Source: a virus. From it: a DNA stretch of 42,603 bases. Numbering within the stretch: position 1 is the stretch's first letter; each line of letters starts with the position of its first letter. The notes below the pieces were generated by a model, which was given only the letters and a program-made list of their open reading frames with translations, was not told the DNA's origin and made no database searches. Shown in pieces: positions 1 to 42,603 of this stretch. The stretch lies in IMG/VR virus record IMGVR_UViG_3300020202_000134, positions 1 to 42,603 of that record, one strand, 5' to 3'. The position numbers were made by a program, and so were the translations under genes.

Positions 1-135
1 ATAGCGTTCTTTTGGGCTTCAATACAAGATGCCGGACATTTTGGAATCGGGGCGGCTTTTGCTGGTTTTATGGCGATGATTGTGGCCTTGCTTTCGTGGG
101 TGGTAAGTATGGGAATTAGGCTGATCTGGAAATAA
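1..135 (+). CDS. 3' fragment of small two-helix membrane protein (same gene as 42407-42589)
   Basis: Frame 1 is open from the first base to TAA at 133-135 and gives the last 44 residues of the 60-aa membrane protein that is complete at 42407-42589. The only difference is ATA (Ile) here against AGA (Arg24) there. It is cut by the contig end, not truncated biologically. Confidence 0.9.
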   Translation: MAFFWASIQDAGHFGIGAAFAGFMAMIVALLSWVVSMGIRLIWK

Positions 136-149
136 CGGCCCAGGCCGGG
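1..149. repeat. Left copy of the 149-bp terminal direct repeat
   Basis: Bases 1-149 match 42455-42603 except at one position (T at 23, G at 42477). A direct repeat at the two ends of a contig is what an assembly of a circular or circularly permuted molecule gives, so the genome is probably complete at about 42,454 bp. The repeat covers the 3' part of a small membrane-protein gene, so it looks like assembly overlap rather than a biological terminal repeat. The mismatch could be strain variation or a read error. Confidence 0.9.
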
Positions 150-156
150 GGATGAG

Positions 157-402
157 ATGGCAGACATGATAACTCAGGTGCTTACATATCGAGATATCAA
201 GCGGGCGCGAAGGTTGCGTAGGATCTATATGCGCCAGATTGCCGAGGGGAAGAGGTTGGGGATTTTCGACTTTAGGTATACGCCCAAGAAGGTTGGATTC
301 TGGAAAGGGCTATGGAACGCGATTATTGGGCAGCAGGAATGGGATGTCCAGTGTATTGAGCGACCGGTGGTGAAACCCACCTCGGCCGGGGAGGCGGAGT
401 GA
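157..402 (+). CDS. Hypothetical protein, basic N-terminal half
   Basis: An 81-aa protein of unknown family. The first half is very basic (an Arg/Lys cluster at about residues 14-22) and the middle has an aromatic stretch (FWKGLWNAI). The ATG at 157 follows a GGGGGATGAG stretch that can act as ribosome binding site. The stop overlaps the GTG start of the next gene by 4 bp, the coupling used throughout this early operon. No catalytic motif is seen. Confidence 0.65.
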   Translation: MADMITQVLTYRDIKRARRLRRIYMRQIAEGKRLGIFDFRYTPKKVGFWKGLWNAIIGQQEWDVQCIERPVVKPTSAGEAE

Positions 403-761
403 ATAAACAAGAGTTCCTAAGACGCTGCGAAACAGTGTGGGACAAGGGCGTGGATCGGGGGATATTCTCGCTCATGCTCTCCTGGCTGGATTTTGTCCTT
501 CGCTATGAGCATACGATGTTTAGCCCGGGGCAGGGCCAGGGGGAAATCCTCTGGACGTTCCTTGAATCAGAGCGGGAGAGGATCGGGGCTCCATACACGA
601 GTAAGACGCTGGCAAATGACAAAGAGGGCTATAAGCTCCAGGAGATTGCGTCTATCCTGGCGCACCCTTGCCAGCAATGTGCGGAGGACTTGCAGGCGTG
701 GCATACGAGATTTGCGTTTTGTTCCCATACAAAGCCAGTTGTAGGCAAGGAGGGCCAATGA
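399..761 (+). CDS. Hypothetical protein with C-terminal Cys/His cluster
   Basis: A 120-aa protein starting at GTG 399, chosen because it overlaps the upstream TGA (GTGA). Cys91, Cys94, Cys108 and His110 near the C-terminus could bind one zinc ion. The N-terminal part is predicted helical with several Trp/Phe residues. The stop overlaps the next ATG (ATGA). Function unknown; probably an accessory early phage protein. Confidence 0.65.
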   Translation: MNKQEFLRRCETVWDKGVDRGIFSLMLSWLDFVLRYEHTMFSPGQGQGEILWTFLESERERIGAPYTSKTLANDKEGYKLQEIASILAHPCQQCAEDLQAWHTRFAFCSHTKPVVGKEGQ

Positions 762-988
762 AGAAAGACAAACTCCCCAAGCCCGCCCATAAGTTCGGCT
801 ACACGCGGGCGCAGGTCGATGAAATTATCACCATGCGAGGCATCGAGCCGTGTGCGTTTTGGGAAGCCTGGGGAGTGAATACCTGCGTGAGAGATCCGGA
901 GATGGGGACGATCTACTACCCCGTGGACATTGAGCGGGCGTTGTGGAAGCTGGGAGCGCTGGGTGGACGGGCGCACTTGGAGGACTGA
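758..988 (+). CDS. Hypothetical protein
   Basis: The open frame extends upstream to 668, but ATG 758 overlaps the preceding TGA in an ATGA junction and is preceded by AAGGAGGG, so it is the likely start. The product is 76 aa, begins with a Lys/Pro-rich stretch and contains two Cys residues. No recognised domain. It sits in the chain of 4-bp-overlapping early genes. Confidence 0.65.
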   Translation: MKKDKLPKPAHKFGYTRAQVDEIITMRGIEPCAFWEAWGVNTCVRDPEMGTIYYPVDIERALWKLGALGGRAHLED

Positions 989-1317
989 TGATCGGCCTTT
1001 GTTTCCGCTGTGAGCATAGGGCGAAATATATGGAGAAATGGTTGGAGGCTGGAAAGGCCGCGTATATCCCGGCTCCGCGTATCCAATGCAATAATCACGA
1101 GATGTCTGTCGGCTCTTGTTATGCCTTCCGGCCAGTAGAGCCTATTGTCGTGGACAGAGCCGAATCAGAGAAGCGCCTGAACGGCAAGAAAAGGCCGGTC
1201 CTTGGGCCTGAAATGCTCTCGGCCAGGGTAGAGGCTATCGGACCAGTTAAGGCGGCTCTGAAGGCCCGCAAGATGCGTAAGGGCTGGGCTCTATGGTGGC
1301 AACCGGAGGAGGACTGA
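988..1317 (+). CDS. Hypothetical zinc-finger-like protein
   Basis: A 109-aa protein read from ATG 988, which overlaps the TGA of the previous gene (TGATG). Cys5, Cys8, Cys34 and Cys44 form two pairs that could hold zinc, and His10 lies nearby. The C-terminal half is rich in Lys/Arg/Ala and ends with WALWWQ. An in-frame start at 943 exists but would create a longer overlap and has no better ribosome binding site. Confidence 0.65.
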   Translation: MIGLCFRCEHRAKYMEKWLEAGKAAYIPAPRIQCNNHEMSVGSCYAFRPVEPIVVDRAESEKRLNGKKRPVLGPEMLSARVEAIGPVKAALKARKMRKGWALWWQPEED

Positions 1318-1318
1318 C

Positions 1319-1537
1319 ATGGAAGAGGGGATGACGGTGGAGCGCTTTTTATCCAAGTGGACCGGATTTTATAGCCCAAGCGATTTCAGGATGGAATTCA
1401 AGAAAGACCTCGACGCGCTGGTGAGGGTGGCGAAGGCGGAGGGAATTCGGATGGCCGCTCGTCGGATGGTGTCCTCTGACAGCCAAGCCATGCTTGAGAT
1501 ATATGCCGACGAGATCGAACGAGGGGGCGCGGAGTGA
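1319..1537 (+). CDS. Hypothetical small helical protein
   Basis: A 72-aa protein with ATG at 1319 behind GGAGGAGGA, a strong ribosome binding site. The sequence is mostly amphipathic helix with no Cys. Unknown function. Its end overlaps the GTG start of the following zinc-ribbon protein by 4 bp. Confidence 0.65.
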   Translation: MEEGMTVERFLSKWTGFYSPSDFRMEFKKDLDALVRVAKAEGIRMAARRMVSSDSQAMLEIYADEIERGGAE

Positions 1538-1728
1538 CTTTTGAACTGGAACAAACTTATTTGCCGGTATGCCCGCATTGCGGAAAAGAAGAAAGAGACG
1601 CATGGGAAATTAACTTTGGCGCCTCTGAGGAGGCCGAGATAAACTGCGGCTATTGTGGGAACCCTTTTCATATTTACCGAAACGTATCCGTATCGTATAC
1701 GACAAAACGTTTGGAGAAGAAGCCATGA
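1534..1728 (+). CDS. Small zinc-ribbon protein
   Basis: A 64-aa protein starting at GTG 1534 (GTGA overlap with the upstream stop). Two CxxC knuckles, Cys13/Cys16 (CPHC) and Cys38/Cys41 (CGYC), make a classic zinc ribbon. Such proteins usually bind nucleic acid or bridge proteins; the precise role is unknown. Confidence 0.7.
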   Translation: MTFELEQTYLPVCPHCGKEERDAWEINFGASEEAEINCGYCGNPFHIYRNVSVSYTTKRLEKKP

Positions 1729-2000
1729 CACCACTGGCGAAGAAGGGGTTTGCGCGCGTAGCTATTGGGAATTCACGCGACACGGGAAGGCGGATTTTTA
1801 TTGTTGTCGTTGGAGATAAAGAAATAGACCGTTCCTATCTTGAGGGTGCTGCACGAAAGAAGGCCGATTTTATCAACGCCGCCCACGAAAAGGCGCTCCG
1901 CGATGTCGTGGAGAGGTGTGCGAAGATAGCCGAAGTTTTTGATAGTGACTGTGCCAATAGCGGGAACATCGCTGAAGATATCAGGAGGCTTGCGCCGTGA
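1725..2000 (+). CDS. Hypothetical protein
   Basis: A 91-aa protein read from ATG 1725, which overlaps the previous TGA by 4 bp; an earlier in-frame ATG at 1653 would lie deep inside the previous gene. The N-terminus is a predicted beta-hairpin (RIFIVVVGDKE) followed by helices containing AAHEKALRDVVERC. A similar AHEKSL helix occurs in the protein at 2164-2595, so the two may share a phage-specific module. Function unknown. Confidence 0.65.
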   Translation: MTPLAKKGFARVAIGNSRDTGRRIFIVVVGDKEIDRSYLEGAARKKADFINAAHEKALRDVVERCAKIAEVFDSDCANSGNIAEDIRRLAP

Positions 2001-2167
2001 CCAAAAATGAAAAAGAAGGAAGACCGAAATATTGGGGCGGTGCCTATTGGAAGTTTCTGCGGGAGATGCGTAAAATCCATCCCGATTTAAGGCCATACGT
2101 CTACGAACGCCTGACGAAGAATTTGAAGAAAACGAGAATCATTGTTTGTGAGGAGAGAAAGTCATGA
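1997..2167 (+). CDS. Small basic hypothetical protein
   Basis: A 56-aa frame from GTG 1997 to TGA 2165-2167. Both ends overlap neighbours by exactly 4 bp (GTGA upstream, ATGA downstream), the best evidence that it is real. The product is Lys/Arg-rich and aromatic (YWGGAYWKFLREM). Function unknown. Confidence 0.6.
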   Translation: MTKNEKEGRPKYWGGAYWKFLREMRKIHPDLRPYVYERLTKNLKKTRIIVCEERKS

Positions 2168-2595
2168 TCCCCGTCAAAGGAGCCGAAGACATGAGCGGGA
2201 AATTTGCGAGAGTTGAGGAGCGGACTAGCTACGTAGGTGGGGACGGCATAAAAGTCCCGACAAGGCGCGTTGTGGTAGGAGGCTGTATTCTCCCAACGCC
2301 GGACCTCCCGTATGAAGAAGTAAGGCATTGGGAGCTGGCCTGTGAGGCGATCAACGTGGCGCACGAAAAATCCCTCTCCACCGCGGAGGAGGTGATGGGG
2401 AGGATGGCTGAAGCTTGTAAGGCCGCAATCCGTTACGACCGGGAAATTCATGCATGCGCGAACGACCCTCAGAAAATGTCCAGCCATTGCACAGCGCAAG
2501 GGGAAACATTGGATGATTTGTATGAGGCGTGGCGCGACAAGTCGAGGGAAGCTTTGGAATCCTACTCCGCCTTCCGGGCCAAGGGGAACAAATGA
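2164..2595 (+). CDS. Hypothetical protein
   Basis: A 143-aa protein from ATG 2164, which overlaps the previous stop, with GAGGAGAGAAAG upstream as ribosome binding site. The N-terminal third is beta-rich. Residues about 55-90 carry a helix with AHEKSLSTAEEV, resembling the helix in the 1725-2000 product. The C-terminus is helical. No known family recognised. Confidence 0.65.
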   Translation: MIPVKGAEDMSGKFARVEERTSYVGGDGIKVPTRRVVVGGCILPTPDLPYEEVRHWELACEAINVAHEKSLSTAEEVMGRMAEACKAAIRYDREIHACANDPQKMSSHCTAQGETLDDLYEAWRDKSREALESYSAFRAKGNK

Positions 2596-2783
2596 AGAAG
2601 ATTACGGATAAGGAGCGGCTGGATTGGTTGACGCGGCAAAAATTTATCAGCCTTAACCGTGGCAGAGGATACACGCCAAAAACTTGGTCCTTGCATTGGG
2701 TCAGGGATTACTGCTTCCGAGGCACTCCACGCCAGGCCATCGACGCCGCGATTCGTTCTGAAAGGGCAAAGGGGGGATTGTGA
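2592..2783 (+). CDS. Small hypothetical protein
   Basis: A 63-aa protein. ATG 2592 is preferred to the in-frame 2529 start because it overlaps the previous TGA by 4 bp. It begins KKITDKERLDWL and ends with PRQAIDAAIRSE; proteins with this opening and a C-terminal RxAIDAAI helix are common in phage early regions but uncharacterised. Confidence 0.65.
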   Translation: MKKITDKERLDWLTRQKFISLNRGRGYTPKTWSLHWVRDYCFRGTPRQAIDAAIRSERAKGGL

Positions 2784-3139
2784 GCGAATTGCCGTGGAAT
2801 GAGCGGGTCACGATGTTGAGCATCAACCCAGACGCGGCCAGCCGTCATGACGTTGCGCGGCTTGCGGCGGATCTGACTGAGGCGAAGGCCGCGCTGAAGG
2901 AGAAAGAGGCGGAGACCCAAGAGGCCCGGTCCAAATGTGAAGAACTCGCTAAGGAGCGGCCCATCTCTGAGGAACTATATGATTTCGTGGTGGAAAAGAA
3001 CTCTCGCCTCGAGGCCGCGCTGAAGGCCAAGGACGAGGCGCTGCGGATGTTACACGACCCGTCGTGCCACCCGTTTGGGATGAGAAGAGAGGTATGCAAA
3101 GTCTGTAAGGCCCTGGGCGCGGGAGGGGAGGGGGTATGA
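2780..3139 (+). CDS. Hypothetical coiled-coil protein with C-terminal zinc knuckle
   Basis: A 119-aa protein from GTG 2780. Residues about 25-90 are a long Glu/Lys/Ala-rich helix, probably coiled coil. The C-terminus carries Cys96-His97 and Cys106-Cys109 (CHPF and CKVC), a likely zinc site. It overlaps the next gene by 4 bp. A dimeric adaptor or DNA-associated protein is possible but not shown. Confidence 0.65.
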   Translation: MSELPWNERVTMLSINPDAASRHDVARLAADLTEAKAALKEKEAETQEARSKCEELAKERPISEELYDFVVEKNSRLEAALKAKDEALRMLHDPSCHPFGMRREVCKVCKALGAGGEGV

Positions 3140-3840
3140 GCGTATGCGATATTTGCGAAAAATGTGGCCACGAACACGATTCAACATCTCTCGGGGAAAA
3201 AGGCTCCTGCCTGTTCTATTGGGTAGATAGGGCCAGAGAAAGGGCTTTGCAGGTTTCGGAACTGGAGGCGCGGGTGAGGGAGTTGCTGAATTCCCTGAAA
3301 GATTTCGGGGATCATCACACCAGGATGATGGGGCTACCTTGTCCGCATCAGGACCGACTGGCGCGGGCGGAGGCGGCTTTAAATGAAATTGCATGCTGGG
3401 ACGAAGGGCCAAAGGTGAATGGATCGTTCGATGAGCCTGGTTCGGCTGAGATCGCGCGGGAATATTTTAAGGAATCCCCAGGCCACCCTGAGAAGGGGTG
3501 CCTCAAATGCTCCTACATTGACGGGAAGGTCTATAAGCTTTGCGGGGAGTGTCTTGAGAAGGGGGAACCTGTAAGGATTCCTTACAAGTTGGAGGACGTG
3601 GAAAGGCTGGTGGAGGCGGCGGAGAAGGTTTTAAAAGGAATGATGCATGATCAACTTGGGCCGACGCCAGATTGTGATGCTTGCGTTCTGAAAGAAGCCC
3701 TGCGCCCCTTCCGGGCGGGGGAGAAGGGGGAAGGATATATTCAGGTTGGGATTGTTTCAAATCCGCCGAAGGGGAAAAGCGGGCCTTGCCATAACTGCGG
3801 ATGTAATAACAGGCCGGGGATCATTCAATGTCCATGTTAG
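3136..3840 (+). CDS. Cys-rich multi-zinc-binding hypothetical protein
   Basis: A 234-aa protein with repeated metal-binding pairs: Cys4/Cys7/Cys10, Cys122/Cys125 with Cys136/Cys139, Cys180/Cys183, and a tail with Cys218/221/223/232/234. A helical segment at about residues 30-85 separates the first two clusters. This looks like at least three zinc knuckles on one chain, more than usual for a phage protein of this size. ATG 3136 overlaps the upstream TGA. No family recognised. Confidence 0.6.
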   Translation: MSVCDICEKCGHEHDSTSLGEKGSCLFYWVDRARERALQVSELEARVRELLNSLKDFGDHHTRMMGLPCPHQDRLARAEAALNEIACWDEGPKVNGSFDEPGSAEIAREYFKESPGHPEKGCLKCSYIDGKVYKLCGECLEKGEPVRIPYKLEDVERLVEAAEKVLKGMMHDQLGPTPDCDACVLKEALRPFRAGEKGEGYIQVGIVSNPPKGKSGPCHNCGCNNRPGIIQCPC

Positions 3841-3879
3841 AGAATCCCCCGCGCCGCGAGGGGGAGAAGGGGTCATCTC

Positions 3880-4221
3880 ATGGAGCCTAAACCCGAAGGC
3901 GGGGTGGCGAAGATGATTCGATGCCAGACGCCGCACGATATTCTGGTGATCCCGGATGGGGCGGACCCGGAGGAATATTCGCATGTCAAATACCCGTGTC
4001 ATCGTCATAGGATCATGCGGGCTTGTGAGTTTTCATCCGAGGTTCAAAAGTGGCGCGAGGTGGCGGGGAAGCTTGTGGAGTCAATCGAAGGCGGAGCAAG
4101 GGCGTCACACTCAAACGGGGCCTGTTGCGGCTGTGGTAGCTGGCAAGAGCATTTATCCAAAAGAGAGAAAGACGCCCTAGAGGCGTTCAGGAAGGCAGAA
4201 GAAAGATTAGGTCCGCTCTGA
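3880..4221 (+). CDS. Hypothetical Cys-containing protein
   Basis: A 113-aa protein starting at ATG 3880 after a GGGGAGAAGGGG ribosome binding site. It has scattered Cys/His residues in the first half and a CCGCGSW motif near residues 82-88, then an amphipathic helix to the end. It is the last gene before the 4.25-kb promoter. Confidence 0.6.
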   Translation: MEPKPEGGVAKMIRCQTPHDILVIPDGADPEEYSHVKYPCHRHRIMRACEFSSEVQKWREVAGKLVESIEGGARASHSNGACCGCGSWQEHLSKREKDALEAFRKAEERLGPL

Positions 4222-4250
4222 GGGGTGGGGGAAATAATTTAAAATAATCC

Positions 4251-4281
4251 TTGACATATACGCCATAGTGCAGTATACTAT
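4251..4281 (+). promoter_or_regulatory. Sigma70-type promoter with overlapping inverted repeat
   Basis: TTGACA at 4251-4256, a 17-bp spacer, and TATACT at 4274-4279: a near-perfect housekeeping promoter. The -10 box overlaps the inverted repeat ATAGT (4265-4269) / ACTAT (4277-4281), a plausible operator. It drives the gene at 4304 and the small RHH gene after it, so autoregulation by that RHH protein is a reasonable inference. Confidence 0.8.
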
Positions 4282-4303
4282 AGGCAAGAAGGACAGATAG
4301 TCA

Positions 4304-4513
4304 ATGAGGCCTCAAATGAAACTAACCCGCGAACAGGTTTTGAAGGTTCTTAAGGAGCATGGCTGGGAGCCGACATCCCTTACGGCGGTGAATCCGAATA
4401 AGCGGGATGCGAGTGGCGAGCCTGAGTGGGTGCCTGGGACTTTTTTTGATGACCAAATGGGAATCAAGGCTGAATATGACAAGAAGGCCGTCTACGCTTG
4501 GCTGGGCTACTAA
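4304..4513 (+). CDS. Hypothetical protein, first gene after the 4.25-kb promoter
   Basis: A 69-aa protein; ATG 4304 lies about 25 bp past the -10 box. A second in-frame ATG at 4316 with GAGG upstream is a possible alternative start. The N-terminal part (LTREQVLKVLKEHGWEP) is a predicted helical pair. TAA overlaps the next ATG (TAATG), coupling it to the RHH gene. Function unknown. Confidence 0.6.
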   Translation: MRPQMKLTREQVLKVLKEHGWEPTSLTAVNPNKRDASGEPEWVPGTFFDDQMGIKAEYDKKAVYAWLGY

Positions 4514-4671
4514 TGGCTACTAAGAACGACAAAGCCACGCTCTACATTGACATGGAAGAGGGACGCAAGGCTGAGAAGAAAGCCAAGAAGGAAATAGACC
4601 CGAGCATGAGCCTATCGATGTTGGTGCGGGTGCTACTCCGGAAGTATGTCAATGGCGAAATCACACTTTAG
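4513..4671 (+). CDS. Small ribbon-helix-helix (RHH) DNA-binding protein
   Basis: A 52-aa frame from ATG 4513 to TAG 4669-4671. The layout matches the Arc/CopG RHH fold: a short N-terminal strand (KATLYIDME), a Lys/Glu-rich helix, then SLSMLVRVLLRKYV as second helix. RHH proteins act as dimers on palindromic operators, often their own promoter; the inverted repeat over the -10 box at 4265-4281 is a candidate. It overlaps the previous gene's stop by 1 bp. Confidence 0.6.
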   Translation: MATKNDKATLYIDMEEGRKAEKKAKKEIDPSMSLSMLVRVLLRKYVNGEITL

Positions 4672-4698
4672 GCCCAAGCGCGGCGGAGGAGGGAAGGC

Positions 4699-4890
4699 AT
4701 GAAAACTACCAAGACGACGGGTTTTGAGATTGAGCGCAGCAAGTGGGGATGGTCTGTGGTTTTCAACAATCGGGAGATCGAGTTGTTTGACAAGAAGGCC
4801 GAGGCCATGAAGTTTATAGAAGACTTTAATCGCGGCGATTATCATGGAACCTCTTATGAGGCTGAAGTCGTTAAGGCCACCGGCAAGTAG
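4699..4890 (+). CDS. Small hypothetical protein
   Basis: A 63-aa protein with ATG 4699 after GGAGGAGGGAAGG, a strong ribosome binding site. Predicted beta-beta-alpha: GFEIERSKWGWSVVFNNRE strands, then the AEAMKFIEDFNRG helix. No known family recognised; the layout suggests a small host-takeover or DNA-associated protein, but this is a guess. Confidence 0.6.
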   Translation: MKTTKTTGFEIERSKWGWSVVFNNREIELFDKKAEAMKFIEDFNRGDYHGTSYEAEVVKATGK

Positions 4891-4903
4891 GAGAGGAGGG
4901 GGT

Positions 4904-5197
4904 ATGTCTGCATGGAATCTGCCGCCCGGAGTGGAGACTTATATGATTCCTGGGAATGATGGGTCTGACGAAAAGTGTTTTGCATGTGACCGGCCACTGG
5001 GGAAGCCTTTCACTGTGACCACTAACGAGTCTTTTAAGGACGAAGATGGGGAAGAGACTTACTACCGCATACTCGTAGGCCCTGAGTGCTTCAAGCGGAT
5101 CATGAAGGCCGGCGACAAAGGATATCAGCCGCCCCTTGGTGGGCCTAAGCTGTATCCGATGCCGAAATCCAACCCCGCCCAGAGAGGAGGAGGGTGA
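4904..5197 (+). CDS. Hypothetical protein with zinc-binding Cys motif
   Basis: A 97-aa protein read from ATG 4904, just after GAGAGGAGGGGG; the frame is open from 4844 but that start lies inside the previous gene. CFACDRPLG near residue 25 and a later GPECFKR give three Cys residues suitable for metal binding. The C-terminus is Pro/Gly-rich. Unknown function. Confidence 0.65.
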   Translation: MSAWNLPPGVETYMIPGNDGSDEKCFACDRPLGKPFTVTTNESFKDEDGEETYYRILVGPECFKRIMKAGDKGYQPPLGGPKLYPMPKSNPAQRGGG

Positions 5198-5364
5198 TGA
5201 TTTCTGAATCAGACGTTAATAGGGCAGAAGAAATGATCCTTCAGTTCCTTTATCGATATCGTTTTATCATCCGTGGCCCGGCTCTTAGGGCGCTTGCCAT
5301 GCATATAGCGGAGATGGAATCGCATATTTATCAGCGCCAGCGCCGGACGGAGGGGGAGAAGTGA
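5197..5364 (+). CDS. Small helical hypothetical protein
   Basis: A 55-aa frame from ATG 5197 (TGATG overlap with the previous stop, GGAGGAGGG upstream) to TGA 5362-5364. It is almost entirely helical, with a hydrophobic middle (LQFLYRYRFIIRGPALRALA) and a charged tail. It may be a small dimeric protein; no family recognised. Confidence 0.55.
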   Translation: MISESDVNRAEEMILQFLYRYRFIIRGPALRALAMHIAEMESHIYQRQRRTEGEK

Positions 5365-5421
5365 TTACTAATCTCACGTCAATTTGATTTAAATTAGTAA
5401 TCAATTAACCTTTTGTTGATT
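5364..5421. repeat. Pair of inverted repeats in an AT-rich gap
   Basis: ATTACTAAT (5364-5372) pairs perfectly with ATTAGTAAT (5393-5401), and AATCAA (5399-5404) with TTGATT (5416-5421). The gap 5365-5515 is AT-rich compared with the flanking genes. The repeats could be operator sites or transcript hairpins; no promoter is clear. Confidence 0.5.
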
Positions 5422-5461
5422 ATTGGCGCATGGCAGGGGCTACGGGATTTGCGACGTTTTG

Positions 5462-5503
5462 CCTAGATTTTAGGAGAATGCCATCGAGTGCCGGGAATCT
5501 AGG
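5462..5503 (+). repeat. 8-bp inverted repeat before the 5516 gene
   Basis: CCTAGATT (5462-5469) and AATCTAGG (5496-5503) are perfect inverse complements flanking a 26-nt loop. The right arm overlaps the start of the GGAAGGAGGG ribosome binding site region of the 5516 gene, so in RNA the stem could reduce translation of that gene. Function is inferred only. Confidence 0.4.
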
Positions 5504-5515
5504 AAGGAGGGCGGA

Positions 5516-5722
5516 GTGAAGGCGGAAGAGATCATGATGAAATGCAACCAAGTCGGGATGACCAGGCGACAGGCTGAAATGGTTATTTCTTGGATCCGGG
5601 AGGCCGAGGGCGCGGCTTTGGAGGGGGCGGCTAAAGTTGCCGACCAATGGGCTACTCCCGAGCAAAGGGAATTCGGTAATGGTGGGCCAGGGGAGGCCGT
5701 CAGGGCGTTGAAGGGGAAATGA
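5516..5722 (+). CDS. Hypothetical protein
   Basis: A 68-aa protein starting with GTG 5516 behind AAGGAGGGCGGA. It is mostly helical, with an Ala/Gly-rich middle (EGAALEGAAKVADQWA). The helix-turn ATPEQREFGNGGP near the end resembles small phage early proteins of unknown role. The stop overlaps the next ATG by 4 bp. Confidence 0.65.
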   Translation: MKAEEIMMKCNQVGMTRRQAEMVISWIREAEGAALEGAAKVADQWATPEQREFGNGGPGEAVRALKGK

Positions 5723-6009
5723 TGGAACAGCGTATCCCGGTTATTGTTAAGATCCGAGATGTCCAATCAGGGGAGACCGTGGACCATAAAGATGATCTCC
5801 TGGTTGATGATACCTATGACGGCATCCCTATCTGGCGGGATGGGAATTATTCTTGCGACTGTAACAGAAAGCTTTTCTTTGAAAGGGCTAAAGGCGGAGA
5901 CCTGGAGCCTGAGCAGCCCTGCGGGGATGCGGCCTATACCGTGTATGGGATTTATCGGGTGGACACTGGGGAGCTTTTATGGTCTGAGAAGAATGGGCGG
6001 GGGGCGTGA
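5719..6009 (+). CDS. Hypothetical protein
   Basis: A 96-aa beta-rich protein. Residues about 44-58 read GNYSCDCNRKLFFER, a motif seen in uncharacterised phage proteins. ATG 5719 overlaps the upstream TGA, with an alternative ATG one codon later. Unknown function; co-operonic with the zinc ribbon that follows. Confidence 0.65.
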   Translation: MMEQRIPVIVKIRDVQSGETVDHKDDLLVDDTYDGIPIWRDGNYSCDCNRKLFFERAKGGDLEPEQPCGDAAYTVYGIYRVDTGELLWSEKNGRGA

Positions 6010-6158
6010 TGGAGGGTAAGGTCTGCTGCAGGCATTGCGGAAAAGAAATGTATGACTGGAAGTGGGATGGGCAGACTTTTGCTTCGGCAATGCCTTTGCT
6101 GAAAGGGGACTACTGTAGAGAATGCGCTTTGAAAGAACAGAAAGGGCGGGAGGGCTGA
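6009..6158 (+). CDS. Small zinc-ribbon protein
   Basis: A 49-aa frame from ATG 6009 (overlapping the previous TGA) to TGA 6156-6158. CCRHC near the N-terminus and CREC near the C-terminus give the two knuckles of a zinc ribbon, separated by an aromatic linker. One of several such mini-proteins in this early region. Confidence 0.6.
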   Translation: MEGKVCCRHCGKEMYDWKWDGQTFASAMPLLKGDYCRECALKEQKGREG

Positions 6159-6174
6159 CATCGAGGACAGGCGA

Positions 6175-6351
6175 GTGAAGCATAGGCGGATGTGGATTGC
6201 AGCCAAGGTCTTATGGCTAGGCTGTCGGGGATGGAAAGTCGAAGCGATTGCGGTGAGACTTGTTGTGCCGGAAAGGACAGTGAGGAGAATAATGGCCGGT
6301 TTCCGTCGAGGAACTTGGCCGCGAAAGGCGAAGCAGCAAACACAAATCTAG
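6175..6351 (+). CDS. Small helix-turn-helix-like basic protein
   Basis: A 58-aa frame from GTG 6175 to TAG 6349-6351. It is strongly basic; residues about 24-45 (KVEAIAVRLVVPERTVRRIM) look like a helix-turn-helix in which VPERTVRRIM would be the recognition helix. It is the last gene before the hairpin and terminator at 6.37-6.48 kb, so a transcription-regulatory role is plausible. No family assigned. Confidence 0.5.
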   Translation: MKHRRMWIAAKVLWLGCRGWKVEAIAVRLVVPERTVRRIMAGFRRGTWPRKAKQQTQI

Positions 6352-6364
6352 GTTAGAATATTAG

Positions 6365-6430
6365 TGTCGGGTACGCCCATGGTACGACCATGAGGAGACT
6401 CGACTATTTTTATTTCTAGCGTACCCGACA
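6365..6430 (+). ncRNA. Structured RNA element: perfect 12-bp stem with inner hairpin
   Basis: TGTCGGGTACGC (6365-6376) pairs perfectly with GCGTACCCGACA (6419-6430). Inside, CATGGT (6378-6383) pairs with ACCATG (6387-6392) around a 3-nt loop, leaving a U-rich single-stranded tail (6393-6418). It lies between the end of the HTH gene and the terminator. Candidates: a 3'-end-protecting structure, a processed small RNA, or a protein-binding site. No RNA family recognised. Confidence 0.5.
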
Positions 6431-6439
6431 GTTCGCTAC

Positions 6440-6478
6440 GCCTGCTCCCTGACTCCACGCAGGGGGCGGGCTGTTTTT
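6440..6478 (+). terminator. Intrinsic terminator closing the early operon
   Basis: GCCTGCTCCCTG (6440-6451) and CAGGGGGCGGGC (6460-6471) form a 12-bp stem (two G-U pairs) with an 8-nt loop, followed by TGTTTTT. It marks the end of the block of small early genes. Confidence 0.85.
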
Positions 6479-6488
6479 ATGTACGGCC

Positions 6489-6650
6489 ATGAAGAGCGTT
6501 AGCGTTTGGGCTGGCTCTAAGGTGAAGTGGTCGGATATCAAGAATCCTCGCATGAAGATGGAAGGCATGAACTTGATGACCGCCAATGCAAGGAAGAAGG
6601 CGAAAGAGTTTGAACAGCGAATTGACAGACTTATCGCCAGAGCCCGTTAA
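6489..6650 (+). CDS. Small basic hypothetical protein
   Basis: A 53-aa frame from ATG 6489 to TAA 6648-6650, starting 11 bp beyond the terminator's U-tract. Basic and helical, with a Met-rich middle and a C-terminal helix of alternating Lys/Glu/Ala. Upstream GGCC is a poor ribosome binding site, so certainty is moderate. Confidence 0.45.
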   Translation: MKSVSVWAGSKVKWSDIKNPRMKMEGMNLMTANARKKAKEFEQRIDRLIARAR

Positions 6651-6834
6651 AGAGCAGGAAGGGCCTCTCCGTTGCGGTTGCTGCCGCAAAAGGATCAAGA
6701 GGCTAGGTGAGGCTGAAACGCTTGTTCTAGGGCCTATTGTGTGGCAATGCGAGTGTCGGGACAAGGACAAGTGCCTTTACTGTGGGAGATGCCCCGAGCA
6801 TCACAAGTGCGGGCAGAGGTTTTTTAAGGGGTAA
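6586..6834 (+). CDS. Small Cys-rich zinc-binding protein
   Basis: Up to 82 aa. The conserved-looking part is the C-terminal 55 residues with CGCC, CEC, CLYC and CPEHHKC: enough Cys/His for two zinc ions. Start uncertain: ATG 6586 overlaps the previous gene by 65 bp, whereas TTG 6622 would shorten the overlap to 29 bp and give 70 aa. Probably nucleic-acid or protein binding; no family recognised. Confidence 0.5.
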   Translation: MQGRRRKSLNSELTDLSPEPVKEQEGPLRCGCCRKRIKRLGEAETLVLGPIVWQCECRDKDKCLYCGRCPEHHKCGQRFFKG

Positions 6835-7018
6835 GACAAAATGGCCTGTTGCGGGCCTGGACTATCCGGCAAGAGCAGTGCGATACCCGCTGAAGCGTAA
6901 CCCGTTAAACCGCGAGACTTCAGGGGAAAAAGGGATGAGCCGGACGGCCTGGAAAACTCGGTGAAAGAGACGAGAGCAATCATGAGGGAAAACCTTAGGA
7001 AAGGGAGAATTCCGCGTT
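6835..7018. other. Gap with no confident gene
   Basis: Only very short frames occur, such as a 19-codon frame at 6841-6900 starting MACCGPG and a 9-codon frame ending near 6962. CTGAAG (6890) and CTTCAG (6918) could form a stem. No promoter or terminator is convincing. Confidence 0.4.
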
Positions 7019-7435
7019 ATGGCCAAGTGGAGATATAAAAAGTTCCTAGCCAATCAGGCCAGAGAAAGAGCCATGGAAAATCGTAAATGCCCTACGCCGA
7101 CCGAGCAGCGGTTTATGGACCTACTAAAGACCCTCGATGTTAAATATATCTTTGAGTTCGTTCATTTCTACGCCAAAAGTAAATACCGCATCATCGATTT
7201 TCATCTTCCTGATTACAAGTTAAATATCGAACTAGATGGCGGTTATCACGATAAAACTAAGAGCTATGACATCCGCAAGGATTGGGGAACTTTAGATCGT
7301 GTTGTTCGATATCGCAATGAAGAGGTTTATAAACCTGAGTTTGTTGAGAATTTTAAAGCTGTGCTTATAAAGCGAGAACATGATCTTTACGGGCGTTATG
7401 GATTTAAAGTAAGGGGATTTCCAGGGAAGAATTAA
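7019..7435 (+). CDS. DUF559/Vsr-like PD-(D/E)XK endonuclease-domain protein
   Basis: A 138-aa protein whose core (residues about 55-90) reads YRIIDFHLPDYKLNIELDGG followed by YH, the DUF559/Vsr-type nuclease signature: Asp in IIDF, then ELD and the downstream His. Members cut or nick DNA; in phages they often travel as homing-like elements or modify replication intermediates. It is richer in A+T than the terminase genes, which fits later acquisition. ATG 7019 is preferred. Confidence 0.7.
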   Translation: MAKWRYKKFLANQARERAMENRKCPTPTEQRFMDLLKTLDVKYIFEFVHFYAKSKYRIIDFHLPDYKLNIELDGGYHDKTKSYDIRKDWGTLDRVVRYRNEEVYKPEFVENFKAVLIKREHDLYGRYGFKVRGFPGKN

Positions 7436-7539
7436 GAGGAGAACATCCAAACGCTAACAAATAAGGTGCTGAAATATCTTGATAGGGCCTTAATAGATCT
7501 AGACAATTCGATTGCTAACTTTGAGGAAATAATGGAATA

Positions 7540-7720
7540 ACAGGTCGTTAAATTGTCAAGTTGTTGATAATCAATAGTTTTACTACAAAGTAAATTTAAC
7601 GGAAGATAGATTATCAGAAGTAGAGCCCCTACGCAACACTTTGACCTGTCTAGATAATCATAGGGGGAGGGGTAGGGGTAAGATAATGGGTCCCATCTAG
7701 TAATAATTATAGGGTCCCAT
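7540..7720. promoter_or_regulatory. Nested inverted repeats and paired palindromes ahead of the packaging genes
   Basis: The gap 7436-7745 has no convincing gene. ACAGGTC (7540-7546) pairs with GACCTGT (7643-7649); CGTTAAATT (7546-7554) with AATTTAACG (7593-7601); GATAATC recurs at 7566-7572 and 7653-7659 with its complement GATTATC at 7609-7615. Closer to the TerS gene, the palindrome core GGGTCCC occurs at 7688-7694 and 7712-7718, 24 bp apart. This may be the late-gene control region or a replication origin; I cannot place a promoter with confidence. Confidence 0.5.
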
Positions 7721-7745
7721 CCCCCACAATAACACGGAGCAAAAT

Positions 7746-8201
7746 ATGAGCAGCATGAGCAATGAAGAGATTGCCATAAAAAAGGCCAAGTTGGTAGAGG
7801 CCTTTAAAGACCCCGAGTTCTTCATGAAGACCCAGGATGAGCAGTGTGAAGAGCTGGGGATTTCACGGGTAACGCTTTGGAAGTGGAAGAAAGAGTTCTC
7901 GCCTGCGGAGTGGGAGAAGATTCGGGATGGGGCGAGGCAGACATATGCGCAGTATGCTCCAGCGGTGGACATGGCGCTGATGGAGAAGGCCAAAAAGGGC
8001 GACGTGAAGGCGATTGAGCTGTTCTTCCAACGGTATGAGGGTTGGAGCGTGAAGCAGAACATGGAGATCCTGAACAAGAGCGACCTGTCGTCTTTGAGCA
8101 AAGAGCAGCTTTTGGAGAAAGTGCAGGGGATTTTGGGGCAAAAGCCTGCGATCCAGCCGGAAGTGGCGGAGGCTGAGGGGGAAAAGGCCGAGAATGAGTG
8201 A
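7746..8201 (+). CDS. Terminase small subunit (probable)
   Basis: A 151-aa protein with an N-terminal helix-turn-helix (about residues 32-55, EELGISRVTLWKWKKEF), a helical middle that includes KGDVKAIELFFQRYEGW, and an acidic tail. This is the layout of DNA-recognising terminase small subunits (phBC6A51-like family). It lies one gene upstream of the large terminase. Start ATG 7746 with CACGGAGC before it; ATG 7755 is an alternative. Confidence 0.75.
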   Translation: MSSMSNEEIAIKKAKLVEAFKDPEFFMKTQDEQCEELGISRVTLWKWKKEFSPAEWEKIRDGARQTYAQYAPAVDMALMEKAKKGDVKAIELFFQRYEGWSVKQNMEILNKSDLSSLSKEQLLEKVQGILGQKPAIQPEVAEAEGEKAENE

Positions 8202-9129
8202 TTTCTGGGGTGGTAAGCGGGTCTTCGTGACCGGGGGGCATGGATTCCTCGGGAAAAGGGTGGTGGCGGCGCTGAAAGCGCGGGCGGTGGAGGCGATTAT
8301 CACGCCGACGCGGCAGGAAGCGGACCTTCGGGACCCCACGCGGGCCAATACGGCGGTGTTGAACACCAAGCCGGACGTTGTCATTCATTGCGCCGGGGTG
8401 GTTGGCGGGCTTTTTGAGAATATGAAGCACCCGGTCTCGTTTCTGCGGGACAATTTGCTGATGGGGCTGAACATTCTGAAGGCGGCGAGCTTTGCGGGGG
8501 TGGAAAGGGTGGTCATGGTGGGGTCCAGCTGCATGTACCCGGAGAAATGCTGGCATCCCTACATGGCGAGCGACCTTTGGGACGGGTATCCGGCGGGCGG
8601 GAACGGGCCTTACGGCGTTTCCAAGCGGGTTCTGGCGGAAGCGGCCCGGATCTACTCTTGCGGGCGGATGGGGGTGGTTACCCCGGTGTTTCCGAACCTC
8701 TACGGCCCCGGGGACGACTTTTCTGAGAGCGGGCATGTCGTGAGCTCTCTGATTGCGAAGATGACTAAGGCCAAAGCGGAGGGGTTGCCTGAGTTGCCTA
8801 TGCGGGGGAGCGGGACCGCCAAGCGGGAGTTCATGTATGTCGATGACGCGGCGGAGGCCCTTCTTTTCGTGGCGGAGTATGTGCGGGACGGGATTTTGAA
8901 TATGGGAACCGGGCAGGAGATCTCTATCCGTGACCTGGCCGAACTTGTCAAGGTGGTGGTGGGGTATCAGGGGGGATTTCAGTGGGAGATGGCAAGCCAC
9001 TTTGACGGCCAGGACCGGAAGGTGATGGATTCGGGGATGGCGCGGCATCTGGGGTGGGCTCCGAAGATGGGGATGCCGGAAGGGTTGCGGCGCACGGTGG
9101 AGAGTTACTTGGGGGCGTTGGTTGGATGA
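8194..9129 (+). CDS. NAD(P)-dependent sugar epimerase/reductase, GDP-fucose synthase (Fcl)/ColC-like
   Basis: A 311-aa short-chain dehydrogenase of the nucleotide-sugar type. TGGHGFLG (residues 13-20) is the NAD(P) loop, Tyr140-x3-Lys144 the catalytic pair, Ser111/Ser112-Cys113 the GSSC motif and His181 the conserved His in NLYGPGDDF...H. GSSC-x-YP plus NLYGP...HV are hallmarks of Fcl and its relative ColC, which epimerise and reduce GDP-4-keto-6-deoxy sugars. It overlaps TerS by 8 bp and TerL by 8 bp, so it is expressed with packaging genes. It could supply a deoxysugar for the glycosyltransferases at 18.3-22.6 kb. Confidence 0.8.
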   Translation: MSDFWGGKRVFVTGGHGFLGKRVVAALKARAVEAIITPTRQEADLRDPTRANTAVLNTKPDVVIHCAGVVGGLFENMKHPVSFLRDNLLMGLNILKAASFAGVERVVMVGSSCMYPEKCWHPYMASDLWDGYPAGGNGPYGVSKRVLAEAARIYSCGRMGVVTPVFPNLYGPGDDFSESGHVVSSLIAKMTKAKAEGLPELPMRGSGTAKREFMYVDDAAEALLFVAEYVRDGILNMGTGQEISIRDLAELVKVVVGYQGGFQWEMASHFDGQDRKVMDSGMARHLGWAPKMGMPEGLRRTVESYLGALVG

Positions 9130-10555
9130 GGAATCGATCCTTCGGGAGCTTGTTCGGCGGCAACGGGAAAGCAAGTGCGAGTTCTTTGTGCCGAACGGGG
9201 TCCAGGAGCAGTTCATTCAGAAGGTGGGGAACGGGAAATACTTCGTTAACCTGCTGATCTGCGCGAACGGGGTGGGCAAGGACTGCGTGACGCAGAATAT
9301 CCTCGCCAACATCATCTGGGGGCCGCAGAACGAGTGGTTTAGAGGGTTGCCGATCTTTGAAAGATGGCCGTTCCCTGAGAAGCATATCAGGGTTGTGACT
9401 GAGAGCCAGCTGGTCACGGAATCAGGGCCGGTGGACAAGGAAATCGCGACGTGGTGGCCGAAGGGCCGCTACACCTCGCACCGGGGCGGGAAGCAGTATA
9501 TCACGCACTACAAGACCGATACTGGGTTCCTGATCGACAAGATGACCTATGAGCAGGAACCGGAAGAGTTTGAAGGCGTGAACCTGGGGATGGTGGTCTT
9601 TTCGGAGCCCCCGCCGGAAGACATCTACAACCGGTGCGTGAGCCGTCTAAGACGGGGCGGGATGATCCTGATCGTGATGACGCCCCTGACCAGCGCGGCG
9701 TGGATTCAAGACCGGCTCTTGGAGCATAAGGACGCCACGGTGGTCACGGGGGACATCGAGGCGAACTGCAAAGAGCATGGGATTCGCGGGAACCTGAACC
9801 ATGTGGACATTGAGCGGATGATCTCCCAGTGGACCCAAGAAGAGATCGAAGCCCGCGTGCATGGCCGGTTCGCGCACCTCTCGAATGTGATTTTGGGCAA
9901 TTCTTTTGAAAGACGGTTCCATATCATCCCGGACGATGTGGAGCCCAGCCCCGGGAGCCAGTGGTTCCATATCGTGGACCCGGCGCGGGGGAAACCCTGG
10001 GCGATGGGGTGGGGCTGGGTGGACCCCAGGGGGCAATTGACCTTCGACCGGGAGTATCCGCTGGAGCTTTGGACGAATTGCCGTGAGACGAGCTTGGCGA
10101 TTCGGGATTATGCGGACCTGATTCGGGTCATGGACGGCAATAACCCGATGGAAACCCGGATCATCGACCGCCACTTCGCCAATGCCAGGAACGATTACGG
10201 GACCACGCTAAAGCAGGATCTGGCGGAAAAGTTCGGGTTGGAGTTTCGGGACTCCTACTCTTGCGAAGAAGAAGTCGAGACCGGCATCCAGAAGGTGAAA
10301 GACCTCCTGTCGTTCAACAGGCGGATGCCCATCGACAGCCTGAACTTCCCGAGGCTTCGGGTGAAGGAGCGGTGCCGGAACATCATCCGCAGCCTTGAGC
10401 GGTGGGACCGGGACCCGCAGACCCTGAAGCCGAAAGCGGACAGCGTCTACAAAGACCACTTTGATTTGGTGCGATACGCAGCGATGGCGAACCTGGAAGT
10501 CTATGTGCCGAGGCCGTTTCAGCAGAGAGGCGTAAACTACGTACTGGGGCGATAA
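9122..10555 (+). CDS. terL: Terminase large subunit
   Basis: A 477-aa packaging motor. Walker A is ANGVGKD (residues 48-54), Walker B is MVVFSE (157-162) with Glu162 catalytic, and an IVMTPL strand follows as coupling motif. The nuclease half has Asp in FHIVDPARGKP, in ETRIIDRHF and in KDHFDLVRYA, the usual RNase-H-fold acids. Start is TTG 9122 inside the end of the epimerase gene; no ATG lies near the conserved N-terminus. The stop TAA shares one base with the next ATG. Confidence 0.9.
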   Translation: MDEESILRELVRRQRESKCEFFVPNGVQEQFIQKVGNGKYFVNLLICANGVGKDCVTQNILANIIWGPQNEWFRGLPIFERWPFPEKHIRVVTESQLVTESGPVDKEIATWWPKGRYTSHRGGKQYITHYKTDTGFLIDKMTYEQEPEEFEGVNLGMVVFSEPPPEDIYNRCVSRLRRGGMILIVMTPLTSAAWIQDRLLEHKDATVVTGDIEANCKEHGIRGNLNHVDIERMISQWTQEEIEARVHGRFAHLSNVILGNSFERRFHIIPDDVEPSPGSQWFHIVDPARGKPWAMGWGWVDPRGQLTFDREYPLELWTNCRETSLAIRDYADLIRVMDGNNPMETRIIDRHFANARNDYGTTLKQDLAEKFGLEFRDSYSCEEEVETGIQKVKDLLSFNRRMPIDSLNFPRLRVKERCRNIIRSLERWDRDPQTLKPKADSVYKDHFDLVRYAAMANLEVYVPRPFQQRGVNYVLGR

Positions 10556-11259
10556 TGTCTAACTGCGTCGTGATGGGCGGACTGGGAGAAGTGGGCCGCG
10601 CTCTGGCCACGCTTCTGAAGAAGAAGCACAAGGTTTACATTCTCGACAAACACGGCCGCCCGGACGCCGAGAAGGTGGACTTCCTGCATGTGGCGATCCC
10701 CTACGGCAAGGATTTCGAGAACTGGGTTAAGATTGAGACCGATTTCTACAAGCCCCGATATACGGTGATTCACAGCACGGTCCCCGTGGGCACGACGCGG
10801 TTGATTGGCGGCAAGATCGCCCACAGCCCGATTCGCGGCCAGCACAACGATAAGCGCTACGGTTTTTGGAAGTTCATCAAGTATGTGGGAGCCCTGGACA
10901 AGCGCACGCAAGCGGCGGTCACGGAGCATCTGGCGGGGGTAGGGCTCACGGTCTCCGGCGGCTGGAAGCCCGAAGAGACGGAACTGGCGAAGCTTTTGTG
11001 CCTTTCTCGTTACCTGAACGATTTGGCTTTCATGGAAACCGCGTCCCGGCTCTGCAAGCGATTCAGGGCCCGTCGCGACGTGGTGACCGACTGGACGATG
11101 ACCTACAACATGGGTTACGCCAAATCCAAGTGGATTCGCCCGCTCCTGGATTTCCCTGAAGGCAGGGTAGGCGGGCATTGTGTGATTCCCGTCTCCCGCA
11201 TGTTGGTGGAGCAGACCGAAAATGAGTGGCTGGATAAGAATTTAGCGTTGTTTCGATAA
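10555..11259 (+). CDS. Miniature nucleotide-sugar dehydrogenase-like protein
   Basis: A 234-aa protein with features of the UDP-glucose/UDP-ManNAc/GDP-mannose dehydrogenase family: NAD loop GGLGEVG (8-14), HSTVPVGTT (73-81), a central helix beginning near ELAKLL, and GGHC with Cys209 where the catalytic Cys of WecC-type enzymes sits. The family is normally about 400-450 aa; here the C-terminal sugar-nucleotide-binding domain is missing. It starts on the last base of the terL stop. It may be an active minimal enzyme or a repurposed fold. Confidence 0.65.
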   Translation: MSNCVVMGGLGEVGRALATLLKKKHKVYILDKHGRPDAEKVDFLHVAIPYGKDFENWVKIETDFYKPRYTVIHSTVPVGTTRLIGGKIAHSPIRGQHNDKRYGFWKFIKYVGALDKRTQAAVTEHLAGVGLTVSGGWKPEETELAKLLCLSRYLNDLAFMETASRLCKRFRARRDVVTDWTMTYNMGYAKSKWIRPLLDFPEGRVGGHCVIPVSRMLVEQTENEWLDKNLALFR

Positions 11260-11272
11260 AAGGAGAAGTGAA

Positions 11273-11626
11273 ATGACCGAACAAGTGAAACCTCAACCTG
11301 TGAAAATTAATATCTCGAAACTCGTGCCCCAGAAGAATGGGAATTTTTCCATTCTCGTAAATGACGAGATTTTGGGAGAAATCTCAGCTTTTCCGAAGGC
11401 AGCTTTTTTGGTTTATGAAAATGGTGCAGAGTCTGTTTATAAGGGAAATGAAAAGGCCAAAACTTACGGGGCTGGGACCCATACCATTACATTCAAAGGA
11501 AAATCATTCAAGGCGGTCGTGAAGGATCTTGAAATCCCTTTCTTGGCGGACATCCCTGAGAATGAGAAAAAGAATGAAAAGGCTCGTGAGGAGCTTCTCG
11601 GTCGCGTGATCGTTACCGAGGCTTAA
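11273..11626 (+). CDS. Hypothetical protein before the portal gene
   Basis: A 117-aa protein with strong ribosome binding site AAAGGAGAAG. The sequence suggests a small beta-rich fold (residues about 10-90) and an acidic/Lys C-terminus. Codon usage is more A/T-ending than in terL and portal. Its stop codon is part of the closing stem of the structured RNA that follows. Possibly a small virion or chaperone protein; no family recognised. Confidence 0.65.
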   Translation: MTEQVKPQPVKINISKLVPQKNGNFSILVNDEILGEISAFPKAAFLVYENGAESVYKGNEKAKTYGAGTHTITFKGKSFKAVVKDLEIPFLADIPENEKKNEKAREELLGRVIVTEA

Positions 11627-11710
11627 GTAGCATCCCATATTCCGGGAGAGGCTTAGCGGCCTCTTAATACGGACCTCCTAAGGGTCTGATCCCCCGGCAA
11701 CCGCTACTTA
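11624..11710 (+). ncRNA. Compact structured RNA with perfect 8-bp closing stem
   Basis: TAAGTAGC (11624-11631) pairs perfectly with GCTACTTA (11703-11710). Inside, CCGGG (11642-11646) pairs with CCCGG (11693-11697) and encloses two hairpins: AGAGGC (11647-11652)/GCCTCT (11659-11664), and a 6-bp stem 11671-11676/11682-11687. The result is a three-way junction below an asymmetric internal loop, followed at once by a terminator. GGCAACC (11696-11702) recalls the SAM-I riboswitch core, but the rest does not fit that family, so I leave it unassigned. Confidence 0.6.
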
Positions 11711-11711
11711 G

Positions 11712-11751
11712 GGGCGGTTCTCTCCAGCGATGGAGGGGACCGCCCTTTTTT
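11712..11751 (+). terminator. Intrinsic terminator before the portal gene
   Basis: GGGCGGT (11712-11718) pairs with ACCGCCC (11739-11745); the stem continues through CTCCA/TGGAG to a GCGA loop, about 15 bp in all, followed by six T. It lies directly after the structured RNA, so the portal operon must have its own promoter or rely on read-through. Confidence 0.85.
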
Positions 11752-11777
11752 GTTGCCGGAAGCTTTAAAAGGACCCA

Positions 11778-13712
11778 ATGAGCGAAAAAAAGACATGGCG
11801 CGAAATCCATAAAACGGAGTTGGTGAACTTCGTCCGAGACTTTTACCGCGAGTCCTACGACTGGCGGCAGAAGGCGTATCACGCCAACTGGGACAAGTTT
11901 GAAATGAATTACCGGAACATCTACGACCCGGCTATTAAGGCGAAAAAAGCGCCTTGGCAGAGTTGCCTTTTCATCCCGTCTTCCAATCAGAACGTGGAGG
12001 TGATCACCTCTGCGCTAACCAAGATCCATTCTGGCAAGAAGCATGCGCTCTCCCTGGAGCCCCGCGAGATGGGGGACGAGCTTCAGGCGGAACTGAACAC
12101 CGCGCTTATGAGCTACTACCTGGAGAAAGGGAACTACCAGGTCGCCCGGTACGACACGATCAAGGAAGCCTGCATCTACGGATCGGGGTTTATGAAGCTT
12201 TTCTGGGAGAAGCGCTACGCCAAGCGGCGAATGCGCCAGCCCGTCGTGGCAGGGTTCATGGATGCCCTTCAGGGGAAAGGGATTCCAGGACAAAAGCTGA
12301 AAGACAAAGAAGTTGTCCAGGAAGTCCTGATTAAAAACGGCATTCGTTACCAGCACGTCCATATCCGCGACATTTTCTTGGAACCGAATTCGAAGGACGG
12401 ATCGCGTCTGATCCATCGGGACAAGATCACCTATGGCGAGCTGAAGCGCCTGGCGGATCAAGGGCTCTTGGACAAGGATTCCGTCAAAGAGCTTTGGATG
12501 ATTTATGAGAACGACAAATTTGAGACGGATATCCAGCCGGTGAAGTTTGAGCAGTCAATTCAAGATCCGAAGCTCCCCCGCCCCTCCTACGACAAGAACC
12601 ATACCGTCTGGGAATATCACGGCCCTCTTCCGCGCAAGTGGATCGATTTGGACATGCCCGAAGACACCGAGAAGCAGATCGAGGCCGCCAACGAAATCAC
12701 GCCCGGGAAGGCGCTTGTGGCGTCTGGGTTCTACTACCTCGGCTGCGAGGAAGAGCCGGATCAGGCGATGGAGCCCCCTTTTGTGCAAGTGGACTACATC
12801 CGTGCAGGGCAGACCTATGGGATGGGCGTCTGCGAATTGATGGCGGGCCTTCAGGAAGAACTTAACGAGGCGACAAACCAGTCCATCGACAATATCAGCC
12901 TTCTCATGAACAAGATCATCATCGGGATTGAGAAATATTTCGTGGATATTAATGAGGTCCGCTCCGCGCCGGGGGCTTTGTGGCGCTTAAAGGGATCGGA
13001 AATTGACGATGTGCGGAAAGTGGTCATGGAGATGCCATTCTCCGACATCCCCGGGTCTTCTTTCAAAGAGCGGTTTGACCGGGAGCGCCAGATCCAGGAA
13101 GTGACCGCCGCGAACCGGATGACCACCGGAGCCGCTGGGGGCGCGAAGGACACGAACCAGACGTTAGGCGGTATGGAGTTGCTGCGCCAAGCGGCGTTCG
13201 ACCGGTTCACGGTCTACGCCTACATCATCGGGCGGCAGTTCGATATCAACGTGGCGCGGAAGACGATGGAGTTGATTTACCAGAACGTTGAGGATGAGGC
13301 GGTGCGCCTGATCCTGGGGATGCAGCCAATTGAGATCCTTCCTGGCGAAATCATCCCCAAATGGGAAGCCTGGCGGCGCATGGCCCCCCAGGATATCGAC
13401 ATCTTCTATGACTATGTCCCCGCCGATGTTTTTGGCTCCGAAAACAAATTCCAGAAATCCCAGGACTTGATGAGCTGGGGGCAATTCCTGGCCTCGACTC
13501 TCCCGCAGTGGAACCCGCTGGCGTTGGCGAAAAGGCTGGGGCGTCTTAAGGATTTCTCCCCTGAAGAGGTGACGGAGATTATTGGGGATGCGGAAGGCAT
13601 GATGCAAACCCCGATGGGGATGGGGCAGGGCGTTCCGTCGATTTCCAAGCCTACGAAGCAGGCGACCGGCGAAGTCGCGCCTCCGGGTGAATCCGCCATT
13701 GGAGCGCCGTGA
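11778..13712 (+). CDS. Portal protein
   Basis: A 644-aa protein in the position (after terL, before scaffold and capsid) and with the architecture of podovirus portal/head-tail connector proteins: N-terminal helices with KAPWQSCLFIPSSNQ, a long region with IKEACIYGSGFMKLFWEKRY, and a C-terminal Met/Gly/Pro-rich tail. Portals form the dodecameric ring for DNA entry and exit. Ribosome binding site AAAAGGA precedes ATG 11778. It overlaps the next GTG start by 4 bp. Confidence 0.8.
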   Translation: MSEKKTWREIHKTELVNFVRDFYRESYDWRQKAYHANWDKFEMNYRNIYDPAIKAKKAPWQSCLFIPSSNQNVEVITSALTKIHSGKKHALSLEPREMGDELQAELNTALMSYYLEKGNYQVARYDTIKEACIYGSGFMKLFWEKRYAKRRMRQPVVAGFMDALQGKGIPGQKLKDKEVVQEVLIKNGIRYQHVHIRDIFLEPNSKDGSRLIHRDKITYGELKRLADQGLLDKDSVKELWMIYENDKFETDIQPVKFEQSIQDPKLPRPSYDKNHTVWEYHGPLPRKWIDLDMPEDTEKQIEAANEITPGKALVASGFYYLGCEEEPDQAMEPPFVQVDYIRAGQTYGMGVCELMAGLQEELNEATNQSIDNISLLMNKIIIGIEKYFVDINEVRSAPGALWRLKGSEIDDVRKVVMEMPFSDIPGSSFKERFDRERQIQEVTAANRMTTGAAGGAKDTNQTLGGMELLRQAAFDRFTVYAYIIGRQFDINVARKTMELIYQNVEDEAVRLILGMQPIEILPGEIIPKWEAWRRMAPQDIDIFYDYVPADVFGSENKFQKSQDLMSWGQFLASTLPQWNPLALAKRLGRLKDFSPEEVTEIIGDAEGMMQTPMGMGQGVPSISKPTKQATGEVAPPGESAIGAP

Positions 13713-13891
13713 ACATCAGCGCGGAACTAAAAAGACATTTCGATGAGCGGAAGGCAGCGCTTATCCAGGAAGCTTTCAAGGCTGTCGGGCAGACGAAGGC
13801 CATGGAAAAGCTGGGGATTATCCGTGGGGGGCTTCGCGAGATCGAAGAGATCGAAATATTCATTTCGCAGTTAGAGAAACGGGACTCTTAG
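13709..13891 (+). CDS. Small helical protein between portal and scaffold
   Basis: A 60-aa protein from GTG 13709, overlapping the portal stop. All-helical, charged, with EEIEIFISQLEKR at the end; possibly coiled-coil. Small proteins in this position can be minor head or scaffold-assisting proteins, but no family is recognised. Confidence 0.6.
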   Translation: MNISAELKRHFDERKAALIQEAFKAVGQTKAMEKLGIIRGGLREIEEIEIFISQLEKRDS

Positions 13892-13925
13892 GGGAAGAAG
13901 ACCAACTCGTTTCTTAGGAGAAAAA

Positions 13926-14927
13926 ATGGACACGCAGATTCAAGACACCAACGCCGCGCCGGTTGAACCGGCCAAGGATTATGTCGAGGACACCAACGCG
14001 ATCGTGGCGAGGCTCGAAGCCGAAGCAAAGGCCAAGAGAGAAGCTGCTACGAGACCGACTGCCTCGACCACTCCGGCGGCGACTGTCGCAATGGACGCTC
14101 CGACGCAGACAGACGGCACTCCTCCGGTGGCAAAGGCCCCGGCAGCGACCAAGCCCGACAGCCTGCAACAGTTCAGGGACAAGGAAGGAAATCTGGACCC
14201 GGCAAAAGCCGAGCAATCCAGAGAACACCTCCAGAAGCACGTTGAAGACAAAGAAGCCAGGGCTTTGGCTATTGCAAAGGCCGTGAGTGAACTTAGGAAG
14301 CGGGAGGCTAAGGCCACCCAGGAGATTAAAGCCGGTGAAAAAGAACTGGCCAGCGCTCTCCCGGATCTTACCCCAGGCAAGTTGTCGCCTGAAATTAGAC
14401 AAAAGCTTCTAAGCGACCTCGAAAAAGACCCGGTGGAAGCAATCGTCAATCTGACAGCGATTATCGCAGAGCAGAGGATCAAGCCACATGTCCAGGAGCT
14501 TGGTTCTTTGAGAGGCGAAAGCCGTGAGAAGGCTCTGGCAACGGAGCTTGACGACATTGGGCAGAACGGGCACCCGTGGGTTTATTCCACAGAAGGCTCG
14601 AAACTGTTTGATGACGCCTTCCAAGAGAGGCCGTGGCTTCTTCAAAGCAGGACGCCCTACAAGGACGCCCTGCGGTTCATCAATGCGCCTGTGGCACAGC
14701 AGCCCGACGCAGCGCCGTCGGTGAGGTCTACGCCCACACTGGGCGGGGGCCGCGCGGTGCCGCCTCCGAGTCCCACGCCGACTGAAACCCCGGGGCAGAA
14801 GTTGTCAAACCTTAAAGCACAGTTTGCCATCGCCATTTCCCAGGAAAGGGATCTGGAAAAAGCGAACAAAATCGGGTTGGAAATCAAGCGCCTTGAAAAC
14901 GCGCGGCTACAGCAGCGGGTGTTCTAA
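13926..14927 (+). CDS. Capsid scaffolding protein (probable)
   Basis: A 333-aa protein with low-complexity Ala/Pro/Thr-rich stretches (residues about 35-80 and 265-290) separating highly charged helices: the typical composition of a phage scaffold. It sits immediately upstream of the major capsid gene. Ribosome binding site TTAGGAG precedes ATG 13926. No protease motif seen. Assignment rests on position and composition. Confidence 0.65.
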   Translation: MDTQIQDTNAAPVEPAKDYVEDTNAIVARLEAEAKAKREAATRPTASTTPAATVAMDAPTQTDGTPPVAKAPAATKPDSLQQFRDKEGNLDPAKAEQSREHLQKHVEDKEARALAIAKAVSELRKREAKATQEIKAGEKELASALPDLTPGKLSPEIRQKLLSDLEKDPVEAIVNLTAIIAEQRIKPHVQELGSLRGESREKALATELDDIGQNGHPWVYSTEGSKLFDDAFQERPWLLQSRTPYKDALRFINAPVAQQPDAAPSVRSTPTLGGGRAVPPPSPTPTETPGQKLSNLKAQFAIAISQERDLEKANKIGLEIKRLENARLQQRVF

Positions 14928-14947
14928 AACAGCGCAAGAGAAATTAA

Positions 14948-16018
14948 ATGGCCGATACACTGACTCAACTTAGCACCAACGATAACCTGCTCCCGGAGTA
15001 TTTCGTCCCGGAAGCCCTGATTACCCTCTACAACAAAACGCCGTTGTATGAGTTCGCCAAGAAAGCCCCCCAGCCGAAACGGCGTGGCGATACCACGTTC
15101 TGGAACGCCTGGGTGCGTCTTGCGGGCGCGTCTTCGACTCTGGCCGAAGGCGGCAACAACTCCACCGTGGCTCTTTCCTCCCGTCGCGTTTCCGCGACCC
15201 CGGCGCAGTATGGCCGTGGCGTGAAGATCAGCGACCTGGAAGAGTTCATGACGGTCCTGGACGTTCGTGAAGGCGCTCTGGCGCAGCTTAAGGAATCCGC
15301 CAAGGAAACCCTTGAGTACATCTGCCACACGGGCATTTTCAAGGCCCCGTTCTTCACCCAGAACCAGTCCAAGACGCTGTTCCTGTCGTCCGTGATGTCG
15401 TCCTTGGCGTCGTCTTTCTGCGCCAACACGGGCACGAGCAACGTTACCAACCGGCAGTTCCAGTTCCCGGCGGTGTTCAGCACGTCTTGCGCCCGCCTTT
15501 CGGCGGTCAACAAGTCGGCCCCGTCACAGTCGTCTCAGTTGTCCGTGTTTGGTGTCCGTAAGGCCATCAACCGCCTGGAGCGGCTGAACGCCAACCGGAT
15601 GGCGGATGGCATGTTCGTGGCTTACACCCATCCGAACGCGATCCATTCCCTCCGGAAGGACAAGAACTGGGAAAACTGGAACCAGTACACCAGCGAAGGC
15701 CAGGGCCGGATGTATAAAGGCGAGGTCGGCGCGTTGCGTGTTTACGGCGTCCGGTTCGTTGCCTCGGCTGTCTGCCCTCGTTATGCCGTCGCGGCGCACT
15801 CTGTTCTGCCTGTCTTCATCTTCGGCGAGCAGGCGTTCGGCGTGACTGAGGCCCTTGGCGGCCTGGAAATGTTCATGACGAAGAACGGCGCGAACGGTGT
15901 TGTGGATTCCGCGAATCCGTATGCGACGTACCAGTACCTTACTTACAAGATTACCGGCGCGGCGGCGTGTTTGAACCCGTCGGCTGGCGTGATCCTGTGG
16001 GTGCATGAGTTGATCTAA
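14948..16018 (+). CDS. Major capsid protein, N4-gp56 family (probable)
   Basis: A 356-aa protein that begins with the family-like opening (TLTQLSTNDNLLPEYFVPEA), followed by KKAPQPKRRGDTTFWNAW and a long segment with GRGVKISDLEEF, consistent with N4-gp56-type HK97-fold capsid proteins. Codon use is C/G-ending and regular, as expected for the most abundant late protein. Downstream is a strong hairpin (16031-16058). Confidence 0.75.
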   Translation: MADTLTQLSTNDNLLPEYFVPEALITLYNKTPLYEFAKKAPQPKRRGDTTFWNAWVRLAGASSTLAEGGNNSTVALSSRRVSATPAQYGRGVKISDLEEFMTVLDVREGALAQLKESAKETLEYICHTGIFKAPFFTQNQSKTLFLSSVMSSLASSFCANTGTSNVTNRQFQFPAVFSTSCARLSAVNKSAPSQSSQLSVFGVRKAINRLERLNANRMADGMFVAYTHPNAIHSLRKDKNWENWNQYTSEGQGRMYKGEVGALRVYGVRFVASAVCPRYAVAAHSVLPVFIFGEQAFGVTEALGGLEMFMTKNGANGVVDSANPYATYQYLTYKITGAAACLNPSAGVILWVHELI

Positions 16019-16030
16019 AGCTGAGCTTGA

Positions 16031-16058
16031 CCCTGCCCCCCAGCAATGGGGGGCGGGG
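16031..16058 (+). other. Strong hairpin after the capsid gene, no U-tract
   Basis: CCCTGCCCCCC (16031-16041) pairs with GGGGGGCGGGG (16048-16058), 11 bp with one G-U, loop AGCAAT. GAGC/GCTC flank it. Without a T-run it is unlikely to be a full terminator; it more likely stabilises the capsid mRNA 3' end or gives partial termination, lowering expression of downstream genes. Confidence 0.6.
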
Positions 16059-16089
16059 ATGAGGCTCAAACTGACTTAAGGAGAATGAG

Positions 16090-16773
16090 ATGAAAAAACT
16101 TTTGTTGCCGTTATTGATGCTGGTTGGCCTTGTCCCTACACCAACCTTCTCGCACGATGGAACGCTCGACGCTTATGGGAATGGCGGGAGCACGACGACG
16201 CCTGGTCAAAGGATTCGCCGCGCCAGGGGGCATGACCGGGATAAGGAACGGGTCCTTTCCGGCGATGTGATTAACGGGATTTATGGGCGGGGGTTTAATG
16301 GGACCGCTTTCACCACCTCAGATAGCGCCTCTATCGAAATTCAGGCCGGGGAGAACTGGTCTACGACCGCGAATGGGAGCAAGGTGGTTATCAAGACCAC
16401 GCCTCTTACGAGTGTGACCGCCGCGACGAGCGTTTCCATTAATGGAACTGGGCTGATAGTGACTATGCCTTCTGCCCAGACGATTGCGGAAGGCGATGTT
16501 ATTACGGCGGATGCCTGTGGGACTGTGAAGCGTATCACCGCCGCTGGCGCGGTAACGACTAATACCACGAATACGTTCACGGCTCCAGCGGCGAGCAACG
16601 CCGGGTGCGTAATGTATCTGGTGAATGTGGGAGCCCAAAATATCACTCTGGATACCAATTCGAACTTCGTTTCGGCTGGGGCCGCGAATGTGGTGGTGAC
16701 GGCAAACGACGCTCTAATCGTCGCCTCCGACGGGACGGATTGGTATCAGATCAGCGCTTTGTTGGCCAACTAA
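16090..16773 (+). CDS. Secreted beta-rich fibre/decoration-like protein with signal peptide
   Basis: A 227-aa protein. Residues 1-21 are a Sec signal peptide (KK, then LLLPLLMLVGLVP, cleavage probably near FSH). The mature part is Thr/Ala/Gly-rich repeats of beta strands ending in SDGTDWYQISALLAN, a typical end of phage head-fibre or tail-fibre domains. It follows the capsid gene, so a head-decoration or fibre role is plausible. A signal peptide on a virion protein is unusual. Ribosome binding site AAGGAGAAT. Confidence 0.55.
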   Translation: MKKLLLPLLMLVGLVPTPTFSHDGTLDAYGNGGSTTTPGQRIRRARGHDRDKERVLSGDVINGIYGRGFNGTAFTTSDSASIEIQAGENWSTTANGSKVVIKTTPLTSVTAATSVSINGTGLIVTMPSAQTIAEGDVITADACGTVKRITAAGAVTTNTTNTFTAPAASNAGCVMYLVNVGAQNITLDTNSNFVSAGAANVVVTANDALIVASDGTDWYQISALLAN

Positions 16774-16775
16774 AA

Positions 16776-17804
16776 ATGATCAGGCTAAGCCACGTCAGCA
16801 TCCCCTACGAAACCGCCGAGAGGGTCAAGCAAATGATCCTTCGCGGCGAGATCGGGCAGTCAGAGGCAATCGAGGAGTTTGAAGCGGCTTTCGCTCGATG
16901 GCTGGGGGTGCGGCATTGCGTGGCGGTGTCTTCAGGGACCATGGCGGACACAATCGCCTTGGCCGTTCTAAAGCACTTTTACCCTGGGCGGAATGAGGTG
17001 GTTGTCCCGGCCCTTACGTTCATCGCTCAGGTGAATGCCATTACCTATAACGGCCTAAAGCCCGTCTTTGTGGACCATGGAGATGATCCGTCTGAAGTGG
17101 TTGGCAGGGATACTCTGGCGCTTTTTCCGGTGCATCTCCTAGGGAAACCTGTGGATCTCCAGGGGTGGCGATCCCTGCATTTCCCGATCGTGGAAGACAG
17201 CTGCGAGGCGATGGGGTCTTCGTTCTTCAATAAGTCTTGCGGGGCTGTGGGGGAAATGGGGACGTTCTCCTTCTTCCCTTCGCACACGATCAGCACCGGA
17301 GAGGGCGGGATGATCACTACGAACAGCGAAGATCTCGCCAACATGGCCCGCCGGATGAGGAACCACGGCAAGATATCATCCGCCGATTTTCATTTCGATG
17401 TCATTGGCTTTAACGGCAAGATGACCGCGATCCAGGCGGCGATTGGCCTGGGGATGGTTCGAGAGTTGGACAGCATTATCAAGAGACGCCGCCAGGTGTT
17501 TTTTGAGCTTGGCGGGGAAGAGAAACCCGGTGAATTTATCAGCCCACATGCTTTTCCTGTTATTTGCGAGTCAGAGCAGAGGCGCGACTCCCTGCTCCAG
17601 CATTTCCGCGCCGCCGGAATCGAGTGCCGTAACCTCTTCAGCTCTATCCCCACGCAGGAAAAAGCGTACGCGCATCTGGGCCATAAGCTTGGCGATTTCC
17701 CTGTTGCTGAAGATATTGGACGCCGGGGGCTATACGTCCCATGTCACTCAGGGCTTCGGGCAGAAGACATTCAGAAGATAAAGGCGGTCCTGAGTGAAGC
17801 TTAA
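16776..17804 (+). CDS. DegT/DnrJ-fold PLP enzyme with His in place of the PLP lysine (ColD/RfbH-like dehydratase)
   Basis: A 342-aa fold-type-I aminotransferase-family protein. It keeps the PLP-pocket motifs (SSGTMADTIAL, VEDSCEAMGS, GFNGKMTAIQAAIG), but at SFFPSHTISTGEGGM the lysine is His170. His at this place defines the dehydratases ColD and RfbH/DdhC, which remove the C3 hydroxyl of keto-deoxysugars instead of transferring an amino group. ATG 16776 directly follows the previous stop; an in-frame start at 16605 lies within the previous gene. It heads the sugar-modification block. Confidence 0.75.
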   Translation: MIRLSHVSIPYETAERVKQMILRGEIGQSEAIEEFEAAFARWLGVRHCVAVSSGTMADTIALAVLKHFYPGRNEVVVPALTFIAQVNAITYNGLKPVFVDHGDDPSEVVGRDTLALFPVHLLGKPVDLQGWRSLHFPIVEDSCEAMGSSFFNKSCGAVGEMGTFSFFPSHTISTGEGGMITTNSEDLANMARRMRNHGKISSADFHFDVIGFNGKMTAIQAAIGLGMVRELDSIIKRRRQVFFELGGEEKPGEFISPHAFPVICESEQRRDSLLQHFRAAGIECRNLFSSIPTQEKAYAHLGHKLGDFPVAEDIGRRGLYVPCHSGLRAEDIQKIKAVLSEA

Positions 17805-18297
17805 TTTGGGCGGGCGGGACAAACCCATCCCGGGATTCCTGACTGTGGACCTCTTCGAAGGGGCGGATATTCGATCAGACATCGGGGAATTAAAAGGGGT
17901 CGAAGCCGGCTCTGTCGATGAAATCTATGCGAGCCATTGTTTAGAACATTTCAGCCATGCCAAGACGCCGGACGTTCTCCGCACATGGCGACGGGTGTTG
18001 AAGCCAAAAGCCAAGGCTTATATCGCCGTCCCTGACTTCGATGCCATGGCGAAACTTTATCAGAAGTTTGGCCTGACTGATTTCATCCGAAACATGCTCT
18101 ACGGCGACCAGGGCTACGAATTGGCCTATCACTACACGGCCTTTACGTTCCCGACGCTGGCCGCTGCTTTGGTGAATGCGGGATTCCAGGATGTGAAGCG
18201 GATTATGGATATGCCTTACGGGCTGAAGGATTGCTCATCGAATATCGATTCTCTCACACGGCAGCCTATTAGCCTGAACGTGGAGGCAACGGCTTGA
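17794..18297 (+). CDS. SAM-dependent methyltransferase
   Basis: A 167-aa class I methyltransferase of the methyltransf_11/predicted SAM-dependent type: an N-terminal LNLGGRDKPIPGFLTVDL strand-loop, ASHCLEHFSH as the acidic post-motif I segment, and a VLKPKAKAYIAVPD strand. Start GTG 17794 overlaps the upstream stop by 11 bp. In this setting it probably methylates a sugar or a glycosyl intermediate; protein or DNA targets are not excluded. Confidence 0.7.
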   Translation: MKLNLGGRDKPIPGFLTVDLFEGADIRSDIGELKGVEAGSVDEIYASHCLEHFSHAKTPDVLRTWRRVLKPKAKAYIAVPDFDAMAKLYQKFGLTDFIRNMLYGDQGYELAYHYTAFTFPTLAAALVNAGFQDVKRIMDMPYGLKDCSSNIDSLTRQPISLNVEATA

Positions 18298-19124
18298 AGG
18301 TCTCCGTCTTTGGCCCGGTAAAAAATGAGGCCGACTTCATCGGTTACTCGATTATGGACTGCCTAGAGCATGTCCACGAATTTGTTTATGCCGTTGCCAA
18401 ATCGGATGACGGGACGGACGAACTCCTGGACTATATCAAAGAGAAATACGCCGGGGATAAGCTGAAGATCCTCCGCTCTCCTGAATTCGATTTTAACCCT
18501 CACGACATGGCGGCATATAACAACGCTTTCAACGTCTGCATTCAGCAGGCCACGGGAGACGCCGTTTGGTTCAAGCATCCCGACCAGATTTGCCTTAACG
18601 CCGAGAAGATCAAAGACATGTCGAAAGACGCTCTGGCCTGGACCACAAATATGACGAGCTACGCCGGGGACTTCAATACGCAGATAACCAAAGGCCGGGC
18701 GACCCAGTGGAAGAACATTCACGCCAAAAAGTTTGGGCTTCACTACTACGGCGGGTATGGCTCAGTCAATGAAGACATGTACCACAAGGATATTACCGGC
18801 CGGGCCTATGACTTCCACGGTACGGATTTCAAGCGATATCCCTTCCGCGTGGCGGATTCCGGGTTAAACGTGAATCACTATTGCGAACTAAAGGGCTACA
18901 AGCGGCGGTTTGAGAAAATGAAGTCCTGCCTGAAGACGCTCTATCCCGGCTGGACCGACGCCCGGATTGCCGAGGTCGCCACGCAGCATCCCCGCGTCAC
19001 CCTTGAGCAATCATCCGACGCTTACGGACATTTTGAATTTAAGAAGACGAACGCTCCCGTGCCGGACGTGTTTCAGCGGTATCGGAGCGAATTTGAGCAG
19101 GTCCTGGGGAGGAAATCAGCATGA
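18294..19124 (+). CDS. Glycosyltransferase family 2-like protein
   Basis: A 276-aa protein opening SVFGPVKNEADFIGYSI with KSDDGTDEL at about residue 37, the usual nucleotide-sugar-binding start of GT2-like enzymes that act on nucleotide-sugar donors. Later Tyr/His-rich segments are atypical. TTG start at 18294 overlaps the previous TGA; no ATG gives the conserved N-terminus. Confidence 0.6.
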   Translation: MKVSVFGPVKNEADFIGYSIMDCLEHVHEFVYAVAKSDDGTDELLDYIKEKYAGDKLKILRSPEFDFNPHDMAAYNNAFNVCIQQATGDAVWFKHPDQICLNAEKIKDMSKDALAWTTNMTSYAGDFNTQITKGRATQWKNIHAKKFGLHYYGGYGSVNEDMYHKDITGRAYDFHGTDFKRYPFRVADSGLNVNHYCELKGYKRRFEKMKSCLKTLYPGWTDARIAEVATQHPRVTLEQSSDAYGHFEFKKTNAPVPDVFQRYRSEFEQVLGRKSA

Positions 19125-20626
19125 AAGTGTCATTCGTTATCCCGATTTATGGGAAAAAGCCGGAGCAATTGAGAAGGTGCCTAAAGTCGCTGCTTGATCA
19201 ATCCTATAAGGACATTGAGATTATTTGCGTGTTTGACGGCCCCAACGAAGAATTGCAGAAGCTGGCCGAGCCTTTCCCGGTGAAGATCGTGAATCCTGGG
19301 GAGAGGGGTGGTGCGCCGAAGGCTCGAAACACTGGCGCGAAGGTCGCGACGGGCGACATTATCTGCTTCTGGGACGCGGACACCTACGCTGTCCCTGAGA
19401 TGGTCAAGGTGTGGGTGGAGCGATTTACGAAGAATCCGCAAGTCGATTTCCTCTATTCAGGGTATCGCTGGACGGACCCGAATATCCCCGGATACGAGTC
19501 TGAGCAGATTTTCGATCCATGGCTGATCACGAAATACAACTTCATTTCAACCATGTTCCCCGTGAAACGGGAAAAGCTGGTGGAGTGGGACGAGTCCTTG
19601 ACAGGCCTCCAGGATTGGGACTTTTGGCGACGGATCATTCAGAACGGAGCCAAGGGCCTCTACGTTCCTTGCGGCCCTAACGCGGCGGGGGCGGCGTGGG
19701 AGTCCGACTACCCGGATAAGCAGAGTATTTCAGGGGATACGGAGCAGAACACGTTCAAAAACCGTGTCCTGGCGATCCGCCGGAAATTCAATGATCCGGC
19801 CCCGGATGTGCTGGTTTATGGCGGGGCCTTCCGTTACGACGCAATCCGCCTGGCGAAACTCATCGGGGCGGACTACTTCTGGAATCCCGCTTACATCACC
19901 CACGACTACAAAATGTGCCTTTTCGTGGGGTTTAACCCCCCGGAATTTGAGCAGGACATGGCCTTCCTTCTCAAGACAAACCGGGACACGAAAGTTGCGA
20001 TTTACTGGATGGGGATTGATGCCGAGGCTCTCGGGACGATGCCCTTCTTAGAGGTCAAGAAGTTCGTCGCCGCTATCAACCGGGATGTCGCTTATAACTT
20101 CTGCATGGACGAGCGAACGCTCCAGGAGCTGGAGGAGCTGGGGATCAAGGCTGAGGTGGTGCCTTTCCCGCGCCCGGCCGGGAACATTATCACGACCTAC
20201 CCGGAAAAGTTCAAGGTGCTGGCCTTTGGTGACCAGGAGAATAACGCCCTGATCGATTCCGTGATTAAGGCCCTCCCGGACGTGGACTTCGAAAAAGTGG
20301 TCCCGAACAAGGGTTATCGGTTTGAGGACTACTCCGTGTTGGTTCAATTCACCGTTGACAAGACTCTCCAAGATGGGCCTCGGAATGCCTTGATCGGGGG
20401 GCGGTGGATGATCTCGAACATCCAGGCCCCTTATACGGGGTACGTCGATACAACGGACGCTGCCAAAGCGGTGGATGAGATCGTGACCAAGCTCCGGGGC
20501 CTCCAAGAAGTGAAGACCCTTAATGCTGAGGCCCAAGCCCATTACTTGGATCTAACGGACCCGGAGAAATTCAAAGCCAAAATCAAGGGATTGACGGCTC
20601 CGCAGTTGGAGGTAGTCAATGCCTAA
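19121..20626 (+). CDS. Glycosyltransferase, GT2 domain with additional C-terminal domain
   Basis: A 501-aa protein. Residues 1-220 are a GT2 fold: SFVIPIYGKKPEQLRRCLKS at the start, the ARNTGAKVATG loop at 68-78 and metal-binding DAD at 85-87. Residues about 225-490 form a second domain (DVLVYGGAFRYDAIRLAKL, then several Rossmann-like strands) that could be a GT-B-like half. Overlaps neighbours by 4 and 8 bp. Likely elongates or caps a glycan. Confidence 0.7.
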   Translation: MKVSFVIPIYGKKPEQLRRCLKSLLDQSYKDIEIICVFDGPNEELQKLAEPFPVKIVNPGERGGAPKARNTGAKVATGDIICFWDADTYAVPEMVKVWVERFTKNPQVDFLYSGYRWTDPNIPGYESEQIFDPWLITKYNFISTMFPVKREKLVEWDESLTGLQDWDFWRRIIQNGAKGLYVPCGPNAAGAAWESDYPDKQSISGDTEQNTFKNRVLAIRRKFNDPAPDVLVYGGAFRYDAIRLAKLIGADYFWNPAYITHDYKMCLFVGFNPPEFEQDMAFLLKTNRDTKVAIYWMGIDAEALGTMPFLEVKKFVAAINRDVAYNFCMDERTLQELEELGIKAEVVPFPRPAGNIITTYPEKFKVLAFGDQENNALIDSVIKALPDVDFEKVVPNKGYRFEDYSVLVQFTVDKTLQDGPRNALIGGRWMISNIQAPYTGYVDTTDAAKAVDEIVTKLRGLQEVKTLNAEAQAHYLDLTDPEKFKAKIKGLTAPQLEVVNA

Positions 20627-21302
20627 GATCAAGGCGTCTTTCGTTATCCCGGTCTATAACGGGCAAGCCTTTCTGGCTCAGACCATAGAGTCGTGCCTGC
20701 GGCAGACGGAAAAGAAGATAGAGGTCATCGTGGTGGACGACGGGTCTACCGATGGGACTCGGCGGATCATCGACTATTACTGCCGCAAGGATAACCGAGT
20801 AAAGTTCCTTCTTCATGAGAAAAACATGGGCCGCTCAATTGCGAGGAATGGCGGGAATGCCAACGCACAGGGGGACGTGATTCTCGTGCTAGACGCGGAC
20901 GATATCGCTTCCGCTGATCGCGTGGCGCAGACGCTTAACTACTTCAAGAAGAATCCCACGGTGGATATCGTCTATGGCCAGTTCAACGTCTTGGACGCGG
21001 TGGGACGATTTCAGGAAGGATTCGATGTGATGCCCTTCGACTTCGAGCGGGTGAAGACGGACAAGTTTACCTATATCTGCCACTCCACGATGGCTTTCAA
21101 AAAGACTGTTGCTGAGAAGGTCCAGTATACGGATGGCGACTATTCCAAGCATGCCATTGATGACTGGAAATTCCAGGTGGACGCGCACAAAGCCGGATTT
21201 AAGTTCGGAGCGATTAGAAAGATTTTGGGGGCTTATCGCCACATCCCGAAACTGCGCGATGAGGGGAAGATATTGGAGCTGAAAAACGCATGCCTAAACT
21301 AA
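20619..21302 (+). CDS. Glycosyltransferase family 2
   Basis: A 227-aa minimal GT2 catalytic domain: SFVIPVYNGQAFLAQTIESC, DDGSTDGT at 40-47, NMGRSIARNGG loop, DADD at 92-95 binding the metal, and a C-terminal DDWKF motif in the acceptor region. Starts 8 bp before the end of the previous gene; ends overlapping the next by 13 bp. No membrane segment, so it acts on cytoplasmic substrates. Confidence 0.8.
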   Translation: MPKIKASFVIPVYNGQAFLAQTIESCLRQTEKKIEVIVVDDGSTDGTRRIIDYYCRKDNRVKFLLHEKNMGRSIARNGGNANAQGDVILVLDADDIASADRVAQTLNYFKKNPTVDIVYGQFNVLDAVGRFQEGFDVMPFDFERVKTDKFTYICHSTMAFKKTVAEKVQYTDGDYSKHAIDDWKFQVDAHKAGFKFGAIRKILGAYRHIPKLRDEGKILELKNACLN

Positions 21303-22573
21303 GAGCCAAGGTCGCCTTTATCTGCACGGAAGTCGCCGGGGTTTCCTTCTATAGGATTGTCCAGCCCGCTCGTTATTTGGAGAGCAAGGGACATCAGGTC
21401 CGCGTCCTCGGCTACAAGAAAGACAACTGGATGCGCCCTGAGTGGGAAGGCCTTAGCGAGATTAGCTATGGGGATGTGGTACGGACGGATATTGAGAATG
21501 CCTGCCGGTGGGCGGATATCGTGGTTTGGATGGCGCTGCACACCTCCGACAGCTTCCAGCTATTTATGGATCTGCGGAAAGCGCTCCCGGATAAGCCGTT
21601 CGTGACGGAGTTTGACGACATTGTCTTCAGCATCCCCGCCCACAATATCGCTTCCACGGTCTATTACCCTGGCAGCCCTTTGACGGCGATTTCCCACGCA
21701 CAAATGAAGATGTCTGACGCTTTGATCGTTTCCACGCCGGGGCTTAAGGAGCAGCTGGTCCCCTACAACGAGAACATCCATGTGGTGGAGAACGCGATTG
21801 ATTTAGCCCTCTGGCGGTGTTCTTCCCCAGGCCGCCGGAGGGTGACTCTTGGCTGGGTGGGCGGGGGAACCCACACGAAGGATTTGGAAGGCGTGAAGGA
21901 CGTTGTTTTTGAAGTCTTGGCCCGGAACAAGAACGTGGTCTTTCGTTGCGTTCACGGTTGCCCGGAATTCTTCAAGCATAAGCCGGAATGCCCTTGGCTG
22001 GACACGAACGACCCACGCTACGACAAGGCATCAACTTGCCCGAAGTGCGGCGGGGTTGATCGGATCGAGTGGACGCATGATTTTAAGTCCATTGAAAAAT
22101 ACCCGCGCTGGGTTTCCCGCCAGGGCTTTGATATCGGGATTGCCCCTCTTGAGGACAACCTTTTCAACCGGGCCAAATCAAATCTTCGCTGGCTGGAATA
22201 TTCGGCCATGGGTGTGCCTACCGTTGCCGCGAATGTGGGGCATTTCAAAGAAGTCCTCCGCCACGGGGAAACGGGATTTTTAGCAGACACTCAGAACGAG
22301 TGGATCGAAACGATTGAAAGGCTTATCCAAAACCCTGAGCTAAGAAGGGCTGTTGGGCAGGCTGCCAGATCAGAAGTCAAGATGAACTGGAATCCGCAAA
22401 CACTGGGGAAGAAATACAAAACGGTGCTTGAGGAGATTCTAGATGCCAAGTCTTACACGCGCGAACCTCGTGTCGCGGATTCAGCTCTTAATCAACGACC
22501 CGGCGGCGCAGCGGTTCACAGCGGCCCAGGTGCAGGACGAAATTCAGAAGGCGCAGGAATGGTTTGTCCTTGA
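21290..22573 (+). CDS. GT4-type glycosyltransferase with Cys-rich insertion
   Basis: A 427-aa GT-B enzyme. The C-terminal half has the EX7E-type donor site (LRWLEYSAMGVPTVAANVG followed by GETGFLA). The N-terminal half begins VAFICTEVAGVSFYRI. Between them, about residues 220-265, are Cys pairs (CVHGC, a single Cys, CPKC) forming a possible zinc ribbon that typical GT4 enzymes lack. The last about 43 codons overlap the start of the adaptor gene (22443) in another frame, an unusually long overlap. Confidence 0.7.
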   Translation: MPKLRAKVAFICTEVAGVSFYRIVQPARYLESKGHQVRVLGYKKDNWMRPEWEGLSEISYGDVVRTDIENACRWADIVVWMALHTSDSFQLFMDLRKALPDKPFVTEFDDIVFSIPAHNIASTVYYPGSPLTAISHAQMKMSDALIVSTPGLKEQLVPYNENIHVVENAIDLALWRCSSPGRRRVTLGWVGGGTHTKDLEGVKDVVFEVLARNKNVVFRCVHGCPEFFKHKPECPWLDTNDPRYDKASTCPKCGGVDRIEWTHDFKSIEKYPRWVSRQGFDIGIAPLEDNLFNRAKSNLRWLEYSAMGVPTVAANVGHFKEVLRHGETGFLADTQNEWIETIERLIQNPELRRAVGQAARSEVKMNWNPQTLGKKYKTVLEEILDAKSYTREPRVADSALNQRPGGAAVHSGPGAGRNSEGAGMVCP

Positions 22574-23120
22574 AACCCGCGCTTTAACTGACAACACCAC
22601 AGATACCTCCGTTGCCGATCAGGCGGCCTATGATCTTCCCTCCGACGTTCTGGACATTAAGCGGATGGCCCACAAGGGGCTGGAACTTCGCCGTATCTCA
22701 AAGTTCGAGCTTGATCGCTATACAGGGCAGGACTGGACGGACGATAAAGGCACTCCTAAGTTTTACTATGTCGATCTAGACCCCAACAATAAGAAGTACT
22801 ACCTCTATCCCATCCCACAAGGGGAGGACGCCGGGGCGAACGTCGCCGTCGAATACATTAAGCTGCCGCCCGCCCTTTCCTCCGACAGCTCGACTCCATT
22901 TGACGGCCATACATTAATGGTCGCCTACCATGACGCTCTCGCTTACAAGGCGGCAGCGACGCTCTTAGATATTCAACCCACTCAAGAATCGATTGTGATG
23001 GCCCAGCGTTACGAAAAGCGTTTTGACGAGCTGGTGTCTCATTGCATCGAAACCTTTAAGGCCCTGTCTGCGACCCAGCCCATTCGTATGCGTGGGGGGA
23101 GGAACGTCGGTGAACTTTAA
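22443..23120 (+). CDS. Head-tail adaptor (head completion) protein
   Basis: A 225-aa protein with LTRANLVSRIQLLINDP at the N-terminus, ADQAAYDLPSDVLDIKRM in the middle and HDALAYKAAATLLD near the C-terminus, the pattern of podovirus adaptor proteins that bind under the portal. Its first 131 bp overlap the end of the GT4 gene. ATG 22443 is the only suitable start for the conserved helix. Confidence 0.7.
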   Translation: MPSLTRANLVSRIQLLINDPAAQRFTAAQVQDEIQKAQEWFVLETRALTDNTTDTSVADQAAYDLPSDVLDIKRMAHKGLELRRISKFELDRYTGQDWTDDKGTPKFYYVDLDPNNKKYYLYPIPQGEDAGANVAVEYIKLPPALSSDSSTPFDGHTLMVAYHDALAYKAAATLLDIQPTQESIVMAQRYEKRFDELVSHCIETFKALSATQPIRMRGGRNVGEL

Positions 23121-25551
23121 ACGCGCCCTCTTATCCGCCCTTCTCATCCTGCTGCCGGTTATCACCCACGCGGACCCCCAGGTCATCCCCCAATTCCGGG
23201 GGCTCCATAACTCCGAAAACGCCGTCCTCATTAATGACGACGAAGCCCAAGATCTCCAGGATGTGGATATCACAGATACGGGGAAAGGCATTAGGAAGAG
23301 GGCGGGCTACAACCAATTTAAAACGATTGGGACATCTACTTGGGGCGTCCGAGGTGGATACTATTTTAGGGACACAGGCGGGACTGATCTTATAATCCAT
23401 GCGAACAATCGGAGTATTTTTTACAGCGAAGCTGGCGGTAATTATACGGCATTTGTCACAACGGATACCGAGGGGAGTTATTACGATTTTGTTGATTCTT
23501 ATGGTTATATTTGGAGAGCCAATAGTAATCGGGATGAAATCCTCCGTTATGATGGAACGACTGTTACATACTATCCCTCGCATCCCAAGGGGGATCAAAT
23601 TGAAGCATTGCCTGACCGTTTAGCAATATCGGGGACTTCTGCTAATCCAAACAGAGTTCACTTTTCAAAAATAGCGGACTTTACAAGTTTTACTACTGGG
23701 ACTGACGAGGCAGATGCTTTTACAGAAGACATTGGGCTTCCTGGCCAAAAAGTCAACGCTATAAAAGTTGCTTGTGGTTCGGGCGTCCTGGCATGGACAA
23801 GGGACTCAACATTTCTCATTACGGCCCAAAGCCAGTATGACTTAAGTCCTACCGTAAGTGTGTCGAATACCATCGGAACGGTTCAGCCTAGCACAATTAT
23901 TCAAGATTATGGGATTACTTATTGGCAGGGACAGGATGGCCATTTCTACTCTTATGATTGCAATGCGATTAAAAAATTATCGGAAAAATTAGATGTATCA
24001 GAATTTGTTTCAGGGGCAAGCCGCCTTTGGACTGCGACATCTCAAAGTGATTTTGAAACAGGGACAATCGGAGCCGGCTTAAGCGCATCAGCTTCTCCTG
24101 GGGGCCTGGTTTTCTCTCCGACCGTAATTGATTCTTTTTCTGACGGAGATTATACATCTACTCCTGCCTGGCAAGAATTTGATGTTTCGCAAGGGGCATT
24201 CTCTATCACTGGGGGGGAGCTGAAATTTGATTCTGCGGCAACCTCAGCAGCCAATGGCGGCCTTCGGCTTGCGAATTCTTATGGAAATGTAGGGGCATGG
24301 GAATTTGACTATAGATTTGATGCTAACGGCGGATACCCTGTATTCAAAATATGCAGTGAAACGCCAGCAACCATTACCCCTTCTTCTTCTGCCTCTGATG
24401 ACTGCTACGCTGGCCAAGTTATTAGGGGTGGCGTGTCTGAGATTTTTGAAAATGACACATCAAAAGCAAATTCCACATCTCCTACACAAACAGCCGGGGT
24501 TGATTACAATTTTGTTCTAGAGCGAGGGGCTTCCAACGAGATTAAGTTATTCATTGACGATGTTCTTATCGTCAGCGCCAATGATGCATCAATCGTTAAT
24601 ATTTCAACCATTTCCTTCGGTGTTGCACAAATCCTATCAGCAACTCCGAACTGGTTTTTCGACGACATTAAATTTAACCATTTTGTATCTACCTACCAAA
24701 CAACCGCAATCAGCATTGGCAGTTTAATTACGTCATGGGGCCGGTTGGTCGCAGAAGAAGCCCTTGATGGCGCAACAATTGCCTATGCAGTTTATACAGA
24801 CACAAACACTTCTATAACAATTACAAATTCATCTACTTTTGTGTCGAGCCAGACAATTTTAAATAACGAATTTATCACTCTTCCAACGGCTCCCTATCTG
24901 ACCATCGCCGCTTTTTTCACAAGGACGGCCCATACCCAAAACCCAACAATTGAGTCTATTTCAATCACATGGGATGAAGGCTCAGTTATACGGCATTTCG
25001 GTTCTGTGGATAGTGACCATAGGCTTTTGTGGAGCGTGGGTGAAGGGAATACATCTGTAACAAATAAGACATACATTTACGACCCAAGATTCGATTCTTG
25101 GCTTAAATACTCATTCCCTATTGATGCCCCAGCAAAGGTAAGCGACTTAATCTATTTTGGGGGCGTCTCCACAGGAGTTGTTTATACATGGCCGGTTGGT
25201 GAGAATGACAACGGCAGCGCCATTACGGCTTACTGGAAGTCAAAGGACTTTATCGGGGGAGACCCTTTCGTTGAGAAGGACTTCCTTAATTACAGCTTCC
25301 TTGGGAAGGCCGAAACGGGATCAAACCTCGATATCGTCTACACGATCAACGCCTCCTCCTCCGTCTCTAATAACCACTCTTTAACTGACCCGAACAGCCT
25401 TCCTCTCCGCCGGGTCAACGCCCATCTTCCCAGCGGGAAGGTCGGGAGCTTTATTAACTTCAAGTTCGGCAATGACGACGCTAACGCGCCTTTTGAGATT
25501 TACGGGTTCAAGTATGACTACCGGCTTCGGCCGTGGCGGGTTCTTCAGTAA
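23110..25551 (+). CDS. Large secreted tail protein (nozzle/beta-propeller-like) with lectin-like insert
   Basis: An 813-aa protein read from GTG 23110 (ribosome binding site GGGGGAGGA). Residues 1-21 are a Sec signal peptide (ALLSALLILLPVITHA, Ala-x-Ala-like cut). Residues about 25-330 have repeating strand blocks (RGGYYFRDTGG, YGYIWRANSN, PNRVHFSKIADF), as in podovirus tail-tube/nozzle proteins of beta-propeller type. Residues about 345-540 resemble a concanavalin/LamG jelly-roll (SDGDYTSTPAWQEF, WEFDYRFDANGG). The C-terminus resumes the propeller (DPRFDSWLKYSFPI). DNA in the middle is clearly more A+T-rich than the neighbours. Confidence 0.65.
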   Translation: MNFKRALLSALLILLPVITHADPQVIPQFRGLHNSENAVLINDDEAQDLQDVDITDTGKGIRKRAGYNQFKTIGTSTWGVRGGYYFRDTGGTDLIIHANNRSIFYSEAGGNYTAFVTTDTEGSYYDFVDSYGYIWRANSNRDEILRYDGTTVTYYPSHPKGDQIEALPDRLAISGTSANPNRVHFSKIADFTSFTTGTDEADAFTEDIGLPGQKVNAIKVACGSGVLAWTRDSTFLITAQSQYDLSPTVSVSNTIGTVQPSTIIQDYGITYWQGQDGHFYSYDCNAIKKLSEKLDVSEFVSGASRLWTATSQSDFETGTIGAGLSASASPGGLVFSPTVIDSFSDGDYTSTPAWQEFDVSQGAFSITGGELKFDSAATSAANGGLRLANSYGNVGAWEFDYRFDANGGYPVFKICSETPATITPSSSASDDCYAGQVIRGGVSEIFENDTSKANSTSPTQTAGVDYNFVLERGASNEIKLFIDDVLIVSANDASIVNISTISFGVAQILSATPNWFFDDIKFNHFVSTYQTTAISIGSLITSWGRLVAEEALDGATIAYAVYTDTNTSITITNSSTFVSSQTILNNEFITLPTAPYLTIAAFFTRTAHTQNPTIESISITWDEGSVIRHFGSVDSDHRLLWSVGEGNTSVTNKTYIYDPRFDSWLKYSFPIDAPAKVSDLIYFGGVSTGVVYTWPVGENDNGSAITAYWKSKDFIGGDPFVEKDFLNYSFLGKAETGSNLDIVYTINASSSVSNNHSLTDPNSLPLRRVNAHLPSGKVGSFINFKFGNDDANAPFEIYGFKYDYRLRPWRVLQ

Positions 25552-25560
25552 GGAGGATTT

Positions 25561-26604
25561 ATGGGTGACAGTTCAGGCCGTGGATGGGAAATAGCAAACC
25601 CGGAAGTTATTGGTAGGCTAACGGGGGATATTCAGCAATATGCAAATGCTCTTGGGCTGCAACTAACTCAGGAACAACTCAATAGCGTTGTAAATAGCGT
25701 TTTCCCGGAGGCCCAGAGGTTTAAGGAGGGCGGGGTCTACTACGCCTCCGATCGTGAAGGCGTTTATCAAAAGGCTAGAGAGTTTATACTCCCGAACCTC
25801 CAGAGACTTCAGTTTAATCAGCAGAAAAATCCGGCGGTAAACGATCAGGCTCGAAACACCGTCTCGCAGATTTTTCAGTCAACCCTGGGACGGACGCCTA
25901 CTTCAAACGAATTGGACCACTTCTCAAAAGAGTTTTCTTCTGGCGAGGTTTCTGGTTATGACCTGGAACAGTTTTTGGCACAAACCCCTGAATATCTGAA
26001 AGCGCAAAGTGAAAAAGAGAACCAACGTGTACAACAAGAATCAGCCGCCGCCCGGCAATCGCTTGATGCAGAGCTCCTGAAGAGCGAGGAGGAGACATTC
26101 AAGCGGGCTCTCCCGCAGATCATGTCGCAATACATGCGGGCGGGGAGGATCGGGTCATCGGGGGTAGACGCAATGCTGGCAAAAGAACGGGCGCGGCTTG
26201 CCCAGGAACGCCAAGGATTCCTAGCAAATGCAGCCTATGGGGATTCCATCCGTGCCCAGGGATATCGGCGCGAAGACTTTGTGGGAGCCAATGCTCAGGC
26301 GTTCAACCAATATCTGCGCCAGAGCGAACCGGCCTATCAGTCAAGAATGGCCGGGGTTCAGGCGCAAAATGCTTTGACCTATCAAACCCCCTACAACATT
26401 CTCGGAAGACAGCGTGAGGTGGACGATTACAACCGCCAGCGGAATGACTACATGGCGTATCTGAATTCACAGAAGAGCAGCCCACTCCAGGGGGCTTTAC
26501 GCGGAGCATTGTCTGGTGCGGGTGCTGGGGCAAGCTTTGGCCCATATGGCGCTCTTGCTGGGATTGGCCTAGGGGCCTTCGGCGGATACTCCGCTTCTCG
26601 ATAA
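25561..26604 (+). CDS. Internal virion/ejection protein with DUF4214-like segment
   Basis: A 347-aa protein. Residues about 98-142 (IFQSTLGRTPTSNELDHF ... FLAQTPEYL) match the DUF4214 pattern of LGRxPD and FLxSPEY motifs seen in secreted calcium-associated proteins. A long Gln/Glu/Arg-rich coiled helix follows (140-300). The tail (310-345) is a Gly/Ala-rich glycine-zipper-like hydrophobic stretch that could insert into membrane. Together with position this suggests a protein ejected with DNA. Confidence 0.55.
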   Translation: MGDSSGRGWEIANPEVIGRLTGDIQQYANALGLQLTQEQLNSVVNSVFPEAQRFKEGGVYYASDREGVYQKAREFILPNLQRLQFNQQKNPAVNDQARNTVSQIFQSTLGRTPTSNELDHFSKEFSSGEVSGYDLEQFLAQTPEYLKAQSEKENQRVQQESAAARQSLDAELLKSEEETFKRALPQIMSQYMRAGRIGSSGVDAMLAKERARLAQERQGFLANAAYGDSIRAQGYRREDFVGANAQAFNQYLRQSEPAYQSRMAGVQAQNALTYQTPYNILGRQREVDDYNRQRNDYMAYLNSQKSSPLQGALRGALSGAGAGASFGPYGALAGIGLGAFGGYSASR

Positions 26605-26618
26605 CATAGGAGAAAATC

Positions 26619-27704
26619 ATGGCATTGCAATTTCAACCTTATCCCGGGGCTAAGACGAAAAGGGAACAACAGGAACAAGATATGGGAGCACTTGAATCGG
26701 CTGGCTCGAGAATCCCAAGCACTATCTTGGCATTCCAACAGTTCAAGATTCAAAAGGCACAACAGGATCTCCAGATGCAACAGCTTCGCCAGCAAATGGA
26801 AATACTGAAAAGAGAATCAGAGGCGAAGTACGGCACAGGCGTTGCCGAGAACGTTCAGCCTGGCCAACTGGTATCCGCCCCACCTCCCACCGCTGGGCCG
26901 GAGGAGCAGATGTTTGGTTTTGAGGCGACTCCTCCGACGTTTACCGAGGAAACCCCAGAGCAAAAGCTTCGGCGGATGGGGACGGAAGGGTTTAACGCCG
27001 AGACAGCCCGGATTAAAGCCGAACAGGAGAAGCCGAACAAAACTCAGTTGAAGGTGACGGACAAAAACGTTCCTCTTCTCTATGACCCTGTTTCAGGATC
27101 AATAAATGTCCAGGCAACGGGGGAGCCTTATGACCCGGCAGCCCATGGGAATATCGTTGTCCCTGGGGCTCCGCCAGTCTTGCCGCCAAATCAAAACGTT
27201 GAGATTACGGATATCACCTCTGCGCGTAAGCAGTTGCGGGATTTGATCGATGGCGCAGCGGAATCGGGGTTCGGAGAGGGGAATCCATACATTGAGAGGG
27301 CGAGGACAAATCCGCTGAATCCCCTTCAATTGCTTGATCCAAAAGCGCAGAAGTTTAAGCAGCTGACGGCGGCGACAAAACAGATTATCGGTAAGGGGCT
27401 TGAAGGCGGCGTCCTCCGAAAAGAGGATGAATCCAAATACGACGCCATTATCCCAAAACCTGGGGACACGACTGAAATCTTGAGAGCAAAGGCCTCCCAG
27501 TTGGACAAGCTGCTCGATCAGAAACAAAGAGAGCGAATTGGGGGCTTCTCCTCTGCCGGGTTTCGTGGGATCCCCGGGGCGGCGGAACTTCCGCCTATCT
27601 CTCAGGGGCAACCACAAAATCGGCCACAGGTCGGAGCCGAGGAGGATGGATATAGGTTCAAGGGCGGGAATCCAGCCGATCCTAATTCGTGGGAGAAAAT
27701 CTAA
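26619..27704 (+). CDS. Virion-associated hypothetical protein
   Basis: A 361-aa protein with an N-terminal Gln-rich helix (residues 35-75), a Pro/Thr/Glu-rich disordered centre and a Pro/Gly-rich C-terminus ending DPNSWEKI. It sits between two ejection-type proteins; ribosome binding site TAGGAG. No enzymatic motif. Likely a minor internal virion protein, inferred from position only. Confidence 0.5.
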   Translation: MALQFQPYPGAKTKREQQEQDMGALESAGSRIPSTILAFQQFKIQKAQQDLQMQQLRQQMEILKRESEAKYGTGVAENVQPGQLVSAPPPTAGPEEQMFGFEATPPTFTEETPEQKLRRMGTEGFNAETARIKAEQEKPNKTQLKVTDKNVPLLYDPVSGSINVQATGEPYDPAAHGNIVVPGAPPVLPPNQNVEITDITSARKQLRDLIDGAAESGFGEGNPYIERARTNPLNPLQLLDPKAQKFKQLTAATKQIIGKGLEGGVLRKEDESKYDAIIPKPGDTTEILRAKASQLDKLLDQKQRERIGGFSSAGFRGIPGAAELPPISQGQPQNRPQVGAEEDGYRFKGGNPADPNSWEKI

Positions 27705-29554
27705 TGGCAGGGCCTTGGGAAAAGTACCAAGCAGTAACGCCTTCCCCGTCTGGCCCATGGACGAAGTATCAGGGATCAAGTGCGGGAGCCATGGCCACAG
27801 CGGACCCTCTCGCCGCAACGGCTGCTGGCATGGTTTCGCCTGCGGTGGATGTTCCAACCGACACCTCTCCCGCTGGCTACGTCAAGCGGCTTTTTAACGC
27901 CTCCAAGGAGATGTTCATCCCGTCTATGGAGAACGTGAAGCGTCTTTTCAGCCCGTCGGCGGGGCAGTTCGGGGTTTCGAAAGTGCTTGAGGAGGAGGGG
28001 CGACGTGTGGGCGGAGCGGTGCGGAGCGCGGCGGAGAACACGGCGGAACAAATCGCTACTTCGAAGTTCGGGCAACAGAACCCAAACCTCTCGGCGGGCA
28101 TGGGCGCTGCCTATTCCACTGTGGCGGACGTGGCTTCTGATTCCCTCACTCCGTCAGCCTTTCAGCAGCAGCTCGGCGGTGAAGGGCTTGGGATAGCGGC
28201 TAAGGCCAGCGGGCTAGGGAAGGCGCTAAAGGGGGCAGCTGTTGAGCCTGGCCGCCGGGCGCTTGGATTCCAGAAATCCCAGTTGAACAGCACGAAATCC
28301 CCGTTTGAGGCGAACCGCAAATTAGCGCAGGCGAATAGAGCGACGGAGACGATGTTGGAAAGAGGGGATATCCCGACCCTTGGGAGCCCAGACAAGGCGC
28401 AGAAAAATGCTTTAGGTTTGCTGGCGGAGGGGAAAAGAGAAGCGGGGGACGCTTTAAATTTGGTGGATGAGATTGCGGGGGTTAAGCCGACTTCGACATC
28501 GGCGACGGGAACATCCGGCGCTCCGGGGGCAACTGGTCGTCAATCTCGTGCATTGCCTGGAGCCATTGAGAAGTACCTTGGAAGCCCTCGGGAAATTTAT
28601 CCCGAGAGTGTAAAAGGTCTTGAAGCCGCTGATAAATTGCTTCCTGATCTTCCTTCATATGATACTAGGATAACCCGGACGCCCAAATATGTCAAGGCCA
28701 AAATCGAGGCGGCTGAAACGCTTACTAAATACGCGGCAGAGCGGAAGGTGCAGCCGACCTCTGAGTTTTATGAGGGGCTTTTCAGGGAGATGCACGACGA
28801 GGCGGTCAATGCCGCCATGGCCGGGCCGGAAGCCCAGAAGGCCTTTTTGGCTAAGTTCCCTTCCTTTGACGCTGACTTTCCAAAACTCAGCAACTTAAGA
28901 GGGCTGCGGACCCAATATGCCCAGCGGATTGGGGACCTCGAAAAAAGCCTCGCCCAGATCACGGAATTGGATTTCGATCAGGCCTTCTCTAAGGTTATCA
29001 ACCCCCAGAACGATGCGGAATTGTCCGCCGCTGTCGCAGCCAGGCGGGACGTTAGCGATCGGATGGTAAAGGGCCAGATATCTCTAAATGACCTCGACTA
29101 CCTTCGGCAGTATTGGGGGCAGCTGGGGTTTCGTGACAAGACCGTGGGGACCGCCCAGGCGAATGTCTACCGGAAGGCGTGGAAAGCCGCTGGGGACTAT
29201 ATCAAGCAGCATATTGGACGGATCGATCCGGAACTTGCGAAGTCCTATGTGGCTGGAATGAAAAAACAGGAAGCAGCCATGACAGCCATGAAGGGCATCA
29301 ACAATAAGATGGCCGGGGAGGCCGGGAACATGGCTGTAAGCTTCCCTGGGATTGTCGTTGGCGCAACGCGGGGGGATCTCCCGAAAGCGATTGCAGCGAC
29401 TGGCGCGTTTGAGGCGATCAAGCGTCGCGGGGCCGCTCCCATTGCCAATACCCTCTATAAAGCCGGGAAATCTTTGGAAAAGGCTCCCCGGACAGGGCTC
29501 GGGCAATTTACGGCGTTATTGGCTAGGGCTAAAGCCCGAAAGGATAAGAAATGA
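27704..29554 (+). CDS. Large internal virion/ejection protein (probable)
   Basis: A 616-aa protein. ATG 27704 overlaps the upstream TAA (TAATG), better than an in-frame start at 27689. It opens MAGPWEKYQAVTPSPSGPW, resembling the repeated PWxKY modules at the N-termini of phage ejection proteins. The rest is long Ala-rich helix with Arg/Lys clusters and a glycine-containing segment near 545-575. No lytic transglycosylase motif recognised. It overlaps the fibre gene by 4 bp. Confidence 0.55.
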   Translation: MAGPWEKYQAVTPSPSGPWTKYQGSSAGAMATADPLAATAAGMVSPAVDVPTDTSPAGYVKRLFNASKEMFIPSMENVKRLFSPSAGQFGVSKVLEEEGRRVGGAVRSAAENTAEQIATSKFGQQNPNLSAGMGAAYSTVADVASDSLTPSAFQQQLGGEGLGIAAKASGLGKALKGAAVEPGRRALGFQKSQLNSTKSPFEANRKLAQANRATETMLERGDIPTLGSPDKAQKNALGLLAEGKREAGDALNLVDEIAGVKPTSTSATGTSGAPGATGRQSRALPGAIEKYLGSPREIYPESVKGLEAADKLLPDLPSYDTRITRTPKYVKAKIEAAETLTKYAAERKVQPTSEFYEGLFREMHDEAVNAAMAGPEAQKAFLAKFPSFDADFPKLSNLRGLRTQYAQRIGDLEKSLAQITELDFDQAFSKVINPQNDAELSAAVAARRDVSDRMVKGQISLNDLDYLRQYWGQLGFRDKTVGTAQANVYRKAWKAAGDYIKQHIGRIDPELAKSYVAGMKKQEAAMTAMKGINNKMAGEAGNMAVSFPGIVVGATRGDLPKAIAATGAFEAIKRRGAAPIANTLYKAGKSLEKAPRTGLGQFTALLARAKARKDKK

Positions 29555-30564
29555 GAAAGGGGCTATTCCTTCTTCTGGTCTTCTTTGCAACTTCTGTCCA
29601 TGGCGAGATCCGTCGTATTCGTGGCGTCGAGAGCCGGGAAGACACGGCGGCGATCAATTACAACTTCCGGCAATTGGATGAGGAGCTAAGGAACACCGTC
29701 CATCGGACATCCACAGAAACAATTCGGGGCTACAAGTATTTTGTGAATCCCGTGGATTTTGTGACAGTTGTTGTTGACACGGCAACTATTTCGCACGGGG
29801 ACTTTCAAACTATTTACGTGGATACGATCACCGCCGCTTACAGCGTTTACATGGCGACGGTTGGTGGGAATGTAGGGATCGGGACAACGAGCCCGTTGTC
29901 CAATTTCTCGCTTACAACGGAGTCGGGAATTACCATAGGGACAAACGATTTCAGCAGCAGTTGGAACTTCGACCAGGGCGGGATTCACATGGAGATGCCT
30001 TTTGAGAAAGACGAGGCATCAAGCGGTGGATCGGGGTCTATAAAAATATTCTCCAACAATACGCATGACGAGACATTGCAGGGCACTATGGCCCTCGTTA
30101 CATCCGCGACGCCAGGATTGAGGCGGCTTAAGCTTGAAGCTATTGAACAAAATGTCGCCTTTCGGAACATGACTCTTAATGAGAACGGTGGGAACATCGG
30201 TATTGGGATAAGCCAGCCCGCAAGGCTTATTCATGCTGTGTCAACGGCCACCTCGACCGGATACATCGAAATGCTTCGCCTCGAGGGTCAAACCTTGTCG
30301 AACGGCTGGGAGCGCGGCATTGCATTTACAGGGAATTCCGGCGCTGTCGAGGTCGGCCGTGTTTCTGGCTTTCTGACGGGAACAGAGCGGCATTTAAGGT
30401 TTTACACGAATGGGACTCAGCAAGCGGCGTTCGACAATAATAGCACCGCTGGGAATACCCGATTTTTGATTTACGACGTGGACAACGGAACCATTGAGCG
30501 CGTGAGCGTCGGGGCTGCCGACTCCTGCGGAGCCGGATTCAAGTGTCTGCGAATTCCCAACTAA
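29551..30564 (+). CDS. Tail fibre-like protein with signal peptide
   Basis: A 337-aa protein. Residues 1-18 (RKGLFLLLVFFATSVHG) form a Sec signal peptide. The shaft contains GGNVGIGTTSPLSNF and GGNIGIGISQPARLIH, the repeat type of phage fibres and surface beta-prisms. It ends VGAADSCGAGFKCLRIPN, a tail seen in many fibre ORFs. No S74 chaperone domain. It lies just before the lysis genes. The ATG overlaps the previous TGA. Confidence 0.65.
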   Translation: MRKGLFLLLVFFATSVHGEIRRIRGVESREDTAAINYNFRQLDEELRNTVHRTSTETIRGYKYFVNPVDFVTVVVDTATISHGDFQTIYVDTITAAYSVYMATVGGNVGIGTTSPLSNFSLTTESGITIGTNDFSSSWNFDQGGIHMEMPFEKDEASSGGSGSIKIFSNNTHDETLQGTMALVTSATPGLRRLKLEAIEQNVAFRNMTLNENGGNIGIGISQPARLIHAVSTATSTGYIEMLRLEGQTLSNGWERGIAFTGNSGAVEVGRVSGFLTGTERHLRFYTNGTQQAAFDNNSTAGNTRFLIYDVDNGTIERVSVGAADSCGAGFKCLRIPN

Positions 30565-30598
30565 ATAACGAGGGAGGGGCCGCGCCTGCGGGACGACC

Positions 30599-30868
30599 AT
30601 GACTGAAGGAAGACGATGGGAAGACAGTACGTTATCAAGGGTCGCAAGACTCTGGCCGTTCATCCTTGCCTTCGCGACAGTTGCTGTCGCTTGGGGCGCG
30701 ATGAAGGCCGATCAGAGGTATCTGGAAAAAAATCTGTTCGTGGCATCTCAGAAAGTAGATAACCATGAAACGAGGATCAGCAAAGTCGAGCAGGCGATTG
30801 TTTCCATGGCAGATCGGCAGAAAGAGCAGATTGAGATGCAAAAGGAAGTCTTGCGGAGGCTGCGGTAA
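30599..30868 (+). CDS. Small membrane protein with coiled coil (spanin- or holin-like)
   Basis: An 89-aa protein: basic N-terminus, one transmembrane helix (about 18-35, WPFILAFATVAVAWGAM), then a heptad-rich coiled coil to the end. It directly precedes the endolysin and overlaps its ATG by one base. That topology fits an Rz-like i-spanin or a type II/III holin; sequence alone does not decide. Confidence 0.6.
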   Translation: MTEGRRWEDSTLSRVARLWPFILAFATVAVAWGAMKADQRYLEKNLFVASQKVDNHETRISKVEQAIVSMADRQKEQIEMQKEVLRRLR

Positions 30869-31302
30869 TGGCATCTTTCGGGGCTTCCTCAAAGGCTCAG
30901 TTGGACACAGTTCACCCCAGGCTTAAAGAGCTTTTCAACGAGGTGGTGAAGACCTTTGACTGTAAGGTGATTTGTGGGTATCGGACGCAGGGAGATCAGG
31001 ATAAGGCTTTTGAGGCTGGGCTCTCAAAGGTCCAATGGCCGAACTCCAAGCACAACTCCTATCCGAGCCTGGCGGTCGATGTGGCCCCGTATCCTGTGGA
31101 CTGGAAGGATTTGAACCGATTTTATCACTTCGGCGGGTACGTTCGGGCCGTGGCTGACCGCTTGGGGATCAAAATCCGGTGGGGAGGGGACTGGGATGGG
31201 GATTTCGACCTCAAGGATCAGAACTTCTTTGACCTCCCGCATTTCGAGCTTGTGGAGGAAGGGCATTCGTCTGACCTTCCTAAGGATCAGATTCGGGGGT
31301 AA
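30868..31302 (+). CDS. Endolysin, M15 L-alanyl-D-glutamate-type peptidase
   Basis: A 144-aa single-domain zinc peptidase that cuts peptidoglycan stem peptides. Zinc ligands visible: His62 in SKHN, Asp71 in AVDVAPY and His125 in LPHFEL; GYRTQGDQ is the conserved loop. No cell-wall-binding domain or signal peptide, so export depends on the holin. ATG 30868 overlaps the upstream stop TAA by one base. Confidence 0.85.
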   Translation: MASFGASSKAQLDTVHPRLKELFNEVVKTFDCKVICGYRTQGDQDKAFEAGLSKVQWPNSKHNSYPSLAVDVAPYPVDWKDLNRFYHFGGYVRAVADRLGIKIRWGGDWDGDFDLKDQNFFDLPHFELVEEGHSSDLPKDQIRG

Positions 31303-31304
31303 AC

Positions 31305-31925
31305 GTGCCGGAACTAAACGGGTCAATTCCAAGCTTTGACTGCCTCGTTCGGGCGGAATACCTCTATGACATGCAGGACCACTTCGGGGAGTTTGTCCGG
31401 GCCAGGGCTTTCGGAATCTCTAGCATCCAGGGGCGGGCGCTTGGGTTTCACGTCCTGGATGATGTGGGGGCCTGCATCTGGCGGCTCCCGATTAGCGCCT
31501 TGGTGACCAAAAAGACGGCTCCGATCCTGCCTCTGGACCATCTCCAGCTCTGGGACTGCTTCTCCTATCACTTCACTGTGACAGAGTTTGACCATATGCA
31601 GGGGCGGCGCTGTATGGCCCTCCTGAAGGACGGCGCAAAGCATGAGGGGCGGCTGATGTTCACCGTAGACTGGTATGGGAATGAATACGCCGAGGGGGTG
31701 GGGGAAGGCGGGCATAAGTGCGCCCACATCCTGGAGTTGGATAACGGGGGCCTGGCCGCGCTTCCGAACAACCGCATCCTCTGGGCCGACCCAGCCGTGA
31801 TCGAAGATCCTTTTAAGAAGAAGCCCGGGTATCTCACAAATACCCACATCTGGCAGTGTGAGCAGACGAGCAAGTGGTCGGCAGGCGACAAGATGTTTTA
31901 TGACGTTAAATTAGGAGGGGAATAA
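31305..31925 (+). CDS. Hypothetical protein in lysis cassette
   Basis: A 206-aa protein starting at GTG 31305, three bases after the endolysin stop and behind GGGGGTAAAC. Hydrophilic, without signal peptide; several Trp/His/Cys (RILWADPA, HIWQCEQTSKW). Its gene sits between endolysin and a holin-like gene. Family not recognised. Confidence 0.6.
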   Translation: MPELNGSIPSFDCLVRAEYLYDMQDHFGEFVRARAFGISSIQGRALGFHVLDDVGACIWRLPISALVTKKTAPILPLDHLQLWDCFSYHFTVTEFDHMQGRRCMALLKDGAKHEGRLMFTVDWYGNEYAEGVGEGGHKCAHILELDNGGLAALPNNRILWADPAVIEDPFKKKPGYLTNTHIWQCEQTSKWSAGDKMFYDVKLGGE

Positions 31926-32173
31926 TGGGAATCAGAGAAACCATAGAAGAGTGGGTTCTGAAAATTGCGCTGAAGAAGGGCGTGAAGGCGGTGGGGGCTG
32001 TGATTCTGTCGGCTGCCGCGTCTGTGAAGGTCGCCCCGGTTCTGGCTAACCTGGGAGTGACGATAGACCCTGCGCAGCTTGAATTGGGGCTGACGGCTCT
32101 TGGGGCCGGAGCCGTGACGATGGCACTTAACTGGCTGAAGCTTAAGACCAGCCTGGGGCGGAAGTTCCTTTAG
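31925..32173 (+). CDS. Holin-like small membrane protein
   Basis: An 82-aa protein with a charged N-terminal helix, a hydrophobic helix (about 23-45, VGAVILSAAASVKVAPVLAN) and a second at about 55-72 (TALGAGAVTMALNWL), then a basic tail. Size, two-helix topology and place at the end of the late operon fit a class II holin. The terminator at 32.19 kb follows. Confidence 0.6.
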   Translation: MGIRETIEEWVLKIALKKGVKAVGAVILSAAASVKVAPVLANLGVTIDPAQLELGLTALGAGAVTMALNWLKLKTSLGRKFL

Positions 32174-32185
32174 AGATCGAGATTG

Positions 32186-32230
32186 GCCGCTCTTGGGCTA
32201 TTTCTTGCCCAGGGGCGGCTTGATCTTTAT
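32186..32230. terminator. Bidirectional-type terminator between late operon and 32198 gene
   Basis: GCCGCTCTTGGGC (32186-32198) pairs with GCCCAGGGGCGGC (32207-32219), 13 bp with two G-U, loop TATTTCTT, then TTGATCTTT on the plus strand. The right arm encodes the last residues of the convergent minus-strand gene. Confidence 0.7.
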
Positions 32231-32398
32231 AAAGGCATCTTCGGAAACCCAGACTTTCTCACCATCCTCTTCCACGCATTGAGCCCTAGCGTATGAAACC
32301 TCATCCTGAACTATTTTTTGATAATCGTTGTCGGTGGTTTTTCCCCCGGTGAAAATCCCAAACATGAAGGCAAGGGCAGCAATGGCGAATGTCGGCAT
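32198..32398 (-). CDS. Small single-pass membrane protein
   Basis: A 66-aa protein read leftward from ATG 32398, where AAAGGAGAGA is an ideal ribosome binding site; a longer in-frame ATG at 32464 lacks one. An N-terminal hydrophobic helix (TFAIAALAFMFGIFTGG) is followed by a charged domain ending PPLGKK. Convergent with the holin-like gene; function unknown, possibly a lysogeny-side membrane protein. Confidence 0.6.
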   Translation of the reverse strand: MPTFAIAALAFMFGIFTGGKTTDNDYQKIVQDEVSYARAQCVEEDGEKVWVSEDAFIKIKPPLGKK

Positions 32399-32532
32399 AT
32401 TCTCTCCTTTGAGATTTATTCTCCCCTCAACTAAGTATAGTGCGTGAGGCTGTCTAAATTCCACCCCTAGGCATGCAATAATTCAGCCATGGAGCAGATC
32501 TGTGGGCATCATGCACAAATTAATACCAGGAT

Positions 32533-33525
32533 TTATTTTTTTAGTGGCCAAAACGAAGAAAGGCAGCAACAGAGATTTTTCAATCCCTGCGGCTGCCTTT
32601 CTTCATTTTCAGCTTGATTAGAAAGCCGCTTATGCGAACCGTGCGCGGGGGGGGACTTGAACCCCCATGGGTTTCCCCATACGCCCCTCAAACGGCAATT
32701 ATGGCTTGAAAAATCAGATGGATTTATTCCAAGGTCTACCCTCAAATTAGCACGCAATCTACTTTTTGTCTTATGTTGATACCGAGAAGTACTGCGGATA
32801 TCCTTCCATCCGCCAGTATTTTGAAGAGCATATTGGTCCCCGGTTGATTCCATAAACCGAGTCGCCCATGTATGCCTCAGATCATGAAACCGAATACGTG
32901 AGAGCTTAAAGCGGGCGCGAATAGTTCTGAGATGCCAATGCAGCCGATTGGTTGTTATCCCAACGAATACAAAGCCTTTCTCGCGCCGTTCGCCCATTGC
33001 TTCAATGGCAGGAGGCGGGAGGCAAATCGTTTTCCATCTTCCCGTTTTCTTCTGCCAAATGTCTAGAAACCAGTCGCCGTTTTCATCGATAACCAGCTTC
33101 TCCCAGCAGGCGTTTATAAGTTCACCTATTCGGACCCCCGTATAAAGGGCAAAGATAAAAGCCTTTCGAATATCTGGGGGGCTATTGCTTAGAATGATTT
33201 CGATCTCATCTGGAGCAAGAACACGTCCGACCTCTTCTTCTGTGGGGAACTTGAACCCTAGGAACGGCTTGGTCACGCCGTAATAACGAAGAAAGGTTCG
33301 GACGCCGCGAAGCCATATCCGAGCGGTGTTCGGTTTGTATCGACCTAAGAGGGCCAGCTTAAATTCTGTGAGTTTGTGGCGATTGAAGGTGGAGAGCGGA
33401 ACGTCTCCGAAATGATCAAGGAGGAGATTGGTGGCTGGGATATCGAAATGCTCTACGGTGTTCTCTGACTTGTAGGTGTAGGCGTCTTCGATATAATGGG
33501 CTATGGCAGCCTTGAGGAGACGCAT
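32533..33525 (-). CDS. int: Tyrosine recombinase (phage integrase)
   Basis: A 330-aa integrase. The core-binding domain spans about 1-95. Catalytic residues: Arg132 (TGVRIGE), a Lys near 160, His214-x2-Arg217 (FHDLRH), Trp240 (GGWKD) and Tyr249 (SRYQHKT). Residues about 266-330 extend past the catalytic Tyr, and residues 279-296 are encoded by the tRNA-like attP core (32641-32691), so integration would replace the end of the protein with host-encoded residues. It starts 6 bp after the lipoprotein gene, in one operon with it. Confidence 0.9.
   Translation of the reverse strand: MRLLKAAIAHYIEDAYTYKSENTVEHFDIPATNLLLDHFGDVPLSTFNRHKLTEFKLALLGRYKPNTARIWLRGVRTFLRYYGVTKPFLGFKFPTEEEVGRVLAPDEIEIILSNSPPDIRKAFIFALYTGVRIGELINACWEKLVIDENGDWFLDIWQKKTGRWKTICLPPPAIEAMGERREKGFVFVGITTNRLHWHLRTIRARFKLSRIRFHDLRHTWATRFMESTGDQYALQNTGGWKDIRSTSRYQHKTKSRLRANLRVDLGINPSDFSSHNCRLRGVWGNPWGFKSPPAHGSHKRLSNQAENEERQPQGLKNLCCCLSSFWPLKK
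32641..32692 (-). other. attP core: 3' half of a tRNA-Leu(GAG)
   Basis: On the minus strand this reads from an anticodon loop TTGAGGG, through ATGGG-GAAA-CCCAT (the long variable arm of class II tRNAs), GGGGG-TTCAAGT-CCCCC (T arm), to CCCGCGCA (acceptor strand and discriminator). The 5' half of the tRNA is absent. A tRNA 3' half beside an integrase is the classic attP core; recombination would restore the host tRNA-Leu. The CCA is not preserved here (ACGG). Confidence 0.8.
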
Positions 33526-33531
33526 AAAGCT

Positions 33532-33840
33532 TCAGGGAATAGGCGCTATAATAATTGTCTGTGTCGGCCCCTCTTTTACACGAACTTCTCCTGCTCCATA
33601 CTGGGAGACAACTCCATTTTCAATCACAACATGGTAGTCTGCACGATCATGGGACCAGCCGCTAATTAAACGATTGGTATAACTGTAGACTTCTACGTCG
33701 CCCATCTTTTTATAACTGTCGGGCTTGCCCAGAAGAGATATGACCTCGTTTTTTGACATCCCAGGGGAAACATTCTTGATCTGTTCTCCAGTTGCACAAC
33801 CTAAGAACATAAGAAGGATAAAACAATATATCTGTTTCAT
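33532..33840 (-). CDS. BamE/SmpA-like outer-membrane lipoprotein
   Basis: A 102-aa protein from ATG 33840 (ribosome binding site GGAGGTG). Signal peptide with lipobox FLGC, then NVSPGMSKNEVISLLGKPD, the start of the SmpA/OmlA/BamE fold. The fold is small and periplasmic, anchored in the outer membrane. In a prophage it could alter the host envelope or exclude other phages. ATGA overlap with the Rap1a-like gene upstream; int follows 6 bp downstream. Confidence 0.7.
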   Translation of the reverse strand: MKQIYCFILLMFLGCATGEQIKNVSPGMSKNEVISLLGKPDSYKKMGDVEVYSYTNRLISGWSHDRADYHVVIENGVVSQYGAGEVRVKEGPTQTIIIAPIP

Positions 33841-34274
33841 TTCACCTCCGGAGTCTTGCATGGATAGGCGGCCAATAATGAATTAACCACAGAAACCGTT
33901 GCTTCTTGATGTAAATTTTCCGGATGGTCATTCATCCATTTGATAAATATCTTAACCATTTGATCATTGCTTAAATCTTCTTTTGGACCACAAAAAAAAT
34001 TATTAAAGTCAGGGCTAAGAGTAATGGCAGCTCCTATGGTCCCTCGAATAAATCCATAACAATATGCCATATCGATATATTCTTTTTGGTCTTCGCACTG
34101 CCGGAGGAATTCGTCTGATCTTTTGGCATAAAGATTTTTAATTTGGAAAAAGAAGAATAGAATTAAAAATAGTCTCTTCATCCTCGCCCTGCACCCAGCG
34201 CCACTAATTCCATAGTGACAAGCTGAAAGCGCAAATCCAAATGTCGTGAAAAACAACAAGGCTAACACCTTCAT
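33837..34274 (-). CDS. Rap1a/Tai-family immunity-like periplasmic protein
   Basis: Up to 145 aa. The mature part has the Rap1a/Tai layout: an EFLRQC helix, CYGFIRGTIGAA, FCGPKEDLSNDQMVKIF, a helix with NDHPENLHQEA, and a final SLLAAYPC. In that family paired Cys form disulfides and the protein neutralises T6SS peptidoglycan amidases. ATG 34274 has AGGAGAAGG and an ATGA overlap, and gives a first signal peptide with lipobox-like LSAC; an internal ATG 34181 would give a second, ordinary signal peptide. Which start is used is open. Confidence 0.7.
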   Translation of the reverse strand: MKVLALLFFTTFGFALSACHYGISGAGCRARMKRLFLILFFFFQIKNLYAKRSDEFLRQCEDQKEYIDMAYCYGFIRGTIGAAITLSPDFNNFFCGPKEDLSNDQMVKIFIKWMNDHPENLHQEATVSVVNSLLAAYPCKTPEVK

Positions 34275-34375
34275 AACCTTCTCCTGATCCAACGAATTCC
34301 CGCGCGGAACAAATCAATAATCAGCCAAATCAGAATAAACTTAGGCTTAGATAATATCTTGTAGTTCATACTCAT
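34271..34375 (-). CDS. 34-aa membrane protein heading the conversion operon
   Basis: A minus-strand frame from ATG 34375 to TGA 34273-34271. One hydrophobic helix (FILIWLIIDLF) is flanked by Lys and followed by an Arg-rich tail. Its stop overlaps the next ATG (ATGA), which supports both. Short single-helix proteins like this may be leaders or membrane modulators. Confidence 0.5.
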   Translation of the reverse strand: MSMNYKILSKPKFILIWLIIDLFRAGIRWIRRRL

Positions 34376-34386
34376 AGAGGCTTCAA

Positions 34387-34430
34387 ATTGTAATAATTGT
34401 ACTGTAAAGTGCAACTGTAGTAATCATGTT
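34387..34430 (+). promoter_or_regulatory. AT-rich divergent control region
   Basis: TTGTAC (34397-34402) and TAATCA (34421-34426) could be a weak promoter into the structured RNA on the plus strand, and the same stretch must serve the leftward conversion operon. ACTGTA occurs twice (34401 and 34414) around AAGTGCA, and TACT/AGTA are inverted, suggesting a regulator site. Confidence 0.35.
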
Positions 34431-34441
34431 TTTGCTTCTCC

Positions 34442-34592
34442 GGGCCTGGCGTAAGAGCCGGGTAGCTCTCTCAGTGTTCCGAGGGGCCTACGAGAAACCG
34501 AGACGAAGCCGCCATACCAAGGCTAACAGCCATGGGGGCGGCGACTGTCCGGGTTATTCTCGTAGCTCGGCGGCACGTGCCCCCCTCTTTTA
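34442..34592 (+). ncRNA. Structured non-coding RNA, about 150 nt
   Basis: CTACGAGAA (34488-34496) pairs perfectly with TTCTCGTAG (34557-34565); CCGAG (34479-34483) continues with CTCGG (34566-34570) across a 4-nt bulge. Inside, GCCGCC (34508-34513) pairs with GGCGGC (34537-34542) and GGCT/AGCC closes the tip. A 5' hairpin AGAGC (34454-34458)/GCTCT (34465-34469) precedes. CCCCCTCTTTTATTT at 34581-34595 is a U-rich end. Translated frames look nonsensical. No family recognised. Confidence 0.55.
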
Positions 34593-34685
34593 TTTGGACC
34601 GCAATTTCGTTCTATACAAGTCTGGGGGGACTATGTAGATTTTCAACGCTGTGCGCGGGATTTTGCTCAAATGTGAGGCGTCCCA

Positions 34686-34886
34686 ATGCAGACCGATGTA
34701 GGATTTATGGAACCAAACGTCCTGATAATTTCTGAAAAAGATGGCCAATGTGACGAGTATGAGTTGACCCAGGAGATGCTCATCATCCTTGGGTTCCAGT
34801 TCTTGAAGGCCGCAATGTCCGCTTCTTTGCCCCCGATAAAATCATCCCACCCCGCACCCTCTTCGCGTCTTCAGGTGGTAGAGTAG
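34686..34886 (+). CDS. Doubtful small protein antisense to the RHH gene
   Basis: A 66-aa frame whose first 45 residues look protein-like (acidic, DEYELTQEMLIILGFQFL) but whose end overlaps the RHH gene by about 100 bp on the other strand and becomes Ser/Pro-rich. No clear ribosome binding site. If real, its stop may lie beyond a convergent overlap. Confidence 0.3.
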   Translation: MQTDVGFMEPNVLIISEKDGQCDEYELTQEMLIILGFQFLKAAMSASLPPIKSSHPAPSSRLQVVE

Positions 34887-35034
34887 CAACTACCCTATCG
34901 ATCCAGTCCTTCATTAACATTTCAAGAGCTGCTTTCATGCTTACCTTCGGCCTGTAGAACATACAGGCCGCCTTAAACTGTTTAACTAAATTCCCGTCAA
35001 TCTCCACCTTTAGCTGAGTCTCTGTTTCCAGCAT
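34783..35034 (-). CDS. Ribbon-helix-helix transcriptional regulator
   Basis: An 83-aa protein. Residues 5-50 fit the RHH fold: a strand (TQLKVEIDGNL), helix 1 (VKQFKAACMFY), a turn, helix 2 (VSMKAALEMLMKDWI). The tail is basic. GGGAG precedes ATG 35034. It is divergent from the large RNA, and the ACGTACGT palindromes at 35065-35096 lie between, a natural place for it to repress the RNA promoter and its own. Confidence 0.65.
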   Translation of the reverse strand: MLETETQLKVEIDGNLVKQFKAACMFYRPKVSMKAALEMLMKDWIDRVVATLPPEDAKRVRGGMILSGAKKRTLRPSRTGTQG

Positions 35035-35057
35035 GAAGGCTCCCTATAAAAAAGTTC

Positions 35058-35096
35058 TTGACATAAACGTACGTTTACGTTACACTTACGTACGTA
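35058..35096 (+). promoter_or_regulatory. Strong promoter with two ACGTACGT palindromic operators
   Basis: TTGACA at 35058-35063, 17-bp spacer, TACACT at 35081-35086. The palindrome AAACGTACGTTT (35065-35076) fills the spacer and TACGTACGTA (35087-35096) covers the start point, so a bound repressor would block RNA polymerase. Expected start about 35093. Confidence 0.8.
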
Positions 35097-35687
35097 GATG
35101 AACTTTTTTTTAGGTGCGCCACTAACGCCCTAAAAACTCAGCAGCACCGCTCTTTACAGACTGGTTGAATGAGAGAGGGGCTGGAGCCCAGCAGTCCCGG
35201 TGGAAGCCGAGTTGGTGCTTGACCCTCACCGTGAACGTTACACGGCCCTCCTCAAGGCACCCCGAGTTGCTCCCTCTCAGGAACGCGACAGACGCCTTCC
35301 AGCGTCTGAAGAAGCGGGGTGCCAAGCCTCAGCAGCCCTCTCTCAAAATGGCCTTGAACATAGGGCCTCCTTGAGTAGAGAAGCAAGCCTCCTCTCTCAC
35401 ACAACCAGCCTAAAAATATAGCCCCACCACTGCCAAAAGCAGAGGCCATATCCCGGGGTAATTTTACTAAATCGCATCTTCGTTTGTACTTCGGGTACGA
35501 AAAATGATCGCAAAGAGACACCCCTCCAATGATGACCTCACACGCTAGATCAAAGGCGTCGTTGAGGTCTTTTCTCTTTACGCCCGGCGCGGCGTTAACC
35601 CTTGGAGGGGTGTCCGCTGGCGAGGGCGTAGTTTTTAGGCCGAGTGATCTTTCCTTCTGGAGGGAGATCATTCGGCCTTTCGTTTTA
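35093..35687 (+). ncRNA. Large ornate phage non-coding RNA, about 595 nt
   Basis: It is bounded by the 35058 promoter and the 35637 terminator. Helices read directly: end-to-end 35129-35138/35630-35639 (10 bp); 35170-35179/35336-35345 (10); 35229-35233/35241-35245; 35256-35264/35315-35323 (9); 35289-35295/35302-35308 (7); 35422-35425/35455-35458 with inner CTGC/GCAG; 35483-35489/35495-35501; 35517-35529/35602-35614 (13); 35534-35540/35563-35569 (7). All nest without conflict. Frames across it give no recognisable protein. In size and style it recalls GOLLD/ROOL RNAs of phages, but I cannot assign it. Confidence 0.7.
35637..35686 (+). terminator. Terminator of the large RNA
   Basis: AGGCCGAGTGATCT (35637-35650) pairs with AGATCATTCGGCCT (35665-35678), 14 bp with one G-U, followed by TTCGTTTT. 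The first three bases of its left arm also belong to the end-to-end helix, so folding of the RNA core and termination may compete. Confidence 0.85.
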
Positions 35688-35770
35688 TCCATGCCTACAG
35701 TATGCCCTCATTTTTTTTGCGGGTCTACTGACCAGATGGGCACGACTTTACCGATGGGTAAGAAAAACCA
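35687..35770. other. Short gap before the rightward early operon
   Basis: It has an eight-T run (35711-35718) between CCC and GGG and a repeated CGATGGG/CAATGGG ahead of the XRE-like gene. I see no consensus promoter; the early operon could also be read from elements here that I cannot define. Confidence 0.3.
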
Positions 35771-36079
35771 ATGGGTCACACGGTAGACGATACGACTATG
35801 GGAGCCCCCTATTTCCGCTTCGGGATGTTTATCAGAGGGATCATCGAGGCCCGGGGACTGAACATCCCCGAATGCCAGAGACTCTGTAAGGAACGTATCT
35901 CTGGCCCCCGGTGGTATCGCTTCATGCGGGGGGAAAGGATTCCTACCGCTATTGAGCTTAAGCACATGGAGCGGCGGTTGGCCTTCAATACCCCAGAGGA
36001 AGTCCTTTCCCCGGAGGATAGCTTGGGTCGGCCGATAAAGGACATCCAATTGAATCTTGCTTTAGGGAGAAAGTCATGA
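35771..36079 (+). CDS. XRE-like helix-turn-helix regulator (Cro/CI-type candidate)
   Basis: A 102-aa protein. Residues about 18-65 (GMFIRGIIEARGLNIPE ... ISGPRWYRFMRGERIP) fit a helix-turn-helix in which SGPRWYRFMRG would recognise DNA. First gene of the rightward early block, next to an excisionase-like gene, so a lysis-lysogeny regulator is likely. The start is uncertain between ATG 35771 and ATG 35798. Confidence 0.6.
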   Translation: MGHTVDDTTMGAPYFRFGMFIRGIIEARGLNIPECQRLCKERISGPRWYRFMRGERIPTAIELKHMERRLAFNTPEEVLSPEDSLGRPIKDIQLNLALGRKS

Positions 36080-36270
36080 CCCCTGAATTAATCACTTTTA
36101 AGCAAGCCGCAGCGCTACTGCACATCCACTATGAGACCCTGCGCCGCCAGCGGGCGATGGGATACCTGGGGGAGATCAAGGTTTTCAAGTCAGGTCCAAA
36201 AGCGAGAGAGCGGGTCATTAAGCAGTCCGTTCTCGATTTCATCAAAGCCAAAACTGAGCGGATGGAATAA
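36076..36270 (+). CDS. Excisionase-like HTH_17/MerR-type protein
   Basis: A 64-aa protein: ITFKQAAALLHIHYETLRRQ is a winged-helix opening of the HTH_17 type, then KVFKSGPKARERVIKQSVLDFIKA, the usual wing and C-terminal helix. These proteins serve as excisionases (Xis) or small activators. It is the only Xis candidate, and it lies on the opposite strand to int, 2.5 kb away. ATGA overlap with the XRE-like gene. Confidence 0.7.
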   Translation: MTPELITFKQAAALLHIHYETLRRQRAMGYLGEIKVFKSGPKARERVIKQSVLDFIKAKTERME

Positions 36271-36456
36271 ATGGAGGGCCCCGTGAACGCCATGATGATC
36301 GGACACTTAACCGAAATGTCCAAGGCTTCCCGCGATTTAAGGCATAAGCGGTATCTGATGGCGCAGGTGAAGGCGATTTTGGAAGACCGGAGCGGGGAGA
36401 TCGATATTCTCAACCGGACGAAGGCGGCGAGACATTCCTGGAAGATGGGCCAATAG
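36271..36456 (+). CDS. Small helical hypothetical protein
   Basis: A 61-aa protein immediately after the excisionase-like gene with no gap. All-helical and basic; ATG 36271 or GTG 36283 could start it. Unknown function. Confidence 0.55.
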   Translation: MEGPVNAMMIGHLTEMSKASRDLRHKRYLMAQVKAILEDRSGEIDILNRTKAARHSWKMGQ

Positions 36457-36464
36457 GAGACACC

Positions 36465-36647
36465 ATGAAAGGCTACGACGTGTTTGACTCCGATGGGCGG
36501 TACACGGCTTACACAGCGCAGGAAGAAACGGCGCGGGGCCTGGCTGATCAAATCCACGGATTCTACGCGGACAGCGATGGCTGGTATTACGATTCGGTGA
36601 CGCGGGAATATCGGCCTATGAAGAATATCCAAGCCGCCCACTCATGA
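36465..36647 (+). CDS. Small hypothetical protein
   Basis: A 60-aa protein with TAGGAGACACC upstream of ATG 36465. Tyr-rich (YDVFDSDGRYTAYTAQEE; GWYYDSVTREYRP); Tyr/Asp spacing suggests a small beta protein. Overlaps the next gene by 4 bp. No family. Confidence 0.6.
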   Translation: MKGYDVFDSDGRYTAYTAQEETARGLADQIHGFYADSDGWYYDSVTREYRPMKNIQAAHS

Positions 36648-36922
36648 GCGCCGCCGAGCGGTCGATACTGGCAGGGGAAGAAGAGATCGAGAGGCTAAAG
36701 GCGGAACTCGCTGAGGCCAACGCTAAGATTGCTGAGATCAACGCCGACAGGGCATATCTTCGCTCTACCAGCCGGGCAAAAGACCGGATGCTGGAAGCTG
36801 TGACGGACATTCACCACCAGATGGCGCACTCAGGCAGTAGAGAATGGACGCAGTGCGACTCAGTTCTGTGCCGGGGAGCCAAGGCGGCGATCAATCACGA
36901 GTTGGGGGTAGTGAGGCTTTAG
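36644..36922 (+). CDS. Coiled-coil hypothetical protein
   Basis: A 92-aa protein. Residues about 5-45 are a heptad-type helix (EEEIERLKAELAEANAKIAEI), followed by a short part with two Cys and one His pair (IHHQMAHSG, CDSVLC). Probably oligomeric. Start ATG 36644 overlaps the upstream TGA. Confidence 0.6.
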   Translation: MSAAERSILAGEEEIERLKAELAEANAKIAEINADRAYLRSTSRAKDRMLEAVTDIHHQMAHSGSREWTQCDSVLCRGAKAAINHELGVVRL

Positions 36923-36953
36923 ACCAGCATCACTTTCACCACGGGAGGAGAAG

Positions 36954-37367
36954 ATGGAGCATACAAACGGAAAATTAACTTGGGCGAACTACATCAATGA
37001 AGATGGGACACCCATATCTTCAAAGGAGCAAATCAAGGCCCTCCTCTGCAAATCGGTTGATAAGTGCGATGGCCTCTATTTATCGGGGGTAGCGGGACAG
37101 GATGAGCGCGGTGAAGTAGTCGTTGCCTACACCGGGAATGGACCCCGGAGCCCTGAAAACGCCCATCGTATCGAAGCATGCTGGAACGCCCTCGCCGGAT
37201 TCAAGACCGAAGACATCGAATCCGGGATCGTGGGGGAGATGGTGGAATGGCTAAGAAGGTTTGCGTCGGCATATGCAGAAGAGGGCAGTGGCCGTTATCT
37301 GCTCCTAAAACAAGAGGCGAACGAAATCCTCTCCCGCCTCCCCGCCAAGGAGAACAGCGAGAAATGA
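36954..37367 (+). CDS. Hypothetical protein
   Basis: A 137-aa protein with ribosome binding site GGGAGGAGAAG. A mid-region VVAYTGNGPRSPENAHRIEA followed by CWNALAG resembles uncharacterised phage early proteins that carry GxG...NAxRIxxCVNA motifs. The end is helical. Overlaps the next gene by 4 bp. Confidence 0.65.
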   Translation: MEHTNGKLTWANYINEDGTPISSKEQIKALLCKSVDKCDGLYLSGVAGQDERGEVVVAYTGNGPRSPENAHRIEACWNALAGFKTEDIESGIVGEMVEWLRRFASAYAEEGSGRYLLLKQEANEILSRLPAKENSEK

Positions 37368-37501
37368 CCGGCCCCGCGAAATGGGAACTCCGCTTCCCCG
37401 AACACCCGCAGATGGAGCCTTCGGAGTTTGAGGGGAGGGATTGGGAGGCGGAAGAGAATGCAAAGGAGGACGCGCACATTGCCAAACGAAAAGGTGAATG
37501 A
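37364..37501 (+). CDS. Small acidic hypothetical protein
   Basis: A 45-aa frame from ATG 37364 (ATGA overlap with the previous stop); the frame is open from 37178 but that part is antisense shadow of the neighbour. Glu/Lys-rich. Unknown function. Confidence 0.45.
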   Translation: MTGPAKWELRFPEHPQMEPSEFEGRDWEAEENAKEDAHIAKRKGE

Positions 37502-37715
37502 CGGAGGGCCAGCGTTCCCAAGAGTTGCACCAACCCCTAGCGGAGACGCACAGTTCGGCATGTCCCTCCGGGACTGGTTTGCGGGGATGGCGATTGGTGG
37601 ACGGATATCTCTTCTGGAACAAATAGGTAAAAACCCTGGGATTAGTATTTGGGAAGAAGCAGCCATGAACGCTTATAAGTTTGCCGACGCCATGCTGAAG
37701 GAGCGTTCTAAATGA
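37479..37715 (+). CDS. Hypothetical protein with GMSLRDWFA motif
   Basis: A 78-aa protein. NDGGPAFPR at the N-terminus and GMSLRDWFAGMAI in the middle are the signature of a widespread uncharacterised phage family. TTG 37479 behind AAAGGAGGAC is the best start; GTG 37491 is an alternative. It overlaps neighbours at both ends. Confidence 0.6.
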   Translation: MPNEKVNDGGPAFPRVAPTPSGDAQFGMSLRDWFAGMAIGGRISLLEQIGKNPGISIWEEAAMNAYKFADAMLKERSK

Positions 37716-37876
37716 AACTCCTTTCCGCCCTCCTATTCATAGCGTGGTCCTTCTATTTAATGCCCCGCGCCTTCCTGTGGGCGTGGAGGACGCATACCGA
37801 AGTGAAAGGCGTGTACGGCATGTCCACCGAGGTCCGGGCGGTTTGGGTGGAGAGGAGGGCAAGTGCGGGAGATTAA
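37712..37876 (+). CDS. Small membrane protein
   Basis: A 54-aa frame from ATG 37712 to TAA 37874-37876. An N-terminal hydrophobic helix (LLSALLFIAWSFYLMPRAFL) precedes a basic tail. ATGA overlap with the upstream gene, 14-bp overlap with the YopX gene. Function unknown. Confidence 0.55.
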   Translation: MKLLSALLFIAWSFYLMPRAFLWAWRTHTEVKGVYGMSTEVRAVWVERRASAGD

Positions 37877-38264
37877 GTTTCGCGCGTGGGATACCGCCCG
37901 TGGCAAGATGCGTGGCCCCTTCGACTTGGTGTACGCGCACGAAGAGCTTACGGACGGACCAGAAGGCGCTCCTTACCCACGGCACGGAATGATCGTTGAT
38001 CAATTCACCGGCCTCCACGACAAGAACGGGCGGGAGATTTACGAGGGGGATGTGTTTCGCCGTAATTGCTGTGGAGCCATCAGCGTCATTGAGTATTCAG
38101 GCGACGGCTTCCATGCCAACATCAAACTGATTGGTAGCGAGAAAGAGCGTGGAAGCCGAATCTGGCACAACGCATTTTGCGGTATGGGGATATGGTGGCA
38201 CGGAGAAGTCATCGGCAACGTCCACGAAAACTCGGAGCTGTTGGAGAGGAGGGAGCAACCATGA
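37863..38264 (+). CDS. YopX family protein
   Basis: A 133-aa protein with the YopX layout: REIKFRAWDTARGKM at the N-terminus, QFTGLHDKNGREIYEGD in the centre and VIGNVHENSELL at the end. YopX proteins are widespread in Gram-positive and Gram-negative phages; their role is unclear. Start GTG 37863 behind GGAGAGGAGGGC. Confidence 0.8.
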   Translation: MREIKFRAWDTARGKMRGPFDLVYAHEELTDGPEGAPYPRHGMIVDQFTGLHDKNGREIYEGDVFRRNCCGAISVIEYSGDGFHANIKLIGSEKERGSRIWHNAFCGMGIWWHGEVIGNVHENSELLERREQP

Positions 38265-38413
38265 TGACCTACACAGAAATAGCCTTGACGATGGTGATCA
38301 ATGCTTGGGCCGGGTGGATGATTTCGGGCCACTACAAAGAGATGCGCCGCAAACTTATCGCCGCTGCTATTTGGGTGTTGCTCTGGGTGGCTCTGGAGCT
38401 TTCTCAGAGATGA
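38261..38413 (+). CDS. Small two-helix membrane protein
   Basis: A 50-aa protein from ATG 38261 (overlaps the YopX TGA). Two hydrophobic helices (TEIALTMVINAWAGWMI and LIAAAIWVLLWVALEL) with a basic loop between. No family recognised. Confidence 0.55.
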   Translation: MMTYTEIALTMVINAWAGWMISGHYKEMRRKLIAAAIWVLLWVALELSQR

Positions 38414-38553
38414 TCCACGACTGGAAGGACGATTTTAAGGTTAAGCCCGCTGACATTCGTGCGGCTTTCGGCAAGAAGCCGAAGCCCCGGTGGTATGAGC
38501 GGGTTTGGAAGTGGATCAAAACCAATTTATTCATAAGCCCACGCGGGGAATAA
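38410..38553 (+). CDS. Small basic hypothetical protein
   Basis: A 47-aa frame from ATG 38410, overlapping the preceding TGA. Contains KPRWYERVWKWIKTNLF, an amphipathic Trp/Lys helix that could bind membrane or nucleic acid. Unknown function. Confidence 0.5.
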   Translation: MIHDWKDDFKVKPADIRAAFGKKPKPRWYERVWKWIKTNLFISPRGE

Positions 38554-38569
38554 ACGCACAGGAGGCAGT

Positions 38570-39442
38570 ATGCCGTTAAAAGGAGTAGCACCAAAGATTG
38601 TAACACCGCCGAAGCCGAAGATCCTTATCAGCGGGAAATCAGGAGTTGGCAAGACGTTTTTTGCCCTGGACTTCCCAGACCCCTACTACATGGACATCGA
38701 AGGCGGCGCGACGCGGCCGCAGTATCAAAAGAAGCTCCTCGAAGTGAAGGCCACCTATTTCGGCAAAGAACAGGGAAGCCAGGATTTCCGGGAGATCATT
38801 GAGCAGACGAAGCTTTTGGCTACGACGAAGCATCAGCATCGAGCGGTGATCTACGACTCGTTTTCCAAGCTCTATAACCTGGAAGCGGCAATCGCCGAGG
38901 CGACGGTTGGCAGCGACTATGGCCGAGATAAGAAGATGGCCAATCAACCGACTCGCCAGCTTATGCGCTGGATCGACAAGTTGGACATGGCCGTCATCAT
39001 CATTTGCCACTCCAAGGATAAGTGGGAACGCAAAGGTTCTGAGTTGACCTACGGCGGGACCACTTTTGACGGTTACGACAAGCTGGAGTATGAGCTGGAC
39101 CTCTGGCTGGAAGTCGTCAAGGAAGGCAAAAACCGGGTCTTTAAGGTCAAGAAAAGCCGGATTGAGTCCTTTGTGGAAGGCAACGAGTACCCCCTGGACT
39201 ACAAGGTCTTTGCGGAGATGTACGGCAAAGAGGTGATGGACCGGACATCCGTCCCTGTTGAATTGGCCGACGACGTGATGGTGGCGGAAATTGAGCGGCT
39301 TATCGCCGTCATGAAGATCGAGCCGGATCAGGTTCAGGCCTGGAAGACCAAGGCCAGCGTCGAGAGCTTCACGGAGATGTCCAAAGATCAGGGGCAAAAG
39401 CTTCTGGATTACCTTAATAAGAAATTGCAGGGAGGAAAATAA
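38570..39442 (+). CDS. RecA-fold ATPase of Sak4 type (single-strand annealing/recombination)
   Basis: A 290-aa protein. Walker A GKSGVGKT lies at residues about 22-29, a Walker-B-like strand with HRAVIYDSFSKLY at about 97-109, and a VIIICHSK strand at about 141-148. The fold and neighbourhood match phage Sak4-like/AAA_24 proteins that work with SSB in recombination or recombination-dependent replication. Ribosome binding site AGGAGG. It shares one base with the start of the SSB-like gene. Confidence 0.75.
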   Translation: MPLKGVAPKIVTPPKPKILISGKSGVGKTFFALDFPDPYYMDIEGGATRPQYQKKLLEVKATYFGKEQGSQDFREIIEQTKLLATTKHQHRAVIYDSFSKLYNLEAAIAEATVGSDYGRDKKMANQPTRQLMRWIDKLDMAVIIICHSKDKWERKGSELTYGGTTFDGYDKLEYELDLWLEVVKEGKNRVFKVKKSRIESFVEGNEYPLDYKVFAEMYGKEVMDRTSVPVELADDVMVAEIERLIAVMKIEPDQVQAWKTKASVESFTEMSKDQGQKLLDYLNKKLQGGK

Positions 39443-39873
39443 TGGTTCGGTACAACAGTACGGGGATTCAGCCCGAGTTTAAGTTTAAGCCCATCCGTGA
39501 AGATTGGTATGTCGTTAAGATCATTAACGCAGAAGAGGGCCAAACGCCTGAAGGCTATCCCCGCATCAGCATGAAATGCGAAATCATCAATAACGAGGAA
39601 TTCGGCGGGGAAACGATCAACTACATGGTCTCTCTCCTTCCGGCCACAGATTCCAAGGCTTGGATGGGCGTTAAGTTCCTTCAGATGATGGGGGAAGAGA
39701 TCGGCGGAGAGCTTGATTTTGATCCGAAGCGGTGGGAATTCAAGAAGTTTGAAGCCTACATCAAGCCCGGCGAATACAAGAGCAAGAAGACCGGAGAAAT
39801 GGTTAAGACGAATCAGATTAAGAAGACCCGGGCGCATGGAACCCCTGCCCCGGCTGACGGGCTGGACTTCTGA
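39442..39873 (+). CDS. SSB-like DUF669-type protein
   Basis: A 143-aa protein, mostly beta (YVVKIINAEEG, ISMKCEIINNEEFGG) with a Lys-rich linker and an acidic hydrophobic tail ending DGLDF, like the interaction tail of SSB proteins. It directly follows the Sak4-like gene, the usual partner arrangement. Likely binds single-stranded DNA. Confidence 0.65.
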   Translation: MVRYNSTGIQPEFKFKPIREDWYVVKIINAEEGQTPEGYPRISMKCEIINNEEFGGETINYMVSLLPATDSKAWMGVKFLQMMGEEIGGELDFDPKRWEFKKFEAYIKPGEYKSKKTGEMVKTNQIKKTRAHGTPAPADGLDF

Positions 39874-40048
39874 GGGCGTAACCCCCGAGGGTTTGGCCTG
39901 GCCTCCTGATATCCGGCAAAAGGGAGGCATTCCGGCGGTAAGAACGCGGGCCATGCCGATCAATTTCTATCCCAAGCCCATATGGAACCTAGGCCGTTCC
40001 ATGCTTGTCCCGGCAAAAGGCAAGCCTTGGGAGATTTTTGGAGGTCCT

Positions 40049-40378
40049 ATGAACCAAGACACATACGACAGTGAATTAGACGGCGAGAGGCTTTCCGGCC
40101 TCCTAGATCGGGTGCGGAGCCTCATGCTGGATGCGCAGTGGCGGACCTTTGAGGAGATCCGAGGGGAAACAGGGGGTTCGGAGGCTGGTATCTCCGCTAG
40201 GTTGCGAGATCTTCGCAAGGCTGATTTCGGGCGCTTTATTGTCAACAAAAGGCGGCGCGGCGATCCGAAATTAGGGCTCTGGGAATATCAGGTATTGCCC
40301 CCAAAGGAAGACCCAAAGCCTGCCAAACTCTTCTTTGAGAAGAAGCAGGCGGCGTTTAACTTCGGCTCTCTGCTATGA
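40049..40378 (+). CDS. Winged-helix DNA-binding protein
   Basis: A 109-aa protein. Residues 25-80 (WRTFEEIRGETGGSEAGISA ... RLRDLRKADFG ... KRRRGDPKLGLWEYQV) form a winged helix with recognition helix GISARLRDLRK and a basic wing. Start chosen at ATG 40049 behind TTTGGAGGTCC; ATG 39953 is in frame but has no ribosome binding site. The gap 39874-40048 then holds no gene. Confidence 0.6.
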   Translation: MNQDTYDSELDGERLSGLLDRVRSLMLDAQWRTFEEIRGETGGSEAGISARLRDLRKADFGRFIVNKRRRGDPKLGLWEYQVLPPKEDPKPAKLFFEKKQAAFNFGSLL

Positions 40379-40569
40379 AGAAAAAGCCTCCCGAGTTCAA
40401 AGACGGTTTTCTCTCTCGGGATGAGGTGTATCCGATTAAGGGGGATTGTGGACACTTAGCCAGGAGTTTCTGGTGGCGGCAAATAGAAGGCTCTGGCCCT
40501 GTTAAGTATCGATCGGAGATCTATTGCGATGAGTGCTTCAAAGCGGGCAAAGGAAGAGAAAAAGTTTAA
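40375..40569 (+). CDS. Small Cys-containing hypothetical protein
   Basis: A 64-aa protein. Cys25 with His27, and Cys50/Cys53 in IYCDECFKAG, could form a zinc knuckle. ATGA overlap upstream; its end overlaps the HNH gene by 41 bp. Confidence 0.55.
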   Translation: MKKKPPEFKDGFLSRDEVYPIKGDCGHLARSFWWRQIEGSGPVKYRSEIYCDECFKAGKGREKV

Positions 40570-40900
40570 GAAGCAGTTAGACGCAGTGTGGTCGGGAATC
40601 GTGAAGAAACGGGACAAGCGGTGCCTATGGTGCGGGGGCTCAAAGAATCTGGCAGCCGACCATATTTTCAGCAGACGGCGCAATAGCACGCGATGGGTCA
40701 TTGAAAACGGTATCGCCCTTTGCGCTGGCTGCCATATCTTCAAGAAACGTTATAACCCGATGATCTGGGCGCTCATGGTTCTTAATAATCGCTCGATGGA
40801 GACCATTCAGGCGCTTTTGAAGCAGCACCAGGGCGATGAGAAGACGGATTTAACACAGGTTAAACACTATCTAGAAACAGCAGGAGAGACGTTACAGTGA
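40529..40900 (+). CDS. HNH/NinG-like nuclease
   Basis: A 123-aa protein with CLWCGGSKNLAADHIFSRRR followed by ENGIALCAGCH, the two-Cys-pair ADH fold of HNH nucleases; the combination resembles lambda NinG/Rap, which resolves recombination junctions. Near Sak4 and SSB this suits DNA recombination. It overlaps the previous gene by 41 bp. Confidence 0.75.
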   Translation: MSASKRAKEEKKFKKQLDAVWSGIVKKRDKRCLWCGGSKNLAADHIFSRRRNSTRWVIENGIALCAGCHIFKKRYNPMIWALMVLNNRSMETIQALLKQHQGDEKTDLTQVKHYLETAGETLQ

Positions 40901-41154
40901 AAACCGGCAGGCAAAGGAAGGCCAAACGGAAGCCAAGCCTATTCTCACTTATACATCAGAAATGTCTCAGTAACCTTATTAAGACTCAACATAAACAGTT
41001 TAAAAAGCTCCTTGGTTTTAAGAGCAAACACACCAAGCGAAAGATTAAGCGCGGCTGGATTAGCCAACGGAAGGACGAAGGCGTTAGGGTCCTATGGAAT
41101 ACCCGGGCACGGGTATCCCGTGGTGAATGGGATGGGAAGGGCAAGGCAGGCTAG
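40897..41154 (+). CDS. Basic hypothetical protein
   Basis: An 85-aa Lys/Arg-rich protein from GTG 40897 (overlapping the previous TGA). Lys-rich helix-turns (KTQHKQFKKLLGFKSKHTKR) suggest nucleic-acid binding. No family recognised. Confidence 0.5.
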   Translation: MKTGRQRKAKRKPSLFSLIHQKCLSNLIKTQHKQFKKLLGFKSKHTKRKIKRGWISQRKDEGVRVLWNTRARVSRGEWDGKGKAG

Positions 41155-41245
41155 GCCGAACCTGATGACTTCCATTCAAAGCTATGCCGGAGTTCGATGA
41201 GTTCCAGCCGCGCCATTTTAGACGGAGAGAAGGGGGAGGGGATTT

Positions 41246-41647
41246 GTGGAAGAGCAAGAGATAAAGAAATACGTCTGCGAGAGATTTGAGATAAACGCTA
41301 GAAAGCATCTTAGTCAAAACCTTTTGCAGGTTCTGTCTAACTCTGAGATAAGGGCAGAAATTAATTATTTAACTGAAGACCTTGTGCTTGGCCTAAAGAC
41401 TTGGATCCTCGCAGGAGAGCATCCGAAAACCGAAAGCTGGCATCATTTCAAATGGCCAAAGACATGGTGGGACGCTCTCAAAGCGCGGTGGTTCCCTTTG
41501 TGGCTTCAAAAGATTTCCCCAGTTGAATGGCATGAAGAAGATATCTTGTCTCACAGCTCCGGGCCTATCTATGTCTGCCCACACTCAGACTACAAATGGC
41601 CGGATAAAAAGCACTTTGAGTTTATGTCTTTCGGTAAACAGCTTTAG
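41246..41647 (+). CDS. Hypothetical protein, last gene before the 41.65-kb gap
   Basis: A 133-aa protein with GTG 41246 behind AGGGGGAGGGG. The C-terminal half is Trp/His-rich (SWHHFKWPKTWWDALKARWF); WHHFKWPKTWW is a typical opening of uncharacterised phage proteins. No catalytic motif. Confidence 0.6.
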   Translation: MEEQEIKKYVCERFEINARKHLSQNLLQVLSNSEIRAEINYLTEDLVLGLKTWILAGEHPKTESWHHFKWPKTWWDALKARWFPLWLQKISPVEWHEEDILSHSSGPIYVCPHSDYKWPDKKHFEFMSFGKQL

Positions 41648-42049
41648 GCCCCGGGAGGGGTGAATCACAAAGTCTTGGAGGGCTCTGAATCACTCCAAGC
41701 ACAATTTCTAGCAGGAATGCAAAGCCGCTGACTAGGAAGGCGCATACTGGGCATCCAAGTTTAAGCGAATTACTCGCTTGTACCATCTCGCAAAAGCAGG
41801 GCAAGATCCGTTGCAGCGTGTTCCCTTCAAACCGGAGTCTGCAAGGAAAAACAGAGTGAGCGGGCCGTACTGTAACTCTTAAGACTGGTTTCTCTTAGGA
41901 GAGTAATCATAGGTTTATTATCTGTACATGTACTTAGTACGTACATAGTACAGAGATGCCCAGGCGCGCCTAGACGGGCTTAGATATCTTAAGAATAAGA
42001 TTAAAGTACAAGTACTAAGTACTTAATAAATAAGGGCGGGTGGTCAAAA
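41648..42049. promoter_or_regulatory. 402-bp non-coding region with GTAC iterons
   Basis: No gene is supported. The hairpins CTTGGAG (41674-41680)/CTCCAAG (41693-41699), AAGCGA (41763-41768)/TCGCTT (41774-41779) and TTGCAG (41811-41816)/CTGCAA (41839-41844) lie in the left half. In the right half GTAC occurs at 41924, 41930, 41937, 41941, 41948 and again at 42006, 42012, 42019; the 17-bp unit at 41924-41940 recurs at 42006-42022 with two mismatches. Iterons of this kind mark operators or a replication origin. TATTAT at 41916 could be a -10 box. Confidence 0.55.
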
Positions 42050-42250
42050 ATGCCCATAACCTGGAAACCCTGCCGAAAGTGTAAAGAAGAGGTAATGGTG
42101 CTTGTCGAGGGGCAATGCCACAAGTGTGCGGGTTGGGAGCCAAAGAAGGCCGTTTCTGTGCGTCCAGCGCCTATTGCAGAGAAGACTTGGAAAGACCGTA
42201 GGAGTTGGGAAGAGCGTCGTCAGGAAGAACGGCGGGGCTACGAGGGATAG
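42050..42250 (+). CDS. Small zinc-ribbon protein
   Basis: A 66-aa protein: Cys8/Cys11 and Cys23/Cys26 form a zinc ribbon, followed by a Glu/Arg-rich helix (SWEERRQEERRG). It directly follows the GTAC iterons. Unknown function. Confidence 0.6.
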   Translation: MPITWKPCRKCKEEVMVLVEGQCHKCAGWEPKKAVSVRPAPIAEKTWKDRRSWEERRQEERRGYEG

Positions 42251-42252
42251 TG

Positions 42253-42384
42253 ATGAAGGTTGAAATGCCAAAGATCAGTATAAAACTACCGGAGGTTCGC
42301 ATGCTTTGGATCGTGTTGTTGATCGTGTGTTTTTGGGGGGAGCCAGATTTGATCGATGCTCTCATTCATTGGTTGATGAAATAG
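42253..42384 (+). CDS. 43-aa single-pass membrane protein
   Basis: A frame from ATG 42253 to TAG 42382-42384. It has a charged start, a hydrophobic helix (MLWIVLLIVCFW) and an acidic/aromatic end. Placed 2 bp after the zinc ribbon's stop. Confidence 0.5.
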   Translation: MKVEMPKISIKLPEVRMLWIVLLIVCFWGEPDLIDALIHWLMK

Positions 42385-42406
42385 CCCATCCGGGAGGGGA
42401 GGGAAG

Positions 42407-42589
42407 ATGACGTTGACGATTCAGTGGTGGTGGATTCCGTTAGCCGTGACAGTGATAGCGTTCTTTTGGGCTTCAAGACAAGATGCCGGACATTTTGGAA
42501 TCGGGGCGGCTTTTGCTGGTTTTATGGCGATGATTGTGGCCTTGCTTTCGTGGGTGGTAAGTATGGGAATTAGGCTGATCTGGAAATAA
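42407..42589 (+). CDS. Small two-helix membrane protein (complete copy)
   Basis: A 60-aa protein with strong ribosome binding site GGAGGGGAGGG. Two hydrophobic helices (IPLAVTVIAFFWA and AAFAGFMAMIVALLSWVVSM) and a short basic tail. Its 3' 135 bases recur at the window start. A role in membrane or lysis control is possible. Confidence 0.65.
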   Translation: MTLTIQWWWIPLAVTVIAFFWASRQDAGHFGIGAAFAGFMAMIVALLSWVVSMGIRLIWK

Positions 42590-42603
42590 CGGCCCAGGCC
42601 GGG
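42455..42603. repeat. Right copy of the 149-bp terminal direct repeat
   Basis: Same sequence as 1-149 with G at 42477 instead of T at 23. Evidence that the molecule is circular or permuted. Confidence 0.9.

What the first reader, a model, noticed from the sequence alone, without database searches (positions are those of the whole stretch)
16776..17804. DegT-fold enzyme with His replacing the PLP lysine: a ColD/RfbH-type dehydratase in a phage
At SFFPSHTISTGEGGM the Schiff-base lysine is His170 (CAC). In ColD and RfbH/DdhC the same change turns an aminotransferase into a 3-dehydratase making dideoxysugars. Coupled with the Fcl/ColC-like gene at 8194, the phage could run the last two steps toward a colitose-like GDP-sugar from a host GDP-4-keto-6-deoxymannose pool.
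Basis: partly seen in the sequence, partly recalled or inferred. Interest (0 to 1): 0.7.

Follow-up and report, generated by a model that had tools for sequence, protein, structure and literature searches.

The report
Phage sugar-dehydratase with catalytic histidine
A bacterial virus carries an enzyme that looks like a sugar aminotransferase but has the histidine of the deoxy-sugar dehydratases, so it probably strips an oxygen from an activated sugar used to coat the host or the virus; such genes turn out to be common in environmental viruses.

Summary
Observation confirmed. The ORF at 16776-17804 (342 aa) is a full-length DegT-fold protein, and CAC at 17283-17285 puts His170 where the catalytic lysine normally sits. 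It is no isolated oddity: its 38 best-scoring relatives in the loci fetched here all have His there, and trees split 80 His from 39 Lys proteins by one branch (support 99), also with the motif removed. Three further class-marking positions agree. A PLP/PMP-dependent sugar 3-dehydratase is the best reading. It is neither ColD nor RfbH proper: it lies in a third His branch with no reference enzyme in my trees, and it lacks the Fe-S cysteines (ColD-like chemistry). GDP-4-keto-6-deoxymannose is the likeliest substrate: GMD lies next to the relative in a sister virus and near it in a bacterium, weaker GMD-like genes in two more viruses, and the window has an Fcl. Colitose is not shown: no GMD in the record, and Fcl and this gene are 7.6 kb apart. 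A sister phage lacks both genes but keeps other sugar genes, so this is a swappable glycosylation cassette. His-type DegT genes are common in viral contigs and already sit beside GMD and Fcl in named cyanophages.

The parts
16776..17804 (+). His-type DegT-fold protein, predicted NDP-sugar 3-dehydratase (342 aa)
   Evidence: PF01041 E=1.3e-72; His clade in trees; AF2 model pLDDT 91.3, pTM 0.91
17283..17285 (+). codon 170, CAC (His) at the position of the Schiff-base lysine
   Evidence: aligned column 80 His / 39 Lys
8194..9129 (+). GDP-L-fucose-synthase-like SDR (possible C5-epimerase/C4-reductase partner), just before TerL
   Evidence: NF047922 226 bits, below its cut-off 500; best solved match 7ll6 GDP-L-fucose synthase E=4.7e-53; S111/C113/Y140/K144/H181 line up with E. 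coli Fcl (residue roles recalled)
17794..18297 (+). methyltransferase-like protein, overlaps the end of the DegT ORF
   Evidence: PF08241 E=3.1e-5, 24.9 bits, cut-off 21.2; 51% identical copy in sister phage L262
18294..19124 (+). unassigned protein of the sugar cassette (glycosyltransferase-like by eye only)
   Evidence: no family at E<=0.001; 60% identical partial copy next to the methyltransferase in L262
19121..20626 (+). family-2-type glycosyltransferase
   Evidence: PF00535 E=3.6e-25; 44% copy in L261
20619..21302 (+). family-2-type glycosyltransferase
   Evidence: PF00535 E=2.3e-38; 54% copy in L261
21290..22573 (+). glycosyltransferase group-1-like
   Evidence: PF13524 E=2.5e-12; PHROG 7162 glycosyltransferase E=3e-44
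10555..11259 (+). short protein with a weak nucleotide-sugar-dehydrogenase match
   Evidence: TIGR03026 E=2.4e-5, 23 bits, cut-off 190; 50% copy after TerL in L261
16090..16773 (+). secreted-looking protein between capsid gene and DegT
   Evidence: signal-peptide-like N-terminus read by eye; 42% copy after the capsid gene in L261; no family

Best explanation
The protein is a working PLP/PMP-dependent nucleotide-sugar 3-dehydratase of the His type, not an aminotransferase. His170 acts as the acid/base: PMP forms a Schiff base with the 4-keto group of the sugar, the C3 hydroxyl is expelled, and, since P0001 has no [2Fe-2S] cysteines, the intermediate is released by hydrolysis as in ColD, with glutamate regenerating PMP, to give a 4-keto-3,6-dideoxy sugar. 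The likeliest substrate is GDP-4-keto-6-deoxymannose made by the host. The phage Fcl at 8194 could then epimerise C5 and reduce C4 (a colitose-type product), and the methyltransferase and glycosyltransferases at 17794-22573 would place the sugar on the host surface or on virions. Shown here: the His substitution, its conservation in the clade, clade membership, missing cysteines, pocket residues, cassette context and a confident fold. Inferred: activity, substrate, product, acceptor.
For: His at the catalytic column in the 38 best-scoring relatives. One branch separates 80 His from 39 Lys rows (SH-aLRT 99); the same with 32 residues around the motif deleted (99) and with dTDP-, CDP- and GDP-context reference plasmid genes added (73 versus 36, support 100). 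Class-marking neighbours agree: the residue before the catalytic one is A/G/S in 154 of 157 His contexts but Asn in 89 of 130 Lys contexts; P0001 has Ser169, as ColD has Ser187. Column 58 is D or N in 53 of 80 His rows and Leu in 36 of 39 Lys rows; column 197 is His in 73 of 80 His rows and in 10 of 39 Lys rows; P0001 has Asp58 and His197. D141 and S165 are invariant in the 80 His rows. No Cys in the loop that carries four in E1-like members. Context: GMD over its curated cut-off directly beside the relative in L106 (virus) and 3.6 kb away in L180 (Patescibacteria, with Fcl); a weaker GMD-like SDR directly upstream in L107 and L108 (160 and 148 bits, cut-off 415). Fcl within 5 kb in 37 of 145 His-type loci against 1 of 102 Lys-type loci (Fisher p=1e-8, loci not independent). 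Mechanism of the His class: review PMC8987622, passages read.
Against: Nearest solved structure is the Lys aminotransferase GDP-perosamine synthase by sequence (176.7 versus 92.5 bits) and marginally by fold (Z 42.9; E1 H220K mutant 41.1; ColD H188N mutant 40.4). The protein is short (342 aa) and lacks insertions present in ColD and E1, so substrate contacts may differ. No GMD in the record. In the close subgroup L109, L110, L026, L013 and L027 show no GMD or Fcl by the thresholds (several loci cut by contig ends); the SDRs of L109 and L110 score best as GalE/dTDP-type. No characterised member of the third His branch was found.
Confidence: 0.66

Rival explanations
1. His-type 3-dehydratase acting on another nucleotide sugar (CDP-, dTDP- or UDP-4-keto-6-deoxyglucose type), so the product is not colitose and the Fcl serves a separate GDP-fucose branch.
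For: Known His enzymes use CDP (E1), dTDP (SpnQ) and GDP (ColD) sugars (E1, ColD, SpnQ in PMC8987622; SpnQ's nucleotide recalled). SDRs near the relatives in L109 and L110 score best against GalE and dTDP-glucose dehydratase models. Fcl and DegT are 7.6 kb apart in the window.
Against: GMD beside the closest viral relatives' representative L106 and near the closest bacterial one L180; Fcl associates with His-type, not Lys-type loci; the nearest solved enzyme binds a GDP-sugar; the CDP- and dTDP-context references fall on the E1 branch, not here.
Confidence: 0.22
2. A degenerate or non-catalytic aminotransferase relic kept for another role (for example binding a sugar nucleotide).
For: Loss of the Schiff-base lysine would abolish ordinary aminotransferase activity; the protein is short.
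Against: His is invariant in the clade together with D141, S165 and E144, and P0001 keeps the His-class states at columns 58, 169 and 197; confident full-length fold; the gene lies in an operon-like run of sugar genes.
Confidence: 0.07
3. A PMP-dependent aminotransferase that works without the lysine (SpnQ-like side activity), giving an amino sugar such as perosamine.
For: SpnQ transaminates when no reductase is present (PMC8987622, passage); best solved match is GDP-perosamine synthase.
Against: The same passage says ColD and E1 do not do this; P0001 has Ser before the His as in ColD.
Confidence: 0.05

Closest known systems
ColD, GDP-4-keto-6-deoxymannose 3-dehydratase (2gms, E. coli)
   Same: DegT fold, Ser-His at the catalytic site, Asp/Ser pocket residues, no Fe-S cysteines, GDP-mannose-pathway genes near some relatives
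   Different: different branch in all three trees; phmmer 92.5 bits only; single His motif (SHTI versus SHHI); shorter loop after residue 197; 342 versus 390 residues
RfbH / E1, CDP-4-keto-6-deoxyglucose 3-dehydratase (3bcx)
   Same: catalytic His, DegT fold; some members of the third branch carry four loop cysteines
   Different: P0001 and nearly all of its subgroup lack the cysteines; NCBIfam RfbH model 135.5 bits versus cut-off 423; different branch
GDP-perosamine synthase PerA (3bn1)
   Same: closest solved structure by sequence and fold; same presumed substrate GDP-4-keto-6-deoxymannose
   Different: Lys instead of His, Asn instead of Ser before it, Leu instead of Asp at column 58, Gln instead of His at column 197
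Cyanophage GMD-Fcl-DegT(His)-GT11 cassettes (S-CAM7, ACG-2014f)
   Same: phage-borne His-type DegT next to GDP-fucose genes
   Different: ColD-clade enzyme, complete with GMD; phages annotated Kyanoviridae with genomes of about 215 kb

Membership tests
DegT/DnrJ/EryC1/StrS superfamily | full-length PF01041 match over its cut-off | tested here: met
   245.5 bits, cut-off 19.8; fold Z about 40 to family structures
His-type NDP-sugar 3-dehydratase class | His in place of the catalytic Lys, conserved among closest homologues | tested here: met
   38 of the 38 best-scoring relatives; 80/39 split by one branch
His-type NDP-sugar 3-dehydratase class | 3-dehydration activity | not testable with these tools
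   needs an assay
ColD (GDP-4-keto-6-deoxymannose 3-dehydratase) | no [2Fe-2S] cysteines in the loop after the catalytic site | tested here: met
   0 Cys in residues 195-215 of P0001; 0 in L106-L110 and L180
ColD (GDP-4-keto-6-deoxymannose 3-dehydratase) | falls in the clade of ColD 2gms | tested here: not met
   separate third branch
ColD (GDP-4-keto-6-deoxymannose 3-dehydratase) | GDP-4-keto-6-deoxymannose as substrate | tested here: inconclusive
   gene-context support only; no GMD in the window
RfbH / E1 | four Cys for the [2Fe-2S] cluster and NCBIfam NF011936 over cut-off | tested here: not met
   no loop Cys; 135.5 of 423 bits
Lys-type sugar aminotransferases (PerA and others) | Schiff-base lysine | tested here: not met
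   His170
GDP-L-fucose synthase / ColC (8194-9129) | Ser-Cys-Tyr-Lys-His catalytic set of Fcl (residue roles recalled) | tested here: met
   aligned with 1bws and 7ll6, positions
GDP-L-fucose synthase / ColC (8194-9129) | NCBIfam NF047922 over its cut-off | tested here: not met
   226 of 500 bits

The most novel reading that the evidence does not exclude
P0001 belongs to a third, uncharacterised branch of His-type sugar dehydratases shared by many environmental viruses and candidate-phylum bacteria (Omnitrophota, Elusimicrobiota, Patescibacteria and others). Fe-S cysteines occur in some members and are absent in others, and its bacterial members often sit with Fcl, an epimerase, a guanylyltransferase-like gene and a transketolase/PDH-E1-like pair: a new dideoxy-sugar (perhaps branched-sugar) pathway that phages sample to coat host or virion.
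Probability: 0.35. Interest if true: 0.6.

Novelty: new member of a known kind. Interest (0 to 1): 0.4.

Why it matters
If the phage makes a 3,6-dideoxy sugar, it could change host surface sugars or decorate virions, a testable route to superinfection exclusion or altered adsorption. Family models such as PHROG 3139 and PF01041 call these genes 'aminotransferase', which this residue contradicts.

Tried and rejected
Sequencing error or chance: rejected, relatives from other contigs have His. ColD or RfbH membership: rejected by tree position in three runs. E1-type Fe-S chemistry: rejected for P0001 (no loop Cys). Tree driven by the motif itself: rejected, same split after deleting 32 residues. 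GMD hidden in the window: not found by tblastn with the S-CAM7 GMD or the TIGR01472 model. Foreign base composition of the cassette: DegT GC 0.56, Fcl 0.62, capsid 0.60, whole record 0.53, nothing decisive. A single-sequence viral scan with P0001 found no relative; alignments were needed. The viral structure library gave only distant matches. Host could not be told: no tRNA, and no host is written in the related named phage record looked at.

Literature: searches listed no paper whose title or abstract start is about this branch or about phage colitose. Read as passages only: PMC8987622, PMC7725333, PMC9602691, PMC3037559, PMC4691112; all others seen in search listings only. The review PMC8987622 was first found in the listing. 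That the ColD S187N/H188K double change makes it an aminotransferase is recalled; only the entry title and letters of 3gr9 were seen.

Full report
OBSERVATION. The ORF at 16776-17804 gives a 342-residue protein that matches PF01041 over almost its whole length (E=1.3e-72). Residue 170 is His, codon CAC at 17283-17285. In the phmmer alignment to GDP-perosamine synthase 3bn1 the His sits opposite the Lys, and in the MAFFT alignment it shares the column of ColD's first His and E1's first His. The record is a 42,603-base virus record with TerL, SU10-type portal, N4-gp56 capsid, SU10 adaptor and an integrase.

IS THE HIS REAL AND KEPT? A viral scan with P0001 alone found nothing. In a blastp of P0001 against all ORFs of these loci and of the phage and plasmid loci then held, the aligned residue was His in 134 and Lys in 62 ORFs of loci numbered below L180 (viral contigs plus the phage and plasmid loci), and His in 23 and Lys in 68 of the genome loci. 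These are not frequencies: one pattern itself demanded a His, whereas those did not touch the site. The 38 best-scoring rows are all His, from 45% down to 31% identity: L108, L106, L180, L107, L109, L026, L013, L110 and so on; the first Lys row is L118 (35.5% identity, 185 bits).

PHYLOGENY. A tree of 119 proteins (80 His, 39 Lys; the top hits, thinned samples of the rest, fetched phage and plasmid proteins, and references ColD, E1, PerA and 7b0d) separates His from Lys by one branch (SH-aLRT 99). Deleting 32 residues around the motif leaves that split unchanged. P0001 lies in a 12-row subgroup (support 99) with viruses L106-L110, L026, L027, L029, L013, a Patescibacteria genome (L180) and a Gimesia genome (L184), inside a larger His branch (49 rows, support 98; 96). 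ColD with cyanophage S-CAM7 and ACG-2014f sequences (16 rows), and E1 with S-H68 (7 rows), form other His branches. Adding plasmid-borne references with dTDP context (S. lavendulae), CDP context (Labrenzia; Methylovirgula) and GDP context (Haladaptatus), and thinning near-copies, put the dTDP and CDP ones with E1 and the Haladaptatus one with ColD; P0001's branch stayed apart (support 96). Trees are unrooted and quick (no bootstrap), so the direction of change is not claimed.

ACTIVE SITE. Signature columns agree with the His class: Ser169 before the His (A, G or S in 154 of 157 His contexts; Asn in 89 of 130 Lys contexts; rows without full context left out), Asp58 (Leu in 36 of 39 Lys rows) and His197 (His in 73 of 80 His rows, Gln commonest among Lys rows). 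ColD has Ser187-His188, and the double mutant 3gr9 carries Asn-Lys there (title). Gly54, Asp141 and Ser165 are invariant in the 80 His rows. The loop after residue 197 has no Cys in P0001, L106-L110, L026, L013 and L180, one in L027, but four to six in several others of the same branch. The review PMC8987622 (passages) states that E1 and SpnQ hold a [2Fe-2S] cluster and ColD does not, and that the His is the catalytic acid/base. So ColD-like hydrolytic chemistry is inferred. An AlphaFold2 model (21 sequences, pLDDT 91.3, pTM 0.91) is a standard family fold: GDP-perosamine synthase Z 42.9, E1 H220K mutant 41.1, ColD H188N mutant 40.4; these values barely rank function.

CONTEXT. L106 has a gene over the GMD cut-off (459 bits, cut-off 415) directly downstream and then a Lys-type DegT; L180 has GMD (584 bits) and an Fcl (287 bits, cut-off 500) upstream. 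L107 and L108 have a GMD-like SDR directly upstream (160 and 148 bits). Counting one best DegT per locus, Fcl lies within 5 kb in 29 of 123 viral and 8 of 22 genome His loci, but in 1 of 44 viral and 0 of 58 genome Lys loci; GMD in 32 of 123 and 1 of 22 against 4 of 44 and 6 of 58 (Fisher p 1e-8 and 0.01; loci are related to each other, thresholds are mine). In bacteria of the larger branch, and in the plasmid of S. magneticus, a recurrent set is Fcl, an epimerase, a guanylyltransferase-like gene and a transketolase/PDH-E1-like pair around the His-type DegT; not every locus has every member.

THE WINDOW'S CASSETTE. The Fcl-like gene 8194-9129 matches GDP-fucose synthases (7ll6 E=4.7e-53), with the Ser, Cys, Tyr, Lys and His of E. 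coli Fcl aligned. No GMD is found. The sister phage L261 (TerL 63%, portal 51%, capsid 49%) has the 10555 gene, the 16090 gene and two of the glycosyltransferases in the same order but neither Fcl nor DegT. L262 has the methyltransferase and the next gene but no DegT in its 15.8-kb record. L260 (capsid 89%) shows no Fcl between the 7746 homologue and TerL. A more distant podovirus, ctSlx955, has glycosyltransferases after its capsid gene. So DegT and Fcl look like swappable parts of a sugar cassette among late genes. Whether the sugar goes to the host or the virion is open.

NOVELTY. Phages with such enzymes exist in named records: S-CAM7 (annotated as a CDP-4-keto-6-deoxy-D-glucose-3-dehydrase), ACG-2014f, S-H68. 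PMC9602691 (passages) describes GMD and GDP-fucose synthase in cyanophage S-SCSM1. What is less ordinary is the third His branch, for which I found no characterised enzyme among the references and the solved structures matched.

VERDICT. A new phage member of a known enzyme kind. 3-dehydratase is likely; GDP-4-keto-6-deoxymannose as substrate is the best guess; colitose is possible and unproven.

Noticed in passing
L029:8594-10699 (IMGVR 3300025725_000026): The His-type DegT gene of this virus carries an in-frame intein-like insert in the E-D-A / C-E-S-F-G active-site motif (seen by reading the translation; profile search shows the split match).
   Followed up: partly
window 16090-16773, 29551-30564 and the N-terminus within 23023-25551; L262 ORFs at 6998, 7366, 9737, 10220: Several proteins among the late genes begin with signal-peptide-like N-termini, unusual for virion or tail genes (by eye only).
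   Followed up: no
L006, L112, L189, L190, L193, L196, L197: A pyruvate-dehydrogenase-E1/transketolase-like pair recurs near the His-type DegT in several phyla; Methylovirgula plasmid L275 has RfbH followed by a transketolase pair, suggesting a two-carbon-branched sugar.
   Followed up: partly
window 10555-11259: 234-aa protein with a weak nucleotide-sugar-dehydrogenase match, kept between TerL and portal in sister phage L261 (50%).
   Followed up: partly
L003 (Podoviridae ct7QV12, MW202713.1): A Lys-type DegT lies directly before TerL in a 42.7-kb podovirus from Manatee Spring.
   Followed up: no
L260: Capsid 89% and portal 80% identical to the window but TerL only 45%: mosaic exchange of the terminase.
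   Followed up: no

Follow-up and report, generated by a model that had tools for sequence, protein, structure and literature searches.

A large, strongly folded RNA of a temperate phage as a candidate leader of the early operon

Introduction

Promoter-proximal structured RNAs, such as the put RNAs of HK022 and the lambda pR′/6S leader, control terminator read-through in early or late operons; the put sites span about 70 nt and lack a terminator flanked by complementary arms. The C4 antisense RNA and the CI RNA of P4 are processed to stable RNAs that act in trans, and homo-oligomeric RNA assembly is a trait of the GOLLD, ROOL and OLE class. To our knowledge, RNA-based control of lysis and lysogeny has been described for only a handful of phages (P4, P1, HK022 and Gifsy-1).

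In the seqA/CI/seqC immunity leader of the satellite phage P4, a small RNA is flanked by complementary segments that control early termination of transcription, and IsrK of prophage Gifsy-1 is a leader transcribed from a phage promoter, with a short terminated form and a long read-through form (PMC4825925). GOLLD and ROOL, which occur in phages and prophages, are large ornate RNAs of 580–800 nt and of unknown role that are often, though not always, located near tRNA islands (PMC12286853).

Here, we analysed a stretch of strong predicted RNA structure in the immunity region of a phage genome and compared it with these systems. The window, meaning the whole stretch of 42,603 nucleotides that was analysed, is an entire virus record of IMG/VR (IMGVR_UViG_3300020202_000134).

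Results

Genome and neighbourhood of the structured stretch

The window has a 149-nt direct terminal repeat, and therefore the genome, of approximately 42.5 kb, is probably complete, being circular or terminally redundant. The phage is temperate. Its recognizable genes encode the small terminase (7746–8201), large terminase (9122–10555), portal (11778–13712), major head protein (14948–16018), endolysin (30868–31302), integrase (32533–33525, minus strand), Sak4 (38570–39442), SSB (39442–39873) and a NinG/HNH-like nuclease (40529–40900). No tRNA was found in the complete genome, and no Rfam family was matched anywhere in it. Small Rap1a-immunity-like and BamE-like genes, which are possible lysogenic conversion genes, adjoin the integrase gene on the minus strand (33837–34292 and 33532–33861).

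The structured stretch is placed between a divergent small gene (34783–35034, minus strand) and XRE/HTH_17-like early genes, with Sak4 and SSB further on. The first early gene (35771–36079, plus strand) encodes 102 aa and is Cro/XRE-like by eye, with no family match; the second (36076–36270, plus strand) is weakly HTH_17/excisionase-like (Pfam HTH_17, E 0.001, below the cut-off). Two other intergenic regions of the window are also structured, namely, 34430–34595, from the Rap1a-like to the divergent gene (z −3.0 on the plus and −2.4 on the minus strand), and 11627–11760, which is strongly folded (z −5.5 at 11626) and has a terminator immediately ahead of the portal gene.

Folding and strand of the RNA

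In a genome-wide fold scan, the strongest folding of the complete phage genome was detected over 35098–35690. This region of 593 nt had a minimum free energy of −240.3 kcal/mol (z −6.65), and none of 100 shuffled sequences folded as well. The antisense strand was equally folded (z −6.64), and therefore folding does not give the strand; the plus strand was assigned from the promoter and the terminator, both of which are on one strand. The preliminary description of this DNA had listed perfect stems of 13, 10, 10 and 9 bp, and these were present at a level far beyond shuffles: the perfect Watson–Crick helices of the RNA measure 13, 10, 10, 9, 9 and 9 bp, which makes six helices of at least 9 bp versus 0.8 in shuffles (maximum 4), and no helix of at least 12 bp arose in 40 shuffles, whereas the RNA has one of 13 bp.

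From the 5′ end, the predicted fold on the plus strand consists of a hairpin at 35107–35136 (UUUUUAGG/CCUAAAAA, with an inner GCG/CGC; p 0.94, and 0.93 in the full leader), a large branched 5′ domain at 35161–35408 closed by helices of 7, 9 and 4 bp (p 0.96–1.00), and a hairpin at 35483–35501 (UUUGUACU/GGUACGAA; p 0.77), followed by the terminator region. The earlier claim that all helices are mutually nested did not hold, since two of the long perfect helices are mutually exclusive: 35336–35345 and 35391–35399 compete as partners of 35170–35179, with 35391–35399 being preferred (p 0.99). An end-to-end helix of 35129–35138 with 35630–35639, also proposed there, had an ensemble probability of 0.0009; it almost never forms because CCUAAAAA pairs locally with 35107–35114 (p 0.93).

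Coding potential

The longest open frame in the region is antisense (35252–35692, 146 codons; p=0.042 against shuffles), and its AlphaFold model had a mean pLDDT of 35. This frame was rejected as a protein gene, having no family, no relatives and no confident fold. The codon score was low for the frames in the RNA, but plausible leftward genes scored equally low. Family profiles and scans of IMG/VR and GTDB with translations yielded no conserved protein in any frame of the RNA. The reading of the frames as translation noise agrees with these results.

An arm/terminator module and tandem terminators

The last third of the RNA (35517–35636) has a distinct anatomy, in which a 5′ arm is followed by a first terminator and then by a second hairpin with an arm-complementary loop. 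The 5′ arm GACACCCCUCCAA (35517–35529, plus strand) forms a perfect 13-bp helix (p 0.98) with its complement, the 3′ arm UUGGAGGGGUGUC (35602–35614, plus strand). Between the two arms lies T1 (35534–35579, plus strand), a terminator-like hairpin at 35534–35569 with the U-rich tail UUUUCUCUUU at 35570–35579 (p 0.94). The motif scan detected T2 (35580–35636, plus strand), a weak terminator-like hairpin of the form ACGCCC...GGGCGU followed by AGUUUUU; its loop contains the 3′ arm, and T2 is disfavoured in the predicted fold (ensemble p about 0). The module is followed by T3 (35637–35678, plus strand), an intrinsic terminator of 17 pairs with the tail TTTCGTTTTAT/UUUCGUUUUAU, which bears out the earlier claim of a strong terminator at 35637. 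T2 is absent from the predicted ensemble of the full leader, in which T1 (p 0.94) and T3 (p 0.92) form, as does the arm helix (p 0.98).

A further arm-enclosed element was noted elsewhere in the window, at 6366–6476, where TGTCGGGTACGC/GCGTACCCGACA pair over 12 bp; a strong terminator (6440–6471) comes next, and the small terminase gene is located approximately 1.3 kb further on.

Promoter, palindromes and the divergent gene

The near-consensus promoter of the preliminary description was found at 35058–35086 (plus strand) as a sigma-70-type sequence, TTGACA-17-TACACT, with 10 of 12 consensus positions. A promoter scan gives 2.8 promoter-like sites in the region by chance, and therefore this promoter is convincing by its position and by two palindromes that lie within it and behind it, not by its score. 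A perfect palindrome, TAAACGTACGTTTA, read in the sequence between the −35 and −10 elements (35064–35077), is the putative operator 1, and another, TACGTACGTA, right behind the −10 element (35087–35096), is the putative operator 2. Their centre-to-centre distance is 21 bp, equal to two helical turns, and both overlie the promoter. No promoter-like site was given by the promoter scan between 35690 and 35771.

The gene divergent from the RNA encodes an 83-aa protein that is ribbon-helix-helix (RHH)-like by eye and is the putative repressor. Its model has an extended N-end and helices at residues 14–27 and 33–51 (mean pLDDT 65). Sequence searches of Pfam, PHROG, NCBIfam and PDB and a Foldseek search gave no match, and the name 'RHH repressor' used previously is therefore a by-eye reading to which HMM and fold searches added nothing.

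Searches for families and homologs

An Rfam search of the stretch 34300–35800, at the gathering threshold and at E≤10, gave nothing relevant. The GOLLD model (RF02032) had no match at E≤10, with control genomes giving a signal only below the cut-off, and the ROOL model (RF03087) had none at E≤10, with control genomes silent, so that sensitivity is unproven for this model. No family of the C4/P4 CI RNA type was among the Rfam matches at E≤10 over 34300–35800. The RNA had been proposed as a member of the GOLLD/ROOL class or of a new one; the Rfam models do not support membership of GOLLD or ROOL, and the large structured RNA stands.

BLASTN found no homolog of the RNA in phages, plasmids or E. 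coli, and likewise none in the whole records of Sak4-sharing phages. Pattern-based scans of IMG/VR with translations of both strands of the RNA, and similar scans of GTDB, both of which reach only close relatives, yielded no RNA homolog. The same was the case for IMG/VR scans via the Sak4, XRE-like, MCP, RHH-like and portal proteins. The nearest relative by structural genes is an 11.6-kb fragment (portal identity of 81%) without the RNA region. Covariance models of two domains, run over 24 related records, matched the window alone, and the model of the large 5′ domain (R2) gave only its self-match.

Three candidates were inspected and set aside. Chance was judged to account for an exact match of 18 nt in L012 and for a promoter match in L014, and a long intergenic region in L004 is AT-rich and unrelated. 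The L014 promoter (2682–2720), with TTGACATAATGTTATAGTATGTTATAAT, has a −35 region near-identical to that of the window promoter, a different spacer repeat and no structured leader.

The same anatomy in other phages

Elements of the arm/terminator type were first met in a fold scan of Sak4-sharing phages, and a script that uses anatomy only came later. This strict scan, based on anatomy alone, covered 455 kb on both strands and was compared with 80 dinucleotide-shuffled sets. It gave seven matches versus a mean of 0.275 in the shuffles (maximum 2), and four with arms of at least 10 bp versus 0.025. The window copy was the best match and had the longest arms (13 bp). Since the design had been noticed in L051 and others before the scan, the matches in the window, L051, L049 and G001 are not independent of the idea; those in L015, L020 and L043 are independent. 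One of the seven strict matches, L050 15222, resembles chance. With a relaxed gap, eight matches were obtained, six of which have an exact TTGACA 35–66 nt upstream of the 5′ arm; this hexamer occurs in 2.4% of random 100-nt windows, and the promoter was not a scan criterion. Among five reference phages (P4, HK022, N15, Mu and lambda; 184 kb), the strict scan gave one match, on the minus strand of Mu.

The L051 element (phage G005) occupies a place in the immunity region that matches that of the window element, in the order integrase (minus strand), RHH-like gene (minus strand), TTGACA promoter, leader, HTH_17 gene and Sak4. Its promoter overlies the palindrome GTGTACCTAGGGTACAC, and its leader consists of the 5′ arm AACGAACGGGC, terminator 1 and a terminator 2 with the exact complement GCCCGTTCGTT in the loop. 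The small gene has a Pfam RHH_1 match at E 0.06, below the cut-off, and the HTH_17 gene was identified at E 3.7e-15; similarity between the RHH-like proteins of the window and L051 was not found. In L015, the second hairpin stops right ahead of the ribosome-binding site and ATG.

In the promoter-proximal members, the 5′ arm is at or near the 5′ end of the transcript. The arm sequences are wholly different between cases while complementarity is kept, which is the kind of evidence that compensatory change would provide, although the cases do not form an alignment of homologs. The window copy has no TTGACA within 100 nt of its 5′ arm, its promoter being located about 430 nt upstream, and the large 5′ domain has a counterpart in no other member of the set. 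The window may thus be a variant in which promoter and module are separated by the large domain and its neighbours and the role of T2 has passed to the strong T3; alternatively, the likeness of its last third to the design may be convergent.

Promoter-proximal leaders with an arm, terminator 1 and a looped terminator 2 were recorded at L002 10476–10600, L003 about 10645–10775 and L016 6738–6870, and further promoter-proximal leaders at L015 1609, L020 5008, L043 14729 and L051 2316. These come from Sak4-sharing phages of unrelated sequence, some being placed before early genes and some after replication genes. Directly after the first three lie tRNA-like sequences (L002 10630–10692, L003 10800–10862 and L016 6878–6938), which carry a T-arm-like GGGTTCGATTCCC (a variant in L016) and are not called by ARAGORN. 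L003 also has pentapeptide-repeat-like tandem coding repeats of GGGGCGAACCTCGAA units at 11230–11429, at the contig end.

Discussion

The analysis supports a large structured RNA, probably untranslated, that is transcribed from a repressor-type promoter. We consider it about an even chance that the stretch is the untranslated leader, or attenuator, of the rightward early (lytic) operon under the control of a repressor. In the lysogen, the repressor, probably the divergent RHH-like protein, would occupy the two promoter palindromes and keep the promoter off. On its release, transcription would start near 35093, with the RNA folding during synthesis, and the polymerase would encounter tandem T1, possibly T2, and T3 ahead of the first early gene. 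The majority of transcripts would stop at T3, giving a stable RNA of approximately 590 nt, and the early genes would be reached by read-through only, a dependence suggested by the promoter scan, which gave no site from T3 to the first of these genes. The likely switch part is the 13-nt 5′ arm, pairing with its complement behind T1, and the upstream domain of 400 nt may serve for sensing or for protein binding, or may have a separate role in trans. Since the last third of the RNA has the promoter-proximal terminator design of other phages, it would most likely control the reading of the early genes. In conjunction with its position, the absence of another promoter in the scanned interval and the recurrent 3′ module, the context favours a leader over a free-standing RNA.

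As a free-standing product, the stretch would represent a new class of large ornate RNA with its own promoter and terminator, acting in trans and perhaps forming an RNA-only or RNA–protein particle such as those of GOLLD, ROOL and OLE. We regard this as possible but doubtful: the size of approximately 590 nt, the very strong folding, the phage location, the branched domain with its long closing helices and the strong final terminator would all be expected of such an RNA, but the GOLLD and ROOL models were unmatched, the window has no tRNA, the searches gave no homolog, and both the position and the 3′ module are leader-like.

An improbable alternative is an RNA immunity switch acting in trans, like the P4 CI RNA/seqA or Gifsy-1 IsrK, in which a short processed or terminated piece with one arm pairs with new transcripts and decides the termination or translation of the early operon. 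Complementary arms flank a leader terminator here as they do in P4 seqA/CI/seqC and in the IsrK isoforms (PMC4825925), and the promoter-proximal members have the 5′ arm at or near the 5′ end of the transcript. In contrast, the arm helix of the window is predicted to close in cis, no Rfam family was matched in the window stretch, which argues against the C4 family, and the empty strict scan of P4 and N15 indicates a different anatomy. That the stretch has no RNA function, consisting of inverted repeats with a role as DNA (origin, packaging or recombination site), chance palindromes or the antisense protein gene 35252–35692, is likewise improbable. Both strands are equally folded, the searches gave no homologs in which selection on structure would be seen, and the antisense frame is slightly long (p 0.042), but the promoter and terminator are on one strand, the 13-bp arms flanking a terminator are beyond chance, and the antisense frame has neither relatives nor a predicted fold.

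Returning to the repressor-controlled leader, a wider proposal, which we put forward only tentatively and think rather unlikely as a whole, is that phages of several lineages have in common an undescribed leader device at operon promoters, consisting of a 5′ arm, a terminator and a second terminator with an arm-complementary loop, and that a new ornate RNA domain of 400 nt has been joined to it here; this domain would sense some property of the infected cell and so control access to the lytic operon. A recurring leader design defined by structure only, if real, could be common and yet invisible to Rfam-style searches, because its sequence turns over completely. This design is a more general lead than the window RNA. 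The large domain upstream of the module would, if it is confirmed, count as a new large RNA of phages.

Compared with the known systems, the window RNA resembles GOLLD (RF02032) and ROOL (RF03087) in being large and phage-borne, but differs in the absence of a model match and of a tRNA in the window, and in its leader position. As in P4 CI/seqA–seqC and the C4 RNAs of P1/N15-type phages, the leader arms (35517–35529/35602–35614, 13 bp) flank a terminator; unlike in P4 and C4, intrinsic terminators alternate with the arms here, the window stretch has no Rfam match, and the strict arm/terminator/looped-terminator design is absent from P4 and N15. Like IsrK, it would be a leader behind a phage promoter, here with predicted terminated and read-through forms, whereas no leader peptide or antiterminator gene was identified downstream. 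Unlike HK022 and lambda, in both of which the strict scan was empty, the window has the arm design, but like HK022 put and lambda pR′/6S, its RNA is structured and lies ahead of a phage operon. By analogy, the window RNA would work most like the phage leader attenuators.
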